Assembly (NCBI RefSeq): GCF_014202215.1
Contig: NZ_JACHGB010000004.1
Location: forward strand, 161,255 to 225,254
Length of the DNA: 64,000 bases
Direction of reading: 5' to 3'
From: Quisquiliibacterium transsilvanicum
Lineage (GTDB): Bacteria > Pseudomonadota > Gammaproteobacteria > Burkholderiales > Burkholderiaceae_E
Of the stretch, positions 1 to 64,000 are shown in pieces (positions within the stretch are counted from its first letter, which is position 1; each line of letters begins with the position of its first letter). The notes beneath the pieces were generated by a model. It saw nothing but the letters and a program-made list of their open reading frames with translations, ran no database searches and was not told the origin of the DNA. The position numbers and the translations under genes are program-made.

Positions 1-490
1 GCTGGTCTGACGGTGACTGGTACTTATGACCTGCAAGGTGGCATTGATGTGATCACTGCGACCGACGGGGCCAACATTGCTGGTGTGAACGGTGGTGTTG
101 ATACAACTGCCGAGACGCTGGTTTTGGCAACAAACGGCGCTGGTGCTGGCCTGGGTTCTCGGGTGACGATGACGGTAGCCCAGCACGAAGCGTTCACGAC
201 GGTGACGGCTGCTGGTACGGCTGACCAGGTGACGTTCTCGGCTGCGGGCGCTGGAACAGCGATCAATGCTGAAGTTGAGATTGACCAGTACGTTCTGGCC
301 GGTGTTGCTGCTGAGGTCAACACGATCAATGTCAATGCGGGCAACCTGGATGTGAACATCACGGGTGCGGCTTCGGCTGACACGGTCAATGTTGCTGGTC
401 TGACGGTGACTGGTACTTATGACCTGCAAGGTGGCATTGATGTGATCACTGCGACCGACGGGGCCAACATTGCTGGTGTGAACGGTGGTG
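1..490 (+). repeat. Long in-frame direct repeat, period 393 bp
   Basis: Bases 1-97 are identical to bases 394-490 (period 393 bp, 131 codons). The repeat lies inside the coding region and keeps the frame. The first copy may extend upstream of the window. Perfect identity at DNA level points to recent duplication or gene conversion. Confidence 0.9.
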
Positions 491-1554
491 GTGCAACTAC
501 CGCAGAAACACTGAGCCTGACTGGCGGAATCACCATGACCCTGGCCCAGCACGAAGCCATGAGCATCTCGGCAGGTGGTGGCAATGAAACCGGTGCCAAC
601 GTTGACACAGTAACCTTGACGACGGCCGGTACTTTCACGGGCCAGGGTGACGTTGAGACTTACGTTTTGGCGAATGCAACCGGCAACGTTTTCACCCAGG
701 TAGATGGCAATGTCAGTGTCAAAGGTGGTACAAGCAACGATCGAATCATTACTTCCGCAGTGGACGCTGTTCGTAGCAGCCTGACGGTCGATCTATCTGC
801 AGGTGGTCGTGATACTGTTGAAATTAGAAATGGTGAAGTGACGAGTGTTCCTTCCTTGATTGATAACTGGACTTCCTGGGATGGTTTCTCACAAGTACCA
901 GCTAATGAAACGGATGCTGAGGGTGGTGCCGTCTTGAATGGTTTCATTGCCAGTACAAGAAATGACCCTGATATCATCGATCCGAATGCAACTGGTGCAA
1001 CGCAAGACCGGAACTTTACTGGTACTTATGGTCAGTCAGTATCCGATTGGAACGGTACGGACGGTACCTACGCAGTCACGATCACAGGCTTCACCGCCGG
1101 CGACGTCGATGGTGCTGACGTGATCGAATCGTTCTGGGGGGCTGTTGACCTGTCGAACGCCATCTTCGTTGAGAACGCCGTGCTCAACCAGACTGACCTG
1201 ACCGGCGTTGCATCGGGTTCGGTTATCGAGCTCGACGCGACCCAGACCTTCCAGCTCGTGAACTACGCCAACCTTGCCGCGGTGGCTGCGCTTCTGAGCA
1301 ACAGCGGTGATGGAGATGCGCTGCTGGGTCTGAACGACGGCTTCTACACGGTGATTTTCTACCGTGGGACGGGAGGCGCTTCGGCGGCGGATCCGGCTGA
1401 TGCCTACATCTACCAGATCACCGTTGACGAAGGCGACGGGCTCGACTTCGTCTCGAACGAGTGGGCGGGTAACTATGACGCAGACTCGATCGAGCTTGTC
1501 GGGATCCTGGTTGACATTGGGGCCAACACGCTCGCCGGGCAGAACTTCGCCTGA
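1..1554 (+). CDS. Repetitive secreted surface protein, 3' part (5' end outside window)
   Basis: The reading frame is open from the first base, so the gene starts upstream of the window. The visible 517 residues begin with Ala/Gly/Thr/Val/Asn-rich beta-type repeats of about 131 residues, in which the segment starting A-G-L-T-V-T-G-T-Y-D-L-Q-G-G occurs twice. A non-repetitive C-terminal region of roughly 280 residues follows, with many Asp/Gly and almost no Cys. It ends in a hydrophobic stretch (ELVGILVDIGANTLAGQNFA), which resembles the uncleaved C-terminal signals of type I secreted proteins. A complete type I secretion operon lies 14 kb downstream and a SapC-like gene beside it, so an S-layer or adhesin role is inferred. 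The repeats use less GC-rich codons than the flanking housekeeping genes. The exact family is not recognised; secretion by type I is moderately supported. Confidence 0.7.
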   Translation, partial: AGLTVTGTYDLQGGIDVITATDGANIAGVNGGVDTTAETLVLATNGAGAGLGSRVTMTVAQHEAFTTVTAAGTADQVTFSAAGAGTAINAEVEIDQYVLAGVAAEVNTINVNAGNLDVNITGAASADTVNVAGLTVTGTYDLQGGIDVITATDGANIAGVNGGGATTAETLSLTGGITMTLAQHEAMSISAGGGNETGANVDTVTLTTAGTFTGQGDVETYVLANATGNVFTQVDGNVSVKGGTSNDRIITSAVDAVRSSLTVDLSAGGRDTVEIRNGEVTSVPSLIDNWTSWDGFSQVPANETDAEGGAVLNGFIASTRNDPDIIDPNATGATQDRNFTGTYGQSVSDWNGTDGTYAVTITGFTAGDVDGADVIESFWGAVDLSNAIFVENAVLNQTDLTGVASGSVIELDATQTFQLVNYANLAAVAALLSNSGDGDALLGLNDGFYTVIFYRGTGGASAADPADAYIYQITVDEGDGLDFVSNEWAGNYDADSIELVGILVDIGANTLAGQNFA

Positions 1555-1572
1555 TTCAGGTATCTGAGTGTT

Positions 1573-1607
1573 GGGGGCGCGATCCGAGAGGGTTACGCCC
1601 CCTTTTT
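1573..1607 (+). terminator. Rho-independent terminator after the repetitive protein gene
   Basis: A GGGGGCG arm (1573-1579) pairs with CGCCCCC (1596-1602) and is followed directly by TTTTT. It lies 19 bp after the stop codon, so the upstream gene and the RTX gene at 1837 are probably separate transcripts. Confidence 0.8.
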
Positions 1608-1836
1608 GCGCCGGAAAATCTGCCGCCGCGTAGCCAAGTGATATGGGTTGGTTACGCTGAACTGTAAGTCATCCCTCTGCTCGAGCGATGCGAACTCGGA
1701 GAGTGCACTGGAGTTCGTTTGTGTGCCGGTAGGTGTCCTGATTCAGTTGCTGCCGGCAGTGCGAAGTGTCTGCCCGGTGACCATCGGGCAGGCTCAATTC
1801 GCTGTGCAGAAAATGGGATAAATAGAGAGAGAGAAA

Positions 1837-4800
1837 ATGGCACTGTTCAAGACGAATGCGTTGTTGAATCACTGGTCGGTGTTTGATTCGGCGGGGACTG
1901 CGACGCAGTTTTGGAGTCGAATTACGTCGGGTGCGTACGCGACGAGTGATCAGCTGCGTCTGGAGCAGACGCCGATTGTGCGTTCGAGTTGGGCGGCGCT
2001 GGTTGATCTTGGTCAGCAGACGAATGCTTGGCTTGCGCGGGATAACGATGCGATCGTGTTCGCGAAGAACGCGAGTTTTCGGCTGGCGATCAAGAACGTC
2101 GAGTACGTGAGTGCGGCGCCGGGTTATACGGTCGACCTGCACCAGGTTTCGGTCCACGGCTTTACCACCGATGGTTCGTTCAGGTCGATCGAAGCTGGCG
2201 TGGGGAACCACGATATCCGCTTCGAGAACGCTTATCGAGACTCGGAGATCTTCCTGGGGCGGGGGATCGATCAGGTGACGCTGACGACGAACCCTGACAT
2301 TGTTGCGCAAGGCCAGGACACGTACTGGCTGACCAAGCGGTTCGGTGACAACTCGGTCCAGGCGTATTCGCTGTTCAGCGGCAACATCGTGCATCTGGTC
2401 GACGGTGCAGTCGCGTCGTACTCGACGGCCGATACGCGTGGCAATTACGGCGAGATCGAGACGGTTCAGTACCGGGATCGCAATAACAGCGTGGTGACCA
2501 AGCGTCTTGGTGACGGCGATCTTCCGAACAATGGGTCGCGCGGGGGCTTCGAGAATATCGATCTCAGTGATTATGTGCAGGACACCTACCTGGATTCGTT
2601 CCTGCACGCCAGTTTCGGGTCGATCAATTTCACGTCGAAGAATGTGTTCTTCGGCGCGGCGGTCATCGAGGACTGGTTCGACGACGAGGCGTCCCCGCAA
2701 GACGAGATCGAGAACCAGCAGTCGCAGGCGCTGAGGTGGTCGACGGTATCGGTGGCGGATGCGTTTCACAACCATGATCTGCTGGTGGCGCAGCAGTCCG
2801 ATGCGATCGACGGGCATCTGCGTGTGTACGTGCGCGATGAGGACTCGCGCGCGTACAACCGTTTCAATGAGGTGTACCTTGGTACGGCGGCGGGCGAGAG
2901 CGTAACGAGGACAGGGGCAAGTACGGCGGGTAACGGGCTGACGCTGTCGACGCCGCACGTGGCGCTGTATGGGTTCGGCGGTAACGATGAGCTGGTTGCG
3001 GGCTCGGGCTCGGACTATCTGTTCGGCGGCACGAGCAGTTACACGACGGCGCTGGTCGATGGTTCCGGGAACCTTGTGCTTGGCGGCAACCGGGTGACCG
3101 GGGGAGATGGCGCGGACTTTTTCGGTGTTGGAAACATCGGCGCTGGGTCGACGGGGGACGTGCTCATGACGAGCACGTTCGACAACACGCGGTTGGCGGG
3201 AGCCGCGCCGCTGGTTACGGACCCTGGCGGGAGACTGGCGCGTTCGGGGGCGGAGGAGATTGCGGACCTGGCGACGCGGGTGGCCACGGATGTGATCCGG
3301 GACTGGACAGCCGGGGTGGACTGGCTGCGAGTGCTGGCCAATGGCACGGCGGTGATCGAGGGTCTGGGAACCGCCGACGGTAGCGGGGCGGTCGGTTACG
3401 TGCGCGACGCGATTGGTTCCGACCCGGAGAAGATCGACCTCAGCGGCAACCGTGTCGTCAACGAAGGCAAGATCGTCGCCCGAGGCCTCGGCGGCAACGA
3501 CACCATCATCGCAAGCAGCGGCAGCGACTGGCTGTACGGGAACAGTGGTGACAACCTGGTGGTTGCAGGCGCCGTCACTGCCGGCGATGGTGCCGACCGT
3601 ATCTACTACGACACCTATGCTGGCCGGGTCTTCGCCACCGGCTTCGATGCAGGCGACAAGGTCTATCTCAACAAGAAGGTGTTGGAGGCCGTGACGGGCA
3701 CGATCATGCGCGGAACCGAGGCGGCGGACAACCTGACGGAAGCGTCGGTAACCCTGTCTGGCACCCCCGTTGCGGGACGGCAGACTTACACCGCCGCGGT
3801 TGCCTACGACCCTCAGATCAACTTTCTGCATGACGTGTTTTACGGTCCCAGTGGTGCGCTGCCTTCGAATCAGCAGCACGTTAACGGTCCCGGCTTTGTC
3901 GACGGCTCGGACTCGTATGCAGATGTCTCGACTGCAGCCATCGGTGCCGGCATGTTCGCTGCGGGTACAGCGCTGGTTGCAACGGGATTTCTCGCCGCGG
4001 CCGGCTATCCGCTAATCGCATCGGGTCTTGCGCTTGGCGCTGGCGGGATCGTGGGCGGTGTCTTGAACTGGACCATTCCACACCAGCATGCCACCTACAG
4101 TGGGAACATTGCGGACAACTTCCTCACGGTTCTGACTGCGCAGAATAACGTCGACACCACCGCTGCAACCGACGCTGCGAGCAATATCGACAACATCGGC
4201 CTGCTGAATTTCTTTCAGAGCGCGGATGCAGGAGACGGCTATGCGCCCGCGATTCAGTTTACGACCCTGAATCCGAGGCAGTCCATCAACCAGTTCATGG
4301 CGGTCCACTCGGATGAGGAGACGTTCATCTACTGGGTCTACTCGCGTGACGCGATCGTGACTGCGGGTGAGGCGATCAAGATCGCTGAAATCAACGGTCG
4401 TCTCTTTGCTGAGGACTTCGCGATCTACGATGGAGAACTGGATGTCTACAATTCCGCGACCCTGACGCCGATCACGATCTACACGCCGAGCCTAACGGCA
4501 GTTGGATACAGCAACAATGCTGACGACACGATAGAGACGTCGATCGCACAGGACGCCAAGGTTGTAGTTCCCGGCGGCGGGCGTTTCGTGCTCTCAGGAC
4601 AATTCTTTCGTTCGCTTGGTGAGAAGGAAAATCCTTTCACCACGGCGCAGGGGAGTGCCCTTGTCTCGGTCAGTTATGAAGGTCACGGGTTGTCGAATGG
4701 GGACTGGATCCAGATAACGGGAGCCGAGTCGGACAACGGCGTCGACTTCAACGGCGCCTACCAGATTTCGGGCGTCACGGCTGACACGTTTACGTTTACG

Positions 4801-7800
4801 GCCAACAAATTCACGGAGAGTATCGGTCTTGCTGGTGTGACTGCCGGGGTGGCAACGGTTGGCACGGCGAGCTTTGGCGTGCCCGGGAACATCAGCGCGG
4901 GCAGCACGATCAAGGTCTATGACGGCACCGATCGTCTCGACGCCGACCCCCTCACAGCCGCGGACGATGTATTCATCGGAGTCAATGGAAATACCTTCAC
5001 TCTGCGGGACACTCGGGGGCTCGGGACTTCTCTCACTCAATCGCCTGACGGGGTCGCGACGCTCGACGGCGCTGTCTTAAAGGATGGTCAGGGCAATCCT
5101 GCTTTCTTCACGATTATCTCGGGCCAGTCGTCCGTGACGGTCAATTACGGCAATCACGGAATGCAAGTGGGTAACTCGGTGGAGATCGTCGGTGCGACGG
5201 CTGCAGGTGGCATCGATTTCAACGGTGTCTGGGTCGTAACGAGCGCGAACGCCAACCAGTTTTCCTTCACCGCGGCGAGTACCGCAACGGTCACGCAAAG
5301 CGTCAATACCAATTTCAGTTTTACGTCGATTTCGGCGCCTGTCGTGGTCGCACAGGCTGACATCAATGGCGATGCTAACGGCGTTCTGACTGTCACCATG
5401 GCGAACCATGGAATGCTGAGCGGTGACGAGGTTACGTTCTCCTCTTCGTTCAATGTATCGAATTTCGTTTTCACGGCCGACGTCCCATACACCGTGACGC
5501 GAATCACCGACTCGCAGTTCAGCATCGTTTCTCAGGTGAACAACCTGGGCGGAACGACCACACCCGCCAGCGTCGTCTTCTCGGTCCCAAATGGTGGCAA
5601 CCAGACTTTTTTCCTGAGGGACGAGAAAGTTAGCTACTTCGTCGAAGTCACGAACGCTGACTCGGGCTTCGAGACGATGAGTCTCCAGTACGACTTCACC
5701 GTTGGGGGCGGTACCGCGACCCTGAACGGAGGGCGAGGCGACGATATGCTCGTGATTTCGGACGACAGTCCGGGTCTGAACGGAATGAGCGATCAGCAGA
5801 TCGTCAACCTCGAGACGATCCAGATCACGAATGACGTCTCCGCTCCCCTTGCACTCGACCTCTCTCGGCAGACGGACGGGTTCACCGTCTACGATTCGAG
5901 CGCCGGTAATGCGATTACCGGTTCGTTCGGTGATGACATCATCATCGGTGGCGGCGGTCTGGACAGCCTGGACGGCGGCGCCGGCCGTGACACGTTCGTG
6001 GTCTCCGCAGTTGCCGACTTCGTGGCCGGGGAGACGGTGACCGGTGGCTCCAACACGGGCGGCGTCGATACCCTCCGCCTGGATGCCGCGGGCACCTACG
6101 GTGCGAACTTGCTGAGCGCCAGCGTGACGGGCGTGGAGCTCATCTCCCTGAACCACAACGCCGCGGGTTTCGATCTCACCCTGGCCGACGGCGCCTACGT
6201 GGACGCCGATGCCAACGGGGACGGGACGGCCGACACGACGGTGACGGTGAATGCCGCGCTGGCGATGACGCACGGGATCAGGCTGACCGGCGGCGCCACC
6301 ACGGCCGGGCATCGCCTGGTGGTCGACGGCACGAACCTCGGCGGTGCCGACACGCTCGAGGGTGGTGCTGGCTCGGACACCATAAGCGGGGGCGGGGGCA
6401 ACGACACCATCAATGCCTTTCAGGGCGATGACGTGATCGATGGCGGTGCCGGCAACGACCGTCTGACTGGACATGATGGTTTGGACACCTTCCGGATCAC
6501 GTCGGGAACGGACACCATCACGGATCTAGGTCGCGGTGGTACCGACGATGTGATCATCAGCCAAGGGGCAAGCGTCATCGCCACGATCCATTCCGCATGG
6601 AGCGCTGATGGCGACACCGTTAACCTCGGCACGAACACCTACGCCAACGCCGACATTACGACGAATGGTCTTGCGGTAAACCTCAGCGGCGCCGCAGTAA
6701 GTACATCCGGCTCCGCGACGCAGGGTTACACCGTGACCAACACCGGAGGTGCCACCACCATCACGGGGTCGGCTGCCGCCGATTCCATCACGGGAGGTGC
6801 CGCTGACGACAGCCTCGTGGGAGGGGATGGCGCCGACACCATCAATGGTAGTGGCGGCAACGATACGCTCATCGGCGCCGAAGGCGCGGACAGGATCCTC
6901 GGCGGGGCGGGCAGCAACACGATCGTCGGCGGAACCGGCGCAGACACGATCATCCTGACGAGCGTCGCGAGTTACGACCTCTTGAAGATGGGTTCTGGCG
7001 ATGGTGGCGCACTCGGCGCTAATGACGGCTGGGACCTGGTTTCCGGATTCAGCGGAAATGGCGTGAACACTGATCTGGTCGAGATCACTGATTGGGTCGA
7101 TCGCGGTAACGGTGCGAATCTCGGCTACATGACGAGTTCCGTCGGTCTGAATAGCCCGGTGGAGGCGGTCGCGGAACTGCTCATCGTGACCGATTCGAGC
7201 GTATCGTCGATCAGCGGAGTGGAGTCCGCGATCCAGGGGGCCTACGATCTCACGGATTTGAACGACGGTACCGTCTTGTTCTCGGTGAAGGGTTCAGGTG
7301 CCAACGATTGGTGGCTTGGCACCTACAGCGACGCCGGTACTGATGACGCCACGTCGCTCAACGAGTTCCGAGTGCTTGCCGTTATCGAGGTGACCGGCGG
7401 CGGCTTCGATTACGATGATTTTTGGCAACCGGGTGTTCTCCTGGAGGTTCTGTCTGCTACGTTTGTTTCGGCTGCAACTGGAGTTCAAATAACGACGAAC
7501 AAGGCAGCAACGATCCGAATCGGGGGCACAAACGTCGACAATGCGGCCATTGCAGCTAATACCACCACAACAGTCCAAGAGCAGACGGTTGTCAGATATG
7601 GTGTTTTTTCAGTGATTGATGCTGGCGCCAGAGTTGTCACGGATCCCAGTGGATTCGTTTATGCGCTTGGAACGACCGCAGGCGACACGATTGGCGAAGT
7701 TGGCAACGGACCCTTCACTCCATTCGATGTCGCTTATGGCGGTCAGGGTAACGATATGATCGGATGGGCCAGGGGTGCCGGGCCTGGTGTCACTGTCCAT

Positions 7801-8433
7801 GGCGGTGATGGAGACGACAACTTCGACCCGGGAAATGACTTGGGTGACGACCGTCTGTACGGTGACGGAGGGGCCGACACGATCTACGGCGGCGGTGGTG
7901 CCGATGAAATTTATGGCGGCGCGGGCAACGACATCATTTACGGTGAATCCGGCAATGACGTTATCGTGGGGGGGCAAGGTGCAGACAAGCTGTTTGGGGG
8001 GCAGCAGTTTGGTGGCGTCGCTGGCGTCCCCACTGGCGTAGACGGGTTGGGTGACGATACTTTCGTGTTCCAGGCTGGTGACTCCGGGATCACCGTAGCA
8101 ACGGCGGACACGATTTACGATTTCAATGTCGATAGCAGCGACCGCTTGAGGTTAGGGCTGTCAGGCGATGGTACGGCGGGCACGGGTAACTACGTCGAGG
8201 CTGGGGGGGAGGTTACCGACTTCAACGCGGCACTGGCAGCGGCAAATATTGCCCTGGGCGCCCTGGGCGCATTGAACGACACTTCTCAAGCGTCGCAGCT
8301 GTATGCGTTCCAGTTCGACGCTTCCAATGGTTACTTGTTCATCGATTACAACTCGGACGGTACGGCGGACGAGGTCATCATCCTCGTCGGAGTAGACAAT
8401 ACGAAGATCGATGCAGCGAATGTAATCGCCTGA
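1837..8433 (+). CDS. Giant RTX-type calcium-binding protein, type I secretion substrate
   Basis: A 2198-residue protein without an N-terminal signal peptide. Gly/Asp nonapeptide motifs of the GGxGxDxxx type occur near residues 382-396 and 552-574, then in clear blocks near 1357-1390, 1507-1550, 1642-1707 and 1967-2053 (for example GGAGNDIIYGESGNDVIVGG). Such repeats bind calcium and fold after export. Three related beta-rich segments near residues 939, 1101 and 1184 share an H-G-x-x-x-G core, and the first two also share D-F-N-G. Residues about 701-743 form a long Ala/Gly hydrophobic stretch, unusual for a secreted protein. The C-terminus (about 2054-2198) lacks repeats and ends in hydrophobic residues, as in type I signals. 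An AGAGAGAGA purine stretch sits before the ATG. Probable surface layer protein, adhesin or large RTX exoprotein; no enzymatic domain was recognised. Confidence 0.85.
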   Translation: MALFKTNALLNHWSVFDSAGTATQFWSRITSGAYATSDQLRLEQTPIVRSSWAALVDLGQQTNAWLARDNDAIVFAKNASFRLAIKNVEYVSAAPGYTVDLHQVSVHGFTTDGSFRSIEAGVGNHDIRFENAYRDSEIFLGRGIDQVTLTTNPDIVAQGQDTYWLTKRFGDNSVQAYSLFSGNIVHLVDGAVASYSTADTRGNYGEIETVQYRDRNNSVVTKRLGDGDLPNNGSRGGFENIDLSDYVQDTYLDSFLHASFGSINFTSKNVFFGAAVIEDWFDDEASPQDEIENQQSQALRWSTVSVADAFHNHDLLVAQQSDAIDGHLRVYVRDEDSRAYNRFNEVYLGTAAGESVTRTGASTAGNGLTLSTPHVALYGFGGNDELVAGSGSDYLFGGTSSYTTALVDGSGNLVLGGNRVTGGDGADFFGVGNIGAGSTGDVLMTSTFDNTRLAGAAPLVTDPGGRLARSGAEEIADLATRVATDVIRDWTAGVDWLRVLANGTAVIEGLGTADGSGAVGYVRDAIGSDPEKIDLSGNRVVNEGKIVARGLGGNDTIIASSGSDWLYGNSGDNLVVAGAVTAGDGADRIYYDTYAGRVFATGFDAGDKVYLNKKVLEAVTGTIMRGTEAADNLTEASVTLSGTPVAGRQTYTAAVAYDPQINFLHDVFYGPSGALPSNQQHVNGPGFVDGSDSYADVSTAAIGAGMFAAGTALVATGFLAAAGYPLIASGLALGAGGIVGGVLNWTIPHQHATYSGNIADNFLTVLTAQNNVDTTAATDAASNIDNIGLLNFFQSADAGDGYAPAIQFTTLNPRQSINQFMAVHSDEETFIYWVYSRDAIVTAGEAIKIAEINGRLFAEDFAIYDGELDVYNSATLTPITIYTPSLTAVGYSNNADDTIETSIAQDAKVVVPGGGRFVLSGQFFRSLGEKENPFTTAQGSALVSVSYEGHGLSNGDWIQITGAESDNGVDFNGAYQISGVTADTFTFTANKFTESIGLAGVTAGVATVGTASFGVPGNISAGSTIKVYDGTDRLDADPLTAADDVFIGVNGNTFTLRDTRGLGTSLTQSPDGVATLDGAVLKDGQGNPAFFTIISGQSSVTVNYGNHGMQVGNSVEIVGATAAGGIDFNGVWVVTSANANQFSFTAASTATVTQSVNTNFSFTSISAPVVVAQADINGDANGVLTVTMANHGMLSGDEVTFSSSFNVSNFVFTADVPYTVTRITDSQFSIVSQVNNLGGTTTPASVVFSVPNGGNQTFFLRDEKVSYFVEVTNADSGFETMSLQYDFTVGGGTATLNGGRGDDMLVISDDSPGLNGMSDQQIVNLETIQITNDVSAPLALDLSRQTDGFTVYDSSAGNAITGSFGDDIIIGGGGLDSLDGGAGRDTFVVSAVADFVAGETVTGGSNTGGVDTLRLDAAGTYGANLLSASVTGVELISLNHNAAGFDLTLADGAYVDADANGDGTADTTVTVNAALAMTHGIRLTGGATTAGHRLVVDGTNLGGADTLEGGAGSDTISGGGGNDTINAFQGDDVIDGGAGNDRLTGHDGLDTFRITSGTDTITDLGRGGTDDVIISQGASVIATIHSAWSADGDTVNLGTNTYANADITTNGLAVNLSGAAVSTSGSATQGYTVTNTGGATTITGSAAADSITGGAADDSLVGGDGADTINGSGGNDTLIGAEGADRILGGAGSNTIVGGTGADTIILTSVASYDLLKMGSGDGGALGANDGWDLVSGFSGNGVNTDLVEITDWVDRGNGANLGYMTSSVGLNSPVEAVAELLIVTDSSVSSISGVESAIQGAYDLTDLNDGTVLFSVKGSGANDWWLGTYSDAGTDDATSLNEFRVLAVIEVTGGGFDYDDFWQPGVLLEVLSATFVSAATGVQITTNKAATIRIGGTNVDNAAIAANTTTTVQEQTVVRYGVFSVIDAGARVVTDPSGFVYALGTTAGDTIGEVGNGPFTPFDVAYGGQGNDMIGWARGAGPGVTVHGGDGDDNFDPGNDLGDDRLYGDGGADTIYGGGGADEIYGGAGNDIIYGESGNDVIVGGQGADKLFGGQQFGGVAGVPTGVDGLGDDTFVFQAGDSGITVATADTIYDFNVDSSDRLRLGLSGDGTAGTGNYVEAGGEVTDFNAALAAANIALGALGALNDTSQASQLYAFQFDASNGYLFIDYNSDGTADEVIILVGVDNTKIDAANVIA

Positions 8434-8569
8434 ACGTCAGAGCAGCTGGAGGGGCAGGTCACTCTGCCCACCCCTCAAATGATCAGCCTCGCCAGCAGGG
8501 GAGAGGTCGTTTGCGCAAGCGGGTTCACGACGGTGACCGCATTCCATGAGAAACTATGCTGGAAATCTT

Positions 8570-8636
8570 GTATCCGTACGGTCAGCCCCATCTTGAGCTG
8601 AGCTGCGACGGCACCGAAGATGGTGTCCACCAATTC
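8570..8636 (+). repeat. Detached copy of an IS66 left end
   Basis: These 67 bases match 8984-9050, the left end of the intact IS66 element, with four mismatches by eye. The copy begins GTATCCGTACGG instead of GTAACCGTACGG. It is cut off at 8637, where IS3-type sequence begins, so it is a leftover of an older IS66-family copy. Confidence 0.75.
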
Positions 8637-8983
8637 TGATCTGACCCCCGAAACCTGGACAGTTCTGGTCTCATGCGGTCGCCGCGGCGGCTTGCATCCT
8701 GTACGCCACTGGGCTCAGGCCTCCGAGCCCGAGCTTGATGCGATCTTCGTTGTAGTAGCGAATGTAGTCGTGGAGGGCGTCTTTGAACGTCTCGGTCGTG
8801 TCGAACTTGTTGAGCTGGAACAGCTCGCACTTCAGCGTTCCGAAGAAGCTCTCCATGGCTGCGTTGTCATAGCAGTTGCCCTTCCGAGACATGCTCTGGA
8901 CAACCTCGCTTTGATGAAGACGTTGGCGGAACGCGGGCATGCGGTATTGCCACCCTTGGTCCGAATGCAGGATCGGTCGCTGG
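8637..8983 (-). pseudogene. IS3-family transposase OrfB, C-terminal remnant
   Basis: Read on the minus strand, the frame ending at 8671 encodes about 100 residues of the C-terminal integrase core of an IS3-family Orf[26 protein letters not shown] (including the catalytic Glu) and a typical end with NEDRIKLGL are visible. The first Asp region and everything upstream are missing because the IS66 left end starts at 8984. The outer end near 8637 (TGATCTGACCCCC) is probably the IS3 terminal repeat. It cannot encode an active transposase. Confidence 0.85.
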
Positions 8984-9067
8984 GTAACCGTACGGTCAGC
9001 CCCGTCTTGAGCTGAGCTGCGCCGGCGCCGAAGATGGTGTCCACCAATTCGTGGGTGGACACCAATT

Positions 9068-9436
9068 TTGACGACAGATGGGAATCGAGAGCAGGCTGGC
9101 GTCGCGAAGGTCGATTCGGCGGGTCGGCGCTGGTACACAGTCCAGTTCAAGCGGGAGATCGTCGCTCGCTGCCTGCAGCCCGGCGCCTCGGTGGCGGGCA
9201 TCGCGGTCGCGCACGGGCTCAACCCGAACCTGGTGCGCAAGTGGATCGAGCGGGTGCACAAGGAGACCCGCAAGCTCGCGCCGCTGCTGCCGGTGGTGCT
9301 GGCCGATCCGCCAGCAGGTGCCGAAGTGCCGGTCGAGGCCGCGTGCATCGAGATCCGGATCGGCGATGCGGTGATCGCGGTCGGCGCGACGGCCTCGGCT
9401 GCACAGATCGAGGCGATCGTACGGGCGCTGCGATGA
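9068..9436 (+). CDS. tnpA: IS66 accessory protein TnpA
   Basis: A 122-residue protein with a TTG start, the first good start in frame. The N-terminal half carries a helix-turn-helix ([11 protein letters not shown] then [11 protein letters not shown]) typical of IS66 TnpA and other transposase OrfA proteins. It is needed for transposition in characterised IS66 elements, though its biochemical role is poorly known. Its stop codon overlaps the tnpB start (ATGA), indicating coupled translation. Weak ribosome binding signal; the start could lie a few codons away. Confidence 0.88.
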
Positions 9437-9780
9437 TCGCGCTGCCCGCGGGCACGCGGGTGTGGATCGCGGCGGGCGCTACCGACATGCGCAAGGGCAT
9501 GAACGGGCTGGCGGCGCTGGTGCAGACCGCGCTGGAGAAGGACCCGTTCGCCGGCCACGTGTTCGTGTTCCGCGGCCGCCGCGGCGATCAGGTGAAGCTG
9601 CTGTGGTGGAGCGGCGATGGGATGAACCTGTACCTGAAGCGCCTGGAGCGCGGCCGCTTCGTCTGGCCGCAGGCCGACAGCGGCGCGGTGTACCTGAGCC
9701 CGGCGCAGCTGTCGATGCTGCTCGAAGGCATCGACTGGCGACGCCCGGCACGTACCTGGCAGCCGGAGATGGCCGTCTAG
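9433..9780 (+). CDS. tnpB: IS66 accessory protein TnpB (IS66 Orf2 type)
   Basis: A 115-residue protein of the IS66 Orf2 family, recognised by the opening I[11 protein letters not shown], then [14 protein letters not shown] and the basic core [12 protein letters not shown]. Length is normal. It is translationally coupled to tnpA by a 4-base overlap. This TnpB is unrelated to the IS200/IS605 RNA-guided nuclease of the same name, which matters here because a relative of that nuclease appears at 15465. Confidence 0.93.
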
Positions 9781-9840
9781 CGCGGTTCTCGGGACGACGG
9801 CTGTTTTGTCGACGAGCGTGTCGCCCGTACACTTGACGAC

Positions 9841-11412
9841 ATGCGAACCGCGTCCGCTCAACTGCCCGACGACATCGAGGCGCTCAAGCGCCTGGTGCTC
9901 GAGCGCGAGGCGCAGTTGGAGGTCGAGCGGCACAACGTACGCGCGCAGCAGACGCTGATCGAATACCTGAAGCTGCAGATCGCCAAGCTCAAGCGCATGC
10001 AGTTCGGGCGCAGCTCGGAGAAGCTCAATGCGCAGATCGAGCAGCTCGAGCTGATCGTCGAGGATCTCGAGGAAGAGCAGGCCCGCACGCAGCCCGAAGC
10101 GGTGACCGAGGCGAAGGTCGCGAAGCAGGCGCCGGTGCGCCGCCCGCTGCCCGAGCACCTGCCGCGCGAGACGGTGCGACACGAGCCCGAGGCTGGCTGC
10201 CCCGAGTGCGGCAACAGCATGAAGACGATCGGCGAGGACATCGCCGAGATGCTGGAGTACGTGCCGGCCAGCTTCAAGGTGATCCGCCACGTGCGCCCGC
10301 GCATGGCGTGCACCTGCTGCGAGCGGATCGTGCAGGTGCCGGCGCCGAGCCGGCCGATTGCGCGGGGCTTGGCCGGCCCGGGGCTGCTGGCGCACGTGCT
10401 GGTGTCCAAGTACGCCGATCACCTGCCGTTGTATCGGCAGTCGGGCATCTACGCCCGCCAGGGCGTGGAGCTCGAGCGCTCGACGCTGGCCGACTGGGTG
10501 GGGTCGGTCGCGAAATTGCTCGAGCCGCTGGAGCAGGCACTGGGCCGGCACGTGATGGCCGCCGAGAAGCTGCACGCCGACGACACGCCGGTGGACGTGC
10601 TGCAGCCCGGGCGCGGCACGACGAAGACCGGACGGCTGTGGACCTACGTGCGCGACGACCGGCCCAGCGGCTCGGCCGATCCGCCCGCGATGTGGCTGCG
10701 CTACACGCCGGACCGCAAGGGCGAGCATCCGCAGCAGCACCTGAAGCAGTTCCGGGGCATCCTGCAGGCCGACGGCTATGCCGGCTTCGATCGGCTCTAC
10801 GAGGACGAAACGATCAAGGAAGCGGCGTGCTGGGCGCACGTGCGCAGGAAGTTCTACGACCTCGAGCAGGCCGAGCGCTCGCCGGTTGCCGCCGAGGCCG
10901 TGCGCCGCATCGGAAAACTCTACGAGATCGAGGCCGAGATCCGGGGCAAGCCGCCGCACGAGCGGCGCGCCGAGCGCAAGGCGCGCGCCGGACCATTGCT
11001 CGATGACATGAAGACCTGGCTCGAATCCACGCTGACGAAGATCGCCCGCAAGAGCGCGCTGGCGGTGGCGATCCGCTATGCGCTGACACGCTGGATGGCG
11101 CTCACCCGTTACGTCGGAGACGGGCGCATCGAGATCGACAACAACGCCGCTGAGCGCTCGATCCGCGACGTGGCGCTGGGGCGTAAGAACTACCTGTTTG
11201 CCGGCTCGGACGCCGGCGGCGAGCGCGCCGCCGCGATCTATAGCCTGCTGGGCACGGCCAAGCTCAACGGGCTCGATCCCGAGGCCTACCTGCGCGCGGT
11301 GCTGGAGCGGATTGCCGATCATCCGATCAACCGGATCGAGGAATTGCTGCCGTGGCGGATCTCGCTGACCACGACGACCTCATCGGCTCAGCCCGAGGCG
11401 CTGGCTGCCTGA
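9841..11412 (+). CDS. tnpC: IS66 transposase TnpC
   Basis: A 523-residue DDE transposase. The N-terminus is a Glu/Leu-rich coiled coil (residues about 10-85). A zinc-binding segment with C-x2-C (CPECGN) and CTCCE follows, then the catalytic core. Likely catalytic residues are the Asp in [11 protein letters not shown], the Asp in the DGYAGFDRL segment and the Glu of the [12 protein letters not shown] motif. The C-terminal IS66 tail ([16 protein letters not shown]) is complete. It starts 60 bp after tnpB with an ATG. No frameshift is visible, so the element may still be active. Confidence 0.95.
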
Positions 11413-11453
11413 ACAGCCAGCGCTCGGCGAGACGGTGCCGAGCGGACGGTTAC

Positions 11454-11569
11454 TAACCACCCGCTACGCCCGCCTGGACAACCAGACTCTGCGCGCTGCC
11501 AGCCAGACGGTGGCGGACGTGGTGACCGGGGCCATGAAGAGGATTGCTGTAGAGCAACCATTGCACTAG
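11454..11569 (+). pseudogene. Tyrosine recombinase (integrase) C-terminal remnant
   Basis: Directly after the IS66 right end, a frame without a start reads T-T-R-Y-A-R-L-D-N-Q-T-L-R-A-A-S and ends at TAG 11567-11569. This is the typical last segment of phage- or island-type tyrosine recombinases, in which the Tyr of the R-Y-A motif follows the active site by several residues. Catalytic Arg and His residues are absent, having been removed by the IS66-associated event. It marks the edge of an older mobile element, which may also have delivered the next two genes. Confidence 0.7.
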
Positions 11570-11578
11570 ACTAACCCC

Positions 11579-11806
11579 ATGAGCACCCTTCAGCGCTTCG
11601 ACAGCAGCCGGGTCGTGATGTACCTGGACGACCACCCGCCACCGCACGTACACGTCAAGCTACGCGATGGCCGGGACTGTACCGTGGACCTGGACAACTT
11701 CGAGATCAAAGGCCGGGTTGCTGAGCGGGAAATCCGCGAGGCGCTCGCCTGGATCAAGACCAACCGGGCCGACCTACAACATCAATGGCAAAGGAACCGA
11801 GCATGA
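11579..11806 (+). CDS. DUF4160 family protein
   Basis: A 75-residue protein with the DUF4160 hallmarks: an N-terminal D-S-S-R-V-V-M-Y-L-D-D-H-P-P-P-H-V-H-V core and a C-terminal helix ending W-x-x-x-N-R-A-D-L. The paired His and acidic residues are conserved in the family, but the function is unknown. The stop codon overlaps the next start (ATGA at 11803), and such genes commonly sit next to DUF2442 genes. The conserved pairing suggests a small two-protein module, possibly toxin-antitoxin-like. That is inference only. Confidence 0.8.
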   Translation: MSTLQRFDSSRVVMYLDDHPPPHVHVKLRDGRDCTVDLDNFEIKGRVAEREIREALAWIKTNRADLQHQWQRNRA

Positions 11807-12297
11807 GCGACTACTTCTTCCCGCAACTGCAAGCGGTCGAGGCCATTGCGCCGTACCGCCTGCGTACTACCTGGAGCACTGGCGAGGTGCTGGAGGTTGA
11901 CGTCGAGGCTCGCCTGCGCCGCCATGCGGCCCTGGCCCCCATCCTTGATCCAGCCATGTTTGCTCGTGTCCACATCAGCGAGTGGGGCCACGGCATCGAG
12001 TGGATCGACGAGGAGTTCGGCGCGGACAACGTCTACGCCTGGGCCAAGGAGCAAGCCGGCGAGGTCAGCCACGAGATGTTCGACGACTGGATGACCCGCA
12101 ACGGCTTGTCCTTGAGTGGCGCGGCCGAGGCGCTGGGCATCAGCCGGCGCATGGTCAGCTACTACCGTACCGCCCACAAACCCATCCCCCGTCAGACCTG
12201 GTTGGCGTGTTTGGGCTGGGAGGCGGTCAAGCCGCAGACCCGGTCGATGCCGCGTAGCCTGCCCACCGCACGTGAGTACGCAGCGCTGCACGCCTGA
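11803..12297 (+). CDS. DUF2442 plus helix-turn-helix protein
   Basis: A 164-residue protein. Residues 1 to about 80 match DUF2442 (VEAIAPYRLRTTWSTGEVLE, then ARVHISEWGHGIEW). Residues about 95-140 form a Cro/C1-like helix-turn-helix with L-S-L-S-G-A-A-E-A-L-G-I-S-R-R-M-V-S-Y-Y. The start at 11803 was chosen over the in-frame ATG at 11785 because AAGGAA lies at ideal distance before 11803 and the start overlaps the DUF4160 stop. The likely role is DNA binding and control of the pair. A strong terminator follows, so the two genes form their own transcript. Confidence 0.82.
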   Translation: MSDYFFPQLQAVEAIAPYRLRTTWSTGEVLEVDVEARLRRHAALAPILDPAMFARVHISEWGHGIEWIDEEFGADNVYAWAKEQAGEVSHEMFDDWMTRNGLSLSGAAEALGISRRMVSYYRTAHKPIPRQTWLACLGWEAVKPQTRSMPRSLPTAREYAALHA

Positions 12298-12321
12298 CAC
12301 CTGCGATTCCTTCTGGCCAAA

Positions 12322-12359
12322 GGCCCCGACGGTTCACGCCGTCGGGGCCTTCTTCTTTG
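12322..12359 (+). terminator. Strong rho-independent terminator
   Basis: GGCCCCGACGG (12322-12332) pairs perfectly with CCGTCGGGGCC (12339-12349) around a 6-base loop, followed by TTCTTCTTT. It ends the DUF4160/DUF2442-HTH transcript. Confidence 0.9.
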
Positions 12360-12584
12360 TGCGCCCGGCACGGGCGCCCCCTCTGTCAGGATAGATGTCG
12401 CCCCGATAGGAACCGATAAACCGGGGGCGACGATGAGGCGAGGAAGTGGCGCGATACGGACAAGCATTCAGGGATCTAGTGGTGACGAGGCTGTTGCCCC
12501 TCTTCGCCGATCAGCTGGATCCGGTCCTGCTCCGCGCTGAATTCGGTGGTGAAGCGGGTCAGTGTGGTCATGGGCGCCGGTGGT

Positions 12585-13388
12585 TCAGGCCCCGCCAAAG
12601 CTGATGGTGCCGTTCTGCTCCATCAGCTCCAGCGCCGCGCCTTCGCTGCCGGCGTTCTCCGCCGGGGCGGACGGTTCGGTTGGCTTTCGCCATTGCGCGT
12701 GCAGTTGCGCCAGCCGGCCCAGGATCTTCAGGTGCTGGAGCGACAGCAGCTGCGCGTAGGCCACGCCCACGGCCCCCATCCCGTGAAGCCGGTGCAGGGT
12801 CTCTGCGCCCAGGGCCTTGAGCCGATCCTCGTCGATCCGGTGCAGGCCCTGCAGGCTGATCTCCCGCCCGCCGTCCTTGACCGTCAGCGGCCAGGGGATG
12901 ATCAGGCGTTCCTCGGCCAGGGCATCGCAGATCCGCTGGGTTGCCTGCCGGTCGGCGCGCACTTTCTGCAGGAAGACGAAGACCTCCTGCAAGGGCTTCG
13001 CCGGCGTGCCGTCGGCGTCGAAGAAGGGTTCGCCCTCGGTGTCGCCGATCAGGCCGCTGTCCGCATCCACGCAGAGCACCGCCTGCCCGTCCGGGGTGTC
13101 GGCCAGCGCGAACGGATGGCCGCGGTAGGCGGCAGGCACGTAACCGCCGAGCCAGCGGCCGTCGGGCGCCACGAAGAGGTTCCGGCCGCCTTGCAGGCCT
13201 TGAACGGCCACGGGCGTGAAGTGGCCGTCGAGCTGCAGGAAGGCCACCGGGAAGTGCGGGCAGGCGGCCGGCATTTCCTGTGCCACCAGTGTGGCTGCGG
13301 TGTCGCCCGCGGCGAATGCATAGCCGTCGTAGCGTTTCCAGCGTTTTGCGCCGTGGGTGTCGGGTGAAACAGGCTGATGCTTGGGCAT
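12585..13388 (-). CDS. SapC family protein
   Basis: A 267-residue protein of the SapC family, recognised by F-P-V-A-F-L-Q-L-D-G near residue 50, N-L-F-V-A-P-D-G-R-W-L-G-G-Y-V-P-A-A-Y-R, then L-C-V-D-A-D-S-G and E-P-F-F-D-A-D-G. SapC was first named in the Campylobacter fetus S-layer secretion locus beside a type I exporter, but its activity is not known. There is no signal peptide, so it is probably cytoplasmic or peripheral. It is the last gene of a minus-strand group with a glycosyltransferase and a methyltransferase, divergent from the type I secretion operon. That context supports a role in surface protein export or modification. Confidence 0.85.
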   Translation of the reverse strand: MPKHQPVSPDTHGAKRWKRYDGYAFAAGDTAATLVAQEMPAACPHFPVAFLQLDGHFTPVAVQGLQGGRNLFVAPDGRWLGGYVPAAYRGHPFALADTPDGQAVLCVDADSGLIGDTEGEPFFDADGTPAKPLQEVFVFLQKVRADRQATQRICDALAEERLIIPWPLTVKDGGREISLQGLHRIDEDRLKALGAETLHRLHGMGAVGVAYAQLLSLQHLKILGRLAQLHAQWRKPTEPSAPAENAGSEGAALELMEQNGTISFGGA

Positions 13389-13436
13389 GGTCGCTTGTCT
13401 TGGTGAGTATTGCGCGCGCCTGCGGCGCGCGGGAGG

Positions 13437-14684
13437 TCAGGCGGCAAGCGTGCGGATCCAGTCGATCTGGCGGGGCAGGCACACCGACTTCAGGTCATAG
13501 CTTCGCTGCGCGAACAGACGGGCGTTGCGCCCGAGCCGCTCGCGGTCTTCGGGGCTCTCGAGCAGCCGGCACACCGCATCCGCAAGGCCCGGCACGTCGA
13601 AGAAGTCCACCAGCCGTCCGGTCTCGTCGTGCCGGATGGCCTCCCTTAGCGGCGCGGTGTCGCTGGCCACGATGGCGCAGCCCGCGCTCATCGCCTCCAG
13701 CAGGCTCCAGGACAGCACGAAGGGATAGGTCAGGTAGACGTGCACGGTGGAGAGCTGCAGCAGCGGCACGAACTGCTGGTAGGGGATGTTGCCGAGGAAG
13801 TGCACGCGCGCCCAGTCGGCTTCGGGGATGCGCGGTCTCACCTCTTCGCTGAGGACGTCCCGCCACCTGGTGCTGCCGTACCGCTCTTCGCTGGGCGGCG
13901 CGCCGTAGCTCACGTCGTTGCCGCCCACGATGAGCACCCGGGCATTCGGGCGGCGCCTCAGGATCTCGGACAGCGCCCGCATGAACACGTGGTAGCCGCG
14001 GTAGGGCTCCAGGTTGCGGTTGACGAAGGTGATGACCTCGTCAGGCCGGCTCAGCGCCAACCGGCCCTTCAGTGTCAGCGTGACGTCCGGCTGCGGGGCG
14101 ATGAGGTCGGTGTCGATGCCGTCGTGCACCACCGTGATGCTGGACCGGAAGGGCTCCGGGAAGGTGCTTGCCTGCCACTGGGTGGGGCTGATGCCGCCGT
14201 TCGCCAGGCCGAAGTGGAGCAGGTTGTTGAGGTTCTTCAGTCGAAGGCGGCAGGCCTCGCCTTCGGGGTCGCGCGCCGCGAACTCCGGGTCGAAGCCGAC
14301 GTCCGCGCCGGATGCCCGATAGAAGAACTCGCAGTAGATGCCCATCCTGGCCTGGGGCCACACGTCCTTCAGGAACAGGCTCTCCCCCCAGCCGTGGTGC
14401 GCGACGATGACGTCCGGGGTGAAGCCGGCGGCCCGCATCTCCAGGGCCTTCCGGAAGCAGGCTTCGCCGCGGATCGCTTTCGTCTCGAAGTCCGAAACCC
14501 AGGGGTGGACGTTGGCCGTCGAGCCCCGGCGTACGCCGTAGGGGAAGAGCCGCACACCCTCCCAGCGGTCGGCTCCGGTGTGCCGCAGGGTCATGGCGGC
14601 CACGTCGTGCCCCTGGCGCACCAGGGCGGGCGCCAGGTGCTTGAACTGGCCGGGGAAGTTCTGGTGGACGAAGAGGATGTTCAA
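13437..14684 (-). CDS. Glycosyltransferase, family 4 type (GT-B fold)
   Basis: A 415-residue glycosyltransferase. The start TTG at 14684 gives the usual beginning N-I-L-F-V-H-Q-N-F-P-G-Q-F of this subfamily. Upstream codons in frame look like shadow sequence and overlap the neighbouring gene. The C-terminal nucleotide-sugar domain (residues about 215-400) has NRNLEPYRGYHVFMRAL, a phosphate-binding V-L-I-V-G-G-N-D and the E-x7-E-like P-F-V-L-S-W-S-L-L-E-A-M-S-A-G-C motif. It is cytoplasmic; donor and acceptor are unknown. Together with the adjacent methyltransferase and the secretion genes it could glycosylate the secreted surface protein or build a surface glycan. Confidence 0.85.
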   Translation of the reverse strand: MNILFVHQNFPGQFKHLAPALVRQGHDVAAMTLRHTGADRWEGVRLFPYGVRRGSTANVHPWVSDFETKAIRGEACFRKALEMRAAGFTPDVIVAHHGWGESLFLKDVWPQARMGIYCEFFYRASGADVGFDPEFAARDPEGEACRLRLKNLNNLLHFGLANGGISPTQWQASTFPEPFRSSITVVHDGIDTDLIAPQPDVTLTLKGRLALSRPDEVITFVNRNLEPYRGYHVFMRALSEILRRRPNARVLIVGGNDVSYGAPPSEERYGSTRWRDVLSEEVRPRIPEADWARVHFLGNIPYQQFVPLLQLSTVHVYLTYPFVLSWSLLEAMSAGCAIVASDTAPLREAIRHDETGRLVDFFDVPGLADAVCRLLESPEDRERLGRNARLFAQRSYDLKSVCLPRQIDWIRTLAA

Positions 14685-14745
14685 GGGATTCGGCGGAGAG
14701 TGGGCGGTTGTCAGGATCAGCGCGCAGGGCCGGGCGGGGCTGCGC

Positions 14746-15345
14746 TCACCTCGGAAAGTGCTGGCGTACGAGATTGCCGGCCGTTTCCTGATCGAGTTCG
14801 GCCTTGCTGGCGAGCGCCCATAGATCGAAGGCCTTGGAACGGGCGAGCGTGGCCACGCTGCGGAACCCCGCCGCGCGAAGCTCCCCTGCCAGCACGCGGC
14901 GGGTGAAACCGCAGCGATGCGCCATGTAGGTGTTGCCCCGGGCAAGGGCGGCCCGATGGCCGTAGACGATGTCGATCGGTGCGATCGGGCCGGCGGGCGA
15001 CGTGTATGCCGGGTCGACCAGTTTGTCCTGGGCGATCAACGCGCATACCGATTGCAGATCGGGGCAGGTGATGACCGCAAATCCGTCTTCCGTCAGCACC
15101 CGTGTGAACTCCGCCAGGGCGATCGGCACCTCGTGCGGGTACAGATGCTCGATGTTGTGGCTGGAGAAGACCGCGTCGACGCTGCCGCTGGGCACGCCCG
15201 CCATGTCGGTCATCGAGCCTGTGATGTCAGGCTGCACGCGCGCGTCGATGTCCAGGCGAATCTCGGTCCAGTCCGGTGAGTTGAATCCCGGGGTGGTTCG
15301 GTCCTTGCGCTTCGGGCCGCAACCAACGTGTAGGAATTTCGGCAT
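14746..15345 (-). CDS. SAM-dependent methyltransferase, class I
   Basis: A 199-residue protein starting M-P-K-F-L-H-V-G-C-G, where V-G-C-G is the SAM-binding motif I placed unusually close to the N-terminus. An acidic motif II (E-I-R-L-D-I-D-A) and F-S-S-H-N-I-E-H-L-Y follow, as in class I methyltransferases of the type 11 group. The start at 15345 has a good AGGGGA ribosome site. The substrate is unknown. It is the first gene of the minus-strand group with the glycosyltransferase 61 bp downstream, so sugar or glycoprotein methylation is plausible. It reads divergently from the TnpB-like/secretion operon across a 119-bp gap. Confidence 0.8.
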   Translation of the reverse strand: MPKFLHVGCGPKRKDRTTPGFNSPDWTEIRLDIDARVQPDITGSMTDMAGVPSGSVDAVFSSHNIEHLYPHEVPIALAEFTRVLTEDGFAVITCPDLQSVCALIAQDKLVDPAYTSPAGPIAPIDIVYGHRAALARGNTYMAHRCGFTRRVLAGELRAAGFRSVATLARSKAFDLWALASKAELDQETAGNLVRQHFPR

Positions 15346-15464
15346 TGATGTCGTCCCCTGCACTGAATCCGACCGTTCGCGCCGGGTGCTCGCCGTCGCG
15401 AACGGCGAAGGCAATCATGAATCGGCACTTAAGTCACGAACACTAGTGTATACTGGATTCATAT
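15346..15464 (+). promoter_or_regulatory. Divergent control region with three symmetric sites
   Basis: Between the methyltransferase and the secretion operon lie CCGTTCGCG (15373-15381) and its exact reverse complement CGCGAACGG (15397-15405), the 8-bp palindrome CACTAGTG (15441-15448), a good -10 box TATACT (15449-15454), and the 14-bp palindrome ATTCATATATGAAT that overlaps the start codon (15457-15470). With this -10 the transcript would begin within a few bases of the ATG, giving a leaderless message. The symmetric sites are candidate operators. No convincing -35 box was found. Confidence 0.55.
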
Positions 15465-16094
15465 ATGAATTCCATGATTCGGGTTTCCTTGGAGACAACG
15501 CCGCAGCAGGCCGCGCGCCTTTCGGCCTTGCGGACCCTGTTCGCGCAGGTCTGCAACGAACTGGCGCCGCACGTGCAGCGCACGCGTGTCTGGAACCGCG
15601 TGGCGCTGCATCACGCGCACTACCGGCAATTGCGCGAGAAGTTCCCCGCACTGGGATCGCAGATGGTCTGCAATGCCATCTACGCGGTGAGCAAGATGGC
15701 GCGGCTCGTCTATCAGAGCCCTGCCAGCCCCTACAACCTGAACCGTATCGGGCGGGGCAGGCTGCCGCTGCTGCGCTTCTCAGAGTCCTGTCCGGTGTAC
15801 TTCGACAGCCATACGCTGAGCATTCGCCAGGGGCGTCTTTCGCTCTACACACTCGACGGTCGTATGCACTTTCATTTGACGCTGGCACCTTCGGTGCTGG
15901 AGACGTTCTCGCGGGCGCGGCTCCGGGAGATCTTCCTCAGCCAGCGCCCTGGCGGGGTCTTCGAGCTGGTGTTCGTGCTGTTGGGAGGTGCCACGATGCA
16001 GGTGTTTGTCGAACCTGCGGCCCCGGTTCGCGCGTCCACGGCACCCGTCGCTGCGGCCATCCCGGATTACCTGATCGTCGAGGAGCCCGCATGA
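15465..16094 (+). CDS. TnpB-derived protein lacking the RuvC nuclease domain
   Basis: A 209-residue protein. Residues 4-80 match the N-terminal helical/REC-like region of IS200/IS605-type TnpB: V-C-N-E at 29-32, a W-N-R-V-A-L-H-H-x2-Y-x2-L-R-E-K-F block at 43-60 and S-Q-M-V-C-N-A-I-Y-A-V at 65-75. Residues about 100-165 match the following beta-rich (WED-like) part, with Y-F-D-S-H-T-L-S at 112-119 and L-S-L-Y-T-L-D-G-R at 125-133. The frame then ends in a Pro/Ala-rich tail; the D-L-G-type RuvC motif and zinc ribbon are absent, so it cannot cut DNA. It overlaps the first ABC exporter gene by 4 bases, with GAGGAG ahead of that start, and so belongs to the secretion operon. DNA- or RNA-binding regulation is inferred. 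An alternative start is ATG 15474. Family assignment is from recalled motifs. Confidence 0.65.
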   Translation: MNSMIRVSLETTPQQAARLSALRTLFAQVCNELAPHVQRTRVWNRVALHHAHYRQLREKFPALGSQMVCNAIYAVSKMARLVYQSPASPYNLNRIGRGRLPLLRFSESCPVYFDSHTLSIRQGRLSLYTLDGRMHFHLTLAPSVLETFSRARLREIFLSQRPGGVFELVFVLLGGATMQVFVEPAAPVRASTAPVAAAIPDYLIVEEPA

Positions 16095-17842
16095 AGGCGG
16101 CTGGCGAGGTTTCGGAGCTGCGGGCGGCTGCGCTGGACATGCGCCCGATGTGGCGCATGGGGTTGCTGCTGAGCGGGGCGATCGGTCTGCTGGGTTTTGC
16201 CTCGACCGTCTACATGTTCCAGGTGTACGGTCGGGTGGTCGACAGCCGCAGCGTGACGACGCTGTTGATGCTCACCCTGGCGACCACGGCCGCCTTCGCC
16301 GTGATGGAGCTCCTGGACAAGCTCAGGCAGCGGCTGTTCTGGGCAGGTAGTCTGCGGTTCGACCTGCGGATGACTCCGCGGGTCTACCAGGCGTCGATGG
16401 GCGTTCTGGCGAGCGGCAGACCCCACTCGACATCCCGGGTGATGTCGGACATGCGAAGCGTGCGGGAGTTCTTCGTGAATCCGGCGCTCACCGCGCTCTT
16501 CGAGCTGCCGATGTCGCTGCTGGCGCTCGTGCTGATCTTCATGATCAGCCCCGTGCTGGGTTGGGCGGCGCTCTTCGGTGGTGCGCTGCAGACGCTGGTG
16601 GCGTGGATGAACCAGCGAATCTCCCGCGCTCCGCTTCAGGAAGCGCAGCGCGGCGCCCAGGAGGCGCACCGCTATGCGGACGTAACGCTGCGCAACGCGC
16701 AGGTGATGCACTCGATGGGCATGCTCGAGTCGGTGCTTCGGCGCTGGCAGGAGCGGCAGTCCCGCTTCCTGGTCAGCCAGGCCAGGGCGTCCGAGGCGGC
16801 CGGCGCGCTCACCGCGGCCTCCAAGACACTGCAACAGCTGATGGGCTCGGTGCTGCTCGGCCTGAGCGCCTGGCTCCTGCTGGGCAACAACCTTGCAGGA
16901 GGGCCGGCGATGCTGATCATCAGCTCGGTGCTGGGCGGACGCATGCTGGTCCCCTTGACGCAGCTGGTGTCGCAGTGGAGCGCCATCGTCACCTTCGCTG
17001 GCGCCTTCACGCGGCTGGAGGGTCTGCTGCGTGAGATCCCGGCGCGCGATCGGTCCATGCCGTTGCCGCCGCCCAAAGGCGAGCTCAGGGTGGAGCAGTT
17101 GCACGTCGCGCCGCTGGGCCTGCAGCAGCTGGTGCTCCGCGGGCTGCAGTTCCACTTGACGCCTGGGCAGGTGCTGGCGGTCGTCGGCCCGTCGGCCTCG
17201 GGCAAGACCTCCCTGGCCAAGGCGCTGCTGGGCGCGTGGCCGGCGCAGGCGGGCAAGGTGAGGCTGGACGGCGTCGACGTTTTCTCCTGGGACAAGGACG
17301 AGCTCGGGCCGTATCTGGGCTACCTACCCCAGGAAGTCGAGCTGATCGACGGCACCCTGGCCGAGAACATCGCGCGCTTCGGGCAGCCGGACGCGCTGAA
17401 GCTCCAGGAGGCAGCGGCCTTGGTGGGGCTGCAGGAATTCATCGCGTCCCTGTCACAAGGCTACGACGCTCCGGTGGGGCGCGACGGTGCGCTGCTCTCG
17501 GGCGGCCAGCGCCAACGGGTGGCGCTTGCGCGCGCGCTGTACGGGCGCCCGGCGCTGGTCGTGCTCGACGAGCCGAATTCCAGCCTGGACGAGATCGGCG
17601 AGGCCGCGCTGCTGAGGGCGATCGGGGTCTTGAAGTCGACCGGCACAACGTTCGTCATCAATACCCATCGCACCGGCGTCCTGTCGGTGTCCGACCGCCT
17701 GCTCGTCCTGCGCGAGGGCGCGCAACTGGCGTTCGGCCCCACGGTGGAAGTCCTGCAGAAGCTGCGCGATCCGTCCGGCGCCGGAGGGCAGGCGGCTGCG
17801 CCCGCGACGGCGCCGCGAATGCTCCAGGGAGGCACGGCATGA
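16091..17842 (+). CDS. Type I secretion ABC exporter subunit 1 (PrtD-like)
   Basis: A 583-residue permease-ATPase half-transporter of the PrtD/RsaD type. It has no N-terminal peptidase C39 or C39-like domain. Transmembrane helices lie between residues about 20 and 310 (LLLSGAIGLLGFASTVYMF first). The ATPase domain has Walker A G-P-S-A-S-G-K-T near residue 367, signature LSGGQRQRVALARALYG and Walker B A-L-V-V-L-D-E-P-N. It powers export of C-terminally tagged substrates from the cytoplasm through the HlyD/TolC-type partners downstream. It is coupled to the TnpB-like gene upstream and overlaps the second exporter gene by 4 bases. The D-loop reads S-S-L-D-E, normal for an active site. Confidence 0.93.
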   Translation: MKAAGEVSELRAAALDMRPMWRMGLLLSGAIGLLGFASTVYMFQVYGRVVDSRSVTTLLMLTLATTAAFAVMELLDKLRQRLFWAGSLRFDLRMTPRVYQASMGVLASGRPHSTSRVMSDMRSVREFFVNPALTALFELPMSLLALVLIFMISPVLGWAALFGGALQTLVAWMNQRISRAPLQEAQRGAQEAHRYADVTLRNAQVMHSMGMLESVLRRWQERQSRFLVSQARASEAAGALTAASKTLQQLMGSVLLGLSAWLLLGNNLAGGPAMLIISSVLGGRMLVPLTQLVSQWSAIVTFAGAFTRLEGLLREIPARDRSMPLPPPKGELRVEQLHVAPLGLQQLVLRGLQFHLTPGQVLAVVGPSASGKTSLAKALLGAWPAQAGKVRLDGVDVFSWDKDELGPYLGYLPQEVELIDGTLAENIARFGQPDALKLQEAAALVGLQEFIASLSQGYDAPVGRDGALLSGGQRQRVALARALYGRPALVVLDEPNSSLDEIGEAALLRAIGVLKSTGTTFVINTHRTGVLSVSDRLLVLREGAQLAFGPTVEVLQKLRDPSGAGGQAAAPATAPRMLQGGTA

Positions 17843-19548
17843 GCGCGAGCACGGCAGCGCCGCCCGATCGAGCCGAACCTGCGGCTGCGCCCGACAATCC
17901 GCTCCAGTCGGCAGTCATGCGATTCCGCCGGGAGTTCATGGTCGTCGGCGTGTTCAGCATGGTGGTCAACCTGCTGATGGTCACTCCCACGCTCTACCTG
18001 CTGCAGGTTTACGATCGTGTGCTGAGCAGCATGAACGCGCTCACGCTGGCGGTGGTGTCCGTCATCACGCTGCTTCTCTTCGCGGTGATGGCCTTCGCTG
18101 AGTGGGCGCGCTCGCGCTTGCTCGTCCGCGTGGGCGTGCGACTGGACCAGGCGCTTGGCGAGCGGGTCTTCCGGGCCAGCTTTCTCTCCTACCTGAATCC
18201 CGCCGAGACCGAGCCCTCCCGGGCCTTCGGTCACCTGATCACGCTGCGCCAGTTCATGACCGGCAACGGCGTGTTCGCGTTCTTCGACAGCCCTTGGGTG
18301 ATCTTCTACCTCGCGGTGCTCTGGCTGCTGCATCCGGTGCTTGGAATCGTCGCGCTGTGCTTCGCGCTGGTCCAGACACTTGCGGCCTGGGCTGGCCATC
18401 GGATCAGCCGTCAGACGGTCCAGGTGTCGACCCGGGCTCAGGCGCGCACCCAGTCCTTCCTGGAGGGGAAACTGCGCAACGTCGAGGCTCTGACTGCGAT
18501 GGGGATGGTCTCGGCGCTGTTCACGCGATGGCAGTCCCTTCATCACGACGGGCTCCTCAAGGCGGGTGAGGCGCAGCAGCGAAGCGGCGCCGTCAACGCG
18601 TTCAGCAAGTTCCTTCGTCACACCCAGCAGGCGATGAGTCTCGGGGTGGGCGCCTGGCTGGTCGTCCAGGGGGAATTGACGCCGGGCGCGATGATCGCAG
18701 CCAATGTGCTGATGACGCGGGCGCTGGCGCCGATCGATCTGCTGGTGTTCGGCTGGCCAGGTTTTATCGCCAGCCGAGAGGCCTGGGGGCGTCTGGCAGA
18801 ACTGCTGCGGAACGCGCCGCCGGTGTCCGAGCGCCATCTTCCGGAGCGGCCGGCCGGCCGCCTGGAGGCCCGGGCGCTGACCGTACGCGTGCCGGGCCGG
18901 GAACGGCCTGTGCTCGAGGACGTCGATCTCAGCCTGTCGCCCGGCAGCGTGACGGTGGTGATGGGCGCCTCTGGATCGGGCAAGTCGACGCTGGCCCGTT
19001 GCCTGCTCGGCATCGGGCCGAAGGCCGACGGACAGGTGCTGCTCGATGGCGAGCCGGTGAGCCGATGGTCGCGTGAATCGCTTGGCGTGCACGTCGGGTA
19101 CCTGCCGCAGGACATCGAACTGTTCGACGGCACCGTCGCAGAGAACATCGCCCGAATGGGGCCCGTCGATTCCGAGCGCGTCGTGGCGGCCGCGCAGGCG
19201 GCCGGGCTGCACGGGATGATCCTGCGGCTGCCTAAGGGCTACGACACCCCCCTGGGAAGCGCCGCCGGCTTCCTTTCCGGGGGCCAGCGTCAGCGCGTGG
19301 GTCTTGCGCGCGCGCTGTACGGAAACCCGGCGCTGGTCGTGCTGGACGAGCCCAATGCAAATCTCGACGACGAGGGCGAGAAGGCCCTTCAGGCAGCAGT
19401 GGCCCGGCTTCGGGCGCAGGGCAGGACCGTGCTGCTGATCAGCCATCGGCAAGGGGTGCTCTCGCTGGCTGACCGTCTGCTGATCCTCGCTCATGGCAGG
19501 GTGGTGGCGAGCGGCCCGCGTGACGAAGTGCTGGCCGGAATGCGGTGA
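17839..19548 (+). CDS. Type I secretion ABC exporter subunit 2 (PrtD-like)
   Basis: A 569-residue half-transporter related to, but clearly different from, its neighbour. Transmembrane helices span residues about 35-300; the ATPase domain has Walker A G-A-S-G-S-G-K-S-T near residue 376, signature LSGGQRQRVGLARALYG and Walker B L-V-V-L-D-E-P-N-A-N-L-D. All catalytic motifs look intact. The start ATG at 17839 follows GGGAGG and overlaps the stop of subunit 1. Two different adjacent ABC subunits feeding one adaptor and one channel suggest a heterodimeric exporter, as described for the RtxB/RtxE pair of Vibrio MARTX secretion. Two separate homodimers remain possible. Confidence 0.93.
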   Translation: MSASTAAPPDRAEPAAAPDNPLQSAVMRFRREFMVVGVFSMVVNLLMVTPTLYLLQVYDRVLSSMNALTLAVVSVITLLLFAVMAFAEWARSRLLVRVGVRLDQALGERVFRASFLSYLNPAETEPSRAFGHLITLRQFMTGNGVFAFFDSPWVIFYLAVLWLLHPVLGIVALCFALVQTLAAWAGHRISRQTVQVSTRAQARTQSFLEGKLRNVEALTAMGMVSALFTRWQSLHHDGLLKAGEAQQRSGAVNAFSKFLRHTQQAMSLGVGAWLVVQGELTPGAMIAANVLMTRALAPIDLLVFGWPGFIASREAWGRLAELLRNAPPVSERHLPERPAGRLEARALTVRVPGRERPVLEDVDLSLSPGSVTVVMGASGSGKSTLARCLLGIGPKADGQVLLDGEPVSRWSRESLGVHVGYLPQDIELFDGTVAENIARMGPVDSERVVAAAQAAGLHGMILRLPKGYDTPLGSAAGFLSGGQRQRVGLARALYGNPALVVLDEPNANLDDEGEKALQAAVARLRAQGRTVLLISHRQGVLSLADRLLILAHGRVVASGPRDEVLAGMR

Positions 19549-19622
19549 TACGGGGCGGCGGCGCGCACGCCGTCCGGTCGCTTGAAGCCACAGAAGGACA
19601 TCGAACAGGATTGGGTCGATTC

Positions 19623-21005
19623 ATGAACCAGATGAACACTGCCGGAACTGCGGCGCAGCTTCAGTCCGCGAAAGCCGGAGAGACGCTCGCGGATCCGCAG
19701 CGGCTCCTGCAGCGATACGCCGACACAGGCGGCGTAGTGCGGATGGGACTCGGCGTGCTTGCGCTGGCCGTCGGGGGCTTCGTCCTGTGGGCGGCGCTCG
19801 CGCCGCTCGACGAAGGCGTTCCCACCCCGGCCACGGTGGCCATCGACACCAAACGCAAGGCGGTGCAGCACCTGAGCGGCGGAATCGTCAAGGAGGTGTT
19901 GGTGCGCGAGGGCGACCAGGTGGACCAGGGCCAGGCGCTGGTGCGGCTGGACGAGGCCGTCAGCCGCGCGAATTTCGAGGCGGTGCGCCAGCGCTATTTC
20001 GGTCTGAGCGCGATGCACAGCCGGCTGCTGGCTGAACAGGTCAGCGCTGCCGGGATCGCTTTCCGCGACGATGTCTTGCGCGCCGCGCGGGAAGATTCCT
20101 ACCTGGCGCAGCAACTGGACACCCAGCGGCAGTTCTTCAGGACACGACGGCAGGGGCTCGAGGCGGAGTTGCAGAGCGTGCGCGAATCGGTGGAGGGCCA
20201 GCGCGCGCAGCGCGAGGCGGCGCGGCAGATGATGACCCAGCGCCAGCGGCAGCAGTCGCTGCTGCAGGAGGAACTGGACAAGCTGCGCGGGCTGGTTGCG
20301 GAAGGTTATGCCCCGCGCAATCGCCAGCTCGAGCTGGAGCGCCAGATGGCGGACCTGCACGCGGCGCAGGCCGATCTGCGGGGCACGATCGAGCGCGCCA
20401 CTCGGACGATCGCCGAGCTTGAACAGCGCGTGCTCGCGCGCCGGGCCGACTTCCGCAAGGAGGTTGGGGCACAACTCGCCGATGTCGCGCGCGAGGTCCA
20501 GGCCGACGCTGAAAAATACACCGCGGTCAGCAACGAGCTGCGGCGTGTCGATATCGTGGCCCCGGCTGCCGGCCAGGTGGTGGGGCTCGCAGTGCAGACC
20601 GTTGGCGCCGTCGTGCAGCCCGGGCAGAAGCTGATGGACATCGTGCCGAGAGAGCAGGAACTGCTGCTGGAGGCGCAGATCGCCCCGCACCTGATCGACA
20701 AGGTCGCGCCCGGCCTGCCGGCCGACATCCGCTTCTCTGCCTTCACGCACTCGCCGCAACTGGTCGTCGAAGGCAGGGTGGTGTCGGTGTCCGGAGACCT
20801 GTTGGCCGATCCGGCCAACCCGCAGTTCAGCTACTTCCTGGCGCGGCTGCGGGTCACGCCCGAGGGAATGCGGGCGCTCGGTGGCCGGCAGATGCAGCCC
20901 GGCATGCCGGCCGAGGTGATCATCCGGACCGGCGAGCGCTCGATGCTGACCTATCTGCTCGGCCCCCTGACTCGTCGCATCGCGGCGTCGATGAAGGAGG
21001 AATGA
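19623..21005 (+). CDS. Type I secretion periplasmic adaptor (HlyD family)
   Basis: A 460-residue membrane fusion protein: a short cytoplasmic N-terminus, one transmembrane helix near residues 40-63 (MGLGVLALAVGGFVLWAAL), a lipoyl/barrel segment (QHLSGGIVKEVLVREGDQV), a long coiled coil (about 110-300) rich in Gln, Arg and Glu, then the returning lipoyl half (V-D-I-V-A-P-A-A-G-Q-V-V-G-L) and beta-barrel. It links the inner-membrane ABC exporter to the outer-membrane channel. ATG 19623 was chosen because AGGA precedes it and the family starts with a short cytoplasmic tail; a GTG at 19545 overlapping the upstream stop is an alternative. Confidence 0.93.
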   Translation: MNQMNTAGTAAQLQSAKAGETLADPQRLLQRYADTGGVVRMGLGVLALAVGGFVLWAALAPLDEGVPTPATVAIDTKRKAVQHLSGGIVKEVLVREGDQVDQGQALVRLDEAVSRANFEAVRQRYFGLSAMHSRLLAEQVSAAGIAFRDDVLRAAREDSYLAQQLDTQRQFFRTRRQGLEAELQSVRESVEGQRAQREAARQMMTQRQRQQSLLQEELDKLRGLVAEGYAPRNRQLELERQMADLHAAQADLRGTIERATRTIAELEQRVLARRADFRKEVGAQLADVAREVQADAEKYTAVSNELRRVDIVAPAAGQVVGLAVQTVGAVVQPGQKLMDIVPREQELLLEAQIAPHLIDKVAPGLPADIRFSAFTHSPQLVVEGRVVSVSGDLLADPANPQFSYFLARLRVTPEGMRALGGRQMQPGMPAEVIIRTGERSMLTYLLGPLTRRIAASMKEE

Positions 21006-22348
21006 GGATGCACTGCACCCTGCGCGGAGTACGCGCCCTGTTGGCCATGCTCGCCCTGGCGCTGCCCGGGGCGGCCTCCGGGACGAGCCTGCAGCAGGCC
21101 TTCCTGCGCGCGCTGGAGCACGACGCGGGGCTCAGGGCTTCGCGTGCCGGCCTGGAGTCCAGCCGCGAGCGGGTTCCCCAGGCGCGCGCCCAGTTGCTAC
21201 CGCAGGTTCAGGCGAGCTGGGGGCGCAATTTCAACGACCTGACGACCACCTCGACTGCGAGCGCAGGCCCTGCGGCGCGCGCCGAGAGCAGCTACTACAG
21301 CTACAGCGCGAGCCTGTCGGTGCGCCAGCCCCTGTTCAACCTGCAGCGCTACCGGAACCTGCAGCAGGCCAACTCGCTGGTCGTGGAAGCGGAGTCCGGC
21401 TTCGAGAAGGCGAGAGCCGACCTCCTGGTACGGCTCGCAGGGGCCTACATGGAGGCGCTCTTCGCCCGGGAGCAGCTCCGCTTCGCGCTTTCGCAGCGGG
21501 AACAGTTGCGGGTGGTTCTGGATGCGGCGCGCAAGGCCCTGGCGGCGGGCAGCGGCACCCGCACCGATGTGGACGATGCCCAGGCCCGGCTGGACCAGGC
21601 GCTGGCCGACGAACTCGATGCACGCCAGGCTTTGGACTTCTCGGATCGTCAGTTGCATCTCCTGACCGGACAGCCGGCATCGGAGCTACCGGCGCTGCGC
21701 CCGCAGGCGCTGGCGCGGCTGCCCGTCGACACAAGTCCGCTCGAGCAGTGGATCGCGCAGGCGCAGCGGGTCAACCCGGAGGTGCACGCTCTCCAGGCTC
21801 GCCTCGAGGCGGCGCAGCGCGAGGTGGACAAGGCTCGGGCGAGTCATGCGCCCACGCTCGAAGCCGTGTTGCAGTGGAGCGATAGCGCCAACGACAATGT
21901 CGTCAGCCTCAATCGCCGCTTCGAGAACCGCGCCGTGGGGGTCCAGCTCGTGGTTCCGCTCTATCAGGGCGGCGCAGTGCAGTCGCAGGTCCGGCAAGCG
22001 CTGGCCGAGCTCGAACGCGCCACGGAGACGCTGGAGGACCGGCGCCGCCAGATCGCGCTCGAGGTCCATCGAGAGCATCGCGGCGTCACCGGGGGCGAGT
22101 CGCGCATCCGGGCGCTGGAGCAGGCGGTCCGCTCGGCGCAGACTCAGGTGCAATCCACGCGGCAGTCCCGCAAGGCCGGCGTGCGTACGGTGCTCGACGA
22201 GCTTGACGCCGAGCAGCGGCTGTCACGGCTGGAGCGTGACCTGGCTCAGGCTCGCTATCTGTACCTGATGTCGTCGGTGCGTCTTCAGACCCTGGCAGGG
22301 CGCGAGCCGCTCGAGGTGGTTGCCGACGTGTCCCGCATCTTCGATTGA
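21002..22348 (+). CDS. Outer-membrane channel of type I secretion (TolC family)
   Basis: A 448-residue outer-membrane efflux protein. An N-terminal signal peptide (residues about 1-28, A-L-L-A-M-L-A-L-A-L-P-G-A-A-S-G) is followed by the two-fold repeated helical/strand units of the TolC family (S-L-Q-Q-A-F-L-R-A-L-E-H-D near the start, V-P-L-Y-Q-G-G in the middle). Length is normal. The start overlaps the adaptor stop by 4 bases, completing a five-gene unit from the TnpB-like gene to this channel. It provides the exit duct for the secreted surface proteins. Confidence 0.93.
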   Translation: MRMHCTLRGVRALLAMLALALPGAASGTSLQQAFLRALEHDAGLRASRAGLESSRERVPQARAQLLPQVQASWGRNFNDLTTTSTASAGPAARAESSYYSYSASLSVRQPLFNLQRYRNLQQANSLVVEAESGFEKARADLLVRLAGAYMEALFAREQLRFALSQREQLRVVLDAARKALAAGSGTRTDVDDAQARLDQALADELDARQALDFSDRQLHLLTGQPASELPALRPQALARLPVDTSPLEQWIAQAQRVNPEVHALQARLEAAQREVDKARASHAPTLEAVLQWSDSANDNVVSLNRRFENRAVGVQLVVPLYQGGAVQSQVRQALAELERATETLEDRRRQIALEVHREHRGVTGGESRIRALEQAVRSAQTQVQSTRQSRKAGVRTVLDELDAEQRLSRLERDLAQARYLYLMSSVRLQTLAGREPLEVVADVSRIFD

Positions 22349-22410
22349 GACACGGCGGCGCTGCAGCGGGGCGCTCTCGACGCTCGGATAAAACCGTAGC
22401 GAGGCAAGAA

Positions 22411-22431
22411 AATCGCAATGAATTTGCGATT
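22411..22431 (+). promoter_or_regulatory. Inverted repeat upstream of the winged-helix gene
   Basis: AATCGCAA and TTGCGATT are perfect 8-bp arms around TGAAT in an AT-rich stretch, 65 bp before the GTG of the winged-helix gene. There is no T-run directly after the second arm, so an operator is more likely than a terminator. Confidence 0.4.
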
Positions 22432-22495
22432 CTGACTTGTTGGAGCATTTTTGATGGTTTAGCGGCGCACTTGGATTGCACTTCCAAGGCGCGCG

Positions 22496-22861
22496 GTGGC
22501 ACAACAAGAACAGATCAAATGGTTGTTGAATCTGAGGGAATGGGAACTCCGTAACCTGCCCATCCGAAGGTCGGTGATGGCGTACGAAATTTACCTCCGG
22601 CTCGCGCTGTTATCAGGCAACGGCGGGCCGCTGCATGGGGTGAGCCTTAAGCGCTTCTACCTGTCGCTAGGGTGCTCTGAGTATGGTGCCCGGATGCATC
22701 TGCGTCGTCTGGAGCGGGACGGATGGATAGGTTTCGTCGAGGGAGACGGCGACCGGCGGGGGCGGCAGGTGGTCCTCACGGAGAAGTTCGAAGCCCTCCG
22801 TCGCAGCCACCTGCAGATCTTGAGCGACCTGCGACAAGAACCGCGACCTGCCCGTTTGTGA
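22496..22861 (+). CDS. Winged-helix DNA-binding protein (MarR-like)
   Basis: A 121-residue protein with a GTG start preceded by AAGG. Residues about 35-105 fit a winged helix: a helix M-A-Y-E-I-Y-L-R-L-A-L-L, a recognition helix region S-E-Y-G-A-R-M-H-L-R-R-L-E-R-D-G-W-I and a basic wing (E-G-D-G-D-R-R-G-R-Q-V-V-L-T). This wing pattern is typical of MarR-like or replication-initiator-like small regulators. The target is not known. It follows the secretion operon in the same direction with a 147-bp gap that holds an inverted repeat, so autoregulation or control of the neighbouring secretion or sensor genes is possible. Confidence 0.65.
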   Translation: MAQQEQIKWLLNLREWELRNLPIRRSVMAYEIYLRLALLSGNGGPLHGVSLKRFYLSLGCSEYGARMHLRRLERDGWIGFVEGDGDRRGRQVVLTEKFEALRRSHLQILSDLRQEPRPARL

Positions 22862-23025
22862 CGCCCTACGTGCCGTCCGGCGACTTGTGCCTTAGTTCCT
22901 GCCTCACGGGCGCGGGGTTCTGTCAGAATGCAAACCGATTCGCGTTCTCCAAAGAAAATGGCGATCCCGCCTCGAATGGACGACGGCGGAACATCTTGCG
23001 GAGTCCCATCACGACCTCCGATTCC

Positions 23026-24714
23026 ATGCCCGCCAGAATGGCAGTTGACCCGCCTCCCGACCGTCGCCTGCGTCCGCTGCACGTGTTCGCCGGTCTTGCC
23101 GCGCTCCTTGCGATCCTCTGGTTTTCGATCTGGTTCCTGGTCCAGGAGGGGAAGCGCGCTGCGCTGACCAACGTCGATCGCAACAACAGCAACCTGGCGG
23201 TGGGCGTGGCGCAGCACGCAGAGGTCACGCTGAACCAGGCCGACCGCCTCGCGCTGGTGCTGCGCGAACTGTGGCAAGAACCCGTCCAGTTCGCGCGCCA
23301 GAGCGCGTCGATGAAAGAGATGGTCCGGGGCAGCGAGGCCATGCTGCAGGCGGCCATCGCGGTGGCCGACGGCACCGTCGTCTGGACCACCGTGGACGGG
23401 CCGGCCGCGAACATCAGCGATCGCGAGCACTTCCGGGTCCACGTCGATCGAGACCTTGGCCGTCCCTTCGTGAGCAAGCCGGTGCTTGGCCGGGTATCCG
23501 GCAACTGGTCGGTGCAGGTGACGCGTCGCCTCAACGACCCGCATGGCGGGTTTGCGGGCGTGGTGGTGCTTTCGCTGGATCCCTTCTATTTCACGCGCCG
23601 GTTCGCGAGGCTGCAGATCGGGGATTCCGGGCGCGTTGCGCTGGTGGGCACGGACGGAGTGGTGCGTGCCCGCACGACCGGGACACAGAAGGAGAGTGCG
23701 GGCGACGTGATCGCGGACACGCAGGCGCTTCAGCTGTTGCGCACCCGGGCGAGGGGCAGGCTCGCCATCGTGAGCGGCTGGGACGGGATCGAGCGGCTGG
23801 ACGTGTTCAGTGCGGTGGGCGACTACGATCTGCGCGCCCTCGTCGGTGTCTCTCGGGACGAGGCGCTTCGGGATTTCCACGACAGCCGTCGCAACTACCT
23901 TGTCTTCGGCGCGCTCGTCTCCATGCTGCTGGCCACCATGTCCGTGCTCATCGTCGTGGGGCTCAGGCGGCAGCTGGCGCTGCTCGCCGAGGCCGAGCAG
24001 GCGCGCCTCCGCGCCGAGCGCTCGAATGCGCGCAAGACGGAGTTCGTCGGCGCCATCGCGCATGAGGTGCGCACGCCGCTCAGCAGCATCATCGGGTACT
24101 CGCAACTGATCGCCGCCGGCAAGGTCGACCCCGTCCGCCATGCGGCCTTCGCGCGGCAGGTGGAAGCTGCCGGCCTGCGCGTCAGCGAGACGATGAACGA
24201 CCTCCTGGAGATCGCTCGCATCGAGGCGAACAAGCTGGTGTTCACGTACTCGCGTGTATCGCTGCGCGAACTGGTCGGAGACTGCGTCGACGTGTTGGAG
24301 CCGAAGGCCAGGGCGAAGGGGCTCTTGCTGAAAGCCGAGTTTGCCGATGACGTGCCGGATGCGTTGCAGACGGATCGCGCCCGGGTGCAGCAGGTGCTGA
24401 CGCATCTCGTCGACAATGCCATCCGGCACGCCGGTGAGGGAGAGGTGGACATCCGTGTCACCCGGGACGGCGACAAGTTTCGGATCGTGGTTGCCGACCA
24501 GGGGCAGGGCATCCCCGCGGACGTTCTCGATTCCCTGTTCAACCGTTTCGAAGGCGACATGTCCCCGGTCGCTTTGCGCATCAGCGGGACCGGACTTGGT
24601 CTGTCGATCGTCAAGGCTGTCGTCGAGCGCATGGGGGGGCGTGTGCGGGCCGAGGTGCTCCCGAACGTGGGCACGCGCATCGAGGTCGTTCTGCCCTTCC
24701 CGCTGCCGGACTGA
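23026..24714 (+). CDS. Membrane sensor histidine kinase with periplasmic (dCACHE-like) domain
   Basis: A 562-residue kinase. Transmembrane helix 1 is near residues 20-42 and helix 2 near 290-312; between them lies an extracytoplasmic PDC/CACHE-type sensor (V-V-W-T-T-V-D-G-P-A, then F-V-S-K-P-V-L-G-R-V). The cytoplasmic part has HisKA with phospho-accepting His about 346 (I-A-H-E-V-R-T-P-L-S) and an ATPase domain with N-box D-N-A-I-R-H-A (about 463), D-Q-G-Q-G-I-P and GTGLGLSIVKAVVERMGG. No receiver is attached. The next gene, 3 bp downstream, carries a receiver and is a likely partner. The start is uncertain, since ATG 23038 is also possible. Confidence 0.88.
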   Translation: MPARMAVDPPPDRRLRPLHVFAGLAALLAILWFSIWFLVQEGKRAALTNVDRNNSNLAVGVAQHAEVTLNQADRLALVLRELWQEPVQFARQSASMKEMVRGSEAMLQAAIAVADGTVVWTTVDGPAANISDREHFRVHVDRDLGRPFVSKPVLGRVSGNWSVQVTRRLNDPHGGFAGVVVLSLDPFYFTRRFARLQIGDSGRVALVGTDGVVRARTTGTQKESAGDVIADTQALQLLRTRARGRLAIVSGWDGIERLDVFSAVGDYDLRALVGVSRDEALRDFHDSRRNYLVFGALVSMLLATMSVLIVVGLRRQLALLAEAEQARLRAERSNARKTEFVGAIAHEVRTPLSSIIGYSQLIAAGKVDPVRHAAFARQVEAAGLRVSETMNDLLEIARIEANKLVFTYSRVSLRELVGDCVDVLEPKARAKGLLLKAEFADDVPDALQTDRARVQQVLTHLVDNAIRHAGEGEVDIRVTRDGDKFRIVVADQGQGIPADVLDSLFNRFEGDMSPVALRISGTGLGLSIVKAVVERMGGRVRAEVLPNVGTRIEVVLPFPLPD

Positions 24715-24717
24715 TCG

Positions 24718-26248
<1,531 letters not shown>

Positions 26249-26265
<17 letters not shown>

Positions 26266-27559
26266 CGAGGCCGCGCAGAGCTTGCGCCAAGGACTTCGCT
26301 CCTTGGAGCGGCGCGTCAACGTGTGGGGCCTGGTCGCGGTCGCGCTCCTGCTGTCGGCATTCGGGCTCGTGCTTCTGGATGAGCGGTTCGACAACGAGTT
26401 GCAGTCGCTGCCCCGCGTTCGCATGGATGCCGTACAGGTTGCGGGGGAGCTCAGGGTCCGGGTGGGGGTGCTCACGGACTTTTCGCGCCAGTACGCTGCC
26501 ACGGGCAATCCGGTCTACCTCCGGTACTACGAAACCGAGGTCGCGATCCACGAGGGCAGGGCGCCCGCTCCGCCCGAGTACTCGGGACGGTTCTGGTATC
26601 TCGTGATGGCCGGTGAGGTCGAGCTGCCGCCCTGGGGAGTGTCGGATTCCTTCGAGCAGCGCGTGGCGCGGATGGGGTTCACGGAAGGCGAGCGGGCCGA
26701 GCTTGCACGGGCGGTCCAGGGCTGGCTGAAGCTCAGGGCCATCGAACAGGCTGCGCTGGCGGGCCTGTTCTCCGAGCCGGGCGGAGCGACGGGGCGATTC
26801 GTCCCGGCACTGCATGATGCAGCCTACGTCGGGGCGCGTGCCGACGCGCTTCGCCCGCTCGAGACCTTCCTGGTGTCCGTTGGCAGCCGTGTCGAGGCGC
26901 GCACGGCTGCGCTGCTGCGCAGCAAGCGGCTCGCTCACGCCGGTCTGATGGCCGCGGCGCTGGGGCTGGCCGCCTCGCTGGTGGCGGTGCTGTGGCTGCT
27001 CAGGTCACGCCTGCTTCGCCCGCTCGAGACCCTTGACGGCTGGATGCAGGGCGCCGGTGCCGCCGGGGTGCCGCGCAGCCTCGGCATGCTGCAGCCTCTG
27101 GCGCGCACGCTTGAGCGATCGACGGCGGAGGTGGACGCACTGGTGGGCGACCGGGAACAGCTGATCCGCGCATTGAGACAGGCCGACGCCCGCTTCGCGC
27201 GGCTGGCGGCCCAGGTGCGGGAGCTCGCGTTCGAATGCCGCCTCGACCCCGTGCTGCACCTGCCCAGGTTCAGCTACGTCAGTCCCCGGGCGCGCGATGT
27301 CCTGGGGATCGAGCCGGATGCCCTGATGGCGGAACCAGAGTGTCTTGCCGAGGCCATGCCCCCGGAGGATCTCCGGGCGCTTCGGGACTCGGTCGAACGC
27401 GCCCTGGCATGCGGCGGACCGCTCGAACTGACGCTGCGTGTCCGGTCGCCGGCCGACGGGCTGCTCCGGGCGGTCCGGCTGCAGGCGGTGGCCACCGACG
27501 AGCGTCGAGGACGGCATGCGTATGCCGGGGCCATTCGTCCTGTCGACCGCGAGGTTTGA
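26249..27559 (+). CDS. Membrane-bound PAS sensor protein without kinase output
   Basis: A 436-residue protein overlapping the hybrid kinase by 17 bases. Transmembrane helix 1 lies near residues 27-43, an extracytoplasmic all-helical domain of about 185 residues follows, then helix 2 near 232-252, a coiled linker (L-E-R-S-T-A-E-V-D-A-L-V-G-D-R-E-Q-L) and a PAS-fold end (S-Y-V-S-P-R-A-R-D-V-L-G-I-E-P-D-A-L-M). The frame ends without kinase, cyclase or phosphodiesterase domain. It may modulate the two kinases upstream. It could also be the front half of a shortened kinase, but a strong terminator follows and no kinase remnant is visible. Confidence 0.72.
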
Positions 27560-27611
27560 GAGGTAAACCGTGTATCATTGAGGCGAGTCACGCTTTGACC
27601 GGTTTGGCTCA

Positions 27612-29500
27612 TCATGTTCCTCTCTCGGCAACCTTCGGGTTGCCGTTTTTTATGTCGAGCATCAGGCGTACGCGGGTTCCCCCCGTCGCGGACTCGATGT
27701 CCAGCCGGCCCCGCAGGGCATCCGCGCGTGCACGCATGTTGCGCATGCCCCGGCCGTCCAGCCGGGAATCGTCCGGCAGTCCCTGTCCGTCGTCCTCGAC
27801 TTCAATCCGCAGAAGTCCTGTCTCGGCGTCCCAGAGGGCCCGGATCGTCAGTCTTCCGGCCCGCGAGTGGCGCAGTGCGTTGTTGCTGGCCTCCTGCACG
27901 ATGCGCATGATCTGCAGCAGCGAGGTGGAGGGAAGCTCCGGGAAGCCCTCCAGGCGCACTTCGAGCGACGGTTCGATGCGGGCACTGCACAGGCGGCTTT
28001 CGACCCGGTGGGCGTAGTCCACGAGCAGGTGCTCGAGCACTCCTGCGGGACGGGCCGCGGAATCGAGCATCAGCCGGAGGTCGTCGATGCAATCGTTCAC
28101 GTGCTGGGCAGCCTGTTGAACCGTCGCTTTTCCGCTGGCCAGCGCAACGCGCGTGATCGAAAGTGTGGATAGGAATCCGTCGTGCATGTCGCGCAGCAGA
28201 CGTTCGCGTTCGTCCGCGCGGGCGCGCTGCTGCTCGATCTCCAGGATGCGGCCATGGCTGCTTCGCAGCTCAGCCTCCCGCTCGTCGAGCCTCGATTGCA
28301 GGATTGACGAGAGGTTGCGGCTTGTGCGCAGAGCGGCAGCGAGGGCCGAGATCATCCCCATCCCGATCAGGAAGAGGGTGAGCGCGCTCGAGTACACGAG
28401 AACGTACACCCCGGTGAAGGAGCCGCCGCCCCGCAGCCGAAGCAGATCCAGAGTGCCGGCGACGGGCACGACCAGGAAGGTCAGCGCCATGGCCCAGTCG
28501 CTCTTCGTGCCTGAGCGCCATGCCCAGCGAAGCGACGCCACCGAGATCGTCACGCCCAGCAGTTGCAGGGGCAGGTACAGCACGCTGATCAGGATCGGGT
28601 CCAGCCGGAACAGCCATGCGAGGACGGGGGAGATCACCGCGTAGCCCAGCAGGGCCCGGACGTAGCCCGGCCGGTCGCGCTTGAAGTAGGCGAGGTAGGT
28701 GAGACCCAACAGGCAGGTGAACGCCAGACGGCTGGCGAAGACGACCCAGTCGAAGGGATCGAAGGGAATCAGCGGGCTGGTCACCAGGATGTTGAGGTTG
28801 CTGATCACCGCGAGCAGGCAGGTCAGGCCGTACCAGAGGTAGAGACGGCCCTCCTGGAGCTGCAGGTGGATGAGCAGCGCGAGCATGCCCGGTCCGAGCG
28901 TCAGCCAGAGCTCAGGGCGTCGATCGAGCCCACCTGGAGCAGGTGTCGAGGCAGGTACGCCTCTCGGTACAGCGCGTCGGCGGGGCCGATGGTGACGGCC
29001 GACAGGCCGTTGCTCTGCCGGTGGTTGGCGAACACCTCGATCTCGATGAGGTTGCTGCCCGGGCGCCACGCGGACCGGGGCGGACGGACGAACAGCGGCC
29101 GGTGATGGCAGCGCATCGCCTCGAGGGGAAGCGATCCGCAGCCGCCGACCTCGAGTCCGTTCAGGATCACCCGTCCGGAACGGCTGATCCTTGGAATGTA
29201 GAGCGCGAAGTCCGCCATCGGATCGGCGATCCGGAGCTCGAGCCGGTAGCTGACTCGACTTCCCCGGGGCGCGAAGTCACCGGGCTGAAGCCGATGCGGC
29301 AGGCTCACGGGCCGCGTTCCGGACTCTGTCGCCAGGACGGCTTCGGACAGGATCTCGGGCATCGCCGCAAGCGCACCGGACGCGGCAGCGAGCAGCGACA
29401 GGCAAGCGAGCACCGCCAGGCGGGCACGCAGGGCGCGCATTCCGAGGCTGGCTGCGCCGGCGAGGAGCCCCCGCCTCGGTGAGACGGAAGCCGTGCTCAA
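27612..29500 (-). pseudogene. 7TM-DISM type sensor histidine kinase (NarX/DesK-like), frameshifted
   Basis: Two minus-strand frames together make one kinase. The first (29500 to 28901) begins with a signal-peptide-like stretch and a beta-rich extracellular sensor domain, and reads L-Q-V-G-S-I-D-A-L before a stop at 28901. The -1 frame takes over with E-L-W-L-T-L-G-P-G-M-L, giving seven membrane helices, a HisKA_3 core R-D-M-H-D-G-F-L-S-T-L and an ATPase end (NALRHSRAG, D-D-G-Q-G-L-P). The join lies near 28905-28915. One base change of length would restore a full protein of about 625 residues. Either a true inactivating mutation, a sequencing error or programmed shifting explains it. It overlaps the NarL-type regulator by 4 bases and is its evident partner. 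Confidence 0.8.
27626..27651 (+). terminator. Rho-independent terminator of the three-gene sensor operon
   Basis: GGCAACC pairs with GGTTGCC around a stable TTCG loop, followed by TTTTTT. It acts on the plus strand. It also lies within the last codons of the convergent kinase frame on the minus strand. Confidence 0.92.
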
Positions 29501-30093
29501 TCCAGCAGTCCCATCGATCGCGCGCGCGTGATGGCTTCCACCTTGGAGTGGGCTTCGAGCTTCTGGTAGACGCGGCGGACGTAGGTCTGGACGGTGGAGC
29601 GCGCCACGCCCATGCTCGACGCCGCCCGCTTGTAGGACGTGCCCTTGGCCAGCAGTGCCAGCAGCTCCAGTTCCTTGGGAGCGAGCATCAGTCCGGGGCC
29701 TGAGTCGCCGCCGGAGCCGGCGGGTTGCGCCATCCTGAGAAGATGGCGAGCGAGCGAGGGGCTGATCGGATATTCGCCGTGCATCGCCCGGCTGATCGCG
29801 TCGGAGATTCCTAGGGCCGTATCGTCCTTGAGCAGGTAACCCCGGGCGCCGGCGCGGATTGCATCGAGCACGTGTGCTTCGTCCGAATGGATGGATGCGA
29901 CGAGGACCGGGGTATCGGGATGCCGCGTGCGCACCGCCCGGATCACCTCGATGCCGCTCATGTCAGGCAGGCCGAGATCCACCAGAACGATCGAGAACCT
30001 CGCATCCGGCTCGCTCAGCGCCCGCAGGGCCTCGGCGCCGCATCCGGCGGCGCGCGTCGGCAGGGAAGGCCCGAGTTCGCGCAGCGCTGCCTG
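29497..30093 (-). pseudogene. NarL/LuxR-type response regulator, 3' part of an IS-split gene
   Basis: About 198 residues: most of the receiver domain with phospho-acceptor Asp in I-V-L-V-D-L-G-L-P-D-M-S-G, the conserved Lys in Y-L-L-K-D-D, and a complete LuxR-type helix-turn-helix (A-P-K-E-L-E-L-L-A-L-L-A-K-G then Y-K-R-A-A-S-S-M-G-V-A-R-S-T-V-Q-T-Y-V). The first strand of the receiver is missing here and is found beyond the insertion, at 31294-31494. A TTG at 30111, inside the IS end, could start a truncated product, but it would lack the acidic residues that bind magnesium. Confidence 0.85.
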
Positions 30094-30107
30094 CGTAGCC
30101 TTCCCCG

Positions 30108-30971
30108 TCAAGTGGACAACTCGAAATCAGAGACTTCGGGTTTGAAACTCCTCGGCATGAACTCTGCGGGCGGGACATCGCCGAGCGACTCATGCGGCCG
30201 GTACTCGTTGTAGTCCGTCAGCCATTCGTCGGCGATCCGCTGCACATCGCCAAGCCGGTTGAACAGATGCGCGTCGAGCACCTCTTCGCGGAACGTGCGG
30301 TTGAACCGCTCGACGAAGGCATTCTGGTTGGGCTTGCCAGGCTCGATGTACAGCAGCTTGATCCCGTTGCGCTCGGCCCAGTCGGTGAACTTGTCCGCGG
30401 TGAACTCCGGCCCGTTGTCCAGGCGAATGGCGTCGGGCTTGCCGTAGACCTCGACGAGCTGCTCCATCACCCGAACCACCCGGGCCGACGGAATCGATTT
30501 GCCGCACTCGATGCGCAGCGCCTCCCGGTTGCCCTCGTCGATCACGTTCAGCGTCCGGAACGTGCGCCCGTCGTACATCGCGTCGTGCGTGAAATCCATC
30601 GACCAGATCCTGTTGAGCCCCTGTGGCGCCTCCAGCGGCTGGCGCTCCCGAGTGAACGTCCTGCGCTTGGCCTTGCGCTTCAGGTTCAGCCGCATCTGGC
30701 AGTACACCCGGTGAACCCGCTTGTGGTTCCACCCATAGCCATCGGCCCGAAGCCGCCGGAAGCACTTCCAGAACCCCCAGCGCGTGCGCTTGGCGACGAT
30801 CCCGTTCAGGACGTCGACCACCCCCGCATCGCGCTGCGCCCAGTCCACCGTAGGTGCGTAATACGCCGACCGCGACAGCCTCACGGTCTTGCAAGCACGC
30901 GCAATCGAAAGACGGTGCTCCGACACCATCACCTCGATCGCCGCGCGCTTGGCGGCCGGCGTTACAACTTT
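30108..30971 (-). CDS. IS3-family transposase OrfB (integrase core)
   Basis: About 285 residues with the DDE integrase core: W-S-M-D-F-T-H-D (first Asp), A-I-R-L-D-N-G-P-E-F (second Asp) and N-A-F-V-E-R-F-N-R-T-F-R (Glu). The N-terminal H-R-L-S-I-A-R-A-C segment and the C-terminal YNEYRPHESLG tail are typical. It is made as an OrfAB fusion through a -1 shift, so the 5' boundary given here is the likely shift site and not a start codon. No stop or frameshift is seen in the core; the element may be active. Confidence 0.9.
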   Translation of the reverse strand, partial: KVVTPAAKRAAIEVMVSEHRLSIARACKTVRLSRSAYYAPTVDWAQRDAGVVDVLNGIVAKRTRWGFWKCFRRLRADGYGWNHKRVHRVYCQMRLNLKRKAKRRTFTRERQPLEAPQGLNRIWSMDFTHDAMYDGRTFRTLNVIDEGNREALRIECGKSIPSARVVRVMEQLVEVYGKPDAIRLDNGPEFTADKFTDWAERNGIKLLYIEPGKPNQNAFVERFNRTFREEVLDAHLFNRLGDVQRIADEWLTDYNEYRPHESLGDVPPAEFMPRSFKPEVSDFELST

Positions 30972-31228
30972 CGCGATAGAACGTCCTTGATCGCTGCGTT
31001 CTCCAGCGCCAGCTCCGCGTACATCCGCTTGAGCCGCGCGTTCTCGGCCTCGAGCTCCTTGACCCGCTTGAGCTCCGAGACCGACATGCCGGCGTACTTG
31101 CTCTTCCATTGGTAGAACGTGGCGCTGCTGATCCCGTGCTTGCGGCACACCTCGGCCACCGGCACACCGGCCTCGCCTTCGGCCAGCACCGCCATCATCT
31201 GCCTCTCTGTGAACTTCGACTTCCTCAT
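30962..31228 (-). CDS. IS3-family transposase OrfA
   Basis: An 88-residue protein with the helix-turn-helix of IS407-group OrfA (S-K-F-T-E-R-Q-M-M-A-V-L, V-C-R-K-H-G-I-S-S-A-T-F-Y-Q-W-K-S-K-Y) and a leucine-zipper-like helix (L-E-A-E-N-A-R-L-K-R-M-Y). It binds the element ends. It overlaps the OrfB frame, which lies in the -1 phase, so OrfAB fusion by ribosomal slippage near 30969-30973 (GCGAAAG) is expected. Confidence 0.93.
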   Translation of the reverse strand: MRKSKFTERQMMAVLAEGEAGVPVAEVCRKHGISSATFYQWKSKYAGMSVSELKRVKELEAENARLKRMYAELALENAAIKDVLSRKL

Positions 31229-31293
31229 CGCTTCTCCTGCGCTTGAAGGAAGTCTCCAGTTTCAAACTGTCCATCGCAAGGGGAAGGCTACGC

Positions 31294-31494
31294 CTGCAGC
31301 AATTCCCGGAAGACCGGCTCGTCCTCCACGACGAGTCCTGCAGCGCATCCATCGGCGGCTTCGCTCGCATCGGAGGCCTGATCGGTGCAGGGGCGGAGGG
31401 GCGCCGCGCGGTCCTCGCTTCGACCGATCCGCGCAAGGCGCAGCTTGCCGAACGCGAGCTGCGCCGTACCGGCTTCCACCGGCTCGAGGACCAT
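31294..31494 (-). pseudogene. NarL-type response regulator, 5' part of an IS-split gene
   Basis: On the minus strand this frame ends G-L-V-V-E-D-E-P-V-F-R-E-L-L-Q-A, the first strand and helix of a receiver domain including the acidic pair that binds magnesium. Joined to the part at 29497-30093 it reads R-E-L-L-Q-A-A-L-R-E-L-G-P-S, a normal receiver. The true start is unclear: ATG 31494 is the nearest ATG in frame and would give an N-terminal extension of about 40 residues. Confidence 0.7.
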
Positions 31495-31579
31495 GGGGGC
31501 ACCTGGGATGGCCATGAGCGGCGAGGGGTGTTCTTCGATGCGCGTGGGCGTGCGCCGGTGCCCGGGCCACGCGTGGGGC

Positions 31580-32137
31580 TCAGCGCCGCGGCCAGGGCGC
31601 CGGCGCTGCAACCGGGCCGGTGAACGCCTCGTCCATGTAGGCCTTGACCGACCGCAGATCGCGCGCGAGCTCGGCTGCGTCCACCGTGGGGTCGTGCAGG
31701 GTGTACTCGAAGGCGCTCCCGGGAAACCGTACCAGATGCGAGCTGGCGATGATCTCCGTGCCGTTGGCGGTTGGCGCGACGCGATAGACGGTGCGCTGGT
31801 CGATCCGTCGGCCGAATGCATTCCCGAATCGCGCTGCGGTCAGCAGGTCGTCGAGGCGGCGCGAGCGCACCACCTCGCGGGCGTCGGCGCTGCGCAGGGT
31901 CCACTCGCCGCCGACGCGCAGACGGATGACGGCGGAAATGACCCGGGCGGGCTCCCGCTCCGCGACGAGGATGCGGGCATGGGGCGCCGGCCCCGCCGCC
32001 GCGTCTGGCCCCGGCTGCCCGTCCGCGGATGGCGCGGCGCATCCCGAAAGAAGGGCCGCTGCCGCGGACAGGACAACGAGACCCCGGGCCCGGCCATGAA
32101 CCGGCCGGCGGCGAAGCAAAGAGAAGATCTTGCGCAT
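31580..32137 (-). CDS. Putative lipoprotein of unknown function
   Basis: A 185-residue protein. ATG 32137 gives a basic N-terminus, a hydrophobic helix and the lipobox L-L-S-G-C at residues about 29-33, so it should be a lipid-anchored envelope protein. The mature part is alpha/beta with no motif I recognise (R-L-R-V-G-G-E-W-T-L-R-S-A near the middle, then G-N-A-F-G-R-R-I-D-Q-R-T-V-Y). Longer in-frame starts upstream would bury the signal sequence and are rejected. Its neighbour upstream on the same strand is open space; downstream is the broken response regulator. Confidence 0.7.
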   Translation of the reverse strand: MRKIFSLLRRRPVHGRARGLVVLSAAAALLSGCAAPSADGQPGPDAAAGPAPHARILVAEREPARVISAVIRLRVGGEWTLRSADAREVVRSRRLDDLLTAARFGNAFGRRIDQRTVYRVAPTANGTEIIASSHLVRFPGSAFEYTLHDPTVDAAELARDLRSVKAYMDEAFTGPVAAPAPWPRR

Positions 32138-32542
32138 GACGTATTCCACGATGGCGGCCGGGGCCGAGTTCGCGCTCGGTGCGGAGCAGTCGACTCGTGT
32201 GACGAGCGCGGGCGGTGACGACGAGACGGCCGCGCGCATCGGATAACAGGACGGGCCAAGAGTAGCACTCGGAAACGTGAAACACAAAATCCGTTTTCGA
32301 TTAAGAGGGGCGATCCGGGAGGGGCGGTCCTTGTTGCGCCAAGGGGAATTACGGCAACTCGCGGCCAGACTTTGCTTGACATAAAAATCACTATGCGCGA
32401 CCATGAATGTGGAATCACGATATAAAAACGTCGGGAATCGGTCCCCTGCTGATCGCAGGGGCCGTGACGCATGAGCTGACCGGCGCAGGATGCGGCGCGT
32501 CCTCTGCGCGGCGTCCCACCAACCCAGACCGTCAGTGCCGAA
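32138..32542. other. Divergent intergenic region, no gene seen
   Basis: About 400 bp between the lipoprotein (minus) and the pilus operon (plus). It contains an AT-rich stretch with TTGACA at 32376-32381 and TATAAA near 32421-32426 (spacing too wide to form one promoter together). Promoters for both directions are expected here, but I could not assign them. Confidence 0.5.
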
Positions 32543-33901
32543 ATGCTCCTAATCAGTCTTCCAGCCTCCGATGGCTCCGCGCGGGGAGGCTGCCAGTACG
32601 TTCTCCTGCGCGGCCGCAAGGTGATTGGCAGCGGTGCGCTCGCGGTCGAGGAGCTGCCGGCGGTGCCCGCCGGCGCTGTCCGAGTGGCTCTGGAGTGCGG
32701 GCTCGCCTTCTCGGAGCGGGTGGAGGTGGCCGCGTTCAATCGCGCCGTGGTGCCGTTCTCCGTTCGCAGGCACCTGAAGGGGCTTTCGGTCTTTCCCGGG
32801 GCGTTTCGCGAGGCGGTCTCCGCGGACTCGCTGTCCGGCGGAAGGGCGTCCGCCTGGGTCACCGCCGCCCCCGAGTCCGACGTCGAATCCGGCCTTCGAC
32901 AGGTCGATTCGACGACGCGTCCGGTGGAGGTGGTGACGCTTGCCGAGGTCGCGGTGGCAGCGCTGGCCGGAGAGGTGCGGCCGGAGCCGATGCTCGTCCA
33001 TTGGGCTCGCGGGGCGCAGCTGGTGAGCCTCGTGGTCGAGCGCGGACGGGTTGCGTGGTCTCGTGTGCAGCGCGTGGTCCAGGGCGGCGGGGAGGCGCAG
33101 TTGGCGCAGGCCGTCGAGGCCGCCGAGGCGGTCGTCCCCGTCGGGATGCGTTCGTCGCTGACGGGGCGCATGTTCCTCGGGTTCGTGCTGGATCTGCCGG
33201 ACCGCAGCAACGGGGCATTTCTCGAGCGAATCCACCCGCAGGAGCGTTTCGCGCGGCTGTTCTCCGGAGCGGGGCCGGACGAGGTCGCGGCGCGACCTGA
33301 GCTCTACGGGCTGGTGTTCGTTCCTCCGGGGCTTTCGCTTGCCGGCGAGGACTACAGAGCGCAGGTCGGCGCCCGGCGGCTGGGCCGTCGGCTGGTTCTC
33401 GCGACGGTCCTGGCGGGCGTGGCGGCACTGGTGGTCGCAGCGGGAGGCTGGCTCAGTGCGGGGCAGCTCGAGGCCCGTCACGAGGCCGAGTCCGCCCGGC
33501 TCGAGCAGCGCGCAGCGCGGGCGCGCGCCGTGCTTCCGGAGGTGGCGCGCATCGACGAACTGAAGCGCTCGCTCGCCGTCGCCGGGCAGAGCATGTCGGG
33601 GCTGCGCGCCGACTACTTCCTCTCGCGCTTCGCGGAGGTTCTGCCGGCGGATGCCCGGCTGCGCCAGGTCGCGATCCGGAAGGCGGGCCAGAAGGAGGCC
33701 GCCGGCAGTTACGAAGTTGCCTTCCGGGTCGAGGTCTCCGGCGCGTATCGATCGACGAAGGCCCAGGCGGAGCGCATGGTGGCCGCGTTCGCCTCGATGG
33801 GGGAGCTGCGGGGAACCCAGCTTCTGCACGACCCGGACGCGGCACCGGGAGGTCTGGCGACCCTCAGGGGAACGCTGATCGTGGCCGCCGCGGGATTCTG
33901 A
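32543..33901 (+). CDS. MSHA-like pilus assembly protein (PilM/PilN-like, MshI type)
   Basis: A 452-residue protein. Residues 1 to about 270 resemble the actin-like PilM/GspL cytoplasmic domain (E-P-M-L-V-H-W-A-R-G-A-Q-L-V-S-L-V-V-E). One transmembrane helix follows near residues 281-310 and then a PilN-like coiled and ferredoxin-fold periplasmic part. This resembles MshI of the MSHA pilus, which forms the inner-membrane alignment complex. The gene opens a run of about ten closely spaced genes. The ATPase gene overlaps its stop by one base. No strong ribosome site is seen before ATG 32543. Confidence 0.75.
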   Translation: MLLISLPASDGSARGGCQYVLLRGRKVIGSGALAVEELPAVPAGAVRVALECGLAFSERVEVAAFNRAVVPFSVRRHLKGLSVFPGAFREAVSADSLSGGRASAWVTAAPESDVESGLRQVDSTTRPVEVVTLAEVAVAALAGEVRPEPMLVHWARGAQLVSLVVERGRVAWSRVQRVVQGGGEAQLAQAVEAAEAVVPVGMRSSLTGRMFLGFVLDLPDRSNGAFLERIHPQERFARLFSGAGPDEVAARPELYGLVFVPPGLSLAGEDYRAQVGARRLGRRLVLATVLAGVAALVVAAGGWLSAGQLEARHEAESARLEQRAARARAVLPEVARIDELKRSLAVAGQSMSGLRADYFLSRFAEVLPADARLRQVAIRKAGQKEAAGSYEVAFRVEVSGAYRSTKAQAERMVAAFASMGELRGTQLLHDPDAAPGGLATLRGTLIVAAAGF

Positions 33902-35511
33902 TGCCCGAACAGTCCGGGTCTCCCGGGGACCTCCTCGCCGCGCACCTGCTGGGTGCCGGGATCGTCGCGCCTCACTACCTGGAGTACGCGTCCCGGGTGC
34001 AGCGGCTCACGAAGCGCGGACTGGCCGACGTGCTGCTGGAGCTCAGGCTCCTGGGGGACGAGGAGCTCGCCGAAGCGTTCGGGGCCGTCCTGGGGCTGCC
34101 GGTTCACACGCCGCGCGTCTCCGATTTCGATGCCGATGCGCTGGCGGAGGTGCCGTATGCCTTCGCGCGACAGGCCCGCGTCCTGCCGCTGCGCATCGAA
34201 GGCGACGAGCTCGTCATCGCCACGGCCGACCCCTTGTCTGGGGACGCCGATGGCCGGCTCGGCCGGCTGTCGTCGCGGCAGTTGCGCTGGGTGGTGGCTC
34301 CACGGGGCCAGCTGGTCCGCTGCGTCGAATCCTTCTATCACTCCTCGCAGCGTCCGATCGACGCCGAGATCGATCAGTTCACGAGGGCCGGCTCGATCTC
34401 GGGAAGCTTCGACGCGGAGCGTCTCGTCGAGCTTCTGATCGGCGCCGGCATCCAGGCAGGCGCGTCTGACGTCCACCTGGTGCCGTCCTCGATGGCGTCC
34501 CTGGTCTTCCTGCGCATCGACGGCGTGCTGCAGCAGCGCTACGTGCTTCCCGCGGACGCGCACGTGCGCCTAGCGTCGGTGATCAAGGTTGCCTCCGGGA
34601 TGGACATCGCGGAGTCGCGGCGTCCCCAGGACGGGAGGATGACCTTCACGCTGATGCAGGAGGCCTTCGACCTGAGGGTCTCGGTCGTGCCGACCACCCG
34701 CGGGGAGAGCGTCGTGGTGCGCATCCTGTCGGCCGAGGGCGACGTCATCCCGCTGCGCCGGCTGGGCTTCACGCAGCAGCAGCAGGACGCCATCCGTGGG
34801 ATGTTCGCCCAGCCGGCTGGCATCGTCCTGGCGGCCGGGCCTACCGGGTCCGGAAAGACGACGTCGCTCTACGCGGCGCTGCGCACGCAGAGCCTGCTGG
34901 AGCGCAACGTCATGACGATCGAGGATCCGGTCGAGTACGCAATGCCCCTGGTCCGGCAGGTATCGGCCAACGAGCGCACCGGGGTCTCCTTCGCCAGCGC
35001 GATCCGTTCATTCCTGCGCCAGGACCCCGACGTGATGATGGTCGGCGAGATCCGCGACCACGAGTCCGCCGTGATGGCGGTGCGCGCGGCGCAGACCGGC
35101 CATCTCGTGCCTGCCTCGCTGCACACGAACAGCGCCGTCGGTGCAGTGATCCGGATGCGCGACCTCGGCATCGAGCCCTATCTGCTCAGCGCGTCCATCG
35201 TGGGGGTCGTGGCCCAGCGTCTCGTGAGGCGCCTGTGCGGCGCGTGCGGCGGCGCGAAGAGCCCGCGCGCCGCGTCGCGAGGGTGCGTGCGCTGCGGGCA
35301 CACCGGCTACTCGGGCAGGGTGGTCGTCGGCGAGGTGTTCGTGTTCGACGAGGGCATGCGCGAGCTCGTGCAGGCAGGCGCCGGCGCACACGAGATGCAC
35401 CGCTACGCGCTGGCCCAAGGGATGGAGGACATGCACGCTTCCGGCCGCCGTCTCGTCCGTGACGGGGTGACCGACGAGGCGGAGCTGGCCCGCGTCCTGG
35501 GGGACCTCTGA
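33901..35511 (+). CDS. mshE: Type IV pilus assembly ATPase (GspE/PilB/MshE family)
   Basis: A 536-residue extension ATPase. The N-terminal MshEN/GspE-N domain covers residues about 30-130. The motor domain has Walker A G-P-T-G-S-G-K-T-T, an Asp box ending D-P-D-V-M-M-V-G-E-I-R-D and a His box A-S-L-H-T-N-S. A short Cys-rich zinc segment (LCGACGGAKSPRAASRGCVR) precedes the C-terminus, as in GspE-type ATPases. It drives pilin extraction in the inner membrane together with the platform protein downstream. It overlaps the upstream gene by one base; the platform gene begins 1 bp after its stop. Confidence 0.93.
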   Translation: MPEQSGSPGDLLAAHLLGAGIVAPHYLEYASRVQRLTKRGLADVLLELRLLGDEELAEAFGAVLGLPVHTPRVSDFDADALAEVPYAFARQARVLPLRIEGDELVIATADPLSGDADGRLGRLSSRQLRWVVAPRGQLVRCVESFYHSSQRPIDAEIDQFTRAGSISGSFDAERLVELLIGAGIQAGASDVHLVPSSMASLVFLRIDGVLQQRYVLPADAHVRLASVIKVASGMDIAESRRPQDGRMTFTLMQEAFDLRVSVVPTTRGESVVVRILSAEGDVIPLRRLGFTQQQQDAIRGMFAQPAGIVLAAGPTGSGKTTSLYAALRTQSLLERNVMTIEDPVEYAMPLVRQVSANERTGVSFASAIRSFLRQDPDVMMVGEIRDHESAVMAVRAAQTGHLVPASLHTNSAVGAVIRMRDLGIEPYLLSASIVGVVAQRLVRRLCGACGGAKSPRAASRGCVRCGHTGYSGRVVVGEVFVFDEGMRELVQAGAGAHEMHRYALAQGMEDMHASGRRLVRDGVTDEAELARVLGDL

Positions 35512-35512
35512 G

Positions 35513-36733
35513 ATGCCGATCTACTTCTACCAGACGCTCGGGGCGGACGGTACGCTGCGCCGGGGCACCGGCCAGTTCTCGGGGCTGGACGATCTCCTGA
35601 GCGAGGTCGAGGCCCGCGGCGACGTGCTCTACCGGGTGGGCGCCACCCCGGCGCCGCTCGACGGCCTCCTCCGGCTGCAGCCGCGCCACCTCTCCCTGCC
35701 GGCGGTGGTGGAGTTCTGCCATTTCGTCTCCGAATACCTGGCGTCGGGCGCGACGCTGCAAGGGGCGCTCGAGGATCTGGCTGCAGCGTCGCGCTTCTCG
35801 TCGCTGAAGCAGCGCGTCCGCGTGATCCGCAGGTCGATCACGGCGGGGCATTCCCTTTCGGAGGCGATGACCGAGGCGGGCGGGTTCCGGCCGTTCGTCG
35901 TCAGCATGGTCGCGGCCGGGGAGCAATCCGGCACGCTGGCCCGGGTGCTGCGCGCCTGTGCCGACCACCTGGAGCAGACGCTCGCGCTGCGCCGATCGGT
36001 GCGGCGCGGGGCGATCTACCCCGTGGCGGTCCTTCTCGTGCTCGGCGTGGCGCTGGGCTTCTGGATCTCGGTGGTGGTGCCGAACATCGGGCAGCTCTTT
36101 CGCGTGGCGAACATGCCGGTGCCTGAGCTGACCCAGGACGTGGTCGACGCGACCGCCTGGATCCAGGCCAATGGCGCCCTGCTGCTCTGGCTGCCCGCGC
36201 TTCTGCCGGTGCTCTGGTTTGCCGCTTTGCGCTGGCAGCCGATGCGCAGGGCGGTCGACGGCGTGCGCTGGCGCGTGCCGCTGGTGGCGCCCCTTCTGCG
36301 CACCACGACCCTGTCCTTCTTCTTCCTGAACCTGTCGGCGATGTACGGGGCCGGGCTGACGCTGTCGCGGGCGCTCGAGCTGCTCGAGCGGGACGTCCAG
36401 AACCATGCCTTCGGGCGCCGGCTCGCGTCGATCCGCGAGGCGGTCGCCGCAGGCAGCCCGCTGGCCGCGGCCATGAGCTCGCAGAAGATCTTCGATCCGC
36501 TGCCGGTCCACCTGGTCCGGCTCGGCGAGAGCACCGGCCAGCTCGAGCCCCAGCTCGCGCGGCTGGCCGCCCACTACGCGGCGAAAGCCAGGGCGCGCAT
36601 CGAAGTGATCGTCAAGCTCGCGGAGCCGGCGATCCTCCTGGTCGTGGGCGCGGTCTTCGCGCTGCTGGTCGCCGCGCTGGTGCTCCCGGTCTACGACATC
36701 GTCAACCAGGTCGGAGGGATGCGCCTGTGGTGA
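35513..36733 (+). CDS. mshG: Type IV pilus inner-membrane platform protein (GspF/PilC/MshG family)
   Basis: A 406-residue polytopic protein with the duplicated GspF domain. The first copy covers residues about 60-190 (F-C-H-F-V-S-E-Y-L-A-S-G-A-T-L) and the second about 260-390 (F-F-L-N-L-S-A-M-Y-G-A-G-L-T-L). Three transmembrane helices are visible (near 165-185, 215-235, 370-395). It couples ATPase turnover to pilin assembly. Length is normal. It lies immediately after the ATPase gene and overlaps the prepilin-like gene. Confidence 0.93.
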   Translation: MPIYFYQTLGADGTLRRGTGQFSGLDDLLSEVEARGDVLYRVGATPAPLDGLLRLQPRHLSLPAVVEFCHFVSEYLASGATLQGALEDLAAASRFSSLKQRVRVIRRSITAGHSLSEAMTEAGGFRPFVVSMVAAGEQSGTLARVLRACADHLEQTLALRRSVRRGAIYPVAVLLVLGVALGFWISVVVPNIGQLFRVANMPVPELTQDVVDATAWIQANGALLLWLPALLPVLWFAALRWQPMRRAVDGVRWRVPLVAPLLRTTTLSFFFLNLSAMYGAGLTLSRALELLERDVQNHAFGRRLASIREAVAAGSPLAAAMSSQKIFDPLPVHLVRLGESTGQLEPQLARLAAHYAAKARARIEVIVKLAEPAILLVVGAVFALLVAALVLPVYDIVNQVGGMRLW

Positions 36734-38019
36734 GGAATCGATCCGCGTCGCCCTGCAGGCACGGCGGCTTCGCGCTGCTCGAGCTGGCGCTGTCGCTGCT
36801 GGTGCTCGGCATCGTGCTGTCCGTCGGATTGCCGATGCTGAGCCTGCAGCTGCGCTCGGCGAGCGGGGCCACGAACGCCGCGAGCGTGCGGGCGGCGGCC
36901 GACGCGCTGGTGGGGCATGCGGTGTCCAGCGGCGGCCTCCCCGGGCCGTACCGGTTCGACGGCACCGGATCGGAGCTGGCGAACTCGGACGAGGTCCGTT
37001 CGGCGCTCAGGCTGAGCGACGGCGCGCCCGTCCGTTCCAGCGCCGGGGCGCCCGGCGCGCTTCCCGCGGACCTGCTGGGGGTGCGCGGTTCAGGTCACCA
37101 ATCGCATGCCCTGCTCTACGACGTGCATCCCGGCCTGCGATCGGACCTCCCGTATGTCTTCTCGACGGCGCCCTATGGCTCCGCGGGCGAATCGTCGACC
37201 GAAGGCACCGGGGGCAGCTCCGTGCAGCTGTGCCGAAACCTCAACACGCTGATCGAGCTCGAGCGGCTTGGCCGCGCCGGCGCCGCCGGGCATGTCCTGC
37301 CGCTGCCCCGGGCGTGGCGCGACGCGAGCTCCTTCCTGGAGCCCGGGAAGAACTCCACCGTGATGGCGGCCGTGGTTGTCCGGCGCAACGGCTCCGGGCT
37401 CTGGCAGCTCGATCGGGAGAACAACGTGGTTGCGAAGACCGGCCTGTACACGAAGGACGCCGCGGAGCTGCGGATCTACGAGAACCCGGCCACCCGCGTC
37501 GATCCCGGCGCCTACGACGGTGACGTGGCGGCGATCTCGCTGCCCGCGCTGCGCGAGGCGCTGCTCTCCTCCGGACAGTGCCGCGGCGGTGCGGCCGCCT
37601 GCCGCAACAACCAGCTCCACGTGACCTTCCAGAACGACGTGACGGTGCGAACCAGCACCGACGGCGCGGCGGGCCCGAGCATCGGGGCGACGATGCTGTG
37701 GAGCATCGACGGAACCGTCTTCGAGCCGATCGGGGCCGGGCAGAGCGCTTCGTACTGCGTCGACGCGTTCGCGCTGCAGGCCACCGAGTCCGCCAAGACC
37801 CTGTCGATCCGTTTCGCTTCCGCCACCGCCGCGCAGGCGGCGAGCGACGCCGACAAGGCCAGGGTGCTCGCAGGCGCTGCCGGCTGGGTGACCCGCGAGA
37901 CGCTGGACGGAGGCGGACGGCAGGAGATCGTCCTGCGCTGCGGCGGCATCGGCTCCTACGAGAGCACCACGCCCGACGTCCTGGTGACGACCGGCGTGAG
38001 CTGCTCGGCGCTCAACTGA
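36727..38019 (+). CDS. Large prepilin-like (minor pilin) protein
   Basis: A 430-residue protein with a class III signal: basic leader ending H-G-G, cleavage before F-A-L-L-E-L-A-L-S-L-L-V-L-G (Glu at +5), and a hydrophobic helix. The mature part, about 410 residues, is much larger than a usual pilin and has few recognisable motifs; Cys pairs near the centre and C-terminus could form disulfides. It overlaps the platform gene (GTG at 36727 or 36730). It probably acts as a tip or priming minor pilin (MshO/MshQ-like position), inferred from context only. Confidence 0.72.
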   Translation: MVRNRSASPCRHGGFALLELALSLLVLGIVLSVGLPMLSLQLRSASGATNAASVRAAADALVGHAVSSGGLPGPYRFDGTGSELANSDEVRSALRLSDGAPVRSSAGAPGALPADLLGVRGSGHQSHALLYDVHPGLRSDLPYVFSTAPYGSAGESSTEGTGGSSVQLCRNLNTLIELERLGRAGAAGHVLPLPRAWRDASSFLEPGKNSTVMAAVVVRRNGSGLWQLDRENNVVAKTGLYTKDAAELRIYENPATRVDPGAYDGDVAAISLPALREALLSSGQCRGGAAACRNNQLHVTFQNDVTVRTSTDGAAGPSIGATMLWSIDGTVFEPIGAGQSASYCVDAFALQATESAKTLSIRFASATAAQAASDADKARVLAGAAGWVTRETLDGGGRQEIVLRCGGIGSYESTTPDVLVTTGVSCSALN

Positions 38020-38035
38020 TCTTGACCGGGGTGAG

Positions 38036-38464
38036 ATGAACACGTTCTACAAACGGACACTGCGCGCCTCGGCGCTCGCGGCTGCGTTCCTCGGCATCGC
38101 CGTCTTCCTGGCGGTGGTGGCCTGGAAGCAGCAGCGCGCGTGGAGCGATTCCCTGCAGAAGCTCGATGCCCATGCGCGGCAGGTGGAGTCCCTGGAGCGC
38201 GATGCGCGGAGGTACGCGGGCATCGGCGCGAGGCTCGGCTGGGGACCCGGCGCCACGCTGCGCCGCGAGCCGGTGGACCTGACGGCACTGTTTCGCGGCG
38301 GCGAGTTGGCGCGCATCAACGAACTGCTCGCGGTCACCTACACCGGGTCCGGGTTCTTCTCGCTGGATTCGCTGTCCATCGAGAAGGCCGGTGCGCAGGG
38401 GGCGGCGGACGCGGTGCGCGTGACCGTCAAGGGTGAGAACGTGCTGCTCGTGGAGAAGCGATGA
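38036..38464 (+). CDS. Small PilO/MshJ-like inner-membrane protein
   Basis: A 142-residue bitopic protein: a short cytoplasmic tail, a transmembrane helix near residues 12-32 (A-L-A-A-A-F-L-G-I-A-V-F-L-A-V-V-A), a coiled segment (L-Q-K-L-D-A-H-A-R-Q-V-E-S-L-E) and a small alpha/beta end. This is the architecture of PilO and MshJ alignment proteins, though shorter than typical PilO (about 200 residues). Assignment rests on topology and on its place between the pilin-like gene and the PilP-like gene, whose start overlaps its stop. Confidence 0.6.
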   Translation: MNTFYKRTLRASALAAAFLGIAVFLAVVAWKQQRAWSDSLQKLDAHARQVESLERDARRYAGIGARLGWGPGATLRREPVDLTALFRGGELARINELLAVTYTGSGFFSLDSLSIEKAGAQGAADAVRVTVKGENVLLVEKR

Positions 38465-38904
38465 AGCGTTTCGCGGTGTTCGCGCTGATCCCTCTCGCGG
38501 CCGGCGCGGGCGTGGCCGGAGGCTTGTGGTGGAAGGCTCCTGCGGCGATGCCGTCGTTGCCGCAGGTGGAGCGTTTCGACATCCCCGAGCTCCCCGCCGT
38601 CGATGCGCGCTTCGCGCGCCGCCAGCCAGTGGAGTTCCGCACCTCGGTGCTCGCGGGTCCGCGGGTCGCGGTGGCTGCTGCGCCTCCAGCACCCGTGGTC
38701 GCGCCGCCTGCGCGGCCGTTGCCGATCCTCCGGGCAGTGCTGATCGATGGCAATCGCCGCTTGGCGCAGCTCGACGGGGCGGTGGTGCCGGAGGGCGCGA
38801 CGGTGGCGGGATTCCGCGTGGAGCGGATCGAACCCTGGCGGGTCCGGGTGTCGAGCCTGGAGTCGGGCGGCGCACGTTGGATAGCCATGAACAAGGAATA
38901 CTGA
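38461..38904 (+). CDS. PilP/GspC/MshK-like periplasmic linker
   Basis: A 147-residue protein with an N-terminal membrane anchor or signal (residues about 4-23), a Pro-rich linker (A-P-P-A-P-V-V-A-P-P-A-R-P) and a C-terminal beta domain with L-I-D-G-N-R-R-L-A-Q-L-D-G and V-V-P-E-G-A-T-V-A-G-F-R-V-E-R-I. This is the GspC/PilP homology pattern that contacts the secretin. It overlaps the upstream gene by 4 bases and ends 2 bp before the secretin start. Confidence 0.68.
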   Translation: MKRFAVFALIPLAAGAGVAGGLWWKAPAAMPSLPQVERFDIPELPAVDARFARRQPVEFRTSVLAGPRVAVAAAPPAPVVAPPARPLPILRAVLIDGNRRLAQLDGAVVPEGATVAGFRVERIEPWRVRVSSLESGGARWIAMNKEY

Positions 38905-38906
38905 GC

Positions 38907-40550
38907 ATGTCCCGCAAACCTGAGATCCAAGCCCCTGGAGCGGCGGCCCGGCAAGGGCCGGTCCCGTCGGCCGTCACTGCCAGGCCGGTTGCTGCCAGGA
39001 TCCGGCTGGCGAGGTTCGCCGCCGGCGCCGGGGTCGCGCTGCTGCTGGCCTCCTGCGCGCAGATGCCGCGCCCTGAGCCCGGCTCGTCCGCCGTTCCGGG
39101 AAGCGGATACCGGGACGTCGAGCGCAAGGTCGATGGCGGCAACCTCGACCGCCGCCTCGACGCGCCCGCAGGCGCTCGAGAACTGCCGGCGCTGGGCCTG
39201 GCCGATCGCATGATGAAGGAACCGCTGCCCGGCGCCGATGTCGCAGAGGGCCGTGGTTATACCTTCCGAACCCGCGGAATCTCGGTGGATCAGGCGCTGG
39301 CGCTCTTCGCGCGTGCCAATGGCCTGAACGTGATCGCCGAGCCTGGCCTCGAGGGCACCCTCTCGGTCGACTTCGAGAACGTGCCGCTGGAGCGCGCCTT
39401 CGAACTGATGCTCGGCAGCCTCGGATACGCCTGGGAGATCCAGGACAAGGTGATCCGGGTCCGCAAGCACGAAACCCGGACCTTCCTGCTGGACTACATC
39501 CGCCTTCAGCGGACCGCGAGCACCACCGGCAGCGTGGGCATCGGCGGAAGCGGCACCGGGCGGGCGGGCCCGGGCGGAGGCGGCGCGGCGGGCGGAGGGT
39601 CCGGCAGCGGCGGCGCGGGTGGAAGCGTGTCGTCGAACAACGATGGGCAGTTCTGGAACGACTTCGAGTCCCAGATGCGGTCGTTGCTGTCGAAGGATGG
39701 CCGGATGACCATCAGCCGCTTCACGGGCACCGTGCAGGTGACCGACCTGGTGCCCCGGGTCCGGGAGATCGAGGCCTTCATCCGGGCGATCCGCGCCGGA
39801 ATGCACCGACAGGTCGACGTGGAAGTGCGAATCGTCGAGGTGAGCCTGCGTGACGACCAGGCGCTCGGTCTCGACTGGACCCGGCTGCCGATCAACCGGT
39901 TCGGCGGCTTCCTGACCACGAACACCGCGATCACCGACGCGGGGGGCGGGCTGACGCCGCCGCCGAACACGATCTCGGGCGTCTACAGGCGCGCGGGATT
40001 CGAGGCGATCATCACCGCGCTCTCGCAGCAGGGCGACGTCCGCGTGGTGTCGCAGCCGCGCATCCGCATCCTGAACAACCAGACCGCCTTCGTCCGCGTC
40101 GGCACCGACGAGACCTTCTTCACACGCACCGTCAACCGGCTGATCCAGCCCGGCGGCAGCGTGGTTGACACGATCAACGAGACGCCGAGCACGGTCACGC
40201 TCGGCGTGCTGATGTCGGTGACGCCCCAGATCTCGTCGGACGGCTACACCATGCTCGACATCTCGCCGACGGTGACCCGCCTCGCCGGCACGGTGACCTC
40301 GCCGCGCGGCGACAGCAACGCGCCCAACCTGGAGGTCAAGCAGACCCACACGCTGGTGCGGGTGCGCGACGGCGAGATCGTGCTGCTCGGGGGGCTGATC
40401 CAGGAAGAGAGCACCGACTCGACGCGCGCGTTGCCGCTCGTCGGCGACCTGCCGTTGCTGGGCCGCGCGTTCAAGAGCACCTACCAGGCCGCGCGGCGCA
40501 AGGAGCTGGTCATTTTCCTGATCCCGTCGATCCTGCCGGAGACCTACTGA
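38907..40550 (+). CDS. mshL: Type IV pilus secretin (MshL/PilQ family)
   Basis: A 547-residue outer-membrane secretin. It is a lipoprotein by its lipobox (L-L-L-A-S-C near residue 50). An STN-like N-domain (about 125-190, I-S-V-D-Q-A-L-A-L-F-A-R-A-N-G-L-N-V) is followed by a Gly/Ser-rich loop and the secretin barrel (about 300-547; V-S-Q-P-R-I-R-I-L-N-N-Q-T-A then G-E-I-V-L-L-G-G-L-I). ATG 38907 was chosen for its AAGGA site and the signal sequence it yields. It forms the pore through which the pilus leaves the cell. Confidence 0.92.
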   Translation: MSRKPEIQAPGAAARQGPVPSAVTARPVAARIRLARFAAGAGVALLLASCAQMPRPEPGSSAVPGSGYRDVERKVDGGNLDRRLDAPAGARELPALGLADRMMKEPLPGADVAEGRGYTFRTRGISVDQALALFARANGLNVIAEPGLEGTLSVDFENVPLERAFELMLGSLGYAWEIQDKVIRVRKHETRTFLLDYIRLQRTASTTGSVGIGGSGTGRAGPGGGGAAGGGSGSGGAGGSVSSNNDGQFWNDFESQMRSLLSKDGRMTISRFTGTVQVTDLVPRVREIEAFIRAIRAGMHRQVDVEVRIVEVSLRDDQALGLDWTRLPINRFGGFLTTNTAITDAGGGLTPPPNTISGVYRRAGFEAIITALSQQGDVRVVSQPRIRILNNQTAFVRVGTDETFFTRTVNRLIQPGGSVVDTINETPSTVTLGVLMSVTPQISSDGYTMLDISPTVTRLAGTVTSPRGDSNAPNLEVKQTHTLVRVRDGEIVLLGGLIQEESTDSTRALPLVGDLPLLGRAFKSTYQAARRKELVIFLIPSILPETY

Positions 40551-40554
40551 GGCC

Positions 40555-41382
40555 ATGTCCGACCTGAGTACGGCATACCGCGCGCTCGGGTTCGCCTCGA
40601 GCCCCTTCAGCATCACGCCCGACACCGCATTCTTCTTCCCGGGAGCGCAGCACGTTGCCGCGCTGCGCCACCTGAGCTTCGGCGTCACTTCGGGGGGGAT
40701 CACCGTGCTGACCGGCGAGGTCGGGCTCGGCAAGACCCTGCTGTGCCGGCAGGTTCTGCGCGAGGCCCCCGAGGACACGCGCATCGCCTACGTGCTCGAT
40801 CCGCTCCAGTCCTACCAGGGCATGCTCGTGTCCCTGATCCGGGAGTTCACCGGCGAGGATCCGCATGAGGACGAGCCCGGAGGCCTGTTGCGGGAATTGC
40901 AGGGCGTGGTGCTCGAGCTTGCCCGCGACGGAGTGCGCGCCGTGATCCTGGTCGACGAAGCGCACCGCCTCACGCCGGAACTCCTGGAGGGCCTGCGAAT
41001 GCTGACGAACCTCGAGACCGAGAAGTCGCGGCTCGTCTCGCTGGTGCTCGTCGGGCAGCCCGAGCTCGAGCGCACGCTGGCATTGCGCTCGATGCGTCCG
41101 CTGGCCCAGCGGGTATCGGTCCGGTGCCGGCTGACGCCCTTCAGCGCCTCGCAGACGGCCCACTACGTGCGCCACCGTCTCCGCCTGGCGAACTCGAGCA
41201 ATGCCCTGGAATTCACCGGACTGGCCTTGCGCGCGGTGCACCACGCGAGCAGGGGGGCCCCCCGCCGCATCAACCAGATCTGCGACCGGGCGGTGCTGCT
41301 GGCATTCGCCGAGTCGAGGCTGTACGTCAACACATGGATGGCGCTTCGCGCTGCGCGCGAAGTCAAAGGAAGCTGGCTATGA
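40555..41382 (+). CDS. mshM: AAA ATPase of the ExeA/MshM type
   Basis: A 275-residue ATPase with Walker A G-E-V-G-L-G-K-T-L and Walker B A-V-I-L-V-D-E-A-H-R-L, followed by sensor segments (L-V-L-V-G-Q-P-E-L) and a C-terminal helical lid (I-N-Q-I-C-D-R-A-V-L-L-A). It begins F-A-S-S-P-F-S-I-T-P-D, the ExeA family signature. It lacks the peptidoglycan-binding end found in longer ExeA proteins, matching MshM. It probably helps secretin assembly or positioning. It lies 4 bp after the secretin gene and overlaps the next gene. Confidence 0.88.
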   Translation: MSDLSTAYRALGFASSPFSITPDTAFFFPGAQHVAALRHLSFGVTSGGITVLTGEVGLGKTLLCRQVLREAPEDTRIAYVLDPLQSYQGMLVSLIREFTGEDPHEDEPGGLLRELQGVVLELARDGVRAVILVDEAHRLTPELLEGLRMLTNLETEKSRLVSLVLVGQPELERTLALRSMRPLAQRVSVRCRLTPFSASQTAHYVRHRLRLANSSNALEFTGLALRAVHHASRGAPRRINQICDRAVLLAFAESRLYVNTWMALRAAREVKGSWL

Positions 41383-42827
41383 GCATCATCGAACAGACCT
41401 TGCGCAGGCTCGACGGAGACGCGCCGCCGGGGCCGCTCCAGTCCGAGGCCATCCACGCGTCCGCGGTGTTTGAACGCCGGCCGCGGCGCACACCGATCGT
41501 GCTCGCCGTGCTGGCCGCGCTGGGACTCGCCGGCGCCGGGGCGTGGTTTGCATGGACCGGGATGGTCTCGCCGGGGGCCGTGGCGACCGTGAGCAAGCCG
41601 CCCGTGCCGCCGGTTTCGTCGATGCCCTCGAGCCCCATTCCGGCGCCTTCGCCGGCGGCGGCGGTCGAGCAGGTTCGCCCGGATCCCGCACCGGCGGCAC
41701 GGGCGCCCGGTGTCGGCCCGACGGGTTTCGAGGGGGCCCTTCCGGCGCCGCACGCCGGACCCGCGCGCGCGGAGCGGGCGGCGGCGGGCTGGATTGACGA
41801 GGCGGCGCCCTGGGTGCGCCGAGGCGCCGAGCAGTACATCGCCGGCCAGAGGGACGACGCCTTCGCGATCTGGCGCGAATCGCTGGCCGGGATCCCGGCT
41901 CACCATCTGCTGTTGAACGTGGCGCAGTACTCGGACGCAAGCCTGGCGCGGCGGACCTTCGAGGAAATGGCCGGGCAGTTCCCTGTCTTCCTGGTCAAGG
42001 GGCGAGGCGCCCGTCTCCATCTGCTGGCCTACCTGAACGGCGAGCGCAATGACCGCATGCGTGACGGCATTGCCCATCAGCTCGGCAACGACGCGCCCGG
42101 CTGGGTGAGCGCTGCGGGATTCAGGGCCGGTATTCTGCAGCCGAGTCCCAGGTTCCGGCCGGACGCGGATGAGGCCCCGGCGGCGCGCCCGCAGGGCCGT
42201 CCTGTCGCCCAGGCCGCCGGGAGCAGTACCCGGACCCTCGCGGCTGCGGCTGCGGCTGGCCAGCGTGGGCAGGCGAGTGAGCGAGCGGCGGATCCGGCCG
42301 CCGGTCGAGCGGGGCCGGCGCAGGAGCAGGCGGGCGATGAGCGCGCCGGCGATGCGTTGCGCCAGGCCCAGGCCCTCATCGACGGCAGGCAGCACGTGGA
42401 GGCGCTGTTCATGCTGCGCAGCGCGCCGGCGGATGCGCGCGAGCGCTGGACGTTCCACTACCTCGTCGGCGTGGCCGAGATGGGGCTCGGGCGGCGCGAG
42501 CAGGCGATGGCAGCGCTCGGCGAAGCCATCCGGATCGCTCCGCACCAGCCCCAGCCGTGGGTGCAGCGCGCCGTGCTCCAGCAGGAGCGAAAGGACCACA
42601 ACGCGGCGCTGGCGGACCTCCGCCGGGCGGCGGAGATCTCTCCCCGCCTTCCGGAGATCCACCTGAATGCTGGCTATTCCGCGGATGCGCTCGGCCGGAC
42701 CAAGGAAGCGCGCGATGCCTACGTGCGCTTCCTCGACCTCTCGGCGTCGCGGGCCCATTTCCACGAGTCGCGGCAGTGGGTGGCGCGCCGGCTCAGGGAT
42801 CTCGGCGTCGACGGAAACGGCAGCTAG
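41379..42827 (+). CDS. TPR protein of the pilus locus (MshN-like)
   Basis: A 482-residue protein: short cytoplasmic N-terminus, one transmembrane helix near residues 42-64 (IVLAVLAALGLAGAGAWFAW), a long Pro/Ala-rich disordered region, then tetratricopeptide repeats towards the C-terminus (residues about 330-470; A-L-I-D-G-R-Q-H-V-E-A-L-F-M-L-R-S-A and A-E-I-S-P-R-L-P-E-I-H-L-N). The start ATG overlaps the ATPase stop. It corresponds in order and layout to MshN of the MSHA pilus. The sequence beyond the TPRs is low in complexity. Confidence 0.78.
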   Translation: MSIIEQTLRRLDGDAPPGPLQSEAIHASAVFERRPRRTPIVLAVLAALGLAGAGAWFAWTGMVSPGAVATVSKPPVPPVSSMPSSPIPAPSPAAAVEQVRPDPAPAARAPGVGPTGFEGALPAPHAGPARAERAAAGWIDEAAPWVRRGAEQYIAGQRDDAFAIWRESLAGIPAHHLLLNVAQYSDASLARRTFEEMAGQFPVFLVKGRGARLHLLAYLNGERNDRMRDGIAHQLGNDAPGWVSAAGFRAGILQPSPRFRPDADEAPAARPQGRPVAQAAGSSTRTLAAAAAAGQRGQASERAADPAAGRAGPAQEQAGDERAGDALRQAQALIDGRQHVEALFMLRSAPADARERWTFHYLVGVAEMGLGRREQAMAALGEAIRIAPHQPQPWVQRAVLQQERKDHNAALADLRRAAEISPRLPEIHLNAGYSADALGRTKEARDAYVRFLDLSASRAHFHESRQWVARRLRDLGVDGNGS

Positions 42828-42834
42828 GAAGGCG

Positions 42835-43548
42835 ATGGCCGGTCTGCGCGCAAGGCTGGTGGCGCTCGCCGTCGCGCTCGCCGCCGCCGGGTCGCATGCC
42901 GGCCCCCAGCTTTACGAGCCGATGTCGGCTGCCGTGCGCAACGCCTTGTCGCAGCGCGTGTCCGACGCTACGGCCGGCCGCCTTCCGGTGTTCCCCTCGG
43001 TGGAGGAGAAGATCGACTGGCTGGATGCGATGTCGGCGCGCCTGCCTCGGGGCGCATTGCCGCGGCTGGAGGATCGCCTCGAGTTCCTGCTAGCGCTGCG
43101 CTACGAGGCGATGCGCGCGGGCCTCGACCCTCAGCTGGTGCTGGCCGTGATCGACGTGGAGAGCCGCTTCCGAAGGGATGCGCTCTCCAGCGCCGGGGCC
43201 CGGGGCCTGATGCAGGTGATGCCCTTCTGGACGCGCGTTCTCGGCAACGGCGACGCAGGCGCACTGCTCGACCCTCGGGTCAATCTCCGCTACGGCTGCA
43301 CGATCCTGCGGCACTACCTGGACATGGAACGCGGCGACCTGTTCCGGGCGCTCGGCCGATACAACGGCAGCCTCGGGCGCGCCACCTACCCAGAGGCCGT
43401 CCTGCGTGCATGGCGCCGCTGGCACTTCGATCCGGGACCGGCGATGCGGCGCGCCGCGGCGCAAGGGCCGGCGCCTGGCGGGAGCGCGCGGCTGACCGGG
43501 GGCGACTCGGGTTCCGACGGCGCGCAGACGGCGCCTGGCGGCGTCTGA
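42835..43548 (+). CDS. Lytic transglycosylase (SLT family)
   Basis: A 237-residue secreted enzyme. A signal peptide (residues about 1-22) is followed by a Slt-type domain: E in V-I-D-V-E-S-R-F (catalytic Glu), A-R-G-L-M-Q-V-M-P, then L-R-Y-G-C-T-I-L and G-R-Y-N-G-S-L-G. It cleaves peptidoglycan, most likely to open the wall for the pilus machine. AGGAAGG precedes ATG 42835. Its C-terminal tail is Gly/Ala/Ser-rich and its stop codon lies inside an 11-bp tandem repeat. Confidence 0.9.
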   Translation: MAGLRARLVALAVALAAAGSHAGPQLYEPMSAAVRNALSQRVSDATAGRLPVFPSVEEKIDWLDAMSARLPRGALPRLEDRLEFLLALRYEAMRAGLDPQLVLAVIDVESRFRRDALSSAGARGLMQVMPFWTRVLGNGDAGALLDPRVNLRYGCTILRHYLDMERGDLFRALGRYNGSLGRATYPEAVLRAWRRWHFDPGPAMRRAAAQGPAPGGSARLTGGDSGSDGAQTAPGGV

Positions 43549-43572
43549 GAGGCGTCTGAGAGGCGTCTGAGA
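43540..43572 (+). repeat. Three copies of an 11-bp tandem repeat
   Basis: GGCGTCTGAGA occurs three times in direct tandem; the first copy supplies the last codons and TGA of the lytic transglycosylase. A fourth, degenerate copy begins at 43573. Confidence 0.9.
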
Positions 43573-43751
43573 GGCGACTTAAGGTTCGCCGGCCTTCGTC
43601 GAGCGAGGCCCGTGTCCGTGCGGCGCCCCTGTCCGTGATGTCATGAGTCGTTAGAAAGTATTGCGAAAACACAAAGCGGCACCGAAAAACATGAATTACA
43701 CTAAGGCGCTGTCCCATGAACATGCCTCATGTACTCATTGAAAGGAAGGTC
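43573..43751 (+). promoter_or_regulatory. AT-rich leader upstream of the pilin array
   Basis: This stretch is markedly richer in A and T than its surroundings and is followed by a strong AAGGAAGG ribosome site (43742-43749) before ATG 43752. It probably holds the promoter of the pilin genes. TACACT at 43697-43702 is a possible -10 box, but no matching -35 is present. Confidence 0.4.
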
Positions 43752-44564
43752 ATGTCCGTTTCCAAGTTCGCTCTCCCAGCTGCAGGGCTCGCCCGCGCCG
43801 GCCGGGCGCGCTCCGGCCAGAGTGGCTTCACCCTGGTGGAGCTCTCCGTCGTAGTGCTGATCGCCGGCCTGCTGCTGATGGCCGTCATGAAGGGGCAGAC
43901 CATGCTCGAGAATGCCCGCGCCCAGAAGCTGCTGAACGACGTCAAGCAGGTCGAGATGCTGCTGGGCCAGTTCGAGAACGCCAAGGGCCGGCTGCCCGGC
44001 GACTGCGACCGCAACGGGGTGATCGACTACTCGCTGGCCGATCTCGGCGGCACCGCCGGGGCCGACTATGGGCTGACGGACAACGCGGATCGCGCTGCGC
44101 AGTACGACTACACCGGCAACGACCTGTCCGCGTCCGGCGCCCTCGACGGCGCGCTGCGCTTCTGCCCGGACACCGGCGTCGCGTCTGCGGACACCAAGAC
44201 CACCAACGCGAACCTCTGGATCAACGACCTGCGCGCCGCGGGCACGATCTCGCGGGCCACGACCAACCGCCTCTTCGCCAAGCACGTCGCCGAGGACTTC
44301 GTCTTCGTCGGCTCGGCCACCGTCAACGGCGAGATCTTCAACGCGATCACGGTCGCCAACGTGCCGACCTGGATGGCCAAGAAAGTCGCGGTGAACCTGA
44401 ACGGCAGCGAGTCGCTGTCCAGCCGCGGCCAGCTGCGCCTGCTCAAGGCCGGCGCGGCCGACATCAGCAGCACCGATGCGTTCGACCCGGCCTGGCCTGC
44501 GAACAACGACACCGTCGTGAACCTCATCTACTTCTTCCGCAACGTGCCGGACACCGACGCCTGA
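43752..44564 (+). CDS. Type IV pilin paralogue 1 (MSHA-like)
   Basis: A 270-residue prepilin. The leader ends S-G-Q-S-G and cleavage before F-T-L-V-E-L-S-V-V-V-L-I-A-G gives the conserved Glu at +5. A long hydrophobic N-terminal helix (K-G-Q-T-M-L-E-N-A-R-A-Q-K) follows. The globular part shares with the next two genes a conserved core (T-T-N-R-L-F-A-K-H-V-A-E-D-F, then N-V-P-T-W-M-A-K-K) and the end N-D-T-V-V-N-L-I-Y-F-F-R-N-V-P. The leader of this copy is longer than the others. ATG 43752 was chosen over an upstream ATG because of the AAGGAAGG site. Larger than usual pilins (150-170 residues). Confidence 0.88.
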   Translation: MSVSKFALPAAGLARAGRARSGQSGFTLVELSVVVLIAGLLLMAVMKGQTMLENARAQKLLNDVKQVEMLLGQFENAKGRLPGDCDRNGVIDYSLADLGGTAGADYGLTDNADRAAQYDYTGNDLSASGALDGALRFCPDTGVASADTKTTNANLWINDLRAAGTISRATTNRLFAKHVAEDFVFVGSATVNGEIFNAITVANVPTWMAKKVAVNLNGSESLSSRGQLRLLKAGAADISSTDAFDPAWPANNDTVVNLIYFFRNVPDTDA

Positions 44565-44596
44565 GCGTCGACGACTGACCCGAGGAACCACTCATC

Positions 44597-45364
44597 ATGA
44601 AATTCAAGCGCAGCAAGCAATCGGGCTTCACGCTCGTCGAACTCTCCGTCGTCGTGCTCATCGCAGGCCTCCTGCTGATGGCGGTGATGAAGGGCCAGAC
44701 CATGCTGGAGAACGCCCGCGCCCAGAAGCTGGTCAACGACATCAAGAACGTCGAAGCGCTGATCGGGCAGTACGAGAACGTCAAGGGGCGGCTGCCCGGC
44801 GACTGCAACCGCGACGGCGTCATCGGCTTCGCGCCGTTCGCCACAGCCGGATTCTTCTCGCTGACCGGCAATGCCGCACGCTCCGACCTGTACGACTATT
44901 CAGGCAGCGACATCGGCGCCACCGCCGGGGAGCCGGCGGTGGCTGTCGATGGCCTCGCCTTCTGCGCCGAGACCGGAAACACGGCCACTGCCGAGAGCAA
45001 CGCGAACCGCTGGCTCAACGACATGCGCGCCGAAGGCGTGGTGTCGCGGGCCACCACCAACCGTCTCTTCACCAAGCACGTGGCCGAGGACTTCCTGTTC
45101 GTCGGCAGCCTGGCTGTCGCGAGCACCGAGGTCTACAACGTGATCGTCATCGCCAACGTGCCGACCTGGATGGCCAAGAAGGTCGCGGTGAACATCAACG
45201 GCAGCGAATCGCTGTCGAGCCGGGGGCAGCTGCGCGCGGTCGCCGGCACGGCCTTCACCCCGGGCGCGGCCTTCCTCGTGAGCTGGCCCGCCAACAACGA
45301 CACCGTCGTGAACCTCGTCTATTTCTTCCGGAACGTGCCGAACGCGGCCGACTCCACCACCTGA
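44597..45364 (+). CDS. Type IV pilin paralogue 2
   Basis: A 255-residue prepilin: short basic leader (M-K-F-K-R-S-K-Q-S-G), cleavage before F-T-L-V-E-L, the same hydrophobic helix, and the globular core with R-L-P-G-D-C-N-R-D-G-V-I and N-I-N-G-S-E-S-L-S-S-R-G-Q-L. Two Cys residues at matching positions suggest one disulfide. AGGAA precedes the ATG. It lies 32 bp after paralogue 1, in the same direction, in a three-gene array. Confidence 0.9.
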   Translation: MKFKRSKQSGFTLVELSVVVLIAGLLLMAVMKGQTMLENARAQKLVNDIKNVEALIGQYENVKGRLPGDCNRDGVIGFAPFATAGFFSLTGNAARSDLYDYSGSDIGATAGEPAVAVDGLAFCAETGNTATAESNANRWLNDMRAEGVVSRATTNRLFTKHVAEDFLFVGSLAVASTEVYNVIVIANVPTWMAKKVAVNINGSESLSSRGQLRAVAGTAFTPGAAFLVSWPANNDTVVNLVYFFRNVPNAADSTT

Positions 45365-45391
45365 ACCCCCTGAAACCCTGATCGGAGAACG

Positions 45392-46156
45392 ATGATGAAG
45401 AAACCCATGACGAAGAAGCAGACGGGCTTCACCCTCGTCGAGCTGTCGGTGGTCGTGCTGATCGCCGGCCTGCTGCTGATGGCGGTGATGAAGGGCCAAA
45501 CGATGCTGGAGAACGCCCGCGCCCAGAAGCTGGTCAACGACGTCAAGAACGTCGAGGCGCTGATCGGCCAGTACGAAAACCTCAAAGGGCGCCTGCCGGG
45601 CGACTGCGACCGGGATGGCGTGATCGACTTCCAGGTGCACGACCTCGGGGCGGCTGCCACCTACGCGTTGAACGCGAACCCCACGCGCGCCGCGGTCTAC
45701 GACTACTCGGGCGCGGACCTGAGCGCCACCGCGTCCGATCCGCTCGGCTACTGCGCCGAGACGGCGGGGACCGCGGTGTCCACGAACGGCAACAAGTGGA
45801 TCAATGACCTGCGGGCTGCCGGCGTGACCTCGCGGGCCACGACCAACCGGCTGTTCGCCAAGCACGTCGCCGAGGACTTCATCTTCGTCGGAAACCTGAC
45901 GATCGACGGCGAAATCTACAACGCCATCACCATCGCCAACGTGCCGACGTGGATGGCGAAGAAGGCCGCGGTCAACCTGAACGGCAGCGAGTCGCTTTCG
46001 AGCCGCGGCCAGCTTCGCCGGCTGGCACAGGCCGACGCGATCGGCGCCACCGCCGCAGTCGCGTTCTCCGGCACGTGGCCGGCTGACAACGACACCGTGG
46101 TCAACCTGATCTATTTCTTCCGGAACGTTCCGGACAACGTCGCCAGCGGCGGCTGA
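45392..46156 (+). CDS. Type IV pilin paralogue 3
   Basis: A 254-residue prepilin with a leader ending K-K-Q-T-G before F-T-L-V-E-L, the conserved hydrophobic helix and the same globular core and C-terminal end as its neighbours. GGAGA lies just before ATG 45392 (a second in-frame ATG follows immediately). It is the last gene of the array; a GC-rich hairpin lies 14 bp downstream. The three copies are equally complete, so it cannot be said which is the major subunit. Confidence 0.9.
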   Translation: MMKKPMTKKQTGFTLVELSVVVLIAGLLLMAVMKGQTMLENARAQKLVNDVKNVEALIGQYENLKGRLPGDCDRDGVIDFQVHDLGAAATYALNANPTRAAVYDYSGADLSATASDPLGYCAETAGTAVSTNGNKWINDLRAAGVTSRATTNRLFAKHVAEDFIFVGNLTIDGEIYNAITIANVPTWMAKKAAVNLNGSESLSSRGQLRRLAQADAIGATAAVAFSGTWPADNDTVVNLIYFFRNVPDNVASGG

Positions 46157-46170
46157 CGCCAGGCCCTGAG

Positions 46171-46195
46171 GGCGGCGCCGCTCCCGGGCGCCGCC
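46171..46195 (+). terminator. GC-rich hairpin after the pilin array
   Basis: GGCGGCGCC (46171-46179) pairs perfectly with GGCGCCGCC (46187-46195) around a 7-base loop. There is no T-run, so it may be a processing or stability hairpin instead of a classical terminator. Confidence 0.5.
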
Positions 46196-46354
46196 AGCCC
46201 CGGTCTCGGCCCGGCCGGAGCTGATGGGCTCGCCCGCTGACGCGGCCGACGCCCGCGGCGTCTCCCGAGATCCGGCGCCGCTCGCGGCGCGCGTGCCAGC
46301 GCCGCGGGCTCCGGCCTCCGCCGTCCGCGCCCTCGAACCAACCCCTCCTGGCCC

Positions 46355-48385
46355 ATGAACACCCCGGAACGACCTCGCGAACAGAGGCGGGGCTCCGCGC
46401 GGACGTCTGGCGGACTCTATCCAGCGTTCACCCTGCTCCTGATGGCCTTGCTGGGGATCGGCGTCTGGTTGAGCACGGTCGTGGACGAGCTTCATCTCCC
46501 TGAGGATCATCGGTCGGAGGTCATCGGGCTCGTCACGGTCCCGGGGCAACCGGTCACCGCGGCCGACGCGCTGGAGGCGCTGCAGGCCCTCGACCCCTCG
46601 GATCGAGCCCCGCACGGGCCGGCGGTCGCGCTGCGAGGGGCGGCGAACGAGGCCTGGTTCGAGGTGCGCCTGCCCGAGCCGGCCCTGCGCGCCATGGGCG
46701 AAGCGGCGGACGCGGTGCTGGAGGTGTCGCCCCCCTGGCTCGAGCGGGTGTCGCTCGCGGCCATCGAGCCCGGGAGCCGCAGGGTCCTCGGAGGGACGAG
46801 CTGGCTGTACGGCGAGCCGGGCTCCGTTCATGGTCGGATCGACCCCTGGCCGGTGCTGGATGTGCCGGATCCTCCCTGGCAGGGCGCGGATGCCGCGGTC
46901 CTGCTCCTGCAGGCGCGCAGCTACGGCCCGCTGATGGTCTCGGTGCGCCTCTTGACGCGGGAGCAGGCGATCCTGCGCGCGCAGGCCCGTACCCTGCTCG
47001 CCGGCCTGCTCTGCGGCGCGCTCGTGATCCTGCTCGGCTGCGCGCTGGGCCTGATGCTGACGAGCGGCGGGCGGGACTACGCGAGCTTCGGAGCGTTCGC
47101 TCTGATGCTTGCGAGCGCGACTGTTCTGCTCGGTTCGGCGAACGGGCTCGTGCCGCTCCTGTTCGGCGCGGGATCGGCGGGTGGCTCGAGGCGCGCCCTC
47201 GAGCTGGCCCTGTGCGTCGGCTGCGGCGCCGGAACGCTCGTGGCCGCTCGCTGGAGCGGCGCGCCGCGCGCCTCGCCGCGGGTGGCCGGGTACGCGGGGT
47301 GGTCGGCGGGCGCGCAGTTCGCCGCCGCAGCGGGCTCCGCGGCCGGCGCATTCTCCGCGCTGCAGCCCGCGGTGCTCGCGCTGCACACCGGATCCATCCT
47401 GGTCATCGTCGGCTCCGGCATCATCGGACTGCGCAACCGGACCTCGCTGGAGCGCTTGAACCTTGCGATGCTCGCCGCGCAGGTCGGCTTCCAGCTGCCG
47501 GTCAAGATGGCGTTCGCTGGCCTTGCGGCACCTGGTCCGCTGGCCTTCCACGGTTGGCAGCTGGGAACGATATGCGCCGCGATCGTCGTCTTCAACAGCC
47601 TCGTCGGCCTCATGCGCGAGGCCGAACGCAGTCGGCGCCTGCGCGTTCGCGCGGAGGTCCTCCAGGCGAGGCTTTCGGCGGAGGAGCGCTCGATCGCCGA
47701 AAGCCGCGACATGTTCCGGATGCTCTCTCACGAGCTGCGCACGCCGCTGGCCACCCTCTGCGTGCTGGCGCGCAACGCCGAGCGCGAGCACCCCGCGGTG
47801 TCGCCGTTCTCGCAGGCGATGATCGTCCAGGCCAAGCGCGTCGCGAACCTGCTGGAGCGGGTGGCCACCGGCGAGTCGCTCGCGGACATGGCGCGGTCGG
47901 GGACGCGGGAGCCGACCGCCGTGGCGCGAGCCAGCCGCGAGGTGGTCGGGGACTTGCGGCTGAACTGGCCGGATCGCTGTGTGCTGCTGCGCACCGCGGT
48001 GTCGGACGATACGACGGTGGGGGCGAGCCCCGAGGCGGTGAGGCTGATCCTGGCGAATCTGGTCGAGAATGCGCTCCGTCACGGCGGGCCCGAGGCCCGC
48101 GTCGACGTGCATGTCCGGGGTGGCGCCGATCACGTGGAGTTCGTCGTTTCCGACGACGGGTTGGGCATCGCGGCGGAGGATCGTGAGCTGATCTTCAAGC
48201 GCTACTGGCGTGGCCGCAGCGCGATGCGCAACCCGGGCGTCGGCCTGGGGTTGTGGCTGGTGTGGCGCGTGGTCGAGGGCGTGGGCGGGCGGGTGAGATT
48301 CCACGCGAGCCCGACCGGCGGCAGCGTGTTCACGGTGGTCCTGCCGGTCGCAGGCGCTCAGGGCCTGCGGGAGGCCACGCAATGA
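46355..48385 (+). CDS. Sensor histidine kinase with 7TM-like membrane part
   Basis: A 676-residue kinase. A first transmembrane helix (about 22-42), an extracytoplasmic beta-rich domain (about 45-205), then about seven membrane helices (about 208-430) resemble the 7TM-DISM arrangement. The kinase has phospho-His about 459 in M-L-S-H-E-L-R-T-P-L-A, N-box N-L-V-E-N-A-L-R-H-G and G-V-G-L-G-L-W-L-V-W. The nucleotide loop D-D-G-L-G-I-A is intact. It shares a 4-base overlap with the response regulator downstream. Its place between the pilin array and the regulator suggests control of piliation or surface sensing, which is inference. Confidence 0.87.
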   Translation: MNTPERPREQRRGSARTSGGLYPAFTLLLMALLGIGVWLSTVVDELHLPEDHRSEVIGLVTVPGQPVTAADALEALQALDPSDRAPHGPAVALRGAANEAWFEVRLPEPALRAMGEAADAVLEVSPPWLERVSLAAIEPGSRRVLGGTSWLYGEPGSVHGRIDPWPVLDVPDPPWQGADAAVLLLQARSYGPLMVSVRLLTREQAILRAQARTLLAGLLCGALVILLGCALGLMLTSGGRDYASFGAFALMLASATVLLGSANGLVPLLFGAGSAGGSRRALELALCVGCGAGTLVAARWSGAPRASPRVAGYAGWSAGAQFAAAAGSAAGAFSALQPAVLALHTGSILVIVGSGIIGLRNRTSLERLNLAMLAAQVGFQLPVKMAFAGLAAPGPLAFHGWQLGTICAAIVVFNSLVGLMREAERSRRLRVRAEVLQARLSAEERSIAESRDMFRMLSHELRTPLATLCVLARNAEREHPAVSPFSQAMIVQAKRVANLLERVATGESLADMARSGTREPTAVARASREVVGDLRLNWPDRCVLLRTAVSDDTTVGASPEAVRLILANLVENALRHGGPEARVDVHVRGGADHVEFVVSDDGLGIAAEDRELIFKRYWRGRSAMRNPGVGLGLWLVWRVVEGVGGRVRFHASPTGGSVFTVVLPVAGAQGLREATQ

Positions 48386-49083
48386 GCCGGCTGTCGGGAG
48401 CGCGCATCTGCATCGTCGAGGACGAGACCCTGCTCGGCCAGCAGCTCGCCCGCTTTCTTTCCGCGGCGGGCGCCGCCTGCGCCCATTGCGCCACCGTGGC
48501 CCAGGCCACCGCCATCCTTCAGCAGGGACAGGTCGACGTGGTCCTGGTGGACATGATGCTTCCCGACGGCAGCGGTTTCGACGTGATCGAGCGTGCCCGC
48601 ACGCTTGCGCCACAGGCCAGGCTGATCTGTCTCAGCGCCCTCGGGCAGCTCAGCGACCGACTCGCGGCGCTGCGCCACGGGGCCGATGCGTACTTCGTGA
48701 AACCCGTCGATCCGCTGGAGATCGAGGCGCTGATCGAGGCGTCCCTGAGACGCACGGAATCGGGTCCGGCCGTGCGCGCGGTGGCCGAAGAGCCCGTGGA
48801 CTGGAACCTGGTCGAGGCGGAGCGCCGTGTCCAGCATCGCACCGGGGGCAGCCTGCGGCTTACCGAACTGGAATGGGCGCTGGTGTTCGTGCTGCACGAG
48901 AACCGGCCCGTGGTGGTCGACCGCGGCGACGTGCTGCGCGCGCTCGGCCACGACGAGAGCACGGTCACCCGCGCGAGGTTGGACGCCCTGGTCGCGCGGC
49001 TGCGCGCCAGGGTGCGAGCGGCGACCGGGCACGTGCTGCCGCTACTCACGGTGCACGGCAGGGGGTTCGCATGGAGGGGGTGA
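48382..49083 (+). CDS. Two-component response regulator, OmpR-type
   Basis: A 233-residue regulator: receiver with acidic pair V-E-D-E, phospho-acceptor Asp 57 (V-L-V-D-M-M-L-P-D-G-S-G) and switch Lys in Y-F-V-K-P-V-D, then a winged-helix DNA-binding domain whose end has the OmpR-type Y/T-x-H-G-R-G-F-A-W. The DNA-binding domain is less typical than in standard OmpR proteins (L-R-L-T-E-L-E-W-A-L-V-F). ATG 48382 overlaps the kinase stop (ATGA). It is the evident partner of the kinase upstream. Confidence 0.88.
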   Translation: MSRLSGARICIVEDETLLGQQLARFLSAAGAACAHCATVAQATAILQQGQVDVVLVDMMLPDGSGFDVIERARTLAPQARLICLSALGQLSDRLAALRHGADAYFVKPVDPLEIEALIEASLRRTESGPAVRAVAEEPVDWNLVEAERRVQHRTGGSLRLTELEWALVFVLHENRPVVVDRGDVLRALGHDESTVTRARLDALVARLRARVRAATGHVLPLLTVHGRGFAWRG

Positions 49084-49165
49084 CCGAGAATCCCGCCGAC
49101 GGCTGCGGGGCGCGCGCTTCGGGAGCCGGAGCCGCGCCAGACAAGGAAGAACAGGAGGGAACGGC

Positions 49166-49393
49166 GTGAATTTCTCGAATGCGGGCACGCGCGGGCGTAT
49201 CCGCTCGCACCTCGCGGGCACCTGCGCGGCGCTGATCTGGGGCGCTGTCCAGCCCGCCGCGGCCGATCCCCTGGCCTGCGTGGCGACATCCCAGAGCCCT
49301 GCGCTGTTCGCGCTGAGCTGCGCGGCTGCCTATCTGGCGGCCTACGTGCTCGCCCGCGGTTGGCTCGTCGCGCGGGCTTGCACAGCCGCCTGA
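49166..49393 (+). CDS. Small membrane or secreted protein of unknown function
   Basis: A 75-residue protein starting at GTG 49166, 9 bp after a perfect AGGAGG site. It has a basic N-terminus, a hydrophobic segment (residues about 16-32), an A-D-P-L-A-C junction like a signal-peptidase site, and a second hydrophobic segment (residues about 47-68). Two Cys residues lie between. It follows the response regulator by 82 bp. I do not recognise it. The strong ribosome site makes it more likely to be real than most frames of this size. Confidence 0.5.
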   Translation: MNFSNAGTRGRIRSHLAGTCAALIWGAVQPAAADPLACVATSQSPALFALSCAAAYLAAYVLARGWLVARACTAA

Positions 49394-49468
49394 GCTTTGC
49401 GCGGTCCGGCGGCGGACAGGCGCCGGACGTCGCGATTCGCTGACCGGGCGCAGTGGCCCGGCCCGGGC

Positions 49469-50167
49469 TCAGCTGCCGGCGCTCCAGGCTTCCCATCCCC
49501 TGCGCCGCAGCTCGCAGGCCGGGCAGGCGCCGCAGCCGTAGCCCCAGGGGTGGCGGACGCTGCGGTCGCCCAGGTAGCAGGAGTGGGTCTCCTCGGCGAA
49601 CAGCTCCACCAGCGCGTCGCCGCCCAGCCGCTGCGCCATCTCCCAGGTGCCGGCCTTGTCGATCCACATCAGCGGGGTCTCGACCAGCATCCGGGTGTCC
49701 ATGCCGAGGTTCAGCGTCACCTGCAGGGATTTCAGGGTGTCGTCGCGGCAGTCCGGGTAGCCGGAGTAGTCGGTCTCGCACATGCCGCCGACCAGCACCT
49801 GCAGGCCGCGCCGGTAGGCCAGCGCCGCCGCCAGCGTGAAGAACAGCAGGTTGCGCCCGGGAACGAAGGTGTTGGGCAGGCCGCTGCGGTCCATCTCGAT
49901 GGCGCGGTCCTGGGTCAGTGCGGTGTCGCTGACCTCGCCGAGCACGTCCAGGTTCAGCAGGTGGTCGTCGCCGAGCCGGCCTCCCCAGGCGGGGAAGCCC
50001 GAGCGAAGCTTCTCGAGGATGCGCGGGCGGCAATCGAGCTCCACCGCGTGCCGCTGCCCGTAACGGAAACCGACGGTCTCGACGCGCTCGTAGCGCTCGA
50101 GCGCCCAGGCGAGGCAGGTGGCGGAGTCCTGGCCGCCGGAGAACAGGACGAGGGCGCGGGTCTTCAC
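49469..50167 (-). CDS. queC: 7-cyano-7-deazaguanine synthase
   Basis: A 232-residue enzyme that converts 7-carboxy-7-deazaguanine and ammonia to preQ0 with ATP, in queuosine synthesis. It has the P-loop pyrophosphatase motif [10 protein letters not shown], the ATP/substrate segment [10 protein letters not shown] and the C-terminal zinc Cys cluster (S-C-Y, then C-G-A-C-P-A-C-E-L). Length is normal. GTG 50167 is the start and overlaps the upstream binding-protein stop by 4 bases. No other queuosine genes are in the window. Confidence 0.94.
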
Positions 50168-51165
50168 TTCAGCAGCAGCCCGAGCTCCTTCACCGCCAGC
50201 CGGTCGCTCTCGTACTTGTCGATCGCGTAGCGGGTGAAGGCTGCCGGATTCAGGTGGATGGTGACCATGTTCTCGCTCCTGAGGATCCGCTGGAACGCGT
50301 CGTCCTTCGCGGCCTTCAGGAAGGCGTCGTGCAGCGTCTTCACGACGGCCGGGTCCATGCCGGCCGGGCCGCCGATGCCCAGCATCGAGACGGTGACCAC
50401 GTCGTGGCCGAGCTCGCGCAGCGTGGGCACCGAGGGCAGCACGCGCTCCGGCGTGGCGGTTGCGAGGACCCGGATCCTGCCGGCCTGCGCGAGCGCGCCC
50501 CAGCCCGGGTCGACCGCGAGGTCGATGTGCCCGCCCAGCAAAGCAGCCGACCACTCGGCGGCGCCCTTGAAGGGGACGAAGTTCAGCTTCACGTTCGCGG
50601 CCTTCGCCATCCGCTCGGCTGCGATGTGGCCGCTGGTGCCGGTGCCCGTGGTGCCGTAGCTGATCTGCCCGGGTTTGGCGCGGGCCTCGCTGAACACCTC
50701 GGCGAGCGTCTTCCATCGCGCGTCTGCTCGAACGCTCACGCCGTAGGTGTAGGCGGTGAGACCGATCACGTAGCTGAAGTCGCGGGTGGGATCCCAGTTC
50801 GAGGCCTGCAGGTGCGGCAGGCGGTAGAGCGACGCGGGCAGCACGGCGAGCGTGTAGCCGTCCGCCTTGTCGGTCTTCGCCATCATCGCCGGGGACATGG
50901 TGCCGCTCGCGCCCGGGCGGTTGACGACCTGGATCGGCTGGCCGAGATCCTTCGATGCGACCTGCGCGAGCGCGCGGAACAGGCTGTCGGTGGCGCCCCC
51001 CGGCGGGAAGGGAACGATCAGTGTGACCGGCCGGGACGGGAAGGGCTGGGCGAGCGCCTGGCGCCCCATCGGCGCGGCGAGGAGGGGGGAGGCCGCGAGC
51101 CCCCGGAGGAGATTGCGGCGGCCGGCGGCCGGGGCGCGCAGCCTCGCGCGTGCATTCGAGGGCAT
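50164..51165 (-). CDS. Bug/TctC-type periplasmic binding protein 1
   Basis: A 333-residue solute-binding protein of the Bug (TctC) family. The N-terminus has a twin-arginine-like R-R-N-L-L then a hydrophobic stretch. The mature protein starts [19 protein letters not shown], the family signature, and has [14 protein letters not shown] near the ligand loop. Ligands are usually carboxylates. The matching TctA/TctB membrane proteins are absent here. queC is coupled to its end. A related protein lies just upstream. Confidence 0.9.
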
Positions 51166-51223
51166 GGAGGGGTCGTCTTCCTTGTGGTCGATCGGGGGCG
51201 GCGGCGGCGGGGCGGTGGCCCGG

Positions 51224-52207
51224 CTACTGCCTGGTCAGTCCGAGCTCGGCGACGAACCTGCGGTCGCTCTCGAACTGCTCGGCGGCGGCGCGGGCGTAGG
51301 CCGCGCTGTCCATGTAGAGCTCGGGCTGGTTCTCCATGTCGAGGATCTCCAGGAAGGCCGGATCCTTCGATGCCTTGCGGAACGCATCGTGGAGCACCTT
51401 CACCACGGCAGGGTCCATTCCCTTCGGTCCGCCGATGCCGAGCGTGGAGAGTGCGACGATGTCGTAGCCCAGCTCCTTCAGCGTGGGCACGTCCGGCCAG
51501 TTCTTCGCGCGCTTCTCGGCCATCAGCGCCAGCGGCCGGATCTTGCCGGCCTTGGCCTGGACGCCCCAGCCGGCGTCGCCCACCATGTCGATGTGGCCGC
51601 CGATCAGCGCCAGCTGCTGCTCGGCCGCGCCCTTGAACGGGACGAAGTTCATCTTGACGCCGGCGGCCTTGAGCAGGCGCGACGATGCGATGTGGCCGGT
51701 GCTGCCGGTGCCCACGGTGCCGTAGGAGTACTGGTCGGGCTTTGCCTTCGCTGCGGCGAGCATGTCGGGCACCGTCTTCCAGGGCGAATCGGCGGCGACC
51801 GTGATCGCGAACGAGTAGGCGGTCAGGCCGACGATGTAGGTGAAGTCCCTGGTGGGGTCCCAGTCGGCCGACTTCAGCAGGTGCGGAAGGCGGTACAGCG
51901 TGCCGGGGAGCACCGCGACCGTGTAGCCGTCGGGCGCAGCGGTCCGGGCCATCGTCACCGGACCCAGCGTGCCGCCCACGCCGGCACGGTTCGAGACCAC
52001 GATGGGCTGGCCGAGCTCCTTGGACGCCGCGCTGGCGAGGGCACGGAACTGCGTGTCGGTGGCGCCGCCGGGCGGGAAGGGGATCACGAGCGTGATCGGC
52101 CGGGACGGGAAGGTCTCGGCGAGCGCCGGGGCGGCGGCGGTGCCGGACAGCACCGTCGCTGCGGCCACTGCGCCGAGAAGGGCGCGGCGGGTCTTGCTGA
52201 GTTCCAT
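51224..52207 (-). CDS. Bug/TctC-type periplasmic binding protein 2
   Basis: A 327-residue paralogue of the downstream gene, with an ordinary signal peptide (residues about 1-30) and mature start [19 protein letters not shown]. It also shares L-Y-R-L-P-H-L and F-V-P-F-K-G-A-A-E with its neighbour. ATG 52207 was chosen from the signal peptide. It probably captures an organic anion in the periplasm. The two genes likely arose by tandem duplication. Confidence 0.9.
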   Translation of the reverse strand: MELSKTRRALLGAVAAATVLSGTAAAPALAETFPSRPITLVIPFPPGGATDTQFRALASAASKELGQPIVVSNRAGVGGTLGPVTMARTAAPDGYTVAVLPGTLYRLPHLLKSADWDPTRDFTYIVGLTAYSFAITVAADSPWKTVPDMLAAAKAKPDQYSYGTVGTGSTGHIASSRLLKAAGVKMNFVPFKGAAEQQLALIGGHIDMVGDAGWGVQAKAGKIRPLALMAEKRAKNWPDVPTLKELGYDIVALSTLGIGGPKGMDPAVVKVLHDAFRKASKDPAFLEILDMENQPELYMDSAAYARAAAEQFESDRRFVAELGLTRQ

Positions 52208-52580
52208 CTGAAGGTCTCCATGCGTTGGATTCGCCCGGGGCAATGGCCGTCCCGGACGTTCCCGCCGGGGGCCTTCGCTCCCTGCGGACGTGACGGCAAG
52301 TATAGGCAGGCAGGGCATGGCGCGCGCGCTCCCTGCCGCGGACGTTTGCCGGGCCTGCTCGCCGCCCGTGTCGCTTTCGGTTGCCGGGGGCGCCAGGCTC
52401 CGGGAAACCCTCGATGGATGGAACTGCCCCGGGGTGCGAATGTCTGCGATTGTCGATACCAGCCAGAGGACGCGCGATCTGCGCTCGGCCTCCCGGATCG
52501 CGGGGGTTCCCGGCACGCGCGCCAGCCGCATCCGGGGGCCGCAGCATCAGGACATTGACCGTTACCAAGGAGACAAGACC
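52208..52580. other. Divergent intergenic region between the two binding-protein pairs
   Basis: About 370 bp separating the minus-strand Bug-type genes from the plus-strand Leu/Ile/Val-type gene. No gene was seen. The only clear signal is the AAGGAGA ribosome site before ATG 52581. Promoters for both directions are expected here. Confidence 0.5.
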
Positions 52581-53765
52581 ATGCCCTCACGCCGCACATT
52601 CATCCTCCAGACCGCAGCAGGTTCTGCCGCTGCGATGGCCGGCATCAGGCTGGCCCACGCCACTCAGGGCGTGAGCAAGGACGAGATCGTCATCGGATCG
52701 ATCCAGGACCTTTCCGGTCCCATCGCCGTCCTGGGGAGGTACGTGCAGAACGGGATGATCCTGCGCGTCGAGTCGATCAACGCTGCCGGGGGAATCCACG
52801 GTCGCAAGCTCAAGCTGATCGTCGAGGACTCCAGCTACGACCCGAAGAAGTCCGTGCTGGCGGCGCAGAAGCTGGTCACGCAGAACAGGATCTTCGCGAT
52901 GATCGGCACGCTCGGATCCCCGACCACGCTCGCGTCGATGCCGGTGGTGCTCGAGAAGAACGTGCTGCACCTGTTCCCGGTGTCCGCGCACAGCGCCACC
53001 TACGAACCCTTCAACAAGCTGAAATTCTCCACTGCGATTCCCTACCCGCTGAGCACCCGGATCGGCGTCCAGCAGATGCTCAAGATGAAGGGGTACAAGC
53101 GCGTCGCCATCCTGTACCAGGACGACGAGTACGGAGTGGACGTGCTCAAGGGCGCGGAGGAAGCGCTCAAGGCCGCCGGCCTGTCGCTGGTGGAGAAGAC
53201 CTCCTACAAGCGCGGCGCCACCGAGTTCTCCACGCAGATGCAGAAGATCAACGCCGCCAACCCGGACCTCATCGTTCTGGCCACCATCGTGCGGGAGACG
53301 CTCGGGGCGATCGGCGCCGCCAGGCAGCTCGGTTACAAGGGCGATTTCCTCGGCAGCGAGGCGGTGCACCAGCCCACCGTGGCGAAGGTCGGCGGCAAGC
53401 TCGTCGAGGGGCTCTATGCGCTGAACGGGACCCCCGCGCCCTACCGGGGCCTGCCGGGCAATCCGAAGGCGCTGGAGGACTGGATCGAGTCGTACAAGTC
53501 GCGCTTCGGGGAGGACCCGGACGTCTACGCGGTGGGCGGCTGGATGGGCGTGGACATCTTCGCGAAGGCGGCGGAGAAGGCGGGCCCGAACCTGAACAAC
53601 GACACGCTCGTGCAGGCCCTGGAGACCCATCCCTATCCGCGCGGCTTCCTCGGCAACCAGGAGATCGCCTGGAGCCCGACCAAGCGCGTGGGCCCGGACA
53701 AGGTGCGCATCGCACAGATCCAGGACGGGAAGTGGCTGGGCGTCACCGACTTCATCGGCTTGTGA
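52581..53765 (+). CDS. ABC-type branched-chain amino acid/amide binding protein 1 (LivJ-like)
   Basis: A 394-residue periplasmic binding protein of the Peripla_BP_6 family. A Tat-like signal (S-R-R-T-F-I-L) and hydrophobic stretch precede I-V-I-G-S-I-Q-D-L-S-G-P-I-A, the usual first strand. Later motifs (Y-K-R-V-A-I-L-Y-Q-D-D-E-Y-G) fit the family. Ligands of such proteins include amino acids, amides and aromatic acids. No permease or ATPase genes lie nearby. The next gene is a close paralogue. Confidence 0.92.
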   Translation: MPSRRTFILQTAAGSAAAMAGIRLAHATQGVSKDEIVIGSIQDLSGPIAVLGRYVQNGMILRVESINAAGGIHGRKLKLIVEDSSYDPKKSVLAAQKLVTQNRIFAMIGTLGSPTTLASMPVVLEKNVLHLFPVSAHSATYEPFNKLKFSTAIPYPLSTRIGVQQMLKMKGYKRVAILYQDDEYGVDVLKGAEEALKAAGLSLVEKTSYKRGATEFSTQMQKINAANPDLIVLATIVRETLGAIGAARQLGYKGDFLGSEAVHQPTVAKVGGKLVEGLYALNGTPAPYRGLPGNPKALEDWIESYKSRFGEDPDVYAVGGWMGVDIFAKAAEKAGPNLNNDTLVQALETHPYPRGFLGNQEIAWSPTKRVGPDKVRIAQIQDGKWLGVTDFIGL

Positions 53766-53872
53766 TGCGGACGGTGCGCGTGCCGACGAAGCGCGCGCGC
53801 CGCGAGGCATCCTTCATTGCCGATGCCTGACCAGAACTACAGTTTCACGACACCAGGACAGGAGTCCATCAT

Positions 53873-55054
53873 ATGCAATCACGTCGTTCGTTCATTTCCA
53901 CCGTCGCAACGGCCTCCGCGCTGCTGCTGGCCGGCACCGGCAGCGCGCTGGCCGCGCAGGGGGTCAGCAAGGACCAGATCGTCATCGGCTCGATCCAGGA
54001 CCTTTCCGGTCCGGTGGTCGCGCTGGGCAAGCCGATCAACAACGGGATGCTCCTGCGCGCGGAGCAGCTCAACGCCGCCGGCGGCATCCACGGCCGCAAG
54101 CTGAAGGTCGTCATCGAGGATTCCGGCTACGACCCCAAGAAGGCGGTGCTGGCCGCGCAGAAGCTGCTCAACCAGGACAGGATCTTCGCGATGGTGGGCT
54201 CGCTGGGCACGCCCGTGTCGCTGGCCACCCTGCCGCTGGTCATCGAGAAGGGCGTGCCGCACCTGTTCCCGATCACCGCCCACACCGGCAACTTCGAGCC
54301 GCTGCACAAGCTGAAGTTCTCGCTGTCCAACCCCTACCCGAACACCACGCGCATCGGCATCCAGGAGATGCTGAAGATGAAGCCGTACAAGCGCGTGGCC
54401 ATCCTCTACCAGGACGACGAGTACGGGATGGACGTGGTGCGCGGCGCCGAGGCGGCGCTCAAGTCGGCCGGGCTGGCGCTGGTGGAGCGGACCTCGTACA
54501 AGCGCGGCGCCACCGACTTCTCCTCGCAGATGCAGAAGCTCAAGGCTGCCAACCCCGACCTGATCATCCTTGGCACCGTGGTGCGCGAGACGATCGGCGC
54601 GATGGCCGCGGCCCGCCAGCTCGGCTACGCCGGTGACTTCCTCGGCAGCGAGGCGGCCTACCAGCCGATGGTGGCCAAGGCCGGCGGCAAGGCCGTCGAA
54701 GGCCTGTACGCGGTGAGCACCGTTGCCACTCCCTATCGCGACGATCCGGGCAACTCGAAGTCGCTCAACGAGTGGATGGATGCCTACAAGGCGCGCTTCA
54801 ACGAGGATCCCGACCTGTACTCGGTCTACGGCTCGATGCTGGTCGACATCTTCGCGCGGGCGGCCGAGAAGGCTGGTCCCAACCTGAGCCCGGACGCGCT
54901 GGTCAAGGCGCTCGAGGATCACGGCTATCCGCGCACCTTCTTCGGCAATCCGGAGATCGCGTGGACTCCCACCAAGCGCATGGGGCAGGACCAGGCGCGC
55001 ATCGCCCAGATCCGCAACGGCCGCTGGGCGAACGTCACCGACTACACCCGCTGA
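53873..55054 (+). CDS. ABC-type branched-chain amino acid/amide binding protein 2 (LivJ-like)
   Basis: A 393-residue paralogue of the upstream gene over its whole length: Tat-like S-R-R-S-F-I, then I-V-I-G-S-I-Q-D-L-S-G-P-V-V and Y-K-R-V-A-I-L-Y-Q-D-D-E-Y-G-M-D-V. AGGAGT precedes ATG 53873. It is separated by 107 bp from the first copy. Two near-copies differing mainly in the ligand loop may bind different substrates. A hairpin follows its stop. Confidence 0.92.
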   Translation: MQSRRSFISTVATASALLLAGTGSALAAQGVSKDQIVIGSIQDLSGPVVALGKPINNGMLLRAEQLNAAGGIHGRKLKVVIEDSGYDPKKAVLAAQKLLNQDRIFAMVGSLGTPVSLATLPLVIEKGVPHLFPITAHTGNFEPLHKLKFSLSNPYPNTTRIGIQEMLKMKPYKRVAILYQDDEYGMDVVRGAEAALKSAGLALVERTSYKRGATDFSSQMQKLKAANPDLIILGTVVRETIGAMAAARQLGYAGDFLGSEAAYQPMVAKAGGKAVEGLYAVSTVATPYRDDPGNSKSLNEWMDAYKARFNEDPDLYSVYGSMLVDIFARAAEKAGPNLSPDALVKALEDHGYPRTFFGNPEIAWTPTKRMGQDQARIAQIRNGRWANVTDYTR

Positions 55055-55093
55055 CGTCGGCAGGCGGTCCGCCCCCGGGGCGGGCTGCCGGCC

Positions 55094-55131
55094 CGGTTCG
55101 ATGAAGCCGTTACCGCGGTTTCATCGAACCG
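55094..55131. terminator. Inverted repeat between convergent genes
   Basis: CGGTTCGATGAA (55094-55105) and TTCATCGAACCG (55120-55131) are perfect 12-bp arms with a 14-bp spacer, lying between two convergent genes. There is no T-run on either side, so termination in both directions is plausible but not proven. Confidence 0.55.
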
Positions 55132-55135
55132 CGAA

Positions 55136-55630
55136 TCACTTCGCGGGCTCGAGCAGGCCCTCGGGGATCCTCAGTTCCCCCTTCGACTCGAAGCGCGCGC
55201 CGCCGAAGCCCAGTCCGGGGCCGGCGAGCCGGCCGCGCATCGCATAGTCGGCCCGGACGCGCGGACCGGTGGCGAAGTCCACCGCCTGCCGGATGATGCC
55301 GATCACGGACACGCTCATCGGCACCGTGACGACGGTTTCGCCGAAGCGGGCGACCGTGCCGCGCTGCGCGCTGACGCCGCTGGCAAGGCGGGAGCCGCGC
55401 ACGTCGAGCTCCACGTGGATGCCGTCGAACTCGAGCGCCTGCTCGTTCGGGTTCTGAACGCGCAGTCTCAGCGCGAAGCGCGCTTCCATGCTCTCGCCGG
55501 GAATCGGATCGAGGCCCACGACCACCACGCTGACGGGTTCGCCGAAGCCGAAACCGGCGCAGCCCGTCGCCAGGGAAACGGCGGCGAGGGCTGCACCTGC
55601 TGCGAGGAGGCGTCGTCGGGGGAGGGGCAT
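55136..55630 (-). CDS. LEA14-like (LEA type 2) lipoprotein
   Basis: A 164-residue protein: signal with R-R-R near the N-terminus and lipobox A-T-G-C near residue 24, then a LEA_2/WHy-type beta domain (F-A-L-R-L-R-V-Q-N-P-N-E-Q-A-L-E-F-D-G-I). The N-P-N pattern is the family hallmark. It should be anchored in the envelope; the function in bacteria is not known. Start ATG 55630 lies just before the acyl-CoA ligase gene in the same direction, whose stop is 66 bp upstream. Confidence 0.82.
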   Translation of the reverse strand: MPLPRRRLLAAGAALAAVSLATGCAGFGFGEPVSVVVVGLDPIPGESMEARFALRLRVQNPNEQALEFDGIHVELDVRGSRLASGVSAQRGTVARFGETVVTVPMSVSVIGIIRQAVDFATGPRVRADYAMRGRLAGPGLGFGGARFESKGELRIPEGLLEPAK

Positions 55631-55695
55631 GTTCAGGTTTCCTTCTGGATGTGATCGGAGGCCGGGCGGCCGGGCGCGGACCGGATGAAACAACT

Positions 55696-57426
55696 TCATG
55701 CGTTCTTCTGCTCGGCGAGCCCCAGCTCGCTCATCATCTTCTCGCGCATCACGAACTTCTGGGCCTTGCCGGTGACGGTCATCGGCAGCTCCTGCACGAA
55801 GCGAACGTAGCGCGGCACCTTGTAGTGCGCGATGCGGTCGCGGCACCAGCCGCGGATCTCGTCCTCGGTGGCCTGCTCGCCGGGCTTGAGCACGACCCAG
55901 GCGCAGACCTCCTCGCCGAAGCGCGCATCCGGCACACCGAAGACCTGCACCTGCGAGACTTTCGGGTGGCCGAACAGGAACTCCTCGATCTCGCGCGGGT
56001 AGACGTTCTCGCCGCCGCGGATCAGCATGTCCTTCACGCGGCCGACGATGTTGCAGTAGCCCTGCGCGTCGATGGTGGCCAGGTCGCCGGTGTGCATCCA
56101 GCCGCCGCGCACCGTCTCGCGGGTGCGGTCCTCGTCGCCCCAGTAGCCGAGCATCACCGAGTAGCCGCGGGTGAGCAGTTCCCCCTTCTCGCCGACCTCG
56201 ACCGTGTTGCCGCCGCCGTCGACGATCTTCACTTCCAGGTGAGGCTGGATGCGGCCGACGGTGGAGACGCGGCGTTCCACCGGGTCGTCCACCGACGACT
56301 GGAAGGAAACCGGCGAGGTCTCGGTCATGCCATAGGCGATGGTGACCTCGGTCATGTGCATCTCGGCGTTGACGCGCTTCATCACCTCGATGGGGCAGGG
56401 CGAGCCGGCCATGATCCCGCCGCGCAGCGAGCCGAGCTCCGTGGCGGCGAACTGCGGCGCGTCCAGCTCCGCGATGAACATCGTCGGCACGCCGTGCAGG
56501 TGGGTGCAGCGTTCCTTCTCGACTGCAGCAAGCGTGGCGGCGGCGTCGAAGCCCTCGCCGGGGAACACCATCGTGCCGCCGGTCACCGCGCAGGCGAGCG
56601 AGCTCATCACCATGCCGAAGCAGTGGTAAAGCGGCACCGGGACGCAGAGCCGGTCGCCGGCGCCGAAGCGCATCGCCGCGGCGACGCTGATCGCGTTGTT
56701 GACGATGTTGCGGTGGGTGAGCGTGGCGCCCTTCGGGCTGCCGGTGGTGCCGCTGGTGAACTGGATGTTGATCGGGTCGTTGCGGTCGAGCGCTGCGCTG
56801 GCCGCACGCGCGGCGGCCACGCCCGCTTCGTCGGCGAGCGCGAGCACGTCGGCGAAGTTGAGCATGCCGGGGCTGCGCTCCTCGCCCATGCGGATCACGT
56901 GGCGCAGGTGGGGCAGGGCGTCGGCGCGCAGCGCGCCGGGTTCGCTGCGCGCCATCTCGGGCGCCAGCTGGCAGAGCATGCCCAGGTAGTCGCTGGACTT
57001 GAAGGCCGGCGCAGCCACGATGCCGCGGCACTGCACCTTGTTCAGCGCGTACTCCAGCTCGGAGACGCGGTAGGCGGGGTTGATGTTGACGAGGATGACG
57101 CCGAGCCTGGCAGTGCCGTACTGCGCGAGGATCCATTCGCTGCGGTTGGGCGACCAGATGCCCAGGCGGTCGCCCTTGCCGAAGCCGAGCCTGGCCAGCC
57201 CCGCCGCGAAGCGGTCGGACTCGTCGCGCAGCTGCGCCCAGGTCCAGCGGATGCCCTGCTCGCGGAACACGCAGGCCTCCCGGCCGCCGTGGGCAGCGAC
57301 GGTGCGGTCGATCCAGGCGGGGATCGTGTCCTCGGACAGGGGTGTGTCGGTGCTGCCCGCGACGTGCGAAAGCCCGTCGACGGGCGCGAGGCCGCGCGGG
57401 CGGCCGGCGGCGGTGGTGGCGTTCAT
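55696..57426 (-). CDS. Acyl-CoA ligase (AMP-binding, FadD/ACSF2-like)
   Basis: A 576-residue member of the adenylate-forming superfamily. Visible motifs are the ATP-binding loop [19 protein letters not shown], the hinge W-M-H-T-G-D-L-A with G-R-V-K-D-M and the catalytic Lys segment T-V-T-G-K-A-Q-K. It activates a carboxylic acid, probably a fatty or aromatic acid, as an adenylate and then forms the CoA thioester. GAGGAG precedes ATG 57426. An earlier in-frame start at 57471 lacks support. Confidence 0.93.
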
Positions 57427-57517
57427 CGGCTGTGTCTCCTCGTCCCTCACGGGGACCTGTCGAGCCGACATTCTGCACAGCGCCGGACCGGTCCGGCGCT
57501 CCGGTCGGTCGGGGTTT

Positions 57518-59053
57518 CTACGAAGCCTGCTTCTTCAGCCAGGCCTCGACCTCGTGGCGCTGGATCTTGCCGGTGGTGCTGCGCGGCAACTGCTCGAGTT
57601 CCACGAAGACGATTTCCTTGGGCCGCTTGTAGCCGGCGAGTTCGGCGCGGCAGCGATCGAGCAGATCCTGCGCCTGCAGGCTGTCGTCCTTGCGGGCCAC
57701 GATGGCGACCGGGACTTCGCCCCACTTCGGATCTGGGCGGCGCACCACGATCGCGTCGGCCACGCGGGCATCGAGCAGCAGCACGCGCTCGATCTCCGCC
57801 GGATAGACGTTCTCGCCGCCGGACTTGATCATGTATTTCACGCGGTCGACGAAATCGAGCGTGCCGTCCGCGTTGCGCACGAACATGTCGCCCATGTGGA
57901 ACCAGCCGCCGCGGAAATCCTTCTCGTTGGTCTCCGGCGCATTCCAGTAGCCGGAGAACACCGTAGGTCCGCGAATCGCGAGCTCGCCGGGCGCGCCGGG
58001 CGGCACATCCTGGTCGTCTGCGTCGACCAGGCGGATCTCGCAGAAGTGGTTCTGCTGCTTGGAAAGCCTGGTGGGCACCTGGCCGGCGGCGAGCAGATTG
58101 GCCGAGGCGGGCGGCGCGCCGGTCTCGGTGGAACCGAAGGTGTTCAGGTAGGGCGCGCCCAGCAGCGCGGTGATTTTCGCGATCTGGTGCGCCGGCACCA
58201 GATCGGCCATCGCGCCGCAGATGCGCACGCCCTTGGGAACGATCTTCTGCCGCTCCAGTTCCGCGATCAGCGGCTCGATCATGCCGGGCATCAGCAGCAG
58301 GTGGCCGAACTGCTCCTGGCCGACGTGCCAGGCGATCTCGTCGGGCTTGAAGCCGTCCACGACGATCACCTTGCCGCCGGCCATCAGCGCGCTCAGCGAG
58401 GGTTCGGCCGCGGCCATGTGGAACAGCGGCGCCCAGGCCATGCAGGTGTCGCCGGGGCGGGTGCCGAGGTCGGCGTAGCCGACCAGCGAGCGGGCGATCT
58501 CGGCGCGGTGCGAGATCACCGCGCCCTTTGGCAGGCCGGTGGTGCCGCTGGTGTAGAGGATCATCAGGCCGTCCTCGGCCTGCGCGGCGAGCACGGGCTC
58601 GGCGGGGCTGGCGGCAGCCAGGCGCGCCTCGTAGTCGGCGCCGATGCGCACCGTGTGCACGGTGGCAGGCAAGCCGGCCTTGGCGAGCAGGCTGTCGTGC
58701 CGCTCGGAGGCGAACACCGCCACGGGTTCGACCAGCTTCACGCAGTGCGCGAGCTCGGGAGGCGCCAGCCGCCAGTTCTGGCAGGCCAGGATGGCGCCGA
58801 TCTTGGCGCACGCGAGCAGCAGCTCCAGGTACTCGGGCCGGTTCTCGGAGAGGATCGCAACCCGGTCGCCGCGCCGCGCGCCCAGTGACGCGAGCACCGA
58901 TGCGGCGCGGTTCACACGCTGGTTCAGTTCGCCATAGGACAGCACGCGGCCATCGGTGGTCTGGATCGCCGGGCTGGCGGGATGGAGCTCGGCGCGGCCG
59001 CGGAACAGGGCGCCGACGCTGCTCTGGCCGGCCTGCTGGGTGAGTGGCGTCAT
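57518..59053 (-). CDS. Acyl-CoA ligase (AMP-binding), second copy
   Basis: A 511-residue adenylate-forming ligase, distinct from its neighbour. It has [27 protein letters not shown] with [14 protein letters not shown] and the catalytic Lys end S-T-T-G-K-I-Q-R. The substrate is unknown; the shorter length and F-G-S-T-E-T motif fit medium-chain or aryl acid ligases. It lies in the same direction as the other ligase, separated by 91 bp. Confidence 0.92.
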
Positions 59054-59118
59054 GGGAAGGGTCGTCCGAAGAGGGGTCCTCGGATCATCGCCCGCGTGGC
59101 TGGCGCGGGCAAGGCCGC

Positions 59119-59616
59119 TCAGCGCGGCGCGGGGGTGAGCGTCATCCGGCCGCCTTCGGTCTCGATCCGGAAATGGCGCAGGACGTTCATTCCAAGCAGC
59201 AGCATGTCTTCGCCCCGGTCCGGCAGCACGCCGACGCGCACGTCGCGCAGGCGCAGCCCGGCCACGACGAGCTCGTCGGCGCGCGCCTCGCAGCCGCGCA
59301 CCGTGCCGCCGGCGGTGCGGTAGCTCGCTTCCCTGCAGGGCCCGAGCCCGAGGCGCTCTGCCAGCGCGGAGCCCATCGCCACGGTGCTGGCGCCGGTGTC
59401 CACCATGAACACCACCGGCTCGCCGTTGATGCTGCCATTTGCGTAGTAGTGCCCGTCGACCGTGCGCCGCAGCACGCTGCCCTGCGCCGAGACGGTCTCC
59501 ACCGGCTTCGGGCGCCAGCCCCTGCCGCTCTGCCAGGGGCCGTAGCGGTCGAAGGCGAAGAACAGCGCCGCGCCGATCGCCAGCACGACGGTGGTCCGCT
59601 TCAGCGTCGCGCTCAT
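59119..59616 (-). CDS. Retropepsin-like aspartic protease, membrane-anchored
   Basis: A 165-residue protein: an N-terminal transmembrane helix (residues about 9-22), a linker and one retropepsin-like domain with the active site V-D-T-G-A-S-T (Asp 73) and the partner strand D-M-L-L-L-G-M-N-V-L. This is the clan AA single-domain protease found widely in proteobacteria, expected to dimerise and face the periplasm. Target unknown. Length is normal for the family. Confidence 0.87.
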   Translation of the reverse strand: MSATLKRTTVVLAIGAALFFAFDRYGPWQSGRGWRPKPVETVSAQGSVLRRTVDGHYYANGSINGEPVVFMVDTGASTVAMGSALAERLGLGPCREASYRTAGGTVRGCEARADELVVAGLRLRDVRVGVLPDRGEDMLLLGMNVLRHFRIETEGGRMTLTPAPR

Positions 59617-59695
59617 CGCATCGAGCGGCGCCGCGTGGCGCGGACTCTGCCGCGAGCGCGCCGGGCAGGCCTAGCGTGCCTGGCGCGCGAGTGCA

Positions 59696-60085
59696 TCACT
59701 CCTCCCATTCGCCGCGCTCGACGAGCACGTCGCGCAGCGCCTGCAGGCCCTCGACGGTGACCGGCATGCCGCCGTAGGTCGCCTGCTGGAAGATCACCTC
59801 GGCCACCTCGGCGCGGGTGGCACCGACGTTCATCGCGGCGTGGATATGGGCCTTCAGCTCGTTCTTGCGTTCGAGCACCGTCAGCGAGGCCACGGCGCAA
59901 AGCTCGCGGGTCTTCTGCGGGATCACTTCGCGCGAATACAGCACCCCCGTGTAGAACATCGAGAGCTCTTTGGCGAGGTCCGCGTCGAACTTCTTCCAGA
60001 GCTCGAAACCGATGCCGCCCTTGAGGGAGGAGAACAGCATCTTCGCGGTCTCCTTGGTGCGGCGCTTGCGCTCGGCTTCATCCAT
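59696..60085 (-). CDS. Carboxymuconolactone decarboxylase family protein
   Basis: A 129-residue all-helical protein of the AhpD/CMD family. The core R-E-L-C-A-V-A-S-L-T-V-L-E-R, followed by H-I-H-A-A-M-N-V-G-A-T, is recognisable. The AhpD C-x-x-C pair is absent (only one Cys), so a peroxidase role is unlikely. ATG 60085 has GGGAGA upstream; the in-frame start at 60124 is less likely. The substrate is unknown. Neighbouring acyl-CoA ligases suggest a role in carboxylic or aromatic acid metabolism. Confidence 0.85.
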   Translation of the reverse strand: MDEAERKRRTKETAKMLFSSLKGGIGFELWKKFDADLAKELSMFYTGVLYSREVIPQKTRELCAVASLTVLERKNELKAHIHAAMNVGATRAEVAEVIFQQATYGGMPVTVEGLQALRDVLVERGEWEE

Positions 60086-60401
60086 GGGGTGTCTCCCGGT
60101 CGTAATGGTTGTCGGACCCGACATTCTGGGCCACGCCGGGCGGCGGACGCAGCAAGCGGCCCCGGGAGATGGAACTGGCGGGAACCGGCGGCGCAGGCGA
60201 ATCCGTGCGCGAACGCAGGCTTCCGTTGCGATGCAGGCGAGCGCCTCATCGCGTCACGGAGGAGTCTTTACGGGAAGGGTGGGGATGCGGCAGCGGGGCG
60301 TTGCCCTGCCAGGTCCTGGCCGGGCGCCACGGACCGTCAATGAGTCGACCACGGCCGGGCGCAGGCGGGCTGCGCCGCCGATGCGCCGCGACCGGCAGTG
60401 T
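60086..60401. other. Intergenic region, nothing recognised
   Basis: About 315 bp between infA and the CMD-family gene, both on the minus strand. No gene, RNA or clear terminator was seen. It probably carries the promoter of the CMD-family gene. Confidence 0.5.
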
Positions 60402-60650
60402 TCAGGCGCGCGGTGCGGGCGAGGGCCGGCCGGGCAGGTGACGGAAGGTGATCCGCCCCTTGGAGAGGTCGTAGGGCGACATCTCGAGCGAAACCTTGTC
60501 GCCGGCGAGCACGCGGATGCGGTGCTTGCGCATCTTGCCGCCAGAATAGGCGGTGAGCAGGTGGCCGTTATCGAGGGTCACGCGAAAGCGCGCATCGGGC
60601 AGCACCTCGGTGACGGTGCCGCGCATTTCAATCAGTTCTTCCTTGGCCAT
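60402..60650 (-). CDS. infA: Translation initiation factor IF-1
   Basis: An 82-residue OB-fold protein starting [13 protein letters not shown], with [10 protein letters not shown] and K-G-R-I-T-F-R-H. It binds the A site of the 30S subunit. It is about ten residues longer than the usual 72-residue IF-1, with a Pro-rich tail, and it stands alone outside the ribosomal protein operon. Betaproteobacteria often carry such a second infA copy, so this is probably the paralogue. AAGGGA precedes the start. Confidence 0.93.
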
Positions 60651-61145
60651 GTATCGGGTCCCTTCGTATGTGTCCTGGACGCAGGCGCGAACAGGTGCAG
60701 GAGCCGAACCCGAAACCCGTTGTACCGGGCTCTGGCTCGTCCGCAGGGCGCAGGCCTGCGATGAGGGAGGATTCGGGCGGCGCGGGCCGCGTCGGAGCCT
60801 CGTGGGTGGCAGGCTCGCCGCAAGCGGTGCGTGCCGGAAACCGGCCGCATCAGGTCAGGCCGGACGTTCCTGCGATGCCCCGGCGCCGAATGCGGCACCC
60901 TCGGGACATCGAGGCCAGCGGATTCAGTGCTATGACCGGAATACGCCTATGGATAGAAAAACATTATCGCAAGTTGCGGGGGAATAGTCAATGTCTCGCC
61001 ATGCGTCCACGGCCCACGGGAATCAAGGACTTGCCGATGATCCTCGGCAGAGCGCGTCAAGTTCTCCGACACGCATTGCGGGCTGACCGGCGATCACGGC
61101 GGCACGCGCAATGGATTCCGGGCAACGTGCCGAAGCGCCGGAAAA
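60651..61145. other. Intergenic region upstream of infA, no gene recognised
   Basis: About 500 bp between infA and the tRNA-Lys terminator, both minus strand. The infA promoter should lie at its left end. A less GC-rich stretch around 60940-60990 is visible. No convincing coding frame or RNA was found. Confidence 0.5.
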
Positions 61146-61175
61146 CAAAAAGGGCCTGGCATTTCTGCCAGGCCC
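61146..61175 (-). terminator. Terminator of the tRNA-Lys gene
   Basis: GGGCCTGGCA (61152-61161) pairs perfectly with TGCCAGGCCC (61166-61175) around a 4-base loop. On the minus strand it is followed by a T-run. It ends transcription 11 bp past the tRNA. Confidence 0.92.
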
Positions 61176-61185
61176 TCGATACGGT

Positions 61186-61261
61186 TGGTAGGCCGTGCGG
61201 GATTCGAACCTGCGACCAACGGATTAAAAGTCCGCTGCTCTACCAGCTGAGCTAACGACCC
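61186..61261 (-). tRNA. tRNA-Lys, anticodon TTT
   Basis: On the minus strand a 76-base cloverleaf can be folded, beginning GGGTCGTTAGCTCAGC and ending with an encoded CCA. The anticodon loop CTTTTAA gives anticodon TTT, read as lysine. Two oddities: the acceptor stem begins with a G-T wobble, and the T stem has an A-C mismatch where most lysine tRNAs have A-T. A terminator follows at once. Confidence 0.93.
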
Positions 61262-61352
61262 CCGTAGCAAGCCTAGAATTCTAACGTCATCATTTTCGTT
61301 CGTCAAATCCAGGCGATGGGGAAGCTCACCCGGCCGCTGCACGCCAGGGGCG

Positions 61353-62471
61353 TCAGACCATCCGCTCCACCCGCCAGGCCTGGTACCGCACGCCGGCCAC
61401 GCCGCCGGCCAGGATCGCCGCGAAGGCGATGAAGGAGCCGATGGCCAGCGTGGACAGGCCGGAGAGCCCCTGGCCGATGGTGCAGCCCAGGGCGATGACG
61501 CCGCCGATGCCCATCAGCGCGCCGCCCACGAGATGGTTGGCGGTGTCTTCGGGTCCGGCGAATCCCTCCCAGCGGAAGCTGCGGCTGGCCAGTGCCCAGG
61601 CGAAGGAGCCGGCAATGACGCCGACCACCGACGCGATGCCGATGGTGACGATGCGGCTGGCGTCGCTCCAGAACATCAGCAACTCGAGCGTGTACGCCAC
61701 TGGCGCGACGAAGGAGATGGCCTCGAGCCGGCCGGAGTTCGTTGCGACGAAGGCCTCTTCGAGGGTGCGCGGATCCTCGGCGACGAAGCCCAGGTGACCG
61801 GAGACGTACCAGGCGCCGGCCACCACGAGGCCCACGCCGATGCCGCCCAGCAGGTTGTCCAGGCTGCGGAACTCTCGGCCGGCCAGCGCGAAGGCCACCA
61901 GTGCGAGACCGATGCCGCCGCCCAGCACGAGCCTCAGCGTGCGCACCGTGTTCGCGTCGCCTGCGCCCAGCAGCGTGGGCAGGTCCTGTGCGGTTGACAG
62001 CTGGATGGCGACGGGGTCGAGGAAGCTGGCGCGCCAGACGCCGAACAGGCCGCGCAGCGTCATGTAGGCGGTGAGGCCGAGCACCAGGAACACGACCACT
62101 GCCTTCAGCGAGCCGCCGCCGATGCGCACGAGGGTCTTGCTGCCGCATCCCGAGGCCAGCACCATGCCGAAGCCGAACAGGAAGCCGCCGGCGAGGTTGG
62201 ACAGCCAGCTGAGCCTGGGGGCGGTGTAGATCGACTTGCCCAGGTCAACCAGGCCGGCCAGCGCGAGCGCCTGCGCGCCGAGCACGGCGACGCCGATCGC
62301 GCACAGCCACATGCGCATCCGGGTCCAGTCGCCCATGTTGAGGATGTCTGAGAGCGCGCCCATCGTGCAGAAGCCGGAACGGTTCATCACCGCTCCGAGC
62401 ACGAAGGACAGGCCGAAGGCCGCCCAGGCGACCGTGGCCTGCAGCGCCAGGACGTCGGCTTCCTGCAGCAT
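61353..62471 (-). CDS. YeeE/YedE family transporter (thiosulfate/sulfur uptake type)
   Basis: A 372-residue integral membrane protein, about nine to ten helices, with the conserved Cys motifs of the YeeE family: S-G-F-C-T-M-G-A, A-S-G-C-G-S-K and L-G-C-T-I-G-Q-G-L-S-G. In studied YeeE (TsuA) such cysteines form the thiosulfate path across the inner membrane. It is a fused full-length form. No TusA-like partner is beside it. It stands between tRNA-Lys and cpoB on the minus strand. Confidence 0.88.
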   Translation of the reverse strand: MLQEADVLALQATVAWAAFGLSFVLGAVMNRSGFCTMGALSDILNMGDWTRMRMWLCAIGVAVLGAQALALAGLVDLGKSIYTAPRLSWLSNLAGGFLFGFGMVLASGCGSKTLVRIGGGSLKAVVVFLVLGLTAYMTLRGLFGVWRASFLDPVAIQLSTAQDLPTLLGAGDANTVRTLRLVLGGGIGLALVAFALAGREFRSLDNLLGGIGVGLVVAGAWYVSGHLGFVAEDPRTLEEAFVATNSGRLEAISFVAPVAYTLELLMFWSDASRIVTIGIASVVGVIAGSFAWALASRSFRWEGFAGPEDTANHLVGGALMGIGGVIALGCTIGQGLSGLSTLAIGSFIAFAAILAGGVAGVRYQAWRVERMV

Positions 62472-62504
62472 GCGAGAGTGCTTCCGGTGAGGGTCGCCCG
62501 CGCG

Positions 62505-63275
62505 TCAGCGCAGCGCGGGGAGGCGGTCGCGCGCGAGCTGCGCCGCCTGGCTGTCCGGATATTTCCGGATCACGTTTTCGAGCGTGGCCTTGGCGGCCTT
62601 GCGGTCGCCGCTTTCGGCCTGCGCATAGCCGAGGTTCAGCATCGCGTCCGCCGCCCGCGGGTAGTCCGGGAAGCGGGTGAGCAGGACCTGGTGGCTGGCG
62701 ATGGAGGCCTTGTAGTCCTTCAGCGCAAACTGCGCGCTGCCGGTCCAGAAGAGGGCGTTGGCCGTGTAGGCGCTCTCGGGCCAGCGGCTGCGCAGCTGCT
62801 GCAGGCTGGCCACCGAACGGGCGAAGTCGCCGGCGCGGAACTGCGACAGCGCGCTCTCGTAGAGCTTGCGCTCCTCGGTCTCGACCGTGACGGTCCTGCC
62901 GTCGACCTGCGCCTGCTCCGGCTCGACCTGCTTCAGCCGCGTGTCCACGCTGGAGGCCAGGTCGCGCTGGGCCCGCTGGGTCTGCGCGAGCGCGTTGGCC
63001 TGCTCCTCGAGCTGGCCGCGCAGCCGCGCGACCTCCTGGCGCAGCGCCTCGATCTGGGTCTGCAGTTCGAGCTGGCCGCGTGAAACCTGCTCGAGCCGGT
63101 CGAGGCGGGCCTTGAGCTCCGCCATCTCGCGGGTCTGGACCTCGAAGCGGCCGCGCAGGTCGATGATCGCGCGGCGCGCCTCGGTGTCGTCGAAGAGCGC
63201 CTGCGCGGGCGCGGGCGCGAGCAGGCCGACGACGGCGACGGTCAGCGCGGCGAACAGGGAGGCGGCGGGTTTCAC
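62505..63275 (-). CDS. cpoB: Cell division coordinator CpoB (YbgF)
   Basis: A 256-residue periplasmic protein: signal peptide (about 1-26), a coiled coil (about 35-110, M-A-E-L-K-A-R-L-D-R-L-E-Q-V), and C-terminal tetratricopeptide repeats (about 135-256, Y-E-S-A-L-S-Q-F-R-A-G-D-F-A-R-S). It works with Tol-Pal to couple envelope constriction with peptidoglycan synthesis. It lies 11 bp after pal in the same direction, the classical order. Confidence 0.93.
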   Translation of the reverse strand: MKPAASLFAALTVAVVGLLAPAPAQALFDDTEARRAIIDLRGRFEVQTREMAELKARLDRLEQVSRGQLELQTQIEALRQEVARLRGQLEEQANALAQTQRAQRDLASSVDTRLKQVEPEQAQVDGRTVTVETEERKLYESALSQFRAGDFARSVASLQQLRSRWPESAYTANALFWTGSAQFALKDYKASIASHQVLLTRFPDYPRAADAMLNLGYAQAESGDRKAAKATLENVIRKYPDSQAAQLARDRLPALR

Positions 63276-63286
63276 GGGGCGGATGC

Positions 63287-63841
63287 TTACTGGTAGGCCA
63301 GGTCGGCGCGACGGTTCTCGGCGAACGCGCTTTCGTCGCTGCCCGTGGCGCGCGGCTTCTCCTCGCCCAGGCTGACGGCCTCCATCTGCGCTTCGGCCAC
63401 GCCCAGCGCGGCGAGCGTGCGGCGCACCGCCTCGGCGCGCTTCTGGCCCAGGGCGAGGTTGTACTCGCGGGTGCCGCGCTCGTCGGTGTTGCCCTGGACG
63501 ACGACGCGGACCTTGGGGTTCGCGTTCAGGAAGCGCGCATGGGCTTCCAGCGTGCCGCGATACTCCTCGCGGACATTGAAGCTGTCGAAATCGAAGTAGA
63601 TGCTGCGCTTGGCCAGGGGGCTGGCCGGGTCGTTCAGCGCATCGCGCGCGTCGACGGTCACCGGGGTGACCTGGCGGCTGCCACCGCCTGCGCCCGAGCC
63701 GTCCGCGCCCGAGCCCTGGCCGGCGCCGGTGCGCGCGTCGACCGGCGCGGTGCCGTTCTCGTTGAGCTTGACGGGCGAGCTGCAGCCCACGAGGGCGAGC
63801 GCAAGGCCCGCGGTCAACAGCAATTGCCTGATCGTCGTCAT
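63287..63841 (-). CDS. pal: Peptidoglycan-associated lipoprotein Pal
   Basis: A 184-residue lipoprotein with lipobox L-V-G-C near residue 20, a Gly/Ser-rich linker and an OmpA-like peptidoglycan-binding domain (I-Y-F-D-F-D-S-F-N-V, V-V-V-Q-G-N-T-D-E-R-G-T, A-L-G-Q-K-R-A-E-A-V). It anchors the outer membrane to the wall and binds TolB. It sits between tolB and cpoB. Confidence 0.96.
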   Translation of the reverse strand: MTTIRQLLLTAGLALALVGCSSPVKLNENGTAPVDARTGAGQGSGADGSGAGGGSRQVTPVTVDARDALNDPASPLAKRSIYFDFDSFNVREEYRGTLEAHARFLNANPKVRVVVQGNTDERGTREYNLALGQKRAEAVRRTLAALGVAEAQMEAVSLGEEKPRATGSDESAFAENRRADLAYQ

Positions 63842-63917
63842 CTGTGTTTCTCCGGAGCGTTCTGTTTGGGGTGGGGTGTGGAAGGGATGGGCGGCAGCGC
63901 GACTTCCGGTCCCGGCA

Positions 63918-64000
63918 TCACCGGGGGAAGGGGCCCCAGGTCGGTTCGCGGATGTCGCCGGCGGCGGACGTGAGGCGCTGCTTGACCCGGCCGTCGATGG
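63918..64000 (-). CDS. tolB: Tol-Pal system protein TolB, C-terminal end (rest outside window)
   Basis: The last 26 codons of a minus-strand gene that continues past the window edge. They read I-D-G-R-V-K-Q-R-L then A-G-D-I-R-E-P-T-W-G-P-F, the typical end of TolB, and stop at TGA 63918-63920. Position directly upstream of pal agrees. TolB is the periplasmic beta-propeller of the Tol-Pal system. Confidence 0.85.
   Translation of the reverse strand, partial: IDGRVKQRLTSAAGDIREPTWGPFPR

Follow-up and report, generated by a model that had tools for sequence, protein, structure and literature searches.

A TnpB-derived protein without a nuclease domain leads a conserved type I secretion operon and is probably its autorepressor

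What does a TnpB-like protein that ends before its nuclease domain do at the head of a type I secretion operon? Exapted TnpBs and dead Cas12s, to our knowledge, retain the RuvC fold and use a guide RNA for gene silencing. The gene that raises the question, called tnpB′ here, lies in a 64,000-nt stretch of Quisquiliibacterium transsilvanicum DNA (the window), in which the type I secretion set of ABC, membrane fusion and TolC-type proteins is complete. The genes concerned are as follows.

15465..16094, plus strand: tnpB′-like gene with an ATG start, encoding a 209-aa stand-alone TnpB REC lobe (WED + REC) without RuvC
15465..15980, plus strand: region of TnpB WED/REC homology, about residues 1-172 (7-172 by tblastn, 1-178 by hhalign)
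16062..16085, plus strand: conserved C-terminal tail past a variable linker (PDYLIVEE here, PEYVMVEE in the family)
16091..17842, plus strand: ABC exporter 1 (ABC1; PF00005, PF00664), with an ATGA overlap with tnpB′
17839..19548, plus strand: ABC exporter 2 (PF00005, PF00664)
19623..21005, plus strand: HlyD-type membrane fusion protein (PF13437), start codon uncertain
21002..22348, plus strand: TolC-type outer-membrane factor (PF02321)
1837..8430, plus strand: 2198-aa open frame with RTX repeats (PF00353, E 1.3e-45)
12585..13388, minus strand: SapC-family gene (PF07277, E 5.7e-64), between the RTX frame and the exporter

The sequence-only reading had proposed that the product is the N-terminal half of TnpB (helical region plus WED-like region), ending where RuvC should begin. 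Both tblastn and profile-profile comparison bear this out. When plasmid records were searched by tblastn (E up to 10), 35 records were matched; 26 are annotated as transposase or TnpB and only two were better than 1e-5. The best match (38.7% identity, E 3e-20, query residues 7-172) is a TnpB gene of Methylomarinovum (L086), which is located directly behind an IS200/IS605 tnpA. When the family profile was compared with that of TnpB, the probability was 99.9% (E 3e-34), and a full-length TnpB, L103, was recovered by the family profile at E 7e-40. The profile-profile alignment spans family residues 1-178 and profile columns 5-177, which correspond to L103 residues 1-170. It therefore stops before the RuvC-I aspartate, which is residue 181 of L103. 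The open reading frame ends before RuvC-I, and RuvC with its D/E/D triad and the TNB zinc finger are absent from the product. In the accessible part of PMC10097598, ISDra2 TnpB is divided into WED (residues 1-12 and 117-176), REC (13-116) and RuvC (from 185). With these limits applied to the matched region, we assign the remaining part to the REC lobe. Eight TnpB relatives were tested; all eight pass NF040570 (guided TnpB) and carry OrfB/TNB families, L094 being under the OrfB cut-off. Judged by sequence comparison, the TnpB homology of the 209-aa protein is firm.

Domain libraries gave little. Scanned alone, the 209-aa protein matched nothing significantly in Pfam, NCBIfam, PADLOC, PHROGs or PDB sequences, and no family member was better than E 0.076 in the Pfam scan. 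In the NCBIfam scan of 66 members, TIGR01765 (transposase N-terminal domain) was touched by four (best E 0.048) and NF010501 (putative anti-sigmaE protein) by 24 (best E 0.0011). The score of the window protein against NF010501 (11.7 bits) is far under the cut-off (225), and we took these matches to be chance. Because TIGR01765 matched 0/150 genomes of the phylum, it was of no use as a source of TnpBs; among 21 relatives, PF01385 was found in two distant TnpBs.

It had also been proposed that tnpB′ is translationally coupled to the ABC exporter and wired into the secretion operon. In the window, the open reading frame at 15465-16094 overlaps the exporter start by ATGA. A survey of homologues in genomes chosen one per species yielded 169 loci, of which we kept the best 80; by record titles these are mostly Comamonadaceae and other Burkholderiales, with a few Thauera. 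Among these best 80 of 169 loci, an ABC exporter is the next gene in 79 (the exception, L029, has 71 bp left) and tnpB′ overlaps the next gene by ATGA or GTGA in 69. Every locus that extends at least 6.3 kb downstream (62 loci) has the order tnpB′-ABC-ABC-HlyD-TolC. Thus, the synteny with type I secretion genes is conserved, and the gene is fixed in the operon. In distant genomes the operon is re-ordered, with TolC ahead of tnpB′ in L123, L124 and L128 and a single ABC gene in L125; in all six distant loci that were cut out, an ABC gene follows tnpB′. Near tnpB′ in the window are methyltransferase, glycosyltransferase and exporter genes, and the context in the 79 loci is the exporter, not tnpA.

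The exported cargo is likely the 2198-aa RTX frame. SapC is linked to surface-layer export elsewhere. An insertion element, presumably IS66, is located at window 9034-11412, between the RTX gene and the SapC and secretion genes. The NpdA/nanopod surface layer was considered as cargo and rejected: NpdA is described in the available part of PMC10765051 as a signal-peptide protein tied to a type II system, and the part of PMC3110197 at hand contains no mention of such an exporter. The genome of the window encodes a second exporter ATPase (G000:C7:123021-124700, 46% identical to ABC1), which is distant from that genome's only tnpB′ match and only operator place. At window 43716-46153 there are three tandem genes with a nearly identical prepilin-like N-terminus, GFTLVELSVVVLIAGLLLMAVMKG; judging from this shared N-terminus, they are apparently pilin-type duplications.

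Proteins of the family are 194-225 aa long in the best 80 of 169 loci. They consist of a conserved core, a variable linker and the tail P-E-Y-V-M-V-E-E; the pattern P.Y..[VLMI] is present within the last 25 residues in 80/80 of these loci. We aligned 65 of the best 80 loci with the window protein after near-copies had been removed by eye, and many residues are invariant across these 66 members. For 52 close pairs (same length, 75-97% DNA identity, codons 3-172), the median omega was 0.075. These values indicate a conserved family under purifying selection rather than debris. The family profile matched 16 of 399 genomes of the order: eight contain the truncated form, six TnpBs (those of G310 and G441 are cut by contig ends) and two only small proteins of the L109/L110 type. 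In the phylum sample it matched 3/398, the own genome included, and one of these matches is a full-length TnpB (L122). A tree of 54 rows was built from every second row of the alignment (33 of 66), seven distant rows from type I secretion (T1SS) loci and 14 TnpBs. The 40 T1SS rows form one side of a branch with support of 100/99, and they join seven TnpBs (L103, L086, L122, L104, L113, L105 and L106) at 98/96; several outer TnpBs are long branches. The tree suggests that the tnpB′ family is apparently of single origin. Of the family profile, only the helical REC part (positions 11-69) is matched by the small proteins or stretches at L109:1480-1740 and in L110 (minus-strand ORF 1492-2307, in its C-terminal part), at E 3e-6 and 2e-5 per genome. 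There are no secretion genes within the short loci read, and we set these proteins aside as family members. They may be a still smaller REC-like family, or chance matches.

The region ahead of the gene contains conserved operator-like sites. When the 70 nt ahead of the start codon were aligned, the motif TTCCTATATGAA was found over the start codon. In most loci its reverse complement, TTCATATAGGAA, is located about 33 nt upstream, with a -10-like TAnnnT in between. At one mismatch or less, TTCATATAGGA is present between -200 and +40 in 81/81 sequences, as compared with 15/4050 shuffled sequences. Two or more sites are present in 73 of the 81, the window's overlapping palindrome being counted as two. 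The arrangements are 55 inverted pairs (window included), seven back to back, five triple, six tandem and eight single. The spacing is 26-28 nt in 44 of 59 site pairs, a set that omits the overlapping pair of the window. The window differs in that it has one palindromic site instead of the usual pair.

15458..15469, no strand: operator-like palindrome TTCATATATGAA spanning the start codon; it consists of two TTCAT in inverted orientation, separated by 2 bp
15449..15454, plus strand: -10-like TATACT, which would place the transcription start at the ATG or close to it

This palindrome is the only TTCMTATAKGA place in its genome. A second perfect palindrome, ACACTAGTGT, is found at window 15440-15449, directly before the -10-like element. 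A -10-like TAnnnT (at least four of the six bases of TATAAT, positions -24 to -7) is present in 77/81 loci versus 17% in shuffles, and the SD-like 4-mers AGGA, GGAG, GAGG and AAGG at -16 to -5 in 0/81. Because of these -10-like positions and the lack of SD-like 4-mers, the operon probably has a leaderless mRNA, and its core promoter would be covered by the sites. Among seven distant T1SS members read (L082, L083 and L098-L102), sites are close ahead of the gene in L082, L083, L098 and L101. In L102 a site lies upstream of TolC and 1680 nt upstream of the GSQM helix codons. L099 and L100 have no site close before the gene; in the genome of L100 the sites are further up, before TolC (L124), and those of L128 are likewise before TolC. 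In G356 (L099/L123) the gene is present, but no site was found at one mismatch or less in 8.5 kb, nor an exact match genome-wide. Because sites also stand before TolC and away from the start codon, the objection that ATGAA merely reflects the start codon is answered.

Whole genomes were then searched with TTCMTATAKGA. The 20 genome entries chosen for tnpB′ are 19 distinct genomes (G446 and G832 are one). Eighteen of the 19 have sites, G356 being the one without, and by coordinates all sites are at the tnpB′ operon except for one more place in G829 (TTCCTATAGGA). With the reversed control pattern, five matches were obtained in the 20 entries. As control genomes we used 11 of the same family with an ABC1 homologue (E 1e-100 or better) and no tnpB′ match. 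TTCATATAGGA or TTCCTATATGA was found in 0/11 of them, G004 and G043 being only 57% and 62% complete; one, G025, has one TTCATATATGA. In nine further genomes, G310 has one exact site, G363 has one TTCCTATATGA, six have none, and G441 has 3 + 3 matches versus 5 + 3 for the control pattern. The G310 and G363 sites are near no T1SS gene in the stretches read. The G310 site, an exact TTCATATAGGA at L141:3269-3279 (G310:C36:10768), is intergenic, and the gene after it is presumably gltX; this genome has TTCAT-TAM TnpBs, and the profile search of it found no tnpB′-T1SS form. Thus, the sites are conserved over the operon's own promoter and are operon-specific, with G356 and G829 as exceptions. Apart from the exceptions named above, G310 and G363 included, genomes have site and gene either both or not at all, which is what an operon-specific regulator would lead one to expect.

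Since some near TnpBs are encoded in multicopy elements, their target motif can be read from element junctions. At the junctions, the flanks differ up to TTCAT and then agree (TTCAT-AGAA), in six copies in G239 (boundary give or take one base), two in G363 and two in G310. These are six of seven copies in G239 (L105 has other sequence there), two of three in G363 (L114 runs into N) and two of three in G310, whose third copy, L115, also reads TTCATAGAA at its left end. L122 has the same left end, once, and no TTCATAGAA left end was found within 900 bp of the near TnpBs L103 and L086. In IS200/IS605-type elements, the TAM is located 5′ of the left end. We infer that TTCAT is the TAM of near full-length TnpBs in these three genomes and, from these relatives, that of tnpB′. 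The first five bases of the operator TTCATATAGGA are TTCAT. Because shuffled 11-mers of the same make-up contain TTCAT on either strand in 3.6% and at the edge in 0.5%, this match alone is not proof. ISDra2 TnpB has the TAM TTGAT and binds the TAM duplex through WED and REC (PMC10097598, accessible part). The TAM-contacting tyrosine is kept (Y53). The position of the TAM-reading Q80 of ISDra2 is Cys in 11/11 T1SS rows and in 5/5 same-branch TnpBs, for two of which (L105 and L106) the TAM was read directly; it is V, Q or I in six other TnpBs. ISDra2 K76 and F77 fall in an alignment gap.

The sequence-only reading had also suggested a DNA- or RNA-binding regulator of its own operon. Regulation by binding to upstream DNA gains strong indirect support from the operon-specific 11-mer over the promoter, which includes the TAM of the relatives. 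We propose that the tnpB′ protein is probably an autorepressor of its own T1SS operon that retains TAM recognition but no longer has the nuclease. One half of a TTCAT-TAM TnpB, the half that reads DNA, would have been freed from the nuclease half and become a dedicated repressor of the operon. WED and REC would read double-stranded TTCATATAGGA, that is, the old TAM TTCAT plus six new bases. Bound to the copies that lie over the start site and upstream of the -10, the protein would block RNA polymerase, and no guide RNA would be needed; autorepression fits the positions of the sites. Expression of its own, probably leaderless, mRNA and of the exporter genes would stay low as long as the repressor is not titrated. 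The sensor or docking piece would most likely be the conserved C-terminal tail, which follows a variable linker and is encoded beside the exporter. Its conservation may point to a partner, the simplest candidate being the exporter, with whose gene tnpB′ overlaps. More tentatively, and with somewhat less than even confidence, the protein could represent a new class of RNA-free transcription factors, in which a TnpB/Cas12-type REC lobe serves as the DNA-binding domain, the TAM as the operator, and the exporter titrates or exports the repressor through its tail; secretion capacity would then set its own expression.

These sites could be read in another way, namely by an RNA-guided, TldR-like repressor whose REC lobe carries a small guide RNA with a seed that pairs with ATAGGA after TTCAT. 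The site layout, TAM plus six bases, does resemble TAM plus seed, and a figure legend in the accessible part of PMC13418256 gives the TldR seed as nucleotides 1-6. Were ATAGGA a seed target, a guide carrying it would be expected. However, a search in cis for ATAGGA found none on the sense strand outside the operator in 59/62 long operons, and none on either strand in 34/62 loci. An Rfam scan of 12000-23000 gave three matches, all under the gathering score. The 3′ end of tnpB′, where an omega RNA would overlap in a TnpB gene, overlaps ABC1. The flanks of paired sites speak on both sides. Inverted pairs within a locus (60 rows, window included) agree beyond expectation at positions 12, 14 and 15 (41, 26 and 24 of 60; expected 25.6, 15.5 and 16.3), and at or below chance at positions 13 and 16-23. 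By reasoning, the excess at positions 24-26 arises at least in part because the two readings begin to overlap there. The 15 pairs in the same orientation agree at positions 12-20 only at chance level (1 to 6 of 15). Because these pairs are at chance, the shared part of two sites ends six bases after the TAM, and the excess in inverted pairs seems to reflect an extended dyad rather than a guide target in common. Moreover, RuvC is gone, whereas in ISDra2 the RNA scaffold is held by WED and RuvC, and the heteroduplex by WED, REC and RuvC (PMC10097598, accessible part). A guide might still be encoded at a distance and match the site over six bases only. We regard RNA guidance of the tnpB′ product as unlikely on this evidence and favour the protein-only reading.

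The 11-mer might also be bound by a regulator encoded elsewhere, the REC lobe being, for example, an exporter adaptor that acts through its tail. The tail conserved in 80/80 and the ABC gene that follows in 79/80 of the best 80 of 169 loci are consistent with such an adaptor. When a regulator has essentially a single target operon in each genome, though, its gene usually lies next to that operon, and among the operon's products only that of tnpB′ descends from a nucleic-acid-binding protein. Both site and gene are missing from 11/11 control genomes, and the site contains the TAM of related TnpBs. We consider a separate regulator quite unlikely. That tnpB′ leads a coupled operon, with ATGA or GTGA overlaps in 69 of the best 80 of 169 loci, would also suit a translation-coupling leader or a decaying transposon remnant whose protein has no function. 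This is hardly credible for a single clade across several families with a median omega of 0.075 and many invariant residues over 66 members, and we disfavour it. The preferred reading is still that the protein itself would bind the sites and that this binding would repress the operon.

The tnpB′ family can be compared with several known systems. It has about 170 residues of WED + REC sequence in common with TnpBs of IS200/IS605 (L086 from Methylomarinovum, L122, L103, L104 and ISDra2), and the helix motif G(S/A)Q.xCN with TnpBs of the same branch. In contrast to them, it has neither RuvC nor TNB, no tnpA or element ends were noted, and it is fixed in a host operon. Classical operon autorepressors have operon-specific sites over the core promoter, as seen here, but the DNA-binding part of the tnpB′ protein would, by homology, be a TnpB REC lobe. 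The Campylobacter sap locus is an RTX/S-layer type I secretion locus. Like such loci, of which the Caulobacter rsaA region is another (PMC10765051, accessible part), the window has ABC-HlyD-TolC genes, an RTX protein and SapC nearby; unlike them, it has two ABC genes and a TnpB-derived first gene. As with TldR (PMC13418256, accessible part), a TnpB has been exapted, here likely as a repressor, and tied to a surface system, and a TAM-containing site, with the TAM taken from relatives, is in the promoter concerned. However, according to the same part of that source, TldR still contains a RuvC domain, in mutated form, and has a guide RNA. The tnpB′ product lacks RuvC altogether, and the cis search for ATAGGA revealed no candidate guide in 59/62 long operons. 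Among accessible papers no RuvC-less TnpB regulator is described, a weak negative because most subscription papers were outside the search. What is new here is the operator-like TTCATATAGGA in 81/81 promoters, containing the TAM of the relatives.

Evolution seems to have split the TnpB machine and kept only TAM reading, as a protein-DNA code. This makes it testable whether a TAM/PAM-recognition module alone is a sequence-specific DNA-binding protein. If our proposal is true, the family would provide a small natural TAM-reading domain, useful for engineering, and tnpB′ would be the regulator for a surface-protein exporter that is found in many Burkholderiales.
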